A program made the position numbers and the translations under genes. DNA of 42,387 bases from an uncultured Sulfuricurvum sp. (GTDB lineage: Bacteria > Campylobacterota > Campylobacteria > Campylobacterales > Sulfurimonadaceae): the NCBI GenBank assembly GCA_903844635.1, contig CAIMUF010000011.1:1-42387 (forward strand). Reading direction: 5' to 3'. The notes below the pieces were generated by a model. That model saw only the letters and a list, made by a program, of their open reading frames with translations, was not told the DNA's origin and made no database searches. Shown one piece after another: positions 1 through 42,387 of the stretch. Numbering within the stretch: the first letter of the stretch is position 1; each line of letters starts with the position of its first letter.

Positions 1-67
1 ATTTGAAGGTAGAGTTTAACATTTAACCTCTTCAAATCCAAAACTACAATTCTTTATTTTATTCGTT

Positions 68-84
68 TCTCTTATTTTAAGAGA
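68..84 (+). terminator. Possible intrinsic terminator of an upstream gene
   Basis: A perfect 7-bp inverted repeat, TCTCTTA/TAAGAGA, with a TTT loop is followed by TTTTC. The gene it would end lies outside the window. The stem is AT-rich, so it is weak as a terminator. Confidence 0.35.
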
Positions 85-167
85 TTTTCAAAAATTGCAC
101 TTCAGATTTAAATTTTGGTATCTATACTGAACACAAAAATAGTACTCAATTTTATCTTCGTAATATT

Positions 168-962
168 TTGGAAAATTTTCATCCTATTTCACTAAAGCCA
201 CAAGATATGAAGCGGTTCTTTGAATTTGAAAAAGCGGCAGAAGTTATTTATGCTGTTTCATCTTCTTTTACACAATCTACCCCTAGTTATGGTCGAAAAG
301 AGAATGATGAAGGTCGTGAAGGAGCCGATAAATCTTTTTATTTTAAGTGGGTCAGTTTTGTGGATGAGCCTATTCATGTCAGTAATCCTTACTTGCATCA
401 CATGAGCGGACGACCAACTCTTACCGTAGTCAAACAGGAAAATGATATTTATCTCGTTGCTGATTTTGATATGCTTAAACTGCTCGAAGAACTTCGTTTG
501 ATTGAGCACAATAGTGGACTAGAGAAGGTTAATAAAATAGTAATGGGTCTTGGGGGATTGTTACTGGGAATAGTGTCTGTATTTTTAATTCTTTATGGTG
601 CCTATATTTTCGGAGGTATTCTTTTTATGCATCATAACCAAAATGAAGTGATGCATAAAATATTTACGTCGATTATTTCGATTACGATAGGACTTGCTAT
701 TTATGATTTAGCGAAAACGATGATTGAAAATGAGGTCTTGTTTAAAAGTCTTGATTATGGTGTCGAGATGCAGAGTAAAACCCTCGGTAAATTTCTTACC
801 TCTATTATCATTGCCCTTTCCATCGAATCTTTGATGGCAGTATTTAAAATTGTATTGGATGATTACAGTAAGATAATCAATGCATTTTATCTTATTATAG
901 GAGTCACGTTGCTCATCGTCGGAACGGGAGTTTATAACTATCTTTCGAGACAAAATAAATAA
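168..962 (+). CDS. Membrane protein of unknown function
   Basis: I do not recognise the family. The first ~120 residues are soluble and charged. They are followed by about four hydrophobic segments near residues 126-150, 160-182, 208-228 and 235-257, so this is probably an inner-membrane protein with a cytoplasmic N-terminal domain. The start is uncertain. The TTG at 168 has no clear ribosome-binding site, the frame is open back to a stop at 78, and an ATG at 207 is also possible. It is convergent with the superoxide reductase gene, with only a short gap between them. No function is inferred. Confidence 0.6.
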   Translation: MENFHPISLKPQDMKRFFEFEKAAEVIYAVSSSFTQSTPSYGRKENDEGREGADKSFYFKWVSFVDEPIHVSNPYLHHMSGRPTLTVVKQENDIYLVADFDMLKLLEELRLIEHNSGLEKVNKIVMGLGGLLLGIVSVFLILYGAYIFGGILFMHHNQNEVMHKIFTSIISITIGLAIYDLAKTMIENEVLFKSLDYGVEMQSKTLGKFLTSIIIALSIESLMAVFKIVLDDYSKIINAFYLIIGVTLLIVGTGVYNYLSRQNK

Positions 963-1034
963 TTTTTAGAGTGATGGTAATATTTGAGGAAGATATAGAT
1001 GAGTACTCGACCCCTTAGAGGCCAAGTAAGCTAC

Positions 1035-1454
1035 TTATGAACAGTGTCCGCCACCGCAGCATTGAGAAGCTTCTTCAACTTCTACGATTACAGGGGTTGA
1101 TTCCCATACTCCGTGTTTTGTACAGTAACCATGAGCAACAAGAGTCAATTTTTTACCCATTGGGCGAATGTTGAATGTTACTTCAGCGTGAGATTTTTCA
1201 TTTCCAAGTGTTCCTGGTACGAATGTAGCCATTGCCAATTTCGTTTCACCATTGAAAAGAGTGATACTTTCGATGTAGTGATCAAAATCATCCGGATGAG
1301 TATATTCTTGACCCATTCTTACATTTACTGCGAGCATTTCACCTTTTTTAGCATCACCTGCGACCGTGATAAACGGTGAGTGACGATCGATAAGATCTTT
1401 TTTAGCTTCTCTTTCTACAGTGTCAATATCAACGTATTTGTTAATTGTTGGCAT
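1035..1454 (-). CDS. Superoxide reductase (neelaredoxin/desulfoferrodoxin iron-centre family)
   Basis: This 139-residue protein matches the class II superoxide reductase fold, which reduces superoxide to peroxide at a cytoplasmic Fe(His)4Cys centre. Candidate ligands are H25, H53, H59, C111 and H114, and the C-terminal CTKHGVW segment is typical. The family's usual E-K-H-x-P motif reads D-R-H-S-P here, so the Lys that normally assists catalysis is replaced by Arg. The tail CCGGGHCS (C132, C133, H137, C138) is an unusual possible metal-binding extension. The start at 1454 is chosen because AAGGAAT lies just upstream; a longer upstream reading is possible but has no such site. It could protect oxygen-sensitive enzymes such as nitrogenase. 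Confidence 0.85.
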   Translation of the reverse strand: MPTINKYVDIDTVEREAKKDLIDRHSPFITVAGDAKKGEMLAVNVRMGQEYTHPDDFDHYIESITLFNGETKLAMATFVPGTLGNEKSHAEVTFNIRPMGKKLTLVAHGYCTKHGVWESTPVIVEVEEASQCCGGGHCS

Positions 1455-1491
1455 ATGGATTCCTTTTGTTTTTTTTGGATTTAATGTGAGC

Positions 1492-1497
1492 ATTGTA
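1492..1497 (-). promoter_or_regulatory. Possible -10 element for the superoxide reductase gene
   Basis: On the minus strand this reads TACAAT, about 38 bases upstream of the start codon. No convincing -35 is seen, which is common for sigma-70 promoters in this phylum. Confidence 0.3.
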
Positions 1498-1604
1498 CAC
1501 TGCCAAACTTTTAAAATTCCACAAAGCGAATAGTTTATTCAGGGATTAATTTTTGTCAAAGTAATGTATGATTTAGGCTAAATTATTTTATCTTTAGGAC
1601 GCAT

Positions 1605-2231
1605 ATGATCTCAAATCGCTCAATACCTTTAAGTGCAGGGGTAATTTTTTTAGGAATTTTACTCATCTATTCCGGACTACGATCGTATGAGTTTTTGACA
1701 TGGCTGATGGAAGTGCTTCCCGTGATAATCGCTTTACCGATTTTGATCTTTACTTATAGACGTTTTCCTCTAACAACGCTTCTTTACAGTGTTATTTTTC
1801 TTCATGCAGTTGTATTGATTTGGGGTGGGATGTATACCTATGCACGAGTCCCTTTAGGCTTTGAGATAGCTCAATGGCTCGGGATGGATCGCAATCCGTA
1901 CGATAAAATCGGTCATTTTATGCAAGGGTTTGCTCCCGCACTTATCGCGCGTGAAATTTTGATTCGCGGAAACTACGTCAATGGTCGTCGTATGCTTACG
2001 TTTATCGTTATATCCATCGTTTTGGCGATCAGTGCGTCATACGAATTAATCGAGTGGGCGGCGGCATTATGTATGGGGCAGGGAGCTGATGAATTTTTAG
2101 GGACACAGGGGTATATCTGGGATACACAGTCAGATATGTTTTTTGCACTCATTGGGAGTGTGGTAGCATTGGCTTTATTTGGAAAGTATCATGATAAATG
2201 CTTGGATAAACTGTCATCCAAAAAGCTTTGA
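1605..2231 (+). CDS. yjdF: YjdF-type (DUF2238) inner-membrane protein
   Basis: This 208-residue protein has about six hydrophobic segments. It carries the conserved polar motifs of the YjdF/DUF2238 family: RNPYDKIGHFMQG near residue 100, SYELIEW near 147, and a C-terminal GYIWDTQSDMF. The conserved D, H, E and W residues in the membrane core are a family signature, but the family's function is not established. Its end overlaps the convergent toxin gene by 18 bases, so the two transcripts would be antisense at their 3' ends. Confidence 0.8.
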   Translation: MISNRSIPLSAGVIFLGILLIYSGLRSYEFLTWLMEVLPVIIALPILIFTYRRFPLTTLLYSVIFLHAVVLIWGGMYTYARVPLGFEIAQWLGMDRNPYDKIGHFMQGFAPALIAREILIRGNYVNGRRMLTFIVISIVLAISASYELIEWAAALCMGQGADEFLGTQGYIWDTQSDMFFALIGSVVALALFGKYHDKCLDKLSSKKL

Positions 2232-2486
2232 ATGTGAGCCAACATCGACGAGTGCCAGTTCTAAAACATCGTCATGAATTCGGTATATGAGCAATAAATT
2301 AGGTTTGATATGGCACTCTTGACATTCTAGAAAATCACCCACTAAAAAATGATTTTTGTATTTTTGGTCTAAGATTTCGCCTTGTATCAATGTTTTGATT
2401 ACTTCAAAGGTTTTTTCTTGATCTTTTAGTGAGAGTTTTTTGAAACTTTTTTTAAAAGCACTGGTCCGAAATAGGGTGTAGCTCAT
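2214..2486 (-). CDS. RelE/YafQ-family mRNA-interferase toxin
   Basis: This 90-residue toxin belongs to the YafQ branch of the RelE superfamily, whose members cleave mRNA at the ribosome. The C-terminal half carries the family pattern ECHIKPNLLLIYRI followed by LALVDVGSHSKLFG. The late His in GSHSKLF matches the catalytic His of YafQ, and basic residues fill the N-terminal helices. The start codon overlaps the antitoxin stop by four bases (ATGA), which is typical of translational coupling. Its 3' end overlaps the convergent yjdF-like gene. Confidence 0.85.
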   Translation of the reverse strand: MSYTLFRTSAFKKSFKKLSLKDQEKTFEVIKTLIQGEILDQKYKNHFLVGDFLECQECHIKPNLLLIYRIHDDVLELALVDVGSHSKLFG

Positions 2487-2734
2487 GAGAGCAAATCGGC
2501 TTTTAGAGCTTCGAGAGTTTGAAAACTCTCTCCTTTGCGTTCGGATAACTCTTGAAGAGCTTCTTTCATTTTTGCTGAGGGAACTTTTAGCTCAAAAGGA
2601 ATGCTATGGCTGAGAGCAACTTGGTGTAAGAAGAGATTAACACCGTCGCTTATACTCATCCCGTATTGTTTGAACACTTCAGCTGCAACATCGCGGGCGC
2701 TAGCATCAACTCGCATACTGGTACTGATACGCAT
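2483..2734 (-). CDS. RelB/DinJ-family antitoxin
   Basis: This 83-residue protein has the N-terminal ribbon-helix-helix DNA-binding region of DinJ/RelB antitoxins (MRISTSMRVDASARDVAAEV, then MSISDGVNLFLHQV). The C-terminal half is charged and would wrap the toxin. It should repress its own operon and neutralise the toxin encoded directly downstream. The start at 2734 is set by an AGGAG site six bases upstream; a longer reading back to 2800 has no such site. Confidence 0.85.
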   Translation of the reverse strand: MRISTSMRVDASARDVAAEVFKQYGMSISDGVNLFLHQVALSHSIPFELKVPSAKMKEALQELSERKGESFQTLEALKADLLS

Positions 2735-2808
2735 AATGACTCCTAAATAACACAATTGGGGTATTTTATCATATTTATTTTTAAATGCGTTCTTAATCAC
2801 TCAAATAC

Positions 2809-2814
2809 TATAAT
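2809..2814 (+). promoter_or_regulatory. Probable -10 element of the dnaE promoter
   Basis: A perfect TATAAT lies 27 bases before the dnaE start codon, in the gap divergent from the antitoxin gene. No good -35 hexamer is seen. Confidence 0.45.
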
Positions 2815-2840
2815 CCCTTCATATTTTCCCAAGGTTTTTT

Positions 2841-5800
2841 ATGAGTACGATTCCCCCTTTTACCCATTTGCATTTACATACTGAATACTCTCTTCTCGAT
2901 GGGGCTAACAAGATTTCGGCCCTTGCAAGCCGCGTCAAAGAGCTTGGGATGACGTCGGTTGCGATGAGTGATCATGGCAATATGTTCGGTGCGATTGATT
3001 TTTATCAGCAGATGAGGGGTGCAGGGCTTAAGCCGATTATCGGGATGGAAGCGTATATCCATAATGGTGAAGAACTGGGAGACAAAAGTGTGCGACAACG
3101 ATTTCACGTTTGTTTGTTTGCCAAAAATGAGATCGGGTATAAAAATCTAATGTACCTTTCTTCTCAGGCGTATATCAATGGATTTTATTACTATCCGCGT
3201 ATCAATAAAAATCTTCTGCGTGAGAATTTCGAGGGGATTATTTGTACTTCTGCATGTTTACAGGGAGAAGTGAACTGGCATCTCAATACCGTCAATGAAC
3301 GTAATATTAAAAACGGGGCAGGGGGATATGAGGAAGCCAAAAAAGTAGCGCTAGAGTATAAAGAGATCTTCGGAGATGATTTTTACATGGAGATCATGCG
3401 TCACGGAATTAGCGATCAGCTTTTTATCGATGAACAGGTGATACAGATTTCGAATGAAACCGGCATTAAGCTTGTTGCGACTAATGATACACACTACACG
3501 TATGCCGGTGATGCCCAATATCACGAGGCGTTTATGTGTATCGGTATGAATAAACTCTACGATGATCCTAAGCGTATGCGTCACTCGGTTCATGAGTTTT
3601 ACATCAAATCACCCGAACAGATGGCGCGACTTTTTGCCGACATTCCTGAAGCCTTGTACAACACGCAAGAGATTGTCGATAAATGTAATTTAGAGCTCAA
3701 ACTTGGGGATCCGACTCCTCCGAATTTTAAATTTACCAGTGAATATGCCCTCCAAGAGGGGCTGGTTATGGAGGAAGATTCTGAGTATTTTATCCATCGT
3801 TGCCGTATCGGTTTGGACGAGAGACTGGTACACGTTCCCGCAGCAAAACATGAGGAATATAAAGCGCGACTGGAATTTGAGATAGGGGTCATCAATCAGA
3901 TGAAATTTCCCGGCTACATGCTTATCGTTTGGGATTTCGTTCGTGAAGCCAAACGAATGGGAATTGCCGTGGGACCGGGGCGTGGATCGGCAGCGGGGAG
4001 TTTGGTCGCCTACAGCCTAGAAATTACCGACATCGACCCGATGAAGTACGATTTGCTTTTCGAGCGTTTTCTCAATCCTGAGCGGGTATCGATGCCCGAT
4101 ATCGATATGGACTTTATGCAAGCACGTCGTGGGGAAGTTATCGATTACGTGGTTCAAAAGTACGGTCGCGAGCAAGTTGCGCAAATCATTACCTTCGGTT
4201 CTCTGTTAGCCAAAGGGGTTATTCGTGACGTTGCGCGCGTATTGGAAATGCCTCTCTCTCAAGCCGATATGCTAGCAAAACTGATTCCCGATGAGTTAGG
4301 AATTACCCTCAACGGCAAAACCAAAGGCGGTAAAACCGAGGATGGTGCATTCCAAAAAGAGCCGAAGATCAAAGAGCTAGTCGAAAGTGATACAAATGCA
4401 GCACGTGTGTGGGAATTCGCAAAAAAACTCGAAGGTCTAAAACGTAATGCAGGAATGCACGCGGCAGGGGTGGTTATCTCGAATGAGCCGTTGTGGAAAA
4501 AAACACCGATTTACAAGCCCTCTGGTGAAGAAAACTACATCACGCAGTATTCGCTTAACTTTCTCGAAGATATTGACCTCATTAAGTTCGACTTTTTGGG
4601 ACTCAAAACGCTCGACGTTATCGACAGTGCGATCAAGCTTATCCGCCATCGTTATGCCAAAGAGATCGATTGGCACGCTATCGATGAAAATGATCCTAAA
4701 GTCTATGAGGTCATTCAAGGCGGTGATACGGTAGGGATGTTTCAAATCGAATCCACGGGAATGCAAGATCTTAATCGTCGTCTCAAACCCAGTGTTTTTG
4801 AGGATTTGATTGCGGTATTGGCACTGTATCGACCGGGACCGATGGAATCGGGAATGTTGGACGATTTTATCGAGCGTAAACACGGGCGGCAGGCGATTGC
4901 TTATACGTTTCCTGCGATGGAGACGATCTTGAAACCAACCTATGGGGTCATCGTTTATCAAGAGCAGGTCATGCAAATCGTTCAAACGATTGGTGGCTTT
5001 AGTCTGGGGTATTCGGATATTATCCGACGTGCGATGGGTAAGAAAAAAGATTTGTCCGCTTACAATGATGAGTTCAGTCAAGGGGCCGCGAAACAAAATT
5101 TGGACTATAAAAAAGCGTCGGAACTGTTCGATCTGATCGAAAAATTTGCGGGATACGGATTTAATAAATCGCATTCAGCAGCATACGCGATGGTCACGTT
5201 CCAAACGGCATGGCTCAAAACCTATTATCCGCAAGAGTTTATGGCAGCACTACTTACCTCGGAAAAAGACAATACGGACAAAGTAGTCAAATATATCGAA
5301 GAAGCGAAGCGGATGAAAATCTTCCTCGGTGCTCCCAATATCAACCATTCTCAGTTGGAATTTTCTGCTATCAATAAAGATGGTCAAGATCAGATTCTTT
5401 TCGGGCTTGGTGCGATTAAAGGGGTCGGAGAAGCGGCTGTTGAGTCCATTCTCGATGCCAGATCTAAGAGTGAATTTAAAGATATCCAAGATTTTATCAA
5501 CCGCATTGAACCTCAAAAAGTCAATAAACGGGTGATTGAATGTATCATCAAAGCAGGGGGCTTTGATGCTTTTGGGTATTCGCGCCGTGCATTGATCGAA
5601 CAAGTTGAAATGATGGTAGAAGCGGCTAAAAAAAGTTCTTCACTACAAAAAGACGCACAATTTAGCCTTTTTGGAGATGATGAAGAGGTTATGAGTGTCG
5701 AGCTGAATCTCAAGAATTTCGAGGAATACGATCTCAAAACACTGTTGGATTTTGAAAAAGACACTTTGGGCTTTTATGTATCCGGTCATCCTCTCGATAA

Positions 5801-6374
5801 TTTTCGTGAGCAAATCGATGCGATAAGCTACACGTTATCGTCCGAGGTTGAAAATATCGCGGATGGGTCTACCGCCATTTTTATCGGAAAAGTAGAAGAA
5901 ATCACGAAAAAAATGTCGAAAAAAGGGTCAGCATTTGGGCTTGTAAGTCTCATGGACTTCCACGGCAATATCGAGATGATGCTTTTCTCCGATAAACTTG
6001 AACAACTCGAAAAAATGGATTTGGATGAACCGATTGCATTTAAGGTCAAAGTGACGCATACCGAGATGTTTACTCGCATCGGTGTGACGAAGATAATGAC
6101 CCTTTCTGAAGCAAAAAAAGAGGCAAAAAAAGTGGAGACGAAGATCGTCGAAAATCTTCCGCCACAGGAGCCGTTGCAGATACGCATACGCCTCAGCGAC
6201 AATCTCGAAACGCTCGAAAAACTTTATACCCTCATCCGCCGTCATCCGGGACGCCGTGAGATCAAGCTCACCATTGTCTCGAAACTTGCCGATGTTGTGA
6301 TCAATTCGGCGATACGGGTTGATAACAAGGTGATTGAAGAATTGAATGCATTAGAGGGTGTAGATGTTCTGTAA
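2841..6374 (+). CDS. dnaE: DNA polymerase III alpha subunit
   Basis: This 1177-residue protein is the replicative polymerase catalytic subunit at the usual length for DnaE. It begins with a PHP domain (HLHLHTEYSLLDG, residues ~8-20). The polymerase core follows, with GPGRGSAAGSLVAYS near 380-394 and the catalytic PDIDMDF at 419-425, where D420 and D422 are the likely metal ligands. The finger and thumb region includes MFQIESTGMQ and YRPGPMESGM. A helix-hairpin-helix region lies near 840-930 and an OB-fold near 1010-1060. It starts a forward run with the MscS gene 25 bases downstream. Confidence 0.98.
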   Translation: MSTIPPFTHLHLHTEYSLLDGANKISALASRVKELGMTSVAMSDHGNMFGAIDFYQQMRGAGLKPIIGMEAYIHNGEELGDKSVRQRFHVCLFAKNEIGYKNLMYLSSQAYINGFYYYPRINKNLLRENFEGIICTSACLQGEVNWHLNTVNERNIKNGAGGYEEAKKVALEYKEIFGDDFYMEIMRHGISDQLFIDEQVIQISNETGIKLVATNDTHYTYAGDAQYHEAFMCIGMNKLYDDPKRMRHSVHEFYIKSPEQMARLFADIPEALYNTQEIVDKCNLELKLGDPTPPNFKFTSEYALQEGLVMEEDSEYFIHRCRIGLDERLVHVPAAKHEEYKARLEFEIGVINQMKFPGYMLIVWDFVREAKRMGIAVGPGRGSAAGSLVAYSLEITDIDPMKYDLLFERFLNPERVSMPDIDMDFMQARRGEVIDYVVQKYGREQVAQIITFGSLLAKGVIRDVARVLEMPLSQADMLAKLIPDELGITLNGKTKGGKTEDGAFQKEPKIKELVESDTNAARVWEFAKKLEGLKRNAGMHAAGVVISNEPLWKKTPIYKPSGEENYITQYSLNFLEDIDLIKFDFLGLKTLDVIDSAIKLIRHRYAKEIDWHAIDENDPKVYEVIQGGDTVGMFQIESTGMQDLNRRLKPSVFEDLIAVLALYRPGPMESGMLDDFIERKHGRQAIAYTFPAMETILKPTYGVIVYQEQVMQIVQTIGGFSLGYSDIIRRAMGKKKDLSAYNDEFSQGAAKQNLDYKKASELFDLIEKFAGYGFNKSHSAAYAMVTFQTAWLKTYYPQEFMAALLTSEKDNTDKVVKYIEEAKRMKIFLGAPNINHSQLEFSAINKDGQDQILFGLGAIKGVGEAAVESILDARSKSEFKDIQDFINRIEPQKVNKRVIECIIKAGGFDAFGYSRRALIEQVEMMVEAAKKSSSLQKDAQFSLFGDDEEVMSVELNLKNFEEYDLKTLLDFEKDTLGFYVSGHPLDNFREQIDAISYTLSSEVENIADGSTAIFIGKVEEITKKMSKKGSAFGLVSLMDFHGNIEMMLFSDKLEQLEKMDLDEPIAFKVKVTHTEMFTRIGVTKIMTLSEAKKEAKKVETKIVENLPPQEPLQIRIRLSDNLETLEKLYTLIRRHPGRREIKLTIVSKLADVVINSAIRVDNKVIEELNALEGVDVL

Positions 6375-6398
6375 ATCAAGCATTAAGGAAGTCTCATT

Positions 6399-7229
6399 AT
6401 GAATCAAGAACTGCATTATGTCCAACAGTTTTACAATCAGGCGATTGAATTTTTAGCCAATTACAGTTTTCAAATTATCGGTGCACTCATCATTGTTGTT
6501 ATCGGATGGTTTCTCTCGAAGTATATTTTTAATCTATTGTTGAAATTTTTTAATAAGCATGATTTTGATGTGACGTTGGGAAGATTTGCTGCCAATGGGG
6601 TACGGGGATTAATTTTTGGGGCTATGATTATCGTCGCCATCGGTAAGCTTGGCATCTCAATTGCCCCATTTATTGCTGCAGTGGGAGCCGTTTTCTTGAC
6701 GGCAGGTTTGGCAATACAGGGAAGTGTTGCTAACTTTGCAGCGGGAATTTCTCTTATTATCAGTCGTCCCTTTAAGATAGGCGATACGATTTTGGTGAAT
6801 AAAATTTATGGGGAAGTTGAAGAGATCAAGCTTGCCTATACAACGCTTCGTACTGAGGATGAAGAACTTATAACTGTTCCCAATAAAAATATGATTGGAG
6901 AGGTTCTCATTAATTCGTTTAAATATCGTATTGTTGAAGCGAATGTTGGTATTTCTTATGATGATGATATAGAAAAAGCGATAGAGATTATCCGAAATGT
7001 TATCGATAATTTTGAAAATGTTTCCAAAGAAAATAAGTCTATTATAGGTATAGAAAAATTTGGAGACAATGCAGTTGAAATTGGTATGCGCTATTGGATT
7101 CCTACGAGGAGTTTTTTTAAAGTGCAGTATGCAGTCAATTTGGCTGTTTATAAAGCGCTGGGTGAGGCGAAACTGACCATCCCCTATCCTCAGAGAGAAG
7201 TGCGTATTTACGAACAAAAAATGGTTTAA
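6399..7229 (+). CDS. mscS: Small-conductance mechanosensitive channel (MscS family)
   Basis: This 276-residue protein matches the short MscS form. It has transmembrane helices near residues 22-45, 62-82 and 85-115. The third carries the pore-lining Gly/Ala-rich pattern (GAVFLTAGLAIQGSVANFAAG), followed by SRPFKIGDTI, which leads into the cytoplasmic beta domain. The channel opens under membrane tension to release solutes during osmotic downshock. It follows dnaE closely, and the small gene at 7268 comes 38 bases later, so the three could be co-transcribed. Confidence 0.93.
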   Translation: MNQELHYVQQFYNQAIEFLANYSFQIIGALIIVVIGWFLSKYIFNLLLKFFNKHDFDVTLGRFAANGVRGLIFGAMIIVAIGKLGISIAPFIAAVGAVFLTAGLAIQGSVANFAAGISLIISRPFKIGDTILVNKIYGEVEEIKLAYTTLRTEDEELITVPNKNMIGEVLINSFKYRIVEANVGISYDDDIEKAIEIIRNVIDNFENVSKENKSIIGIEKFGDNAVEIGMRYWIPTRSFFKVQYAVNLAVYKALGEAKLTIPYPQREVRIYEQKMV

Positions 7230-7267
7230 ATGCTATCATACTCTTTTAATTACCGATAGGAGTACCG

Positions 7268-7534
7268 ATGCGACCTTTTATATATATCATTATTTTACTT
7301 TTTGCTTTTATTTTATTTAAGGCTTTTTATCTCGATTCGTTACCCTCTGAACCTGGTAATGAAGTCAATACTACGGTGGAACAAGTGGTCACTGTACCTG
7401 ATGCTGTCGTTAATGAAGCACAATATAATAATGCCAAAGAAAATGCCAATCCTTCTTCGTGGGCAGATAAAAGTGGACGACCCATCGATCAGTTGGGTGA
7501 TAAAATCGCGGATAAGTTTAAGGGTAAGCTTTAA
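7268..7534 (+). CDS. Small membrane-anchored protein of unknown function
   Basis: This 88-residue protein has a single hydrophobic N-terminal segment (residues ~4-20). The remainder is polar and Asn/Asp/Lys-rich, ending in GDKIADKFKGKL. The anchor suggests an exported or periplasm-facing tail. An AGGAG site sits upstream of the ATG. I do not recognise the family. It stops three bases before the convergent EamA transporter gene ends. Confidence 0.7.
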   Translation: MRPFIYIIILLFAFILFKAFYLDSLPSEPGNEVNTTVEQVVTVPDAVVNEAQYNNAKENANPSSWADKSGRPIDQLGDKIADKFKGKL

Positions 7535-7536
7535 AC

Positions 7537-8427
7537 TTATTTGTTGCGTGAGAGCAGTATACCGCTTGCAACAATCAACACGGCTCCGATAATAACCATC
7601 GGTGTCGGTAACACATCACCTAATGCCATCCCAAAAAGTGAGGCAAACAGCACCACGGTATAACTGATAGTGCTCACCAATCCTGCTTTCGCATAAAAAT
7701 ACGCTCTCGTCATGTACAGCTGTCCAAATGCCGCTGCTCCTCCCATCAACACTATCCATAACCAGTCGATGCTATTAGGGATGACAAATGGGCTAAGGAT
7801 AAAGGCAAAAAGCGTTGATGTAAAAAATTCTGCATAGATCATAAGCCCTAATGGGATGATGACCCCAAAGAACATAAAGGACAGTACAACCGTACGTTCA
7901 TCATAATAGGCTTTGAGACTCCTTACGCTGGTATAGGCAAGTGCGGATAAAAAACCGGTTAATAGTCCCATAATATGTAAATAGTCTATATGAAATCCAC
8001 TGAGAATCGCTACCCCTGAAAAGCCTATGATAATGGCAAATACAGCGTTAGATTTGAGTTTTTCTTTTAACAGAAAAAATGCCAAAATAGCGGTAAAAAT
8101 TGGTTCAGTTTTGGCATATACGATGGCATTTGAGAGGGATGTAGCACTGATGGTATAGAAAAATGTCAGCAGAGCAATTGTTCCAATAATCCCTCGAAAG
8201 ATCAGCGTATAGGGACGGCCTCCAACATTATGGATTGGTTTACGGACAATAAAAATCACTATTACAAGCAAACCTATAGCATTTCGCCAAAATGTCACTT
8301 CGATGGAACCCATATGCGCTGAGAGAAGTTTGGCAAAAAGCATGGTGAGTGCAAACAAAAAGGAAGCGGCAAGCATAAGCAAGATACCGCGATGAGTGTT
8401 GGTAATAGGAGTTTTAAACGTGATCAT
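7537..8427 (-). CDS. EamA/DMT-superfamily transporter
   Basis: This 296-residue protein has ten predicted transmembrane helices arranged as two EamA repeats, as in the RhaT/YdcZ-like drug/metabolite transporters. The segment TISATSLSNAIVYAKTEPIF near residues 92-112 is typical of the first repeat. The substrate cannot be predicted. Its start codon overlaps the nikR stop by one base, so the two genes form an operon. This raises the possibility that expression follows nickel status, although NikR-linked EamA proteins are not an established transport class. Confidence 0.88.
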   Translation of the reverse strand: MITFKTPITNTHRGILLMLAASFLFALTMLFAKLLSAHMGSIEVTFWRNAIGLLVIVIFIVRKPIHNVGGRPYTLIFRGIIGTIALLTFFYTISATSLSNAIVYAKTEPIFTAILAFFLLKEKLKSNAVFAIIIGFSGVAILSGFHIDYLHIMGLLTGFLSALAYTSVRSLKAYYDERTVVLSFMFFGVIIPLGLMIYAEFFTSTLFAFILSPFVIPNSIDWLWIVLMGGAAAFGQLYMTRAYFYAKAGLVSTISYTVVLFASLFGMALGDVLPTPMVIIGAVLIVASGILLSRNK

Positions 8428-8840
8428 TAAAAAGAGGCTGTTTTGGTTAGCTTAGAGAAGTTAATCCCTTTTAGCCCGCTGATTTTGCTTGCAACCTCCT
8501 CTACTTGTGCGGGTGTTCCTTTTATCATAATTGTTTCAAGACAGTTGTGATGGTCAATATGTACATGGGTATTACAAAGTATTTGTGCATCATTATCGTG
8601 TTGCAAATCGGTCATTTTTTGTAAAAGATCGCGCTGATGATGATCATAGATCAAAGTTAGAACACCGATTACCATTTCTTCATTGCTGTTCCAGCGGTCT
8701 TCTACCAATTGTTCACGAATGAGATCCCTCATAAATTCAGACCGTGAGACATATCCCTGATTAACAATTTGATTGTCCAAAGATATTAGAAGATCTTCGG
8801 GAAGAGAGATACTAAAGCGGATGATTGCGTCGCTGGCCAT
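8427..8840 (-). CDS. nikR: Nickel-responsive transcriptional regulator NikR
   Basis: This 137-residue protein has an N-terminal ribbon-helix-helix DNA-binding domain ([13 protein letters not shown], then [14 protein letters not shown]) and a C-terminal ACT-like nickel-binding domain. The high-affinity nickel ligands of E. coli NikR (H76, H87, H89, C95) align with H81, H92, H94 and C100 in QHDND and [10 protein letters not shown]. It should act as a tetrameric repressor or activator of nickel uptake and nickel-enzyme genes. It lies divergent from a TonB-dependent receptor gene and is translationally adjacent to the EamA transporter gene. Confidence 0.95.
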
Positions 8841-8958
8841 TGAAAATTCCTATCATACTATTTTTACAATTTTATCCAAAATTACATGTGCAATACGAGT
8901 AATTCAAAATAATAAATGAATATCCATTCAACTTAAGCCATTATTTAAATTATATAGC

Positions 8959-8987
8959 AATAATACTAAAGTTATAAAAATAATACT
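8959..8987 (+). promoter_or_regulatory. Direct-repeat candidate operator upstream of the TonB-dependent receptor
   Basis: The 9-mer AATAATACT occurs at 8959-8967 and 8979-8987, exactly 20 bases apart, or two helical turns. The match extends to 12 bases with one difference. It lies 21 bases before the receptor start codon. A single TCATAC, the half-site of the E. coli NikR operator, is at 8853-8858 beside nikR, but its partner is missing. NikR binding is an inference. Confidence 0.35.
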
Positions 8988-9008
8988 GAAAGTTTTCAGG
9001 GAGCAAAA

Positions 9009-11048
9009 ATGAAATATCCGATGTTAAGCGGTGTAATGATTGGAGTGATTTTGTCCTCTTCATTATACGCAGGAGGAGAGCAGACGCTTAAAGATGTGAC
9101 ACTCCTGCCGATCAGTGTAAAAGGTGAGGCTGAATCTTCGTATAGTACTGATGCAGCAACAGAGGGAACAGTGAGCGCACGGCAGTTAGCCAACAGACCG
9201 ATTCTCCGTCCTGCGGAGGTGTTAGAGAGTGTTCCAGGGCTCATCGTTACACAGCACAGTGGCGATGGCAAAGCGAATCAGTATTTTTTACGTGGATTCA
9301 GTCTCGATCACGGTACTGATTTTTTCACAACCATTGAGGGTATGCCGACCAATCTTCCTACTCATGCACATGGCCAAGGTTACAATGATCTCAATTTTTT
9401 GATTCCCGAACTTATTTCGACGGTTATGTACAAAAAAGGACCGTATTATGCAACTGAGGGAGATTTCGCTTCGACGGGAAGTGCTCATATCCATTATGCT
9501 GATAGTTTGCCGGAAGCAATGGCAAGTGTAACCGTTGGCAGTTTTAATCAAAAACGTGTACTCAATGCTAACTCTTTAGATCTCAATGGCGGAAAGCTTT
9601 TGTATGCACTTGAATATTTTCATAATGACGGTCCTTGGGAGCATCCAGAGGGGTATCAGCGTCTAAACGGTGTTGTGAGCTATACGAAAGAAGAAGGTCG
9701 TGACAGCTACAAGATTACGGCAATGGCGTATAAGGGAGATTGGGATGCAACGAATCATGTTCCTCTTCGTGCAATCGATAGCGGTATCATCGGGACATAC
9801 GGTTCTCTTGATCCCAGTGACGGGGGAAATACCCATCGATACAGTCTTTGCGGAGAATATACGCATCGTGATAAAAATGGGGTAACGAGTGCAAATGCCT
9901 ACGTAATCGATTATGGGCTTGATTTGTTTTCCAACTTTACTTACTATTTAGATTATCCAGTAGAGGGAGATCAGTTTGAACAAAAAGATGCACGTACTAT
10001 CCTTGGTGGAAATGTGGGACGTGTATCGGTAGGATCGATGCTAGGCCTAAACTCAGTTCAGTCTTATGGATTTCAACTTCGTCATGATGCTATCCGTGGT
10101 GTTGGGCTTTATAACACCACGAATCGAGTTCGATTCAACACCATTACCTCAGATAAGGTTAATGAGACCAATGCGGCACTTTATTACCAAAACGAACTGA
10201 CTCTCAGCGACAGCATACGTATGATTGCAGGCATTCGTGGTGATTTGTACCGTTTTGATGTGACGAGTGATGTCAATCCTGCGGATACGGCTGTCAAAAC
10301 CGCTACTATCGCCAGTCCGAAACTGAGTTTTATTTTCGCTCCCTGGGCAGATACGGACCTGTTTCTTAATGGTGGATATGGCTTTCACAGTAATGATGCC
10401 CGTGGTGTAACCCATGCTGTTGATTCGGCAACACAACTGGTACGAACCAAAGGGGGCGAGTTTGGGGTAAGAACACGCGCGGTGGATCATTTAGAGTCTT
10501 CCGTGGCATTGTGGATGATGGACAGTGATTCAGAGCTTGTTTTTGCTGGCGACACGGGAGGGACGGAACCTACGGGTCCATCACGCCGTATGGGGATAGA
10601 GTGGGCGAACTACTGGACTCCGACACCATGGTTTATCCTGGATGCCGACGTCGCCATCTCACGTGCACGATATAAAGATCCCTCATCCTCAGGGGGAGAA
10701 TATGTCCCAGAAGCAATCGAACAAACGGTATCGATAGGGGCTGCCATCACCGATTATGAAGATTATTTTGGCGGATTGAGACTGCGTTATTTCGGGAGTC
10801 GTGCCCTTATAGAGGATAATTCGGTGCGCTCTAAACCTTCTACTTTGGTTAATCTAAAAGTAGGGCGACATTTGACGAAGAATATGGATGTAAGTGTTGA
10901 TATGTATAATCTTTTTAACCGTAAAACGTATGACATCGAGTATTATTATGAGTCAAAATTAGCGACGGAAAGCACCTCTGTGACGGATCATATGGTTCAT
11001 CCGGGCGAACCTCGATCAGCACGTTTAACGCTGACATATCGCTATTAA
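9009..11048 (+). CDS. TonB-dependent outer-membrane receptor, possibly for nickel
   Basis: This 679-residue protein has a signal peptide (residues 1-21, cut near LYA-GGE), a plug domain at ~55-165 and a 22-strand-type beta barrel ending in LTLTYRY with a terminal aromatic. The plug carries LRGFSLDHGT and the unusual THAHGQGYND (H119, H121), whose paired His could bind a metal. It would take up a large or scarce ligand using TonB energy. Its position divergent from nikR suggests nickel or a nickel complex, but that is inferred from context only. AGGGAG precedes the ATG by five bases. Confidence 0.88.
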   Translation: MKYPMLSGVMIGVILSSSLYAGGEQTLKDVTLLPISVKGEAESSYSTDAATEGTVSARQLANRPILRPAEVLESVPGLIVTQHSGDGKANQYFLRGFSLDHGTDFFTTIEGMPTNLPTHAHGQGYNDLNFLIPELISTVMYKKGPYYATEGDFASTGSAHIHYADSLPEAMASVTVGSFNQKRVLNANSLDLNGGKLLYALEYFHNDGPWEHPEGYQRLNGVVSYTKEEGRDSYKITAMAYKGDWDATNHVPLRAIDSGIIGTYGSLDPSDGGNTHRYSLCGEYTHRDKNGVTSANAYVIDYGLDLFSNFTYYLDYPVEGDQFEQKDARTILGGNVGRVSVGSMLGLNSVQSYGFQLRHDAIRGVGLYNTTNRVRFNTITSDKVNETNAALYYQNELTLSDSIRMIAGIRGDLYRFDVTSDVNPADTAVKTATIASPKLSFIFAPWADTDLFLNGGYGFHSNDARGVTHAVDSATQLVRTKGGEFGVRTRAVDHLESSVALWMMDSDSELVFAGDTGGTEPTGPSRRMGIEWANYWTPTPWFILDADVAISRARYKDPSSSGGEYVPEAIEQTVSIGAAITDYEDYFGGLRLRYFGSRALIEDNSVRSKPSTLVNLKVGRHLTKNMDVSVDMYNLFNRKTYDIEYYYESKLATESTSVTDHMVHPGEPRSARLTLTYRY

Positions 11049-11062
11049 GCACGAATCTTGCA
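11047..11062 (+). promoter_or_regulatory. Sigma-54-like promoter before nifE
   Basis: AAGCACGAATCTTGCA matches the sigma-54 consensus TGGCACG-N4-TTGCW at the correct spacing. The -12 GC is at 11060-11061 and the -24 dinucleotide at 11048-11049. The -24 reads AG instead of GG. The predicted transcription start is near 11073, giving a ~24-base leader before the nifE ATG. Confidence 0.55.
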
Positions 11063-11096
11063 TATACCGCGGTAATTCACTCCCTAGGGGTTTTCC

Positions 11097-12455
11097 ATGG
11101 TCAGCCGCGCAAAAATAAAAGAACTTATGAACGAGAGTGCCTGCTCTCACAGTAAAGATAAAAAGCCGGGAGAGGGATGCGACAAGCCCAAACCGGGACT
11201 TGCAGCAGGGGGATGCGCATTTGATGGCGCTCAAATCTCCCTTTTTCCCTATGCTGATGCGGTACATCTCGTGCATGGCCCTCAAACATGTTTAGGTGCA
11301 TCATGGGAAACTCGTGAGACAAAAACGTCGTTTACAGGACGTGATCATACACAAATGGGCTTTACGACCGGTATTACGACGAATGATGTCATTTTTGGCG
11401 GGGACAAAAGGCTTGCCAGTTCTATTGACTATGTGATGGAGCACTATAAGCCCGAAGCGATTTTCGTATATTCTACATGCGTGACGGCACTTGTCGGGGA
11501 TGATATCGATATGACGTGTAAACTTGGGAGCGAAAAGTACAGTGTACCTATTGTCCCCGTTCATGCCGCAGGGTTTGTAGGGAGTAAAAATCTAGGATCA
11601 CGACTGGCGGGTGAAGCTGTACTGGAACATCTTATAGGGACAAAAGAGCCTGAGTTTACTACAGCATACGACATTAATCTTATCGGTGATTACAATGTCA
11701 CGGGAGATATGTGGCAGTATCTTCCTCTCTTTGAAAAAATCGGAATACGAGTCCTCAGTTCCATGAGCGGTGATGGACGTGTTGGGGATATCCGTACTGC
11801 ACATCGAGCGAAGCTCAATGTCATCGTGTGCGCAAAATCCCTCATTACCCTTACGCGTAAGATGCAAGAGCAGTACGCAATTCCCTGGATCTCTGTCTCA
11901 TTTTACGGTAAACGCGATACCTCTTTTGCCATCCGAGAAATAGTCACGGCACTGGGATGTCCCGAACTAATGGCACGTGCTGAAGCTGTGATTGCCGAAG
12001 CCGAAGCCGAGCTTGAAACGGCACTGATACCTTATCGTAAAATGTTCGCAGGGAAAAAAGCAGTACTCAATACGGGCGGAAACAAAGCATGGTCGATTGC
12101 GTCAGGCTTGCAGGATTTGGGAATCGAAGTAGTTGCGACGAGTGTGGCTAAATCAACGCAAGACGACATCGACAAAGCACGAGAGTACTTGGGTGAAAAT
12201 GGAGTTCTTATGACGAAACCAGCTTCTGAGCAAGGAAAGATCATCGATTCAACGGGTGCACATATACTCCTCGCCGGAGGGCGAAGCCTCTATACCGCGA
12301 TTAAGAAAAAAATCTCGTTTATCGATGTTAATCAGGAAAAAAAGACAAGTTACGGAGGATACGGTGGATTGCTCAATCTTGCAGAAGATCTGAAATACGC
12401 GTTTAAAAATCCTGTGTTTGCTAATGTCGGCAAACCTGCTCCATGGGAAGTGTGA
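11097..12455 (+). CDS. nifE: Nitrogenase iron-molybdenum cofactor biosynthesis protein NifE
   Basis: This 452-residue protein is the NifE half of the NifEN scaffold on which the NifB-derived cluster matures into FeMo-cofactor before transfer to the MoFe protein. The N-terminus has GGCAFDGAQISLFPYADAVH and HGPQTCLGASWETRET, so C40 and C65 are cluster ligands, with another Cys in YSTCVTALVGDDI near 128. DINLIGDYNVTGDMW near residue 183 is diagnostic of NifE rather than NifD. AGGGG precedes the ATG. Its partner nifN lies 1.8 kb downstream, separated by a transferase gene. Confidence 0.96.
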   Translation: MVSRAKIKELMNESACSHSKDKKPGEGCDKPKPGLAAGGCAFDGAQISLFPYADAVHLVHGPQTCLGASWETRETKTSFTGRDHTQMGFTTGITTNDVIFGGDKRLASSIDYVMEHYKPEAIFVYSTCVTALVGDDIDMTCKLGSEKYSVPIVPVHAAGFVGSKNLGSRLAGEAVLEHLIGTKEPEFTTAYDINLIGDYNVTGDMWQYLPLFEKIGIRVLSSMSGDGRVGDIRTAHRAKLNVIVCAKSLITLTRKMQEQYAIPWISVSFYGKRDTSFAIREIVTALGCPELMARAEAVIAEAEAELETALIPYRKMFAGKKAVLNTGGNKAWSIASGLQDLGIEVVATSVAKSTQDDIDKAREYLGENGVLMTKPASEQGKIIDSTGAHILLAGGRSLYTAIKKKISFIDVNQEKKTSYGGYGGLLNLAEDLKYAFKNPVFANVGKPAPWEV

Positions 12456-12506
12456 GAAGTACGTCAGAAAGTTTGTTATAATTCGCTTAATTTACAATCC
12501 TCTACT

Positions 12507-12520
12507 AGCGTAAAGTTTGC
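12507..12520 (+). promoter_or_regulatory. Weak sigma-54-like site before the transferase gene
   Basis: TAGC followed seven bases later by TTTGCT (12506-12521) gives AG-N10-GC, the same -24 deviation as the nifE site. The other -24 positions match poorly. The GC is 28 bases before the TTG start. A sigma-70-like TATAAT also lies nearby at about 12477-12482. Confidence 0.25.
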
Positions 12521-12548
12521 TACGAGGGCAAGTATTTGAAAGTGAAAA

Positions 12549-14096
12549 TTGAAAAATAAAATCCAACTAGAATTTCATACTAATAAATCGTACTTTTATT
12601 TTGGTATATTGATATCTGTATTAACGCTATTACCGCAGTTGATATTTTCTCCAAATTTCACTCATTCTGTATTTTTAATCATTACCTTGATATTATTGAT
12701 CACCATTCCCAAGTTTAGTAAAATATTATATTCTATATTTATTGTGTTTATCAATCTAAGTAATATCCTTATCGGGCATATTGCTCTGCATTGGGGATAT
12801 GTTTTACCGGATATTACACCTCGTATCGAAGTCGCTTTTTTATCACCGCTGTATGAATCCAAAGAATATATTTCCAGCTATATCGACTATAGAGATTATG
12901 GATTAATACTTTTTTCATTTTTCGTTTTATTTTTGTTATTCAAGTTTCTTAAACATTTTACCCACTCTTATAAAACCTTCAGGATTATAGGATTAGGCGT
13001 TTTTATATCGATACTTTTGGCAGTCACTTTTTACATTAATCCCATCAGAGAATTCGAACCTTTTAGCGTCCCTTGTAAAATTTGTACCGTGATGGATGAT
13101 AAAAATAAAATTGATCAAATCATGATTGAGAGAGCAAAATACATCGATCAAATGAAAATTATGAAAGCAAAACAAAAAAATCAGATTTATGACAAGATAA
13201 TCGTTGTCATGGGGGAAAGTGTCAATAAAAATCATATGTCCATCTATGGTTATTCTCTTCCAACAACTCCTTTTTTTACGTCTCTCCAAAAATCAAATCA
13301 TCTGTATGTCTTTAATGCGATAGCACCCACGAATCAGACCCGATACTCACTTCCCATCGATTTGAGTGAGGCAAATGTGCATTATTATGAGGATCGATAT
13401 TTACACTCCTGTTCCATACTGACGAACTTCAAGGCGAATTACTATGAAACATTTTGGATTTCAAACCAAGGGCGTGTAGGTAAGAATGACTCTTCTATCT
13501 CATCGATGGCGTATGAAGCTAAAACGACATTGTTCGCAAATCTAAATTATTTAGAGGCTAAAACGGATGAGGTTATCTTGGATTATTTAGACAAGCTTCA
13601 AAAAAATTCAAAAAAAGAAATGTATCTCTTACATATAATGGGGTCTCATTCTGATTATATAAACCGATATAAAAATGAAACTGCTTTGTTTAAAAATACC
13701 ACCAATATCGTTGAGCAGTATGATAATAGCATTCACTATACTGACATCATTCTAAGTCAAATATACGAGCGATTTAAAAACGAAAAATTGTTGCTAATCT
13801 ATGTATCGGATCATGGAGAAAATATCAATATGGAAAACAATGGGCATGGTTTTTTGCCAGCATTTAAAGATGAATTTATGGTTCCTTTTGTGATCTACAG
13901 CAATATCAAAAATCCACGATTGGATGAAATTTATAAAGATAATAAAAAAGGGTATTTCAATTTGGAAAATTTGAACTATATGGTTCAATATATCAGTGGC
14001 ATTACCAATCAAAAGAACTTATCTTTTTCGCATGACGTAATGGCTGTCGAACCCAGTAATATAGTCAACTTTGACACATTGGAATTTTACAACTAG
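12549..14096 (+). CDS. Lipid A/cell-surface phosphoethanolamine transferase (sulfatase fold)
   Basis: This 515-residue inner-membrane enzyme of the EptA/CptA group would move phosphoethanolamine from phosphatidylethanolamine to lipopolysaccharide or another surface acceptor. Five N-terminal hydrophobic helices (within residues 15-162) precede a periplasmic alkaline-phosphatase-like domain. That domain has MGESVNKNHMSIYGY (S224 at the nucleophile position, where EptA has Thr), SDHGEN (D421, H422) and GHGF (H433), the usual zinc ligands. The TTG at 12549 is the first possible start after an in-frame stop, so the start is fairly firm although no strong ribosome-binding site is seen. The gene is markedly more AT-rich than its nif neighbours and separates nifE from nifN, which suggests later insertion. 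Confidence 0.88.
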   Translation: MKNKIQLEFHTNKSYFYFGILISVLTLLPQLIFSPNFTHSVFLIITLILLITIPKFSKILYSIFIVFINLSNILIGHIALHWGYVLPDITPRIEVAFLSPLYESKEYISSYIDYRDYGLILFSFFVLFLLFKFLKHFTHSYKTFRIIGLGVFISILLAVTFYINPIREFEPFSVPCKICTVMDDKNKIDQIMIERAKYIDQMKIMKAKQKNQIYDKIIVVMGESVNKNHMSIYGYSLPTTPFFTSLQKSNHLYVFNAIAPTNQTRYSLPIDLSEANVHYYEDRYLHSCSILTNFKANYYETFWISNQGRVGKNDSSISSMAYEAKTTLFANLNYLEAKTDEVILDYLDKLQKNSKKEMYLLHIMGSHSDYINRYKNETALFKNTTNIVEQYDNSIHYTDIILSQIYERFKNEKLLLIYVSDHGENINMENNGHGFLPAFKDEFMVPFVIYSNIKNPRLDEIYKDNKKGYFNLENLNYMVQYISGITNQKNLSFSHDVMAVEPSNIVNFDTLEFYN

Positions 14097-14126
14097 TTAT
14101 CATCAGCTACTTAATAACTCCTTCCT

Positions 14127-14142
14127 CGCACAAATCTTGCAA
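14127..14142 (+). promoter_or_regulatory. Sigma-54-like promoter before nifN
   Basis: CGCACAAATCTTGCAA has the -12 GC at 14139-14140 and the -24 dinucleotide at 14127-14128 (CG rather than GG). It shares GCAC-R-AATCTTGCA with the nifE site. Transcription would start near 14152. The leader could fold a hairpin from 14159-14166 with 14176-14184 (ATCGG/CCGAT plus GCC/GGC around one bulged T). Confidence 0.5.
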
Positions 14143-14238
14143 TACGATTTCTTTTAACGCCATCGGAGCTAAACCCCGATTGGCTACGCTGGCCGCTATG
14201 GCACTAAAGCTTGCCTCTTCGAGGCTGAAAGAGTCGTT

Positions 14239-15537
14239 ATGGAATTCTCCCTCACACATAAAGAACACAAACCGCTTCAAGTTAATCCGATTAAGCATTC
14301 TCAACCAATGGGCGCGACGCTTGCTTTTTTAGGGGTAAAAGATTGTATGCCACTCATGCATGGTGCGCAAGGGTGTGCATCGTATACGAAGGTCTTTTTT
14401 ACCCGTCATTTTAATGAGCCCATTGCGGTGCGTAATACTTCGGTGAGTGATATTACTGCCGTTTTGGATGGTGGTGACTACTCGATTTTGATGGCGATAG
14501 AAAATATCCAGAGTAAAGAGAAAAATATCAAGCCCTCAATGATCGGTTTGCACACGACAGGCCTCACTGAAACGAAAGGGGATGATGTAAGGGGCGTGGG
14601 GATGCACATCGAAATCCCGTACGTTTTTGTCAATACTCCTGATTATGAGGGGGGCATGGATAGCGGTTGGGCGCTTACGGTTACGGCTATGATCGAACAG
14701 CTTACCTTGTCTGCCACAGACGTAAAATCCAATAAGCTCGTCCTTTTACCTCATTTGAGTATGCAACCCATCGAGGTTGAAAAAATAAAAGCACTGTGTG
14801 AAGATTTTGGTTTCGAGACCTATGCCCTTCCTGATCTCTCTACGTCTTTGGACGGCTATTGGGAAGAGGCTCAGGGGAAACTATCTAACGGGGGGATTAC
14901 GGTTGAGGAGATACGCTCTCTTGCTACCTGTGCGACCGTGATTAGTATCGGTCAGTCGATGAAAAAATCGGCACTTGCTTTGCAAAAAAAGAACCCCGCT
15001 ATCGAACATCTCCATTTCGATCATTTGATGGGATTGGATTCGAACGACAATTTTGTCGCCCAATTAATGAAAATCCGACATACTCAACCCAAACCACTGA
15101 TTAAACGATGGCGGGCAAGACTGCAAGATGCGATGCTGGATTCGCATTTTCTCATTGGAAGCTCTCATTTTGTCATCACGGGTGAACCGGATATGCTGGT
15201 GGGAATGTGTGCGCTGATTCGAAGTGTCGGCGGAACCATCGAAGCTGCGGTATCTACCACGTTTAGTGATGCTCTTCATACTATTGAAGCGGAGAATGTT
15301 TTCGTTGGGGATTTGGAAGATGCACGACGATTCTTTGATAAAGTGGATATGGTCATCAGCAATTTTCATGCAGAACGAATCTTGCATAGTTATCACGATA
15401 CGGCATTGGTAATACGAGGTTTCCCCAATTATGAAGAACTAGGGAATCAGCTTAAAAACGATCAGCTGTATGAGGGAAGTACGTATTTTTTATTTGAAAT
15501 TGCAAATGCACTCAGAAAGGTCAAACATGAACACTAA
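14239..15537 (+). CDS. nifN: Nitrogenase iron-molybdenum cofactor biosynthesis protein NifN
   Basis: This 432-residue protein is the second subunit of the NifEN scaffold. The N-terminal PIKHSQPMGATLAFLG followed by C36 and HGAQGCASYTKVFF (C46) is typical of NifN, as is the SVSDITAVLDGG segment. NifK-type P-cluster ligands are reduced in number, as expected. It heads a tight operon: nifX begins inside its last 11 bases. The start is the ATG preceded by a purine-rich GAGGCTGAAAGAG. Confidence 0.94.
   Translation: MEFSLTHKEHKPLQVNPIKHSQPMGATLAFLGVKDCMPLMHGAQGCASYTKVFFTRHFNEPIAVRNTSVSDITAVLDGGDYSILMAIENIQSKEKNIKPSMIGLHTTGLTETKGDDVRGVGMHIEIPYVFVNTPDYEGGMDSGWALTVTAMIEQLTLSATDVKSNKLVLLPHLSMQPIEVEKIKALCEDFGFETYALPDLSTSLDGYWEEAQGKLSNGGITVEEIRSLATCATVISIGQSMKKSALALQKKNPAIEHLHFDHLMGLDSNDNFVAQLMKIRHTQPKPLIKRWRARLQDAMLDSHFLIGSSHFVITGEPDMLVGMCALIRSVGGTIEAAVSTTFSDALHTIEAENVFVGDLEDARRFFDKVDMVISNFHAERILHSYHDTALVIRGFPNYEELGNQLKNDQLYEGSTYFLFEIANALRKVKHEH
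15371..15386 (+). promoter_or_regulatory. Possible internal sigma-54-like site within nifN
   Basis: CAGAACGAATCTTGCA differs by one base from the nifE site over the 15 bases AGCACGAATCTTGCA. The AG-N10-GC spacing is the same (AG 15372-15373, GC 15384-15385). It lies about 140 bases before nifX and could drive nifX onwards, but coding sequence may explain it. Confidence 0.2.
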
Positions 15538-15979
15538 AATTATAGTAGAAGGAAATACCGCGATGGATAGCGCTTTGCGCGTTGCTTTTGCAACCAAAGA
15601 TATGGAAGAGATCAACGCCCACTTCGGCGGAGCGAAAGAGTTTGTCGTTTATAACGTCTCGAAAGAGGGGTACGAAGTCTCTGAAGTGATTAAAACCGAT
15701 ACCAATGACATCGAAGATGATGATAAAACGGACTTTCGTGTTCGTGCCCTTAAAGGTGTGAATATTATGTACAGCGAGAGCATTGGCGGTACGGCAGCGG
15801 CAAAAGTTATCCGTGCTGGAATCCATCCGATGAAAGTAAATGAGTCGACATTGATCGAAGATGTACTCAAAAGTTTAGTAGAGATGATTAATGGCAATCC
15901 ACCACAGTGGATAAAACAGATAATTCAAATGAAAACCGAACACGATGTTCGACAAGACCGATGGGCAGTAGGAGAATAA
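15527..15979 (+). CDS. nifX: Nitrogenase cofactor carrier NifX
   Basis: This 150-residue protein belongs to the NifX/NifY/NafY family, which holds FeMo-cofactor precursors during transfer between NifB, NifEN and the apo-enzyme. The dinitrogenase-cofactor-binding domain is visible as LRVAFATKDMEEINAHFGGAKEF near the N-terminus and YSESIGGTAAAKVIRAGIHPMKV in the middle. The start at 15527 is chosen because AGAAAGG lies upstream; the reading can be extended back to 15470 without such a site. The gene overlaps nifN by 11 bases. Confidence 0.92.
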   Translation: MNTKIIVEGNTAMDSALRVAFATKDMEEINAHFGGAKEFVVYNVSKEGYEVSEVIKTDTNDIEDDDKTDFRVRALKGVNIMYSESIGGTAAAKVIRAGIHPMKVNESTLIEDVLKSLVEMINGNPPQWIKQIIQMKTEHDVRQDRWAVGE

Positions 15980-15981
15980 TT

Positions 15982-16434
15982 ATGGAAGCAGAAAAAACAA
16001 TGAGTCCTTTTGGTGTGGAGCTAATCCGCCAGATCCGTGCGCTTGATCAGTTTGGAAATTGGTCACGTATCACTGATGATGAATTACTGATCAAGAAATA
16101 CGTCAAGACTAAAGAAGAGCTCAAGGCAGTTCCTGTCATTGCAGATATTGATGAGATGATGATCAATGACATCAAAATGATCTACAAAGCGATTGCTCTT
16201 TCGTTTGAACGTAAAACGGGGATTGTTTGTAATGTCATTATGGAAATGAGTCACGAAGGATTTGGGAGATGTGCGATTCTTAGTGATCGTATTTGTATCA
16301 TTGATAAGTATTTTAAAGATGCGCATCGTTTCAGTTTTCGCAGTCTTGAAGCTCTCTTTGAAGAAGGGGATAAAAATTTGGAACGTGCATTGAAAGTGTA
16401 TGAACAATACAAACCGTGCATGATAGGTGTGTAA
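15982..16434 (+). CDS. NifX-associated nitrogen fixation protein (DUF269)
   Basis: This 150-residue protein matches the DUF269 family that almost always follows nifX. Recognisable parts are the N-terminal MSPFGVELIRQIRALDQFGNW, then INDIKMIYKAIALSFERKTG and the C-terminal FRSLEALFEEGDKNLERAL. Its biochemical role is not established; the linkage suggests cofactor maturation or delivery. GGAG at 15971-15974 supports the ATG at 15982, two bases after the nifX stop. Confidence 0.9.
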   Translation: MEAEKTMSPFGVELIRQIRALDQFGNWSRITDDELLIKKYVKTKEELKAVPVIADIDEMMINDIKMIYKAIALSFERKTGIVCNVIMEMSHEGFGRCAILSDRICIIDKYFKDAHRFSFRSLEALFEEGDKNLERALKVYEQYKPCMIGV

Positions 16435-16436
16435 TT

Positions 16437-16952
16437 ATGGCAACAATAGGTATTTTTTTCGGTAGCAGTAGCGGTGTGACTCGTGGGGCAGCAGAATTAC
16501 TCTGCGAACAGTTGTCAGGTTCAGAGCTTATCGATATGGAAGAAGATTTTGACGGGATAGAGCAGTTTGAGGAGTTTGATGTTCTTCTTATCGGTTCGTC
16601 TACCTGGGGGCAGGGTGATCCTCAACGTGATTGGGTCGATCCATTGTTTGATCTTACCAATGATAGCCCTGATCTAAGTGGTAAAAAAGTGGCATTTTTT
16701 GGTGCAGGAGATCAAGATAAGCATGGGGAACATTTCCTCAGTGTATTGGGAAAAATGCATGATTTATTTGTATCTTTAGGTGCAGACGCGTATGGATTTA
16801 CCTCTACCGATGGATATGACTATAAATTTTCTTTAGCTGAACGTGGCGGGAAGTTTTGTGGGCTTGGCATTGATGATGTGAACCAAGAGGATTTAACGGA
16901 AGAACGCGTTGTAAGCTGGGCAAACCAGCTCAAAATTGAGATGGGACTATAA
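16437..16952 (+). CDS. nifF: Flavodoxin (NifF-like electron donor)
   Basis: This 171-residue protein is a long-chain flavodoxin. The FMN phosphate-binding loop is at GIFFGSSSGVTRGAAELL (residues ~5-22), and the isoalloxazine-binding loops are STWGQGDPQRDW near 62 and FFGAGDQDKHGEHF near 88. The N-terminal loop reads SSSGVT where most flavodoxins have T-x-T-G-N-T. Its place in the nif operon suggests it feeds electrons to the nitrogenase Fe protein. It starts two bases after the previous stop. Confidence 0.9.
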   Translation: MATIGIFFGSSSGVTRGAAELLCEQLSGSELIDMEEDFDGIEQFEEFDVLLIGSSTWGQGDPQRDWVDPLFDLTNDSPDLSGKKVAFFGAGDQDKHGEHFLSVLGKMHDLFVSLGADAYGFTSTDGYDYKFSLAERGGKFCGLGIDDVNQEDLTEERVVSWANQLKIEMGL

Positions 16953-16962
16953 GGAGATTATG

Positions 16963-17337
16963 ATGGGAACGCTAGAAGAATTTCAACTTATTACGGATAC
17001 TGAAGAGTTTTTCGAATTTTTCGATTTGGCATACGATGAGCGTCTTGTGAACTCAAAACGTTTTCATATCATGAAAAAATTTGGTGAAATGGTCGAAAAA
17101 TCCAAAGGATATGATATGGGTGGCGATGAAAAGCTGCTTGAGTTTTATAAATTTGCCCTTATCAGTGTGTATAAAAATTTCGAAAACGGTTACAGCCCAT
17201 CCGCTGCCGATGTTTGGGAAATGTTTGATAAGCCCAGCGGATGCGGTACATGTGCAACGTCCACCAGTTGTAATGATGTAGAGGAGGTGAGTCATGGAGT
17301 CCATGCCTGTGTCAGCCAACCAAGCCTCAGCTTCTGA
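16963..17337 (+). CDS. nifW: Nitrogenase stabilising/protective protein NifW
   Basis: This 124-residue protein matches NifW, which associates with the MoFe protein and helps it survive oxygen. The core is EEFFEFFDLAYDERLVNSKRFH, then a helix ending FALISVYKNFENGY. The tail is unusual for the family: CGTCATSTSC (four Cys counting the first) and another Cys near the end could bind metal. AAGGAG at 16951-16956 lies six bases before the chosen ATG; another ATG at 16960 is also possible. The gene overlaps nifZ by 44 bases. Confidence 0.82.
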   Translation: MGTLEEFQLITDTEEFFEFFDLAYDERLVNSKRFHIMKKFGEMVEKSKGYDMGGDEKLLEFYKFALISVYKNFENGYSPSAADVWEMFDKPSGCGTCATSTSCNDVEEVSHGVHACVSQPSLSF

Positions 17338-17800
17338 TTTTTTGACACAAACGGCTGATGCAGCACAAGCTGCATTGGAGTCGTGTGAGCATGATAGTGA
17401 AGCAATGCCGATTAATAATGAAGCACGAAAAACAAACCTCTACAAGATGTCGACCAAAGATGAAATTCTTTCGGTATTTCGAGTAGGGGAGCGTGTTCGA
17501 CTGACGAAAACTATACGTAATGATGGAACCTATCCTCATGCACGCACCGGCGATACTCTTGTTGAGGCAGGTTCGGAAGGGTATGTCCGTAAAATCGGAG
17601 ATTTTCTTCAAACGATACGAGTTTATGAAGTCAACTTTATCGAAGAAGGGCTGACGTTCGGTTGTCGTGAAGCGGAACTTGAAAGTGCGCTTGAAGATGA
17701 TGGATATGATGAGGTTGCAGAAGAGTTACAATGGCTCAAAGAACATCGTGCGCAACGTGCCGCAGAGAAGTTGGCGCAATCTCAAAAAGGGGAGGAGTAA
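17294..17800 (+). CDS. nifZ: Nitrogen fixation protein NifZ
   Basis: This 168-residue protein carries the NifZ domain at about residues 62-135 (GERVRLTKTIRNDGTYP, GSEGYVRKIGDFLQTIRVYEVNF, FGCREAEL). NifZ acts in forming the second P-cluster of the MoFe protein. The domain is preceded by ~60 residues of Ala/Ser/Glu-rich extension not usual for the family. A strong GAGGAGGTGA lies just before the ATG at 17294, while the internal ATG at 17447 has no such site, so the extension is probably translated. The C-terminal ~30 residues are a charged helix. Confidence 0.85.
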   Translation: MESMPVSANQASASDFLTQTADAAQAALESCEHDSEAMPINNEARKTNLYKMSTKDEILSVFRVGERVRLTKTIRNDGTYPHARTGDTLVEAGSEGYVRKIGDFLQTIRVYEVNFIEEGLTFGCREAELESALEDDGYDEVAEELQWLKEHRAQRAAEKLAQSQKGEE

Positions 17801-17885
17801 TTCACTTTTTGGGATATGTGCACTCTTTAAAAAATACGAAAAGCCATGAGCGTATTGATAAAGAAAAATCGGTAGGGGGTATTAA

Positions 17886-18269
17886 ATGGTAAACGTCATT
17901 TTTTGTGGTTTCGGTGAAAAGGTAGACAAGCGTGTTTTTGCTAAAACAGGCGATGTATTATTACGTGTTGCTGAAAGTAATGGAATAAAAATTCCATCAG
18001 AATGCAAAGACGGTATGTGCGGAAGCTGTGCTGTTAGAGTTGAAGAAATTTCCAACGATGAGAAAATGGATTCAACAACTGAAGACTATTCATCAAAGGG
18101 ACAAGCTGTCTATATGGACGATAAAGAGCTTGAAACGTTGATAAGTATGGGTGCAATCACTAAAAAAGAAGCAGAAGTTGCTCAACAGTACAATCGTCCG
18201 ACACCGGTACGTTTGGCATGTCAATGTGCTATCAAAAATGCTTCAATCTTAGTTAAACCATATAACTGA
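17886..18269 (+). CDS. [2Fe-2S] ferredoxin resembling the FeSII (Shethna) protective protein
   Basis: This 127-residue plant-type ferredoxin has the cluster motif SECKDGMCGSCAVRV (three Cys near residues 40-48) and the fourth Cys in VRLACQC near 112. A ~50-residue insert separates them, and TPVRLACQ follows. This layout is like the Azotobacter FeSII protein, which binds nitrogenase under oxygen stress, but the match is from memory of the family pattern. It may instead be an electron donor. AGGGGG lies seven bases before the ATG, and 85 bases separate it from nifZ. Confidence 0.82.
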   Translation: MVNVIFCGFGEKVDKRVFAKTGDVLLRVAESNGIKIPSECKDGMCGSCAVRVEEISNDEKMDSTTEDYSSKGQAVYMDDKELETLISMGAITKKEAEVAQQYNRPTPVRLACQCAIKNASILVKPYN

Positions 18270-18284
18270 TACCAAAAGGCTGAG

Positions 18285-18297
18285 TGGGTTTTACCCA
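18285..18297 (+). repeat. Short hairpin between the two ferredoxin genes
   Basis: TGGGT-TTT-ACCCA forms a 5-bp stem, followed by ATAAAAT. It could stabilise or attenuate the transcript between the ferredoxins. Confidence 0.3.
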
Positions 18298-18332
18298 TAA
18301 AATGTACAAAATAATAAAAACAAGGGGTTGAG

Positions 18333-18623
18333 ATGACAACACGCGTAGAAATTATAAATGACTTTTTGGCGATCAATGTCCATCCGGGCAAAACGATCCA
18401 AGACATCGTAGAAGCATCAGGAAGTGCTCTTCCATTCGGTTGCCGTGACGGTGAATGCGGTACTTGTGTCGTAATGATTGAATCAGGTATGGAGTTTATG
18501 AGTCCTATCAATGATAAAGAAAAAGCGGTACTTAAAACAGTGGGTGAAACCAGTGCAAAAGCACGTCTTGCTTGCCAAATGAAAGTGGTACAGCCTAACG
18601 GACTGGTACGTATTAAATACTAA
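18333..18623 (+). CDS. [2Fe-2S] ferredoxin
   Basis: This 96-residue plant/vertebrate-type ferredoxin has the cluster motif FGCRDGECGTCVVMIESG (three Cys near residues 37-45) and the fourth Cys in ARLACQMKV near 83. It is shorter than the preceding ferredoxin and lacks its insert. The likely role is electron transfer to nitrogenase or a partner enzyme. AGGGG precedes the ATG. A double hairpin directly follows the stop codon. Confidence 0.88.
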   Translation: MTTRVEIINDFLAINVHPGKTIQDIVEASGSALPFGCRDGECGTCVVMIESGMEFMSPINDKEKAVLKTVGETSAKARLACQMKVVQPNGLVRIKY

Positions 18624-18627
18624 AAAT

Positions 18628-18653
18628 TTGCCTCTTAGGAGGCAAGTTGCCTC
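18628..18653 (+). terminator. Two mutually exclusive hairpins between ferredoxin and rpoN
   Basis: TTGCCTC (18628-18634), GAGGCAA (18639-18645) and TTGCCTC (18647-18653) lie in a row. The middle arm can pair with either flank. The first pairing has a 4-base loop, and the second is a tighter hairpin followed by AATTTTAA. This could terminate or partly attenuate reading into rpoN. Confidence 0.5.
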
Positions 18654-18685
18654 AATTTTAATCACTTATATCTTCCATAAACTCC

Positions 18686-18691
18686 TATAAT
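18686..18691 (+). promoter_or_regulatory. Probable -10 element of an rpoN promoter
   Basis: A perfect TATAAT lies 59 bases before the rpoN start, after the double hairpin. It would allow rpoN to be expressed apart from the nif operon. Confidence 0.4.
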
Positions 18692-18749
18692 ACTTATCGA
18701 GAACAAAATATGCAGTCTCTAGGATAGATTTATAGATTTTAGGTGGATT

Positions 18750-20018
18750 ATGATGCAAACAACTCTCTCTTATAAACAAAAACAACTTCCACGACTTTCG
18801 ATGCAGACATGGCTTCCATTGTTGCAATGTTCTTTGAATGATTTAGAAAAACATTTACAAGTCATTACCAATGAAAATCCTTGTATTGAGATGAAATCGG
18901 GCTTTGAAGAATCCAATGCGCAAGCAGGAGGGGCATCGGTGTACGGTGCTTTTCAAAACTATGTCTCGAATGCTTCGAGTGATCAAATCGAGTGGCTTAG
19001 TATCTCTTCGACGTCATTGTATGAAAAACTCGATGAGCAGATCGTTGCCCCATTGTTTCCAACCCCAATATCTCAAAAAATTGCTCGACAAATTATTTAT
19101 TACATCAGTGATGAAGGATATTTTGAGGGAAGTGTGGAAGAGATTGCCCAGCAATGCGATACAGATTCTCACACTGTTGAACGTGTACGTCAGCGGTTTG
19201 CACATTTAGAACCATCAGGGGTGGGAGCATGTGATTACAAAGAATCCTTTTTGTTTCAGCTCAATGATTATGAACTCGATGACGATTTGAGCATTTTGCT
19301 CTCTGCTATGATTTTGCAGTTCGATAAGATGGAAAAATTTATCAAGAATCCTCGTTTTGGAGATGCAAAACACGTCCTACAACATCTCAAAAATCCTCCG
19401 GCATTAGAGTATATGGAGCCAGAAACGCAAATTGTTCCTGATTTGTTTGTCGAGTTCTCGGGATCGGAGTTGAATATTCGGATCAACCATACTTTTTATC
19501 CCGATTTAAAAGTCAATATGATCGATAAGTACGACAATTTTGCCAAACAAAAATTCAAAGAGGCACGTGAACTCGTTAAACTTCTCGATTTGCGTAAAGC
19601 AACCCTTTATAACGTCGCATTGGTACTTATCGAGAAACAGTACAGCTTTTTTATGGGAGGAGAACTCAAACCGCTTCGTCTCCAAGATGTCGCTGATGAG
19701 CTTGGATTTAATGAATCCACGATTTCCAGAGCAATTTCGGATAAATACATGCAAACAGAGAGAGGACTTTATCCATTTAAAGATTTTTTCTCGAATTGCA
19801 TCGGAGAAGTATCGACTTCAGAGATTAAACACTTTTTGAAACGGCTTGTTTTGAGTGAAAATAAAGACGATCCCTTTAGTGATAAGACACTGCATGAGAT
19901 GATTGAAGAGCGATTTGGTGTAAAAATGGTGCGTCGTTTGATCGCTAAATACCGTCAAGAACTCGATATTCCATCGTACAAAGAACGATTATTTTTGTAT
20001 AAACTAGAGCTGCTTTAA
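18750..20018 (+). CDS. rpoN: RNA polymerase sigma-54 factor, divergent form
   Basis: This 422-residue protein has sigma-54 region I (TTLSYKQKQLPRLSMQTWLPLLQ, residues ~4-26), the core-binding region (~65-240) and the HTH (VADELGFNESTISRAISDKY, ~310-329), which leads into the FKDFFS element. The RpoN box near residue 400 reads VRRLIAKYRQ instead of the standard ARRTVxKYRE. The Arg pairs and KYR are kept, but Thr is Leu and the last Glu is Gln. The protein then ends in an atypical hydrophobic tail (FLYKLELL). Its place after the nif genes suggests control of nif promoters with an enhancer-binding NifA encoded elsewhere. AGGTGG supports ATG 18750 or 18753. Confidence 0.92.
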   Translation: MMQTTLSYKQKQLPRLSMQTWLPLLQCSLNDLEKHLQVITNENPCIEMKSGFEESNAQAGGASVYGAFQNYVSNASSDQIEWLSISSTSLYEKLDEQIVAPLFPTPISQKIARQIIYYISDEGYFEGSVEEIAQQCDTDSHTVERVRQRFAHLEPSGVGACDYKESFLFQLNDYELDDDLSILLSAMILQFDKMEKFIKNPRFGDAKHVLQHLKNPPALEYMEPETQIVPDLFVEFSGSELNIRINHTFYPDLKVNMIDKYDNFAKQKFKEARELVKLLDLRKATLYNVALVLIEKQYSFFMGGELKPLRLQDVADELGFNESTISRAISDKYMQTERGLYPFKDFFSNCIGEVSTSEIKHFLKRLVLSENKDDPFSDKTLHEMIEERFGVKMVRRLIAKYRQELDIPSYKERLFLYKLELL

Positions 20019-20049
20019 ACGTACTCAACTCCTTTCTTTTCTTCTTTTA

Positions 20050-20070
20050 ACAACAGCAACTAGCTGTTGT
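20050..20070 (+). terminator. rpoN: Intrinsic terminator after rpoN
   Basis: ACAACAGC/GCTGTTGT forms a perfect 8-bp stem with a 5-base loop, followed by ACTTCTTG. The T-run is poor, but the placement 31 bases after the stop fits a terminator. Confidence 0.5.
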
Positions 20071-20087
20071 ACTTCTTGTATAAAATT

Positions 20088-20109
20088 TTATGAATAAGAT
20101 TTTTAAATA
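20088..20109 (+). repeat. 22-base sequence repeated at 35562-35583
   Basis: These 22 AT-rich bases (beginning TTATGAATAAG) are identical to those at 35562-35583, upstream of the second MASE3 kinase gene. CAGTC follows 6-7 bases later at both places. This is part of a regulatory element shared between the chemosensory operon and the kinase module. Confidence 0.6.
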
Positions 20110-20210
20110 TAGGCGCAGTCTTGTTTATCAAAAAGAAGAGTAGCCTTCATGCCCTTTTGTAATCATCCTGTAACATTTACTTCTATAAAAATAGCTATAT
20201 CATTATTGTG

Positions 20211-20240
20211 ATTCTTTTGTGACACTTTAACAATAAGATT
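20211..20240 (+). promoter_or_regulatory. Shared upstream element, chemosensory operon copy
   Basis: ATTCTTTTGTGAC, eight unrelated bases, then AATAAGATT. The same arrangement with the same spacing is at 35546-35575. The element ends 53 bases before the CheY-like start codon, against 54 at the other locus. It may be a promoter or the operator of a common regulator; which is not known. Confidence 0.55.
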
Positions 20241-20292
20241 GCTGCAAATTGAAAGTCTCTGAAATGACACATAATGCATGGAGGTAGTAAAA

Positions 20293-20679
20293 ATGGCGAA
20301 AAGAGTAATAATCGTTGATGATTCACGAGCAGTAGTTGCGACGGCAGAATTAGCGTTGGACGGTTTGATCACCAGTGGGGTGATCGAGTTTAAATCGTAT
20401 TTGAATCCGTTGGATTTATTGAGTGCATTGCAATCAGGAAGCGAGAATTTCGATCTGCTCATCAGCGATGTCAATATGCCTGAAATGAATGGCTTGGATT
20501 TGGCACGATTGATTAAAGCGGATGAGAGATACAAAACAAAACCCATTATTATCTTGACTACCGAAAGTTCAGAGCAGATGAAAATGGTCGGTAAAGAGAT
20601 CGGAGTTACAGGATGGATGGTCAAACCGTTTAGCGAAGAGAAACTGGTGAAATCTCTCAAAATGGTATTGGGGGTATAG
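20293..20679 (+). CDS. CheY-like single-domain response regulator
   Basis: This 128-residue receiver domain has the acidic pair D9/D10 (IIVDDSRA), phospho-acceptor D59 (ISDVNMPEMNG), a Thr in the LTTESS switch region and the Lys of TGWMVKPF. No output domain is present. It is the first gene of the chemosensory operon and is the likely phosphorylation target of the CheA encoded there. GGAGG at 20280-20284 fixes the start at 20293 rather than 20278. CheW follows two bases after the stop. Confidence 0.92.
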   Translation: MAKRVIIVDDSRAVVATAELALDGLITSGVIEFKSYLNPLDLLSALQSGSENFDLLISDVNMPEMNGLDLARLIKADERYKTKPIIILTTESSEQMKMVGKEIGVTGWMVKPFSEEKLVKSLKMVLGV

Positions 20680-20681
20680 CA

Positions 20682-21179
20682 ATGGAGTCCAATATCGTCC
20701 AGTCACGAAAGGAACGCTACCTCACTTTTTTCCTAGGAGAGGAGCAATATGGAATCTCAATCGATCGGATCAAAGAGATCATGGCGATGATGAAAGTGAC
20801 TCAAGTGCCTAAAACTCCCAAGTATATGCGTGGTGTTATCAATTTGCGAGGATCCATCATCCCCGTCGTTGATACACGTCTTCGTTTTGGGATGGAGCCA
20901 CAAGAGGAAACGATGCACACGGCAATCATCATTGTCGAAGTGGAAAAAGTCAATATCGGATTTATCGTCGATCGTGTCGAAGAGGTTGCCTCTATCGATA
21001 CGGCACGTTTGAGTGAGCCTCCTAAATTTGGCAGTCATATCGATACCGATTTCATTTGTGCTATGGCTCAAATCGAAGAAAACGTTGTGATGATCTTGGA
21101 TGTGCTCAAGCTATTTGAAGCCGATGAGTTGGTGAGTTTAGAACAAATACAGCAAATACACATGCGTGAGGGAGAATGA
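20682..21179 (+). CDS. cheW: Chemotaxis coupling protein CheW
   Basis: This 165-residue CheW-like beta-barrel protein links receptors to CheA. Typical features are TFFLGEEQYGISIDRIKEIM near the start, VPKTPKYMRGVINLRGSIIPVVD (residues ~47-69) and GFIVDRVEEV near 90-100. The receptor gene begins two bases after its stop codon, so receptor and adaptor are made together. Confidence 0.95.
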   Translation: MESNIVQSRKERYLTFFLGEEQYGISIDRIKEIMAMMKVTQVPKTPKYMRGVINLRGSIIPVVDTRLRFGMEPQEETMHTAIIIVEVEKVNIGFIVDRVEEVASIDTARLSEPPKFGSHIDTDFICAMAQIEENVVMILDVLKLFEADELVSLEQIQQIHMREGE

Positions 21180-21180
21180 G

Positions 21181-22818
21181 ATGAATTGGTTAGAAAATAT
21201 GGTGTTGCAAAGCAAGTTGGTGTTTTTAACAGCAGTTATGATGATTGCTCTTTCTACATTGGGATATTTGGGATACAGCACAACCCAAAAATGGGAAAGT
21301 GGAATTACAGAAGTAGGGGGAGTAAAGCTTCCCTCTATTGTAGGTGTTATGGAAATGCGTATCGGAATTAATCAGATTGTCATTCAACAAAATCGCGTTC
21401 GTGGTCTCAAGGAAGATACGGGAATAGCCAGTAAGCTCCAAGATGCCCTTGAGCGAATGAATAAAGGATTTGAGCGCTATGAAAAAGGGGTTAAAATTTA
21501 TGCTCCGCTTCCACAAACGCCCGAAGAAGCAATCGAGTGGAAAAGTTTTGAAGAGAATTTTGGAAAATGGAAAGAATTGAGCTTAGCCTTTCAAGCCAAT
21601 ACTTTGGTCCCGCTAGCGGCTAATACTGATCCTACAATGATTGATGGCTATTTTGCTCAGATGAAAGTGTTTATTGAAACCAGTCGCACTTCTCGTACCG
21701 CTGCATTGGAAAGCATGGATAAAATTGCTAAGATCAATATTGACGGTGCAGATGCAGCAGTTAAGACGGCACAAAAAGATTCAAGTAGTGCGGTACAAAT
21801 GACCATTACAATCATCCTAATTTCTTTTGCAATATCTATACTATTGTCAATACTAATCATTCGTTCCATTACACGCTCTATTACATCGAGCGTTACCTCT
21901 ATCCGAGATGGTGCGATGCAAATCACTTCGGCTTCCGATCAAGTAGCCGCATCGTCTTCCTCTCTCGCACAAGGGGCCAGTGAACAAGCGTCAAGTGTTG
22001 AAGAAGTAAGTGCGACATTAGAAGAAAGTACAGCAATCAATACACAAAATACCGATAACGCACGTCAAGCGGATATCTTGGCAAAAAATGCCAATGATTC
22101 AGCGCGTGCAGGATTTGAAAAAGGGGAACAGCTTTCTCGTTCCATGCATGCTATTACCGATTCAGCGGCAAAAATATCAGGAATCATAAAAACCATCGAT
22201 CAAATCGCATTCCAAACGAATCTTTTGGCATTGAATGCAGCCGTTGAAGCTGCGCGTGCAGGTGAACACGGATTGGGCTTTGCGGTCGTAGCGGATGAAG
22301 TGCGTAATCTCGCACAACGTGCGGCATCTGCTGCAAAAGAGACTTCTGTGATTATCGAAGAGGTTGTCTCTCAGATCAAAGAGGGAAATCAAATCGCCCT
22401 CGCAACCCATACCTCATTCCAAGAGATTGTTGAACAGTCGAAAAAAGTCTCTAATCTTATTGGTGAAATTGCCATTGCCGGTAAAGAACAAGCTGAGGGT
22501 ATGACTCAAATCAATCAAGCTATGGGGCAAGTCGATCAAGTGACACAGCAAGTTGCTGCCAACTCCGAAGAAGCCGCTGCCGCAGCGGAAGAGCTTAACG
22601 CTCAAGCTACCTCGATGATGGAAACCGTACGAGTCCTTGCTCAAATGGTTGGAATGACTACGGATGCTCCAGTAGCAAAAGCAAAACCGCTCCGTCATTT
22701 AGAGATGAAAGCTCCAGTAGCTCAACGTAGAACTATGAATATTCCTCAAAGCAGAGGCTCTTCCACTAAAGCGGATGATATTTTCCCTCTCCATGAAGAT
22801 GATTTGAAAGAGTTCTAA
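21181..22818 (+). CDS. Methyl-accepting chemotaxis protein
   Basis: This 545-residue receptor has TM1 at ~13-33, a ~170-residue helical periplasmic sensor of the four-helix-bundle type, TM2 at ~205-228, a short HAMP-like linker and a long cytoplasmic coiled coil. The kinase-control tip is IDQIAFQTNLLALNAAVEAA and the following GFAVVADEVRNLAQR. There is no C-terminal pentapeptide tether for CheR or CheB. The ligand is unknown. The ATG at 21181 follows GGGAGAATGAG and overlaps the end of cheW closely. Confidence 0.95.
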   Translation: MNWLENMVLQSKLVFLTAVMMIALSTLGYLGYSTTQKWESGITEVGGVKLPSIVGVMEMRIGINQIVIQQNRVRGLKEDTGIASKLQDALERMNKGFERYEKGVKIYAPLPQTPEEAIEWKSFEENFGKWKELSLAFQANTLVPLAANTDPTMIDGYFAQMKVFIETSRTSRTAALESMDKIAKINIDGADAAVKTAQKDSSSAVQMTITIILISFAISILLSILIIRSITRSITSSVTSIRDGAMQITSASDQVAASSSSLAQGASEQASSVEEVSATLEESTAINTQNTDNARQADILAKNANDSARAGFEKGEQLSRSMHAITDSAAKISGIIKTIDQIAFQTNLLALNAAVEAARAGEHGLGFAVVADEVRNLAQRAASAAKETSVIIEEVVSQIKEGNQIALATHTSFQEIVEQSKKVSNLIGEIAIAGKEQAEGMTQINQAMGQVDQVTQQVAANSEEAAAAAEELNAQATSMMETVRVLAQMVGMTTDAPVAKAKPLRHLEMKAPVAQRRTMNIPQSRGSSTKADDIFPLHEDDLKEF

Positions 22819-22819
22819 G

Positions 22820-23083
22820 ATGCAATTCGACGGAGATGTCCTCACGATAGGATTGGATATGCCCATGGAAGAGATTCGCGAGTTTGAAGCGTTTGTCCGA
22901 CCTCGTTTGGAGTACATTGAAACCATCGAAGCCGAAGATGGGACGCAGTTGCGGCACAGTGCGTTATTAGCATTGTTGATGAGTCTGAAACGGACAAAAA
23001 AAGAGCTGAAAATACCTTTTATCGAACGTGGAGAAGCAGCTTCGGTTGCTTACGGAACGTTGCATTGGATGTGTCATGACTAA
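22820..23083 (+). CDS. Small STAS-like protein in the chemosensory operon
   Basis: This 87-residue protein lies between the receptor and CheA. The pattern of a short beta strand (DVLTIGLD), an acidic helical part, then HSALLALLMSLKRTKKELKI and PFIERG resembles a STAS (anti-anti-sigma/MlaB-like) fold. S47 sits where such proteins carry the phosphorylated Ser. The assignment is by pattern only. It could be a small regulatory or scaffold partner of CheA. Its stop overlaps the CheA start by eight bases. Confidence 0.65.
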   Translation: MQFDGDVLTIGLDMPMEEIREFEAFVRPRLEYIETIEAEDGTQLRHSALLALLMSLKRTKKELKIPFIERGEAASVAYGTLHWMCHD

Positions 23084-25154
23084 ACAAGAACAAGTCAAAG
23101 CGATTTTTATCGAAGAAGCGGGTGAGATCATCGAAAAATTGGATGTCGATATTCTCCGATTTGAAGAGAACTCGGCTGATTTTGATCTACTGAATGAGAT
23201 TTTCAGAGGAGTTCATACCCTAAAGGGAAATGCTAATGCGTTTGGCTTTACCCGTTTGGGAGAATTTGTTCACCATTTTGAAGATGTTCTTGACCACTAT
23301 CGCAGTACGAAAGAGGATGTTGAAGAGCATCATCTGGAGCTTTTTGTCGGTAGTGTGGACGTTATAAAAGAGGTCATGACATGTGAGCTCGATGCACTTC
23401 CTGATTTACCGGCAGATTATGCAGGATGCTTAGAGAAGATCAAACATCTCATAGCGTCGAAAAAAAACAAACCTTTAGAATCAATAATAAAAGTAAATTC
23501 TCAAGTATTTAATGATTTAGCCATAGAATTTGCTTTTGATGATATTCAGCTTCAAGATACAGACATAGAGAAATGTATTGAAATCCATCAAGCTTCGCGC
23601 ACTGAGGGTCTAAATCTTTATCGGATCGAGTTAACACTTGATGCTGATTGCTATAAACGAGGATTCGATCATCTTTTGTTTTTGAAGTTATTGGCTGAAA
23701 ATGCAACTTCATTGGAAAGTTTCTTTGAGCTTGATAATATTCCCTCTTTGGATACCTTTAGCAGTGATGAAAATGCGATCACCAGAGTGACCGCAATTCT
23801 TTTGAGTGCTCAAACACCCAACGATGTGGCAGAAAATTTTGAATATTTATCCGATCAGGAATACAGTATCGTGCTCATTGAACCTATTGTTCTCGCGATA
23901 GAAAAAGTACAAGCGGTTGTCGTTGAAAAAAGTCCCGGTGCAGAAGTGGCAAAAACATCCTCTGCTAATGCACCAAAATCGACTATTCGTATTGATACGT
24001 TCAAACTTGACGAGCTTTTTGATTCGGTTGGTGAACTGGTAATCGCCCAAAACTTCATCGCCCAAAATGAAAAAATACGTGCCATCGAAGATGAATCGAT
24101 CAGCCGAGCCATCGAAACGCTCTCCAAAATTACAAAACGAATTCAAGACCGTGTTATGAGTCTGAGAATGGTCGCAATACGTGACACTTTTGACAAGATG
24201 AAACGAGTGGTTCGGGACACGTCTAAAAAGACGGGAAAAGAGCTTCATCTAAACGTCCAAGGTGAAGAGACTGAAATCGACAAAACGATGATTGACAGTT
24301 TATCTGATCCGTTGATCCATATAATTCGAAATGCTATCGATCACGGGCTTGAAGCAGATGCCGCCGAGAGACTGAGTGTCGGTAAAAAAGTAGAAGGGAC
24401 GATAACGCTGCGTGCCTATCATAAAAGTGGCAGTATCGTTATCAGTGTCAGTGACGACGGACGAGGAATCAACAAAGAAAAAGTATTAAAAAAAGCGATT
24501 GAGCGAGGGATAATAGCAGGGGATGAACATCTGACTGATTCTCAAATTTTCGCACTCATCATGCAACCGGGGTTTTCAACAGCGGATACAATCAGTGATC
24601 TCTCGGGACGCGGGGTTGGTTTGGATGTGGTGAAAACTTCGATTGAAAAACTACGCGGGAAGATCGAAATTGATTCCAAAGAGGGAGTAGGTACAACATT
24701 TTCTATGGTTCTTCCTCTAACTTTGGCTATTATCGATGGGATGTTGGTACAAGCTGCCGGTGAGATTTATATTATTCCTACTCTAAGTGTCGTTGAATCC
24801 TTCCGACCTGAACGTGAAATCGTCCATGCGCTCAAAGAAAAAGGGGAGTTTGTCTCTTTGCGAGGACAGCATATTCCAGTGATTCGTCTCAGTGATATAT
24901 TTGAACTTCCCACCAAGCGCATCGAGCCGTGGGAAGGGATTTTAGTATGCGTCGAAACGGAAGCAGGGCGTATTGCTATTATGGTGGATGAGCTCGTAGG
25001 GCGGCAGCAAGTGGTGATTAAACCATTGGGCAAGGCTTTGGCGAAACTCAAAGAGATCACGGGCGGTGCAATCTTAGGAAGCGGTGATATTGCACTTATT
25101 CTTAATGTCGATGAACTGCGTCCCCTCATCGAGGCTCCTCATGGTGGAAATTGA
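23076..25154 (+). CDS. cheA: Chemotaxis histidine kinase CheA
   Basis: This 692-residue kinase has a P1/HPt domain with phospho-accepting H47 (RGVHTLKGNANAFGF), a poorly conserved central part (~130-290) with no recognisable CheY-binding P2, and the P3 dimerisation helices (~300-360). The P4 ATPase follows with IIRNAIDHGLE, VSDDGRGIN and GRGVGLDVV, then a P5 CheW-like regulatory domain (~550-690). It would phosphorylate the CheY-like protein and CheB of this operon. The start at 23076 fits the overlap with the upstream gene; an in-frame start at 23028 is less likely. Confidence 0.95.
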   Translation: MTKQEQVKAIFIEEAGEIIEKLDVDILRFEENSADFDLLNEIFRGVHTLKGNANAFGFTRLGEFVHHFEDVLDHYRSTKEDVEEHHLELFVGSVDVIKEVMTCELDALPDLPADYAGCLEKIKHLIASKKNKPLESIIKVNSQVFNDLAIEFAFDDIQLQDTDIEKCIEIHQASRTEGLNLYRIELTLDADCYKRGFDHLLFLKLLAENATSLESFFELDNIPSLDTFSSDENAITRVTAILLSAQTPNDVAENFEYLSDQEYSIVLIEPIVLAIEKVQAVVVEKSPGAEVAKTSSANAPKSTIRIDTFKLDELFDSVGELVIAQNFIAQNEKIRAIEDESISRAIETLSKITKRIQDRVMSLRMVAIRDTFDKMKRVVRDTSKKTGKELHLNVQGEETEIDKTMIDSLSDPLIHIIRNAIDHGLEADAAERLSVGKKVEGTITLRAYHKSGSIVISVSDDGRGINKEKVLKKAIERGIIAGDEHLTDSQIFALIMQPGFSTADTISDLSGRGVGLDVVKTSIEKLRGKIEIDSKEGVGTTFSMVLPLTLAIIDGMLVQAAGEIYIIPTLSVVESFRPEREIVHALKEKGEFVSLRGQHIPVIRLSDIFELPTKRIEPWEGILVCVETEAGRIAIMVDELVGRQQVVIKPLGKALAKLKEITGGAILGSGDIALILNVDELRPLIEAPHGGN

Positions 25155-25965
25155 GTTAAAACCGGAAGAATTTGCCCTTTTCCGCCGTTATATTTATGAC
25201 AAAGTCGGAATCGCATTATCCGAACAAAAAAGTACCTTGGTAAAAGGACGGCTGAACAAACGGCTCAATCAGTTGGGTTTACACTCATTTCGTGCCTATT
25301 ATGATTATTTGATCGTGGAGGAATCGGGTGAAGAATTAGCATTGTTTATCAATGCCATATCAACAAACGTCACTTCTTTTTTCCGTGAAGGGGCGCAATG
25401 GAAATGGCTGGAAACGTATTTGCCCGCACTGATTGCGTCAAAACGGGAGAAAAAAATTCGTATCTGGTCGGCCGGGTGTTCGAGCGGGGAAGAGCCGTAT
25501 ACTATTTTGATGTTTTTACAGCATCATTTGAGCGATTTCGAGCAATGGGATATCAAGATTTTGGCAACCGATATCTCTGCTAAAGTCCTAGCAAAAGCAA
25601 TCGCAGGGAACTATGATGCCAAGCAAGTTGAATCACTGTCTAAAGAGATTCTCCACCGTGCATTTGATAAAGTAAAAACGCAAGACGGGTTGACGTATCA
25701 GATAGCACCACATTTACGCGAGAAAGTTCTGTTTCGTCTTTACAATCTGGTAACTGATCCGTTTATTTTCAAAAATAAATTTGACATGGTTTTTTGCCGT
25801 AATGTGATGATTTATTTTGATGATACGACCCGTCATGAACTAATCGGCCGTTTTAGCACGGTATTGCCAAAAGGAGCTCCGCTTTTTTTAGGGAGTTCCG
25901 AATCTTTGACCACCCATCGCGAGACTCTAAAGCTTTTGGGCTCGTCGATCTATCAACGTTTATAA
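25141..25965 (+). CDS. cheR: Chemotaxis receptor methyltransferase CheR
   Basis: This 274-residue protein has the N-terminal helical domain (FALFRRYIYDKVGIAL) and the SAM-binding methyltransferase domain with IWSAGCSSGEEPYTI near residues 105-120 and FCRNVMIYFD near 220. It methylates glutamates of the receptor using S-adenosylmethionine, opposing CheB. The ATG at 25141 lies within the last 14 bases of cheA. Confidence 0.94.
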   Translation: MVEIELKPEEFALFRRYIYDKVGIALSEQKSTLVKGRLNKRLNQLGLHSFRAYYDYLIVEESGEELALFINAISTNVTSFFREGAQWKWLETYLPALIASKREKKIRIWSAGCSSGEEPYTILMFLQHHLSDFEQWDIKILATDISAKVLAKAIAGNYDAKQVESLSKEILHRAFDKVKTQDGLTYQIAPHLREKVLFRLYNLVTDPFIFKNKFDMVFCRNVMIYFDDTTRHELIGRFSTVLPKGAPLFLGSSESLTTHRETLKLLGSSIYQRL

Positions 25966-25975
25966 AAGGGCTCCT

Positions 25976-27331
25976 ATGGAGAAACTACAAACTGCTATGA
26001 CACTAAAAGAGGCGAAATTCGACATCAATGAGCTCTTTTTTTCGATTACCGATCAAGACAGTACGATTCGTTCCGGAAATGAAGTATTTATTCGAATAAG
26101 CGGCTATAAAAAAGATGAATTAATCGGAAGTTTTCATAATATTATCCGCCATCCGGATATGCCTAAAATTATTTTTAAAACATTTTGGGAGTACTTGCAA
26201 GCGGGTAAACCGATTGTGGCATATGTGAAAAACAAGACAAAAGAGGGGGGATACTATTGGGTATTAGCTGCGGTTTTTCCTCTCAATGACCGCTATGTTT
26301 CGATTCGTATTAAACCTAACAGCACGATCTTCGCAGCAGCAAAAGAGCTCTACTTTAAATTATTGATGGCAGAAACAAAAGAGAATATTGAAGCCAGTGC
26401 TGCACTCTTGCCGCAACTATTAAGCGAGCTAGGATACACAACGTACGATCATTTTATGAGTGAGGTTTTACTCCAGGAGTTGCAAGAGCGACAAAAGGTC
26501 ATTTCTCCTTCAGAAGATGAATCGCAGAGTGAATCTCCTTTGACATTGGCATACAGTCACAGTAAGACACTCATGAAAGAGTATGACAGCTGGTTTGATA
26601 AAATAGAGATGTTTAGCCAAGTAAAGTCGATGTTTGAAGAAAAAGGTCTGGTCTTGCGTCTACTTGCACGCGAGATCGTCTTTTTGTCACTCAATGCCTC
26701 GGTATCATCCTATAAAATCGAAAATGGGGGCGAAACATTTGGTGTGCTTGCTCGCGATATTCGGATCAATGCAAAAGAGAATGATGTCCTAATCGATCAG
26801 ATTCACACCAATGTTGAGACGATAACACTTTTACTTAATGAAGTTATTTTTTCTGTTTCCGCCATACGATTGCAAATTGAGATGGTACTCTTTTTTTTAG
26901 AAGAGGTATTGCACCAATGCGATGAGTTTGGGATGGATGAGATCGTGAATAATATGAACGATCTAGTCGTTTTGGTCATAAACTATACGGATAAATTAAA
27001 CGCTGTTCAAGCACAACTGGAGATTAAAATCCAAGAGACGCTGACTAATCTAAATCAGCTCGAACAGCAAATGATGTATTTGGGCTACGTTCAAATCTAT
27101 GGCATTATCGAAGCTGCTGCAAGCCAAGATGAGTCCGCACGGTTTCAAGTTATCTTCTCGCAACTCAAAACGTTGGTACAGCAAACCTCGCATGAGATTG
27201 AAACAATGCAAAAAATGGGAGGAAGTTTTTATTCTGAAAACCGACTTTTACTGGAGAAATCAGCCAGTATTGAAAAAGTATCAGAATTGTTAAAAGAAGA
27301 GATTTTAATCCTGCAAAGAAGGAAACAATAA
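25976..27331 (+). CDS. PAS protein with a vestigial receptor-tip sequence (Aer-like)
   Basis: This 451-residue soluble protein starts with an Aer-type PAS domain (~15-120; IIRHPDMPK and the KTKEGGYYWVLA strand), a class that often binds FAD and senses redox or oxygen. Near residues 222-262 it has FLSLNASVSSYKIENGGETF followed by GVLARDIRINA. This aligns position by position with the conserved MCP tip, but with key residues changed. The C-terminal half is coiled coil. No transmembrane segment is seen. It may be a cytoplasmic input or a decoy partner of the CheA-CheW array. Confidence 0.8.
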   Translation: MEKLQTAMTLKEAKFDINELFFSITDQDSTIRSGNEVFIRISGYKKDELIGSFHNIIRHPDMPKIIFKTFWEYLQAGKPIVAYVKNKTKEGGYYWVLAAVFPLNDRYVSIRIKPNSTIFAAAKELYFKLLMAETKENIEASAALLPQLLSELGYTTYDHFMSEVLLQELQERQKVISPSEDESQSESPLTLAYSHSKTLMKEYDSWFDKIEMFSQVKSMFEEKGLVLRLLAREIVFLSLNASVSSYKIENGGETFGVLARDIRINAKENDVLIDQIHTNVETITLLLNEVIFSVSAIRLQIEMVLFFLEEVLHQCDEFGMDEIVNNMNDLVVLVINYTDKLNAVQAQLEIKIQETLTNLNQLEQQMMYLGYVQIYGIIEAAASQDESARFQVIFSQLKTLVQQTSHEIETMQKMGGSFYSENRLLLEKSASIEKVSELLKEEILILQRRKQ

Positions 27332-27332
27332 G

Positions 27333-28127
27333 ATGGACGAAATAACCTTTTTAAGCCGTAAAATTTTAGATTTGAACAAACAGCTCATCGAAAGTGAAAA
27401 AGCAAAGTCACGATTTTTATCCCTGATTGCCAATGAGCTTAACAATCCGATGACAGCGCTTTTAGGGATGATACCGCATTTGGCACCGCCTGTTGGGGAT
27501 GCTAGGGAAGCTATTTTCGATTTGGCGCACGAAGAAGCCCTGCTGTTGGATTCTCGAATTCAAAATCTTGTTGCTGCTTCTGAAATAGAGAGTGGAAATA
27601 TGGACAGTACCTATGCGCTGGTTGACCCAAAAGTTCTGATCGAAGAAGCACTGGAATCGTTTAAATATCGCATTAAAAGTAAAAATATCACCGTTAAAGT
27701 TGAGAGCGGTTTGGAGATAAAAATCGTCTCTGACCCTAGAAAACTCTATCTCATTCTCAAAAATATTTTAGCCAATGCATGCCATTATGGAGATGCCGGG
27801 GGAATTGTGAATGTTGATATTACACAAAATGATTCCAACCTTATTGTTGCAATCAAAAATCAAGGCACACTCCCTCACGTAGAGTATAAACCGCAAATTT
27901 TTACCCGTTTTGCCAATGGACCCCAAGGTGATCACGGTCTGGGTCTTGGACTAAGCATCGCACGTGAGCTTTGCGAACGATTGGGTGGAACTATCGATTA
28001 TGATTCACAGGACTCAACGGTAACGTTTACCATGACATTTCCTCTGCAAACAACACTTCCCGATTCTCAAGCCTGCGGTTCAAATGAATTTTTATTCGAA
28101 TCCTTTGATGATGCAATAGAACTCTAA
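27333..28127 (+). CDS. Histidine-kinase-like protein lacking the phospho-acceptor His
   Basis: This 264-residue protein has the layout of a soluble HisKA-HATPase. At the H-box it reads SLIANELNNPMTAL, with N34 where the His should be. The ATPase part keeps an N-box (ILKNILANACHYG) and the G2 lid (DHGLGLGLSIARELCERLGG), but the G1 box is weak (KNQGTL). It cannot autophosphorylate in the usual way. It may serve as a phosphatase, an ATP sensor or a partner of the PAS protein encoded one base upstream. CheD starts at its stop codon. Confidence 0.85.
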   Translation: MDEITFLSRKILDLNKQLIESEKAKSRFLSLIANELNNPMTALLGMIPHLAPPVGDAREAIFDLAHEEALLLDSRIQNLVAASEIESGNMDSTYALVDPKVLIEEALESFKYRIKSKNITVKVESGLEIKIVSDPRKLYLILKNILANACHYGDAGGIVNVDITQNDSNLIVAIKNQGTLPHVEYKPQIFTRFANGPQGDHGLGLGLSIARELCERLGGTIDYDSQDSTVTFTMTFPLQTTLPDSQACGSNEFLFESFDDAIEL

Positions 28128-28609
28128 TGATTCAAGGAACCTCTACCTTTATCCATGTCGGACAGATCCATGTGGACAGCTCACCCGCTGCGATTTCTAC
28201 GGTTTTAGGATCGTGTGTTGCGGTATGTTTGTACGATGCGAAGCTTGGTATCGGGGGGATGAATCATTATTTGCTCCCTTTTTGGAACGGTAATGGTCTC
28301 CAATCACCGAAATTTGGAAACATATCGATTCCAAAACTGATCGAATCGATGTTTGCACACGGATCGACGCATAGAACGATTCAGGCAAAAATATTTGGCG
28401 GAGCCTCGATGAATATCATGGCAACCGAAGCGATGATGATCGGGCAAAAAAATATCTTGGTAGCTAAAGAGATTTTAGATGAGTACAAAATCGCCATTGT
28501 GGCAGAAGATGTGGGTGGTCAAAACGGTCGAAAGATCCAATTTGATTTAGAGCGGGGAAAAGTGCTGTTAAAGTACACTTCCCGCAGTGATTTAGTGACA
28601 GGGAGATAA
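28127..28609 (+). CDS. cheD: Chemoreceptor glutamine deamidase CheD
   Basis: This 160-residue enzyme hydrolyses receptor glutamines to glutamates. The catalytic Cys is in TVLGSCVAVCLYD (residues ~24-36) and the catalytic His in GGMNHYLLP near 47. FGGASMN and VGGQNGRKI later in the sequence are family motifs. Its start codon overlaps the preceding stop (TAATG), and cheB follows five bases later. Confidence 0.95.
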   Translation: MIQGTSTFIHVGQIHVDSSPAAISTVLGSCVAVCLYDAKLGIGGMNHYLLPFWNGNGLQSPKFGNISIPKLIESMFAHGSTHRTIQAKIFGGASMNIMATEAMMIGQKNILVAKEILDEYKIAIVAEDVGGQNGRKIQFDLERGKVLLKYTSRSDLVTGR

Positions 28610-28614
28610 AGCAA

Positions 28615-29637
28615 ATGGCAATACGAGTATTGATCGTCGATGACAGTGCTACGGCTCGGGCAGTTTTAACGGATATTCTCAGTGGCGATCCGATGATCGA
28701 AGTGGTAGGAACAGCGTCCGATGCCTATATCGCACGTGATAAAATCCTTGAGCTGCGTCCCGATGTCATTTGTTTGGATGTCGAGATGCCTCGCATGGAC
28801 GGGATAACGTTTTTAAAACGACTGATGCACTATATGCCCATTCCGGTAATTATGGTCTCATCGTTGACCCAAGCGGGAGCAAAGACGACGTTAGAAGCGC
28901 TCGAATCAGGAGCCGTGGATTTTGTCCCTAAGCCCCATTCTCATATCTATGACGGTAAAGACGAGATGCGTGATGAGCTGATTGCTAAAATAAAAATCGC
29001 TTCTCGGGTGAAAGTAAAACAGCATATTCTTCGCAGTACTGTACAAGCCAACACCACTTCGCTTGCAGAAACAACCAATAAGATCTTGGCTATCGGGGCT
29101 TCGACGGGAGGCACTGAAGCGCTCAAAGATGTCCTAATGGGACTTCCCCGCAATGCACCGGGCACGATTGTTGTTCAGCACATGCCCGCTAACTTTACGG
29201 GACCGTTTGCCGAGCGTCTCAACTCACTGTGTGCGATGGAAGTTCGCGAAGCTCGTAATGGTGATTCGATTACGCCCGGGTTAGTATTGATAGCTCCCGG
29301 TGATTATCACATGGTAGTACGTCGTTCAGGTGCTCGCTACTACGTCGAAATAGGAAGCGGTGAAAAAGTATCGGGTCATCGACCATCTGCTGATGTACTG
29401 CTAAACTCAGTCGCTAAAATCGCTGGAGCTAATGCCATCGGCGTTATCCTAACCGGTATGGGCGGTGATGGTGCGAAAGGTCTTTTGGCAATGCGCAATG
29501 CAGGAGCACGAACCATAGGTCAAGATGAAGCGAGTTGTGTCGTATACGGTATGCCCAAAGTCGCGTATGAACTGGGAGCAGTCGAAAATCAACTTCCTCT
29601 CTCTAAAATAGCCAATGCCATTCTTTCTGTATTGTAG
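28615..29637 (+). CDS. cheB: Chemoreceptor methylesterase/response regulator CheB
   Basis: This 340-residue protein has a receiver domain (VLIVDDSATAR; phospho-acceptor Asp in CLDVEMPRMDG; Lys in VDFVPKP) and a C-terminal esterase. The catalytic triad motifs are GASTGG (Ser), HMPANFTGPFAERL (His) and TGMGGDGAKGL (Asp). When phosphorylated by CheA it removes receptor methyl groups. It is the last gene of the chemosensory operon; a 132-base gap follows. Confidence 0.96.
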   Translation: MAIRVLIVDDSATARAVLTDILSGDPMIEVVGTASDAYIARDKILELRPDVICLDVEMPRMDGITFLKRLMHYMPIPVIMVSSLTQAGAKTTLEALESGAVDFVPKPHSHIYDGKDEMRDELIAKIKIASRVKVKQHILRSTVQANTTSLAETTNKILAIGASTGGTEALKDVLMGLPRNAPGTIVVQHMPANFTGPFAERLNSLCAMEVREARNGDSITPGLVLIAPGDYHMVVRRSGARYYVEIGSGEKVSGHRPSADVLLNSVAKIAGANAIGVILTGMGGDGAKGLLAMRNAGARTIGQDEASCVVYGMPKVAYELGAVENQLPLSKIANAILSVL

Positions 29638-29769
29638 TATACTGAGACTGTTTCGTGATTTTTTATATTTATGATATGAGTTAAAATAACGGCTAAACGT
29701 TTATAACATATTTGACAAAATACTCCAAAAAAGCAGTAAATAAAGATTTTGTAGGACAGGTATAGGACA

Positions 29770-30819
29770 ATGATTACGATTAAAAATTTGCAGAAGTTTT
29801 CACTTCGATTAAAAATGTTGTATGTAGAAGATAATGATTCTCTAAGAGAAGAAACTGGCAAGGTATTTGAGCCTCTTTTTGAACGTGTTGATTTAGCATC
29901 AAACGGGAAAGAAGGGCTGGAAAAATATAATAACAACCTTTATGACGTTGTCATCACCGATATTAATATGCCGGTAATGAATGGAATAGAGATGATAGAA
30001 CGTATACGGGAAATAAATCCTGAGCAAAAAATCATAGCAATTTCAGCGCACGATGAAACGACGATACTCCTTAATCTCATTCGCAAAGGGGTGAGCAGTT
30101 TCATCATCAAACCTATCAATCTTGATGATATGCTAACAGTACTCTATCCTGTTTGCCGAGATGCGGATGCTCAAAATACGAATATCGAGCTTTTTGATGC
30201 ACTTCAAGCAGAGCGTAAAAAACTTCAACAAATGGTGGGTGTATTGACTTCGTATTTGCATACCGTTGATATCAAAAACGATCAACTAGGAGAACTCTCT
30301 ACGCAAACGAATATGGAGGATAAATCACAGCTTTTAGAAGAATATTTTGCAAAAGATGAGGAGCAGGGGGACGAAAAAGTTGTTTTTATCTGGGATGATT
30401 GTGAGGAAATGAGAGATTTGTTGAGTGAAATTCCTGATAAGCTTTCTCTCTATACCCAAGACTCTCAAATACAGCATATTCATAGAGCAGGTGAAGCTAT
30501 TTCTAAAATATCCAACATTTTGTTTCGTTACAGCCCATTTTTAGATCCCCTAGCAGAGAGCTTGGAACGACTATCCCGTCTTATCGCAGAAGAAAAAGAT
30601 TTTATTACAATGCTTGATAGCAAACCGGATCATATACTCAAACTTTTCGATGCTATTTGTATCGATTTAAGCATTTATGTCAAACGATTTGCGACCGAAA
30701 GCATGGCGATGAAAAATATTCATCATATTCATCAGCCTACAACGTTGAGTATTCAGCAGATCATTACACTGATTTCACCTGTTGAGACTGAAGATGAGGG
30801 TGATTTTGAATTATTTTAA
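29770..30819 (+). CDS. Response regulator with an unrecognised helical C-terminal domain
   Basis: This 349-residue protein has an N-terminal receiver (~14-130; MLYVEDNDS, TDINMPVMNG and the Lys of SSFIIKPINL). A coiled coil follows (~140-185), then about 160 residues of helical sequence I do not recognise. The latter contains VVFIWDDCEEM, HRAGEAISKISNILFRYSPF and HHIHQPTTLSIQQI. It has no DNA-binding, GGDEF, EAL or HD-GYP motif. The gene starts after the gap downstream of cheB and overlaps the next kinase gene by 26 bases, so it probably works with that kinase. Confidence 0.88.
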   Translation: MITIKNLQKFSLRLKMLYVEDNDSLREETGKVFEPLFERVDLASNGKEGLEKYNNNLYDVVITDINMPVMNGIEMIERIREINPEQKIIAISAHDETTILLNLIRKGVSSFIIKPINLDDMLTVLYPVCRDADAQNTNIELFDALQAERKKLQQMVGVLTSYLHTVDIKNDQLGELSTQTNMEDKSQLLEEYFAKDEEQGDEKVVFIWDDCEEMRDLLSEIPDKLSLYTQDSQIQHIHRAGEAISKISNILFRYSPFLDPLAESLERLSRLIAEEKDFITMLDSKPDHILKLFDAICIDLSIYVKRFATESMAMKNIHHIHQPTTLSIQQIITLISPVETEDEGDFELF

Positions 30820-33380
30820 AAAATGTGATCCTGTCAGTATAACCGTACTGATCGTTTTAATTGTTCTTTTAGGCATTATTCGAGTCAATGAAGGTTACTT
30901 GCTTTTTCATGTTATCGTTGAATTATTCGCAGTTATTGTGGGGATTATCATTGCAGTGATTGCCTATTATATGCATACATTTACCCGAAACAATTTTCTC
31001 CTTATGTTAGGTATTGGCTTTTTCTGGGTTGCTTTTTTAGATCTTTTTCACATGCTAAACTACCATGGTATGAATCTATATTCAGATACGTTGACACCAA
31101 ATATTGCAACGACATTATGGATTTTCGCGCGCGTACTTGTGGATCACAACGATATTATTAGCTCCATTTGTCGTTTTTAAGAGAGTCTCCTCAGGTTTTA
31201 TTTTTAGTGCTATTGGCATCGTATCGATTGCTATTTATGCTGCCACCTTTGCGGGTGCTATGCCCGTAATGTACTCATCAGAGGGCTTGACACCCATAAA
31301 AATCTGGCTTGAGTATGCGGTTATAGTCTTTTCACTGTTGGCTATGTGGATGTATTCTACCAAGAAAAATACGTTTAATCCGACGATGTATCGCATGATC
31401 CAGCTATCGTTGATCTTTGGTATTGCGGCAGAGGGCTGTTTCGCCCAGTATGCTACGGATATTTATGGAATTATGAACTTTACGGGTCATATCTTTAAAT
31501 TTCTCTCCTATTGGATGATATTTCAAGGGGTTGTTGTTGTCGCACTCAAAGAGCCTTTTTCGATGATGGCAAAAGCCTCCAGTACGTACGATACGATCCC
31601 AGTATCCGTTGTGGTTGCAGATGGTGAGGGAATAGTACGTCAGGTGAATCAGGCAACAACCCGATGTTTTGCTAAATCCTCAGAAGATATTGTGGGACAG
31701 GATAATCATGATATTTTACACCCTTGCGGTATTAATAAATCAGAGTGCAAAATTTGTCAAGCTATTGAACGAAAAAAACAAACTACCGTTGAAGTCGCTT
31801 TTGGAAAGCTGCATAAACAATACACAGTAAGTCCCATAGAAATAGATGGTCAAGTAACGGGTACGCTCCAGATCTGTACCGATATGACCGAGCGTAAAAA
31901 TTTTGAGGATGCTCTTTTGTTTGAAAAAGAGACAGCCCAAAATTATTTGGACATTGTGGATGTTATCCTCTTGGTTATCGACAAAGAGAATAAAATTCAA
32001 TTGCTCAATCGCCGAGGATGTGAAATCATCGGTTACGATTTTCATGAAGTTGTTGGAAAAAATTGGATTGAGAACTTTTTGCCAGTTCAAATTCAAAAAG
32101 AAATTATCGATGTAGCTGATAAATTCAAATCAGCTGATAAAGTAGCGAGCTACTATGAAAATCCTATTTTAACAAAAAATGGAGAAGAGCGACTCATCGC
32201 ATGGAGAAATACACCTCTTTTTGACCAAGAGAATCATTTTATTGGAATTTTGTGTTCAGGTGAAGACGTTACTGAGAGACGTAAAGTGCAACAACAAATT
32301 AAAGAAAGTGAAGAGTTCTATCGAACCATTTTTTCCTCCGTCAATGAAGCCATCTTAATTTTACACGATAATGTCATCACTGATTGTAATGAGCTGGCAT
32401 TGGAACTTTTTGAAAAAGAAAAAGTAGAGTTGATCGGGATGAACATTTTCGATTCAGCAGATAAGATTGAATGCCGTGATGAGAGTATGGATTTTTACTT
32501 AGATACAGCCTATTTAGGTAATGACACCGTTGCCGAGTGCTCGCTGACACTGCATACGCAGGAGACAAAAATAGTTGAGTTCACTCTCTCAGGATGGGGA
32601 ACAGGAGCTGAGGACAAACTCATTATGATCGCTCGAGATATGACCAAAAAGATTGAATCTGAAAAATCATTCAAACTCCAAACGCGTCAAGCTCAGATGG
32701 GTGAGATGATATCGATGATAGCCCATCAGTGGCGTCAACCTCTCGCCATTATAAACGCCATAACCACTCAAATGCGGTTTAAAGAGTACATGAAGGGGAA
32801 TGAAGATTCGATCGAACAAAACAATCTCATTAAAATAGAGGAGCAGTGCACGCATCTCTCACAGACCATATCTGAATACAGAGATTTTTTCCGTCCTGAT
32901 AAGCCGAAAGAGTATTTTAGACTCTCTTTACTTTTGCAGCATGCTTTAAATCTAATCGAACATACTCTTAAAAATCAGGGGATAGATATTGAAAAAGTGA
33001 TCCAGGATGATCCTAAGCTTTTCACTTATCGAAACGAAATTTTGCAGGTCTTGATCGCTTTGTTGAAAAACTCACTGGATGCCTTTGAAGAGCATAGACT
33101 TGAATATGGAAAAATAACCATGACTATAAACAGTGATGATACCTACTGTATTTTAAGCATTCATGATAATGCGGGAGGGATTACACCTGAGAATATGAAG
33201 AAGCTTTTCATCCCTTATTTTACGACGAAAAATAAAAATGATGGAACAGGTTTGGGTCTGTATATGAGCAAGATGATCATTCAGGATCATTGCCAAGGAA
33301 TACTGGACGTTCATAGTCAAAACAACGAAACTGTATTTACCATAAAAATTCCCTACGAAAAGGAAGCGCATGACGTTTAA
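30794..33380 (+). pseudogene. MASE3-PAS histidine kinase gene interrupted by a +1 frameshift
   Basis: The first reading frame (to 31180) encodes the start of a MASE3-type membrane sensor. The rest, from about 31137 on, continues in another frame. Compared with the intact relative at 35629, TRP-I-F-A-R-V-L is followed by T-I-L-L-A-P-F only after skipping one base near 31133-31145. Restored, it would be ~862 residues: MASE3, a Cys-containing PAS, a second and third PAS, and a kinase core with H-box IAHQWRQPL (His codon 32724-32726), N-box LKNSLDAF, DNAGGI and GTGLGLYMSK. A CG-repeat lies just before the break. It could be a real mutation, a sequencing error or, less likely, recoding. Confidence 0.8.
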
Positions 33381-34803
33381 AAGCAAGTTAGATCAAATTA
33401 TAGAATATGCCAAAGGGATGAGTGTTTTGTACGTCGAAGATGAAGCATTGATACGAGACAACAATAAATTTTTCTTGGATACTATTTTTTCAGATGTTCA
33501 AACGGCTTCTAACGGATCCGAGGGTCTCAAATTTTATGAAAAAAAAGCATTTGACATCGTTATAACCGATATTATCATGCCTGAGTTAAACGGTGTGATG
33601 ATGGTTCGAAAAATAAAAGAGTTAAATCCTAAACAGCCTATTATTATCACCTCTGCATCGGAAGAGAGTGCCCATTTATTAGAACTTATTAATCTCGGAG
33701 TAGCACAGTTTCTTCTTAAACCGATCAAGACCGAACAAATCATTTCGATTCTCAGTGAAGTTGTGACGAATATCTACAATCAGCGTAAAGTAGATGAGCT
33801 AACTGTCCATCTCAAGCAAGAACTTCTCCATCAAACCACCCTCTTGGAGCAATATAAAGAGGTAGTAGACGCATCCACGATTGTGACTAAAACGAATACA
33901 TATGGCAAAATAATTTATGCAAATGATTTGTTTTGTCAGAAAACAGGTTACAGTTTAGATGAAATTCTTTTAAAAAGTCATAGACTTATTCGTCATCCGG
34001 ATATGAGCAAAGAGTTGTATCAAAACCTGTGGGTAACGATTTTAGACAAAAAAATATGGAATGGTACCATCAAGAATATCAAAAAAAATGGGGATAACTA
34101 TATTGCTGAAACAACCATAAAACCTATCTTGGATGAGTTTGGGTCTATCATTGAATTTATTAGTATCAGTCATGATGTTACAGAGCTATATGAGATCAAC
34201 GATGAGATATGGCAAACACAGCATGAGATGCTCTCGTTACTGGGTGAAGTAGGAGAGACACGGTCTCAAGAAACCGGTAATCATGTACGGCGCGTGGCAA
34301 AATATTCTAAACTTTTTGCTGAACTATACGGGCTTGATGAGGAGCAGGTACGTTTGGTTTACAGCGCTGCGCCTATGCATGATATCGGCAAAATTGGAAT
34401 TGCGGATGCCATTTTGTTAAAACCGGGAAAATTGGATTTTGATGAATACGAAGTGATGAAAACGCACAGCAGTATCGGGTATGATATTTTAAAACACTCA
34501 GCTCGTCCTCTGCTTCAAGCAGCAGCGATTATCGCCCTTGAACACCATGAAAAATGGGATGGCTCCGGATACCCTAATGCGGTGAGTGGCGACAAAATAC
34601 ATATTTATGGACGTATCATTGCTCTGGCTGATGTGTTCGATGCCCTAAGCTGTGAGCGTGTTTATAAAAAAGCATGGCCTATTGAAAAGATAATCGAATT
34701 GATTGTTGCTGAGCGAGGATGTCATTTTGACCCGACACTGGTAGATTTGTTTATGGACAATATAGAAAAGTTTACGGATATAGCATTCAAATATAAAGAT
34801 TAG
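33370..34803 (+). CDS. REC-PAS-HD-GYP cyclic-di-GMP phosphodiesterase (first copy)
   Basis: This 477-residue protein has a receiver (~18-130; LYVEDEA, TDIIMPELNG, FLLKPIK), a short coiled coil, a PAS domain (~170-275; LIRHPDMSK) and a C-terminal HD-GYP domain (~285-475). The latter has the catalytic HDIGKIGIADAIL, EHHEKWDGSGYP and LADVFDALS motifs. HD-GYP enzymes hydrolyse c-di-GMP. The gene overlaps the kinase gene by 11 bases, so phosphorylation by that kinase probably controls c-di-GMP levels. It is the same length as the copy at 38211. Confidence 0.94.
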   Translation: MTFKSKLDQIIEYAKGMSVLYVEDEALIRDNNKFFLDTIFSDVQTASNGSEGLKFYEKKAFDIVITDIIMPELNGVMMVRKIKELNPKQPIIITSASEESAHLLELINLGVAQFLLKPIKTEQIISILSEVVTNIYNQRKVDELTVHLKQELLHQTTLLEQYKEVVDASTIVTKTNTYGKIIYANDLFCQKTGYSLDEILLKSHRLIRHPDMSKELYQNLWVTILDKKIWNGTIKNIKKNGDNYIAETTIKPILDEFGSIIEFISISHDVTELYEINDEIWQTQHEMLSLLGEVGETRSQETGNHVRRVAKYSKLFAELYGLDEEQVRLVYSAAPMHDIGKIGIADAILLKPGKLDFDEYEVMKTHSSIGYDILKHSARPLLQAAAIIALEHHEKWDGSGYPNAVSGDKIHIYGRIIALADVFDALSCERVYKKAWPIEKIIELIVAERGCHFDPTLVDLFMDNIEKFTDIAFKYKD

Positions 34804-34814
34804 AAAGGGCAACA

Positions 34815-35495
34815 GTGGCAAAATTTAACGAATTTAAAAATTTATCCGTATTGTATGCCGAAGACAATACCGCTTTACGAGAGATAACCGAAAAAACACT
34901 ACAGTTGGTGGTTGGGAAAGTTTATTCCGTAGCCGATGGGATGCAAGCATTAAATATCTATAAAAATAACCCCATTGATATTGTCATTCTTGACATACAC
35001 ATGGGCAGTTTCAGCGGTATAGACGTTGCAAAAAAAATCCGTGAAGAAAACGATAAAGTCCCCATCGTCATCGTATCAGGATCCATCGCAACCGAAGATT
35101 TACTCGCCGCGTGCAAACTTAATTTGGTTGACTACATTCATAAGCCCATCGAGTTCAATGCATTGGTCAAAGTACTGTATTCAGCCGTAGACCGCCTTCA
35201 GTCTCACGGACTTCTTCTCGCAAAAATCAACGATAGCTTATCGTATGATTATTTTGCAAAAGCCTTCATCAATTCAAAAGGTGAAAAAATAGCTTTAACA
35301 AAAAAAGAGATTCATACAATGGAATTGCTTCTTTCTAATCGCGGACAAATGATCCCCTATGAAACATTTTCTGAAGAGTTAAATGATGTAATGACAGACG
35401 GTGCATTAAAGAACATCATTCTTAGACTGCGCAAAAAAATGGGCGACGACAGTAACCTGATTAATTTATCTAAGATTGGATATTCCTTTATTTGA
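34815..35495 (+). CDS. OmpR-type response regulator
   Basis: This 226-residue protein has a receiver (~10-125; LYAEDNTALR, LDIHMGSFSG, VDYIHKPI) and a compact winged-helix DNA-binding domain (~140-226; ALTKKEIHTMELLLSN, LKNIILRLRKKMGD, KIGYSFI). It starts with GTG 11 bases after the HD-GYP gene. As the only DNA-binding regulator in the signalling block, it is a candidate binder of the element shared at 20211 and 35546. A hairpin terminator follows. Confidence 0.9.
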   Translation: MAKFNEFKNLSVLYAEDNTALREITEKTLQLVVGKVYSVADGMQALNIYKNNPIDIVILDIHMGSFSGIDVAKKIREENDKVPIVIVSGSIATEDLLAACKLNLVDYIHKPIEFNALVKVLYSAVDRLQSHGLLLAKINDSLSYDYFAKAFINSKGEKIALTKKEIHTMELLLSNRGQMIPYETFSEELNDVMTDGALKNIILRLRKKMGDDSNLINLSKIGYSFI

Positions 35496-35513
35496 GGGAA
35501 AAGTACAAAATAA

Positions 35514-35533
35514 TCATCTGAATACTCAGATGA
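35514..35533 (+). terminator. Intrinsic terminator after the OmpR-type regulator
   Basis: TCATCTGA/TCAGATGA forms a perfect 8-bp stem with the loop ATAC, followed by a T-rich stretch (CTCATTCTTCTAATTCTTTT). It ends the first module before the shared upstream element. Confidence 0.65.
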
Positions 35534-35545
35534 CTCATTCTTCTA

Positions 35546-35583
35546 ATTCTTTTGTGACTTATTATGAATAAGATTTTTAAATA
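35546..35583 (+). promoter_or_regulatory. Shared upstream element, second kinase module copy
   Basis: ATTCTTTTGTGAC-N8-AATAAGATT, matching 20211-20240 in sequence and spacing. The 22 bases at 35562-35583 also match 20088-20109 exactly. The AATAAGATT half ends 54 bases before the kinase start codon. Confidence 0.55.
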
Positions 35584-35628
35584 AAAATATCAGTCGATTT
35601 CAAATAAAGAAAATAGGAGTGTAAATGC

Positions 35629-38214
35629 ATGGAGTTTTTAAAAAAAGATAATTACTTTGATCCACTTGGAATAATAACTCCGATAATCTTAATGATGGTT
35701 TTAATAGGGGTCTGGCTAAGTCAGGGATATTTATTTTTTCACGTCCTAGTAGAATTATTTGCAGTACTTGTTGGAATTGTGATAGCGATCATCGCTTATT
35801 TTATGTATAAGTTTAATCGTAACGATTTTATACTCTTTTTAGGAATCGGCTTTTTTTGGACGGCTCTGCTGGATTTATTTCATATGCTCAGTTACAATGG
35901 AATGAATATTTATACGGATCTTGCAACCCAAAATCCGTCCACTACATTATGGATTTGTGCACGCTTACTTCAGGTCGGGACACTATTGTTAGCCCCTTTT
36001 GTCCATTTTAATACAATTTCTTCTCGCACTGGTTTTGTATTGCTAGGTCTCATAGCGGTAGGTGCGTACGTGGGGACATTTATGGGAGTTTTTCCTGTAG
36101 TGTATGCACTTCCTGAAGGATTGACAGCAGCAAAAATAGCCATTGAATATATCACAATGATTATGGCATTGATAGCGCTGCTCGTATACCGCTATCATCG
36201 TGGGGAATATCATCCTTTTATGTATCGGATGATTCGATTATCGTTATTGTTCTTTATTGCAGCAGAAGGGTGTTTTACACTTTATATCGATCTCTATGGT
36301 TTTATGAATTTTTTAGGTCATATTTTTAAATTTCTTGCTTATTGGATGATTTTTAGCGGAGTGGTGATAACAGCGTTTAAAGAGCCTTTTTCTTTATTGT
36401 CGAGGGTATCCAGTGCTTATGATGCAATTCCTGTTCCTGTTATTGTTGTTGATAGCGAAGGAATAATTCGTCAAACGAATCGTGCAACCAGTCAATGTTC
36501 TTCACGAGATAGCAGTGAATTAATCGGTCAGAATAATCACTTATTATTGCATCCACCAGAAGTTTCTCCTGGTCAATGTTCTGTCTGTCAGGCAATCGCG
36601 AAAGGAGATTTCGGTACTTTTGAAGTAGAGTTTAGTGGTCAGTACAAACAATACACAATTAGTCCAATCAAAACGCAAGGGATAATTACGGGAACACTCC
36701 AAATTTGTATCGATATAACAAAACAGCGACAAGCTGAGCATACAATTATTCACAAAGGGACTCTATTAAATACAATTATTAATACCGCTCCTGTGCGGTT
36801 ATTTTGGAAAGATAACGATTCGGTTTATATGGGGTGCAATAACTTATTCGCGCAAGACGCTGGATTGAATGATTCATCACAGATTGTAGGAAAGCGTGAT
36901 AGTGACTTGCCATGGAAAGCTCAGGCTGAATTGTATTGTTCGGATGACCTGCAAGTTATTCAAAACGGTATCGTAAAAATTAATTATGAAGAGCCTCAAG
37001 AAAGAGGTAAGGAGGATGCGAACTGGGTAAGTACGTCCAAAGTACCTCTTCGAGATAAAATTAACGGGTCTATTGTGGGCGTTGTTGGTGCTTATACTGA
37101 TATTACCGATATTCGGCAAACACAAATTAAGCTCAAAGAGAGCGAAAAATTTTATCGAACTGTTTTTGCCTCGGTTCATGAAGCAATTTTAATTTTGGAA
37201 AATCATATTGTTGTTGACTGTAATGATTTGGCACTATCACTTTTTGATATGAGTAGAGCAGAATTAATGGGTAAAGATATTCTTAGTTTGCCATATGAGA
37301 TCGAATGTAAAGAAGAGAATTTTCATCACTATCTTGATTTAGCGTATCAGGGCGAGTATATCTCTATCCAGTGCTCACTACATCTACGGAACCTACATGA
37401 AGAGATTAAAATCGTCGAATTTACCCTTTCAGGATTTGAGGAAAAAGATGAAAATAAATTAGTGATGGTTGCACGAGATATTACTGCACGAGCAGAAGAA
37501 GAAAGAACATACAGGATGCAGATGCGTCAAGCACAGATGGGAGAAATGATTTCCATGATCGCTCATCAATGGCGTCAACCACTGGCAATTATAAACGCCA
37601 TTATTTCGCAAATGCGATTAGAGGTGATGCTATCGGGAGAAGAAGAAGGCGCCTTGAGTGATAATTTGATCAAGATTGAAGAGCAAAGCATCCATCTTTC
37701 GCAAACCATTTCTGCTTACAGAGATTTTTTCCGTCCTGATAAACCTAAAGAATATTTTGACATTTCTATTCTTATTCATAATGCAATAAATTTGATTGAT
37801 CATACGTTAAAAAATCATGGAATTATGATTGAAACAGTATTGAGACATGATTCGAATCTTTTAACGTACCGCAATGAAATTCTTCAAGTTTTAATTGCAT
37901 TATTAAAAAATTCGTTGGATGCGTTTGTAGAAAATGAGATCATAAATGGAAAAATTTCAATTATTCTTGATCGTGATGCTGATTACTGTATTCTCAGAAT
38001 TCATGATAACGCCGGAGGAATTGCTTCTGAAGTTATCAATAAACTTTTCATCCCATATTTTACAACCAAGACAAAAAATAATGGTACAGGCCTTGGTCTT
38101 TATATGAGTAAGCTGATCGTTCAAGACCATTGTAATGGATTTTTAGAAGTAGAAAGTGAAAATACTGAATCTATTTTCACGATTAAATTACCATTTGAAA
38201 AGGATTTAGTATGA
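35629..38214 (+). CDS. MASE3-PAS-PAS-PAS hybrid-free histidine kinase
   Basis: This 861-residue sensor kinase has about seven transmembrane helices of a MASE3 sensor (~18-245). PAS1 (~265-365) carries QCSVCQAI, a Cys pair that could bind metal, haem or act as a redox switch. PAS2 (~375-495), PAS3 (~505-620) and the kinase core follow. The phospho-accepting His is H646 in IAHQWRQPL, with ATPase motifs LKNSLDAF, DNAGGI and GTGLGLYMSK. It overlaps the following HD-GYP gene by four bases (ATGA). It is a close relative of the frameshifted kinase at 30794, except that PAS2 is a different sequence. AGGAG at 35615-35619 supports the start. Confidence 0.94.
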   Translation: MEFLKKDNYFDPLGIITPIILMMVLIGVWLSQGYLFFHVLVELFAVLVGIVIAIIAYFMYKFNRNDFILFLGIGFFWTALLDLFHMLSYNGMNIYTDLATQNPSTTLWICARLLQVGTLLLAPFVHFNTISSRTGFVLLGLIAVGAYVGTFMGVFPVVYALPEGLTAAKIAIEYITMIMALIALLVYRYHRGEYHPFMYRMIRLSLLFFIAAEGCFTLYIDLYGFMNFLGHIFKFLAYWMIFSGVVITAFKEPFSLLSRVSSAYDAIPVPVIVVDSEGIIRQTNRATSQCSSRDSSELIGQNNHLLLHPPEVSPGQCSVCQAIAKGDFGTFEVEFSGQYKQYTISPIKTQGIITGTLQICIDITKQRQAEHTIIHKGTLLNTIINTAPVRLFWKDNDSVYMGCNNLFAQDAGLNDSSQIVGKRDSDLPWKAQAELYCSDDLQVIQNGIVKINYEEPQERGKEDANWVSTSKVPLRDKINGSIVGVVGAYTDITDIRQTQIKLKESEKFYRTVFASVHEAILILENHIVVDCNDLALSLFDMSRAELMGKDILSLPYEIECKEENFHHYLDLAYQGEYISIQCSLHLRNLHEEIKIVEFTLSGFEEKDENKLVMVARDITARAEEERTYRMQMRQAQMGEMISMIAHQWRQPLAIINAIISQMRLEVMLSGEEEGALSDNLIKIEEQSIHLSQTISAYRDFFRPDKPKEYFDISILIHNAINLIDHTLKNHGIMIETVLRHDSNLLTYRNEILQVLIALLKNSLDAFVENEIINGKISIILDRDADYCILRIHDNAGGIASEVINKLFIPYFTTKTKNNGTGLGLYMSKLIVQDHCNGFLEVESENTESIFTIKLPFEKDLV

Positions 38215-39644
38215 GCCTCAAAGAGATATTGAATCAGCTTACACACTATGCTAAAGGCATGAAGGTATTGTATGTGGAAGATGAGATCCAAATCCGTGAA
38301 AATACTCAGTTACTTCTTAGTAAAATTTTTTCTGATGTTCAAACAGCTGCTAATGGAAATCAAGGGTTAGCCCTTTACCAAAATGGCGAATTTGATTTGG
38401 TTATTACTGACATTTTGATGCCGGAAATGAATGGGGTCAGTATGATTCAAAAAATAAAAGAGTTGACTCCCTCTCAGCCTTTTATTGTTACCTCCGCTTG
38501 TGAAGAGAGTAATTATTTATTGGATTTGATTAATTTGGGCGTGGCTCAGTTTTTATTGAAGCCCATGAAAACAGATCAAATTATCAAAATTCTTCATGAA
38601 GTTGTTCGGAATATTTACAATGCCCGAAAAGTGGAAGAATTTACGGCAAATCTCAAACAAGAACTGATTCATCAAATAACGCTATTAGAACAGTATAAAG
38701 AGATCGTGGATATATCGATGATCGTTACCAAAACGAATTTACAAGGGGAGATTATTTACAGTAACGAAGCATTTTGTAAAACGTGCGGCTATGATTGTGA
38801 TGAAATAAAATCTAAAGGTCATAATGTCTTGCGCCATCCGGATATGACAGTTGAATTTTACGAAGATCTTTGGAAAACCATTCTTGCTAAACAAACATGG
38901 CATGGAACAATAAAAAATCTCAAAAAAGATGGTGGTCACTATATTACCGATACAACCATCAAGCCGATTTTAGATGAGTTTAACGAGATTATTGATTTTA
39001 TCAGTATCAGTTATGATGTGACTGAACTGTTTGATCTTAATGAAGAAATTTCGCAAACACAGCATGAAATGCTCTCTTTGTTAGGTGAAGTTGGGGAGAC
39101 CCGTTCGGAAGAGACTGGAAATCATGTCCGAAGAGTTGCCAAGTATTCACGATTATTGGGTCGATTACATGGTCTTAACGAAGAAGAAAGCAAACTTATT
39201 TACAGTGCTTCTCCTATGCACGATATTGGTAAAATCGGGATTCCTGATCGGATTTTACTCAAACCTGGAAAGCTCGAAGCAGACGAGTACACGATTATGA
39301 AAACGCATGCACAAGTCGGTTATGAGATTCTTAAACATTCAAAACGCTCATTGCTTCAAGCTGCAGCAGTGATAGCACACGAACACCATGAAAAATGGGA
39401 TGGTTCTGGTTATCCGCGATCTCTTGCAGGAGAAGATATTCATATTTATGGGCGTATTACCGCTCTTGCGGATGTTTTTGATGCATTGAGCTGTGAGCGG
39501 GTCTATAAACCAGCATGGAGTATAGAAAAGATAATTGAATTTATTCTAAGCGAGCGTGGTAAGCATTTTGATCCAACATTGGTTGATTTGTTGATGGATA
39601 ATATCGATAGTTTTACAGCTGTCGCACGTGAATATAAAGATTGA
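38211..39644 (+). CDS. REC-PAS-HD-GYP cyclic-di-GMP phosphodiesterase (second copy)
   Basis: This 477-residue protein is a full-length relative of the protein at 33370, with the same order: receiver (LYVEDEI, TDILMPEMNG, FLLKPMK), PAS with LRHPDMTV, and HD-GYP with HDIGKIGIPDRIL, EHHEKWDGSGYP and LADVFDALS. All catalytic motifs are intact. Its start overlaps the kinase stop by four bases, indicating coupled translation. It probably lowers c-di-GMP when phosphorylated by that kinase. Confidence 0.94.
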   Translation: MSLKEILNQLTHYAKGMKVLYVEDEIQIRENTQLLLSKIFSDVQTAANGNQGLALYQNGEFDLVITDILMPEMNGVSMIQKIKELTPSQPFIVTSACEESNYLLDLINLGVAQFLLKPMKTDQIIKILHEVVRNIYNARKVEEFTANLKQELIHQITLLEQYKEIVDISMIVTKTNLQGEIIYSNEAFCKTCGYDCDEIKSKGHNVLRHPDMTVEFYEDLWKTILAKQTWHGTIKNLKKDGGHYITDTTIKPILDEFNEIIDFISISYDVTELFDLNEEISQTQHEMLSLLGEVGETRSEETGNHVRRVAKYSRLLGRLHGLNEEESKLIYSASPMHDIGKIGIPDRILLKPGKLEADEYTIMKTHAQVGYEILKHSKRSLLQAAAVIAHEHHEKWDGSGYPRSLAGEDIHIYGRITALADVFDALSCERVYKPAWSIEKIIEFILSERGKHFDPTLVDLLMDNIDSFTAVAREYKD

Positions 39645-39654
39645 GAGTATTGAA

Positions 39655-41193
39655 ATGAATAAAATTGTTGAAGAATTAACGATACTGGGTAAAGAAGTAA
39701 AAATACTCTACGTTGAGGATAATAAAGGGCTTCGAGAGGGTATAGTAAGTATATTGACAAAATTTTTCCCTCATCTGGATTACGCTGAAAATGGTGAGAT
39801 AGGGTATGAACGCTATCAAGAGAATGCTCCCGATATTGTTTTGACGGATATTAAAATGCCGGGGATGAGCGGATTTGATTTAGCCAAGGCGATTAAAGCG
39901 GACAACAGTGATGTTCGGATTATTTTTCTCTCTGCTTTTGATGAAAAGGAGTATTTGTATGAAGCGATTGAAATAGGAGCATTTCGTTATCTTTCCAAAC
40001 CAACGAAAGTCCCTTTGCTGCTTACTGCTTTGCATGGGGCTGCTCTTTCGATTCATGATGAACGACATAAACGACTTTTTGAAAAGCAGCTGGCGGATAT
40101 TTTTAACTATCAAAATAACCTTCTTATAATGTTGGATCAAGGAAAACCTATTCTAGTCAATCGACAGTTTCTCGATTTTTTTGGAGTTAAGAGTCTTGAT
40201 GAATTTATACAACAGCATGGAGGAATCAAAGAGCTTCTTTTAGAACATAAAGGCTTTTTATATTCGACACCTGAGTTTGAATGGTTTGAACAAGCGTTTG
40301 AAAATCAAGGTAAACTGTTTCATAGCAAAGTTCTAAATCACGAGGGAGAAGCTCGACATTTAATAATGAAACTTAGGAAAATTCCTGACAAAGAGGGATT
40401 TACAATACTGTCGTTTGATGATATTTCTGATCTGAATTTAATGATGATTTTTGATGGAAATGCAGCCAAAAACGATCAGAAATCTCAAGATTGTACGGCT
40501 GTTATGAAGCTGATGAATGTTATAAAAGAGAATGGTTCAGAGGTCAAGCTTCATAATTTTTATCGCGGTTTGACGATTGTTAACAGTGCGGTACTCCTTA
40601 AAATGGAAGAGAAAAAAATTGTATTAAAAACAGCTTATTCACAACTAAAAGCGATTAAATTGGCAAAAAATATTACGGTTACGTCGGAGCTTTTCCCCTA
40701 CAGTGTTTTGTGTAAAGTAACTAATTTAATTGATTTTGATCAACAAACCGTGACTTTTTCGGATATGCAGTTTGTTCATGAAAGCGCGGATCAACGTGTT
40801 AATATTCGTCTAGAACTTGACGAAGAACGCCACAGTGCTACGTTGTTTCGTAATGAGATAAAATTTCTGGGTAAAACAAGGATTGTAGATATCTCGGTTT
40901 GTTCGGTTAAGGTTGAATTAGATGCGATGCCAGCCGGTTTTGCTGTAGGGGACATGGCTAAACTGGCGGTGGTATTGGAGAGCTATAAACAGCCTTTAAG
41001 CCTCTCAATTAGCGGCAGTGTTTATCGGATTGATACTCTTTCTAAAACTTTTCATATTGTATTTCTTTTTGAACTTTCATCGGTATATCACGATAAATTA
41101 CTCGATTACATTGCGAATCGTCAAATGGAGCTGATACGTGAATTTACGATATTATGTAGCAAACACACCAACAACACTCTTCAAAGTGTCTAA
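39655..41193 (+). CDS. REC-PAS-PilZ-like response regulator
   Basis: This 512-residue protein has a receiver (~18-130; LYVEDNKG, TDIKMPGMSG, YLSKPTKV), a PAS-like middle (~145-270), an uncharacterised linker and a PilZ-like C-terminal domain (~380-505). The c-di-GMP-binding motifs are QRVNIR (RxxxR kept) and DISVCS, where the usual final Gly of DxSxxG is Ser. It may bind c-di-GMP weakly or sense another signal. It follows the second HD-GYP gene by ten bases, so synthesis and reading of the signal are linked. The start at 39655 is preferred over a GTG at 39628. Confidence 0.85.
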   Translation: MNKIVEELTILGKEVKILYVEDNKGLREGIVSILTKFFPHLDYAENGEIGYERYQENAPDIVLTDIKMPGMSGFDLAKAIKADNSDVRIIFLSAFDEKEYLYEAIEIGAFRYLSKPTKVPLLLTALHGAALSIHDERHKRLFEKQLADIFNYQNNLLIMLDQGKPILVNRQFLDFFGVKSLDEFIQQHGGIKELLLEHKGFLYSTPEFEWFEQAFENQGKLFHSKVLNHEGEARHLIMKLRKIPDKEGFTILSFDDISDLNLMMIFDGNAAKNDQKSQDCTAVMKLMNVIKENGSEVKLHNFYRGLTIVNSAVLLKMEEKKIVLKTAYSQLKAIKLAKNITVTSELFPYSVLCKVTNLIDFDQQTVTFSDMQFVHESADQRVNIRLELDEERHSATLFRNEIKFLGKTRIVDISVCSVKVELDAMPAGFAVGDMAKLAVVLESYKQPLSLSISGSVYRIDTLSKTFHIVFLFELSSVYHDKLLDYIANRQMELIREFTILCSKHTNNTLQSV

Positions 41194-41197
41194 CTAT

Positions 41198-41214
41198 AGG
41201 GCTTTATAAGCCCT
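41198..41214 (+). terminator. Intrinsic terminator after the PilZ-like gene
   Basis: AGGGCTT/AAGCCCT is a 7-bp stem with the loop TAT, followed by TGTTTTCGTTT, four bases after the stop codon. It ends the signalling block. It could also act for the convergent gene on the other strand. Confidence 0.75.
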
Positions 41215-41276
41215 TGTTTTCGTTTCACTTTTTGTGAATTTTAGTATAAAAATAGGTATTCCAGCGAGAAATAAAA

Positions 41277-42299
41277 TTATTCCTTCCACTCAGCTACAAA
41301 GCCAAAAATATCACAATAAGATTCTAAATAGTTCTTCTTCTGAATGCTTTCTTTGTTTCCTTGTGCTGTAGATAAATGTTCCCCTTTGGTTTCGGCTATA
41401 TGTATTACAAATTCACCATCTATTTTTTTCACATATATAAAATCTGGATAAAATAATCGTTGAGTCTGCTTTACTAAATCATAATAAGGAATTGAAAAAT
41501 ATTCCAAACCATTGTCTCCATTTTTAAACCATTCAACTACCTCTTCATCATTTTCAAGAACTTTAACAAAATCTTTTTCTAAATTATTTAGTTTAGAATA
41601 AAAAGGTGTCATCATAGTTTTTTTATACTCTGTTTTTTCAGCATCATCACAGTGTGTTATTTCCGTTGGTATATTCCAAATCTCGTATGTTTTTTTGCTT
41701 GAATCAAACAATGAACACTTAAATTCATCCTCTTTAAATCTACAAGCCCTTACTATCTCTTTTATAATCTCTCGAATAGTTTCTTGATTTCCATGAGCTA
41801 ACTGAAAAATAGTTTTATTTGTTTTATTTGCTAATGATAATAGTTTTTTATGTATTATTTTTTGTAAAGAAATAACGTTTATAAAGCTTTCAAGACCATC
41901 AAATAGCTTTATAAATTCCTTTTCAAGTTCATTTTCAGATGCTATTATGTTTTGCGTATGATTTAATTCTTTAAAACTATTTTTATCATCTATATTTCCT
42001 ATATCACCCTGTAAAAAATCTTTCTCTTGAAATAGTGTTCTGTCTATTAGATCGTGATTATTAACTATCTCCAGCATCGTTTCATTTATTATTTCATTAT
42101 AAAATTTAGTAAAATCTGATTCAACTTTTGGTAGTCTTAATGATAGCCCTTCCTTTTTAATTGAAACGCAAAAACCACTCTTAACACATTCGCTTGGTTT
42201 CTTATCAAATATTATTTTCTCTTGATTTGTAAATACAAAAGAATTATCTAATACGGCGTAATGAAAAATTCGGGTTGCTGAAAACCTTAGAAAACTACG
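41277..42299 (-). pseudogene. C-terminal part of a helicase/restriction endonuclease-like gene
   Basis: The frame is open from the stop at 41277-41279 back to about 42299, and no good start codon is present. A start at 42077 would leave ~70 coding-like residues unused upstream. The C-terminus has YPDFIY followed by IAETKG, a PD-(D/E)xK nuclease pattern as in the endonuclease domain of type III Res subunits and related DEAD-box nucleases. The helicase part is missing. It is more AT-rich than its surroundings, as mobile defence genes often are. The frame appears to run into insertion-sequence DNA near 42272, so the gene is probably broken and inactive. Confidence 0.65.
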
Positions 42300-42387
42300 C
42301 TACTATCGAGGTTTTTAAAAGGTTTTTTAAAATGGATTGTAAAAAAGCGCTAAGAAGTGTCCAAAGTGTAAAAGTTTAGAGGTCAAG
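42271..42387 (+). mobile_element. Probable end of an insertion sequence (runs off the window)
   Basis: GGGTTGCTGAAAA near 42272 looks like a terminal inverted repeat. Further in, 42352-42387 encodes KKCPKCKSLEVK, a zinc-ribbon as at the N-terminus of IS1- or IS1595-type transposases. An ATG at 42332 starts MDCKKA but in a different frame, separated by a run of six A's. So the transposase start is either frameshifted or elsewhere. The other end is outside the window, so no target duplication can be seen. Confidence 0.4.

Follow-up and report, generated by a model that had tools for sequence, protein, structure and literature searches.

A hallmark of sigma-54 is activator-dependent initiation with core RNA polymerase, and searches for sigma-54 promoters take the GG of the -24 element to be almost invariable. 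The closest described system is that of Rhodobacter (Cereibacter) sphaeroides, in which RpoN1, serving the nif genes with NifA, and RpoN2, serving the flagella with FleQ, differ in how they read position -11 and each work with a separate activator (PMC11999139). The locus analyzed here lies in a stretch of 42,387 nucleotides from an uncultured Sulfuricurvum sp. (the window), and in a scan of named genomes the closest relatives of this genome were Sulfuricurvum (Sulfurimonadaceae), the best match being 99% identical. In the following, RpoN2 denotes its nif-linked sigma-54 and RpoN1 the paralogue beside lptB. R. sphaeroides is similar in having two sigma-54 paralogues, one for nif and one for flagella, there with their own activators, and its promoter difference at -11 recurs in the Sulfurimonadaceae. 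Three features of a nif-dedicated paralogue of the R. sphaeroides RpoN1 type were found here as well, i.e., a second rpoN for the flagella in the same genome, a genomic tie to nif genes together with a NifA-type activator, and the promoter distinction at -11. However, the discriminators reported for R. sphaeroides are -11 and the activator, whereas the Sulfurimonadaceae also change -25, and their nif factor belongs to an old Campylobacterota clade tied to the nif operon. The reading proposed here, to which we assign a probability of about 0.8, is that RpoN2 would be a nif-dedicated factor that is relaxed at -25 and insulated from RpoN1. In the literature searched, which covered few subscription journals, we found no description of the shift at -25 or of its confinement to a single branch, this absence being weak evidence; within the same scope, no study of rpoN together with nif in Sulfuricurvum or Sulfurospirillum was found.

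The gene rpoN2 is the last one of a nifE-nifN-nifX-fldA-nifW-fdx-fdx-rpoN operon (Table 1). Its product contains all three sigma-54 domains, the activator-interacting (AID; 1.3e-6), the core-binding (CBD; 1.2e-31) and the DNA-binding domain (DBD; 2.5e-45) in Pfam, it is homologous across most of its length to solved sigma-54 chains in the PDB (E 2e-36), and the RpoN domain of its model resembles 2o8k, the RpoN domain bound to a -24 element (TMt 0.78). The open reading frame lies exactly where the preliminary description had placed it and encodes a complete sigma-54. The two -24-reading arginines of the box (R395 and R396 in RpoN2) are invariant among all aligned proteins. The exact consensus ARRTVAKYRE is found neither in RpoN2 nor in the ordinary RpoN of the phylum and is hence non-essential; as membership rests on domains and fold, the departure makes RpoN2 a less typical sigma-54 without lowering its membership. 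Compared with the sigma-54 proteins of E. coli, Klebsiella and Aquifex (7qv9, 5ui5, 2o8k), RpoN2 shares the homology over most of the length, the arginines R455/R456 and the fold of the RpoN domain; it differs in replacing T457, S470 and K/Q475 and in a hydrophobic C-terminal helix past the usual end.

Table 1. Features of the nif operon, rpoN2 and the putative promoters in the window (promoter numbering: GG = -25/-24, GC = -13/-12).
Feature	Position	Strand	Evidence or remark
Putative nifE promoter, A AG CACGAATCTT GC ATA	11047-11064	+	A at -25; orthologues C/A in 24/25
nifE	11097-12455	+	TIGR01283, 515.7 bits (cut-off 505.1)
Putative nifN promoter, CG CACAAATCTT GC AATA	14127-14144	+	C at -25; C in 18/19 orthologues
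nifN	14239-15537	+	TIGR01285, over cut-off
Candidate internal promoter (within nifN, preceding nifX), AG AACGAATCTT GC ATAG	15372-15389	+	Similar site in relatives L057, L229, L230, L232
nifX	15530-15979	+	TIGR02663, over cut-off
NifX-associated protein	15979-16434	+	TIGR02935, over cut-off
Flavodoxin (long chain), fldA	16434-16952	+	TIGR01752, over cut-off
NifW-like	16960-17337	+	NF010702, E 6e-19, below cut-off
Conserved operon gene between nifW and ferredoxins	17294-17800	+	No NCBIfam match; present in orthologous operons
2Fe-2S ferredoxin-like protein 1	17886-18269	+	Weak family match; conserved operon position
2Fe-2S ferredoxin-like protein 2, gene immediately preceding rpoN2	18333-18623	+	Sequence; conserved operon position
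Putative sigma-54-type promoter of rpoN2, CG AG AACAAAATAT GC AG	18698-18715	+	A at -25 = 18700; AG 18700-18701; GC 18712-18713
rpoN2, nif-linked sigma-54 paralogue	18750-20018	+	422 aa; Pfam AID, CBD, DBD; PDB chain matches; model vs 2o8k
RpoN box M393-R402 (MVRRLIAKYR)	19926-19955	+	Alignment with E. coli sigma-54 and 111 RpoN proteins
RR of the box (E. coli R455/R456)	19932-19937	+	Same alignment
Clade-specific L397 (E. coli T457)	19938-19940	+	Same alignment
Hydrophobic C-terminal tail, residues 410-422, YKERLFLYKLELL	19977-20015	+	Clade-specific residues; predicted helix 410-421

The gene at 17294-17800 is kept in nearly all nif operons examined and matches no NCBIfam family. Between nifE and nifN, a phosphoethanolamine-transferase-like gene (CptA/EptA type, below the NCBIfam cut-offs) is located at 12549-14096, and immediately 3' of rpoN2 follows a long chemotaxis-like cluster (20278-29637), in which a response regulator and CheW-like, methyl-accepting, CheA-, CheR-, CheD- and CheB-like proteins were named by eye. 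Likewise by eye, two small overlapping minus-strand genes at 2214-2800 resemble a toxin-antitoxin pair, one being RelE/ParE-like and the other RelB-like.

Box and tail of RpoN2 read MVRRLIAKYRQELDIPSYKERLFLYKLELL; the box of RpoN1 from the same genome is ordinary and reads MVRRTIAKYRSQANIAGSSERKKLYQLGR. The preliminary description had contrasted VRRLIAKYRQ with ARRTVxKYRE, and this departure is real in part: the V before RR and the exchange V458I occur phylum-wide and are normal for the group, as the ordinary RpoN1 box of the same genome has them, whereas the changes peculiar to the RpoN2 clade are, in E. coli numbering, T457 replaced by L (in relatives by S or V) and Q-E at 463-464. To these add S470 to Y/F and position 475 (K/Q) to F. 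The arginines R455/R456, which read the -24 element (PMC9770992), are the residues that stay unchanged in the RpoN2 clade (for these residues see also PMC7175178), while the next residue of the helix and the following segment are altered. Since 41 aligned proteins of the clade share these changes, a private oddity or a sequencing error was rejected as their source. The hydrophobic end, also pointed out earlier, proved to be specific for the clade and is predicted as an ordered helix: in the AlphaFold2 model the box lies in helix 396-405 and the tail in helix 410-421 with a local pLDDT of about 80-90, the full-length model (low pTM of 0.39) being used solely for these local C-terminal helices.

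The suggestion that a dedicated factor exists next to a flagellar sigma-54 was pursued via a search for a second rpoN, and such a gene with a standard box is present on contig C35 of the same genome, adjoining lptB; RpoN2 is thus not the only RpoN of this genome. The objection that the altered box may simply be normal for the genus holds for the nif-linked paralogue solely and fails as it was meant. RpoN2 and the Campylobacterota RpoN1 belong to the same protein family with an identity of approximately 39-44%, and RpoN1 combines its ordinary box with TGG-N10-GCT promoters upstream of flagellar genes. Among the sigma-54 activator matches of the genome two are strong, one protein having 559 aa (E 4.5e-76) and the other 398 aa (E 5.1e-72), and the remaining matches are weak. 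By their size and distribution, and with no family model naming them, the two strong ones are inferred to be NifA and FlgR, respectively.

To place both factors, a tree of 111 RpoN proteins was calculated with box and tail left out (supports are SH-aLRT), the Sulfurimonadaceae being family f1 and the other Campylobacterota families f3, f4, f7 and f10. In this tree, nif-linked and lptB-linked RpoN fall apart: the nif-linked proteins of f1, f3, f4, f7 and f10 form one clade (100), the lptB-linked RpoN1 the other (100), and the altered f1 group is a single clade (100) nested in the nif-linked one, with G399 of f3 as its possible sister (85). The order of the nif operon is common to all families compared. 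Judged by this tree, nif-linked RpoN is an old clade that extends across several Campylobacterota families. In f3, f4, f7 and f10 these proteins belong to the same clade as RpoN2 and are encoded in the operon nifN-nifX-nifXa-fldA-nifW-(unknown)-fdx-fdx-rpoN; they differ in that the box (RRTITKYRK..IPSSKERKK.YK) is ordinary, as are the nif promoters, which read GG-N10-GC. Altered box and hydrophobic tail are thus confined to the Sulfurimonadaceae branch, and outside the altered group the only departure of nif-linked RpoN from the ordinary box is a serine at position 457, present in two proteins. S, V or L at 457 alone as the cause of the promoter change was rejected, because G224 (L205) and G399 (L211) have the serine and keep GG promoters.

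For 101 Sulfurimonadaceae genomes, co-occurrence tables were compiled by hand. RpoN2 and nifH occurred together in 40 genomes, RpoN2 alone in 3, nifH alone in 5 and neither in 53 (p 5e-19, shared descent ignored), and RpoN1 and flagellar rod proteins occurred together in 75, RpoN1 alone in none, flagella alone in 7 and neither in 19 (p 4e-15, shared descent ignored). Three of the five nifH-only genomes (G059, G079, G091) carry a different nif-linked RpoN, and the other two are incomplete drafts. Moreover, in non-motile diazotrophs RpoN2 is the sole RpoN and a NifA-type protein of 540-600 aa the sole activator, motile genomes without nif have only RpoN1 and the shorter FlgR-type activator, and RpoN is missing altogether from genomes with neither nif nor flagella, the single-contig G073 being one example. 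Two other single-contig genomes, G025 and G010, retain both lptB and the downstream gene, with a clean absence of rpoN1 between them. A role swap in G071, G085 and G088, which are of high completeness and have flagella while RpoN1 was not seen, was set aside: the neighboring lptB is missing too, so that a missing contig is likely and an assembly gap is the simpler reading. Many bacteria serve nif and flagella with one RpoN, which would fit RpoN2 being a redundant second copy with RpoN1 transcribing nif as well; this is very improbable in view of the two co-occurrence patterns, the non-motile diazotrophs with RpoN2 only, and the separate promoter consensus of nif and flagella described below. 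The distribution, the tree and the second rpoN together support the dedicated factor proposed earlier, and RpoN2 is almost certainly, as far as genome comparison can tell, a sigma-54 dedicated to nitrogen fixation.

The preliminary description had further stated that the nearby candidate promoters deviate at -24. This deviation is real at rpoN2 (AG), nifE (AG) and nifN (CG); the base concerned is the first G, i.e., -25. A first promoter scan required G at -24, left -25 unscored and took the best site upstream of orthologous genes, and a blind scan ignored -25, -12 and -11 altogether. In the first scan, 201 of 229 real upstream regions reached the threshold compared to 1.5% of shuffled ones, and in most genes the sites lie about 35 bp from the start codon. 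It is therefore highly improbable that these putative promoters are chance matches and not sigma-54 sites. NifA-type sites (TGT-N10-ACA) gave few scattered matches in the window and none ahead of the nif promoters.

At -25, the first scan yielded A 127, C 38, G 5 and T 1 (n=171) in Sulfurimonadaceae genomes with both factors, A 22, C 2 and G 14 in genomes with RpoN2 only, and G in 24/24 nif promoters of the other families, whereby sites within one genus are non-independent and the sample represents a part of the RpoN2 regulon. The blind scan gave the same picture, with A 87, C 31, G 4 and T 1 for nif promoters in genomes with both factors (n=123), A 16, C 2 and G 13 in RpoN2-only genomes (n=31), and G in all 28 flagellar and all 18 other-family nif promoters. 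The putative RpoN2 targets thus depart from GG-N10-GC, reading (A/C)G-N10-GC in 118/123 sites and having G in part of the RpoN2-only lineages. At -11, T was found in 28/28 flagellar promoters versus A in 123/123 Sulfurimonadaceae nif promoters (blind scan), and nif promoters have A at this position in every group. That flagellar promoters are ordinary GG-N10-GC had been named as an argument against a dedicated set; they are indeed ordinary, yet this is exactly what a separate RpoN1 predicts. Against the pattern stands the draft genome G015, which has both flagella and nifH and whose nifH promoter reads GG, with no nif-linked RpoN seen in its assembly. The non-motile Sulfuricurvum G045 still has A at -25. 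Taken as a pattern in upstream regions, the shift of the promoter code at -25 is very probably real. Only the branch that has the altered box shows the promoter change, in agreement with the co-evolution suggested earlier, and by this comparison the shift of the factor and that of the promoters fall on one branch; as they changed together only once, the covariation counts as a single event.

For this reason a coincidence is statistically possible, and one may assume that only the promoters relaxed, strong drive by NifA making a weak -24 element sufficient and the changes of the box being unrelated drift. We consider this improbable: the base at -25 is non-random (A or C in 165/171), in the first scan it is kept per promoter over seven genera with -24 to -21 and -14 to -11 staying conserved, and GG is kept in all 24 nif promoters of other families. 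Conversely, RpoN2 might positively prefer A or C at -25 via a new contact of residue 397 or the C-terminal helix. Such a switch in specificity appears rather unlikely, albeit less so than promoter relaxation alone. Most promoters show a strong preference for A (rpoN2 33/33 at the orthologous site of genomes with both factors; nifH 30/30), T occurs in 1/171, and the tail is clade-specific and predicted to be an ordered helix; against this, nifE and nifN use mostly C whereas the other genes use A, and the G in 13/31 sites of RpoN2-only genomes implies that G must be acceptable.

The relaxed and insulated RpoN2 proposed here would accommodate these observations as follows. RpoN2 would pair with NifA on nif genes and RpoN1 with FlgR on flagellar genes. 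On the branch leading to the Sulfurimonadaceae, the DNA-reading module of RpoN2, consisting of box helix and C-terminal helix, may have lost the need for G at -25, and the nif promoters may subsequently have dropped this G, so that a GG-requiring RpoN1 could neither use them nor be titrated by them. Position -11, with A in nif and T in flagellar promoters, would serve as a second discriminator. Given the AG promoter immediately in front of its gene, RpoN2 probably activates its own transcription, which would give positive feedback once NifA is active. We lean toward a link between the promoter shift and the box/tail module of RpoN2, against which the unchanged contact arginines have to be held. 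Because some nif promoters of RpoN2-only lineages carry G at -25, this base is probably acceptable to RpoN2. Its near-absence from genomes that have RpoN1 would then best be explained by avoidance of RpoN1, a claim for which the main evidence comes from two RpoN1-less genera (g8, g11), in which the G may have been either retained from the ancestor or regained. Whether insulation from RpoN1 was the selective reason for the change at -25 we judge to be evenly balanced; such insulation is not obligatory, since the sister family f10 has two RpoN and keeps GG nif promoters. Slightly favored is the more general formulation that a Sulfurimonadaceae sigma-54 reads an (A/C)G -24 element, that nif and flagellar regulons are orthogonal, and that loss of RpoN1 lets nif promoters return to GG. 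Against the relaxed and insulated RpoN2 it has to be held that the RpoN2-only lineages are mixed at -25 and not uniformly G.

The system is of interest as a natural pair of factor and promoter that departs from the GG rule across a whole family, with sister families as an unchanged control and the RpoN1-less lineages as a natural experiment. It makes the reading of -25 by sigma-54 and the separation of two sigma-54 regulons directly testable, and it would offer an orthogonal sigma-54/promoter pair, seemingly a naturally evolved private line for turning on nitrogenase. Moreover, a large part of the nif regulon of these sulfur-oxidizing diazotrophs would escape standard scans for sigma-54 promoters.

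Two further observations concern the promoters. A thiol-peroxidase-like gene (by eye) beside nifA has an AG-N10-GCA promoter with A in 16/18 cases (loci L145-L174), and due to this shared promoter type it seems to be part of the RpoN2 regulon. Finally, genomes with another nif-linked RpoN, i.e., G059, G079, G091 and G437 of the Sulfurimonadaceae and G253 and G436 of f10 (loci L077, L079, L080, L085-L087, L198, L202, L212), have GG-N10-GT nif promoters with T for C at -12 in 13/14 sites, and in their RpoN the residue equivalent to E. coli H377, in the helix reading -12, is E or D, as it also is in some RpoN with GC promoters.
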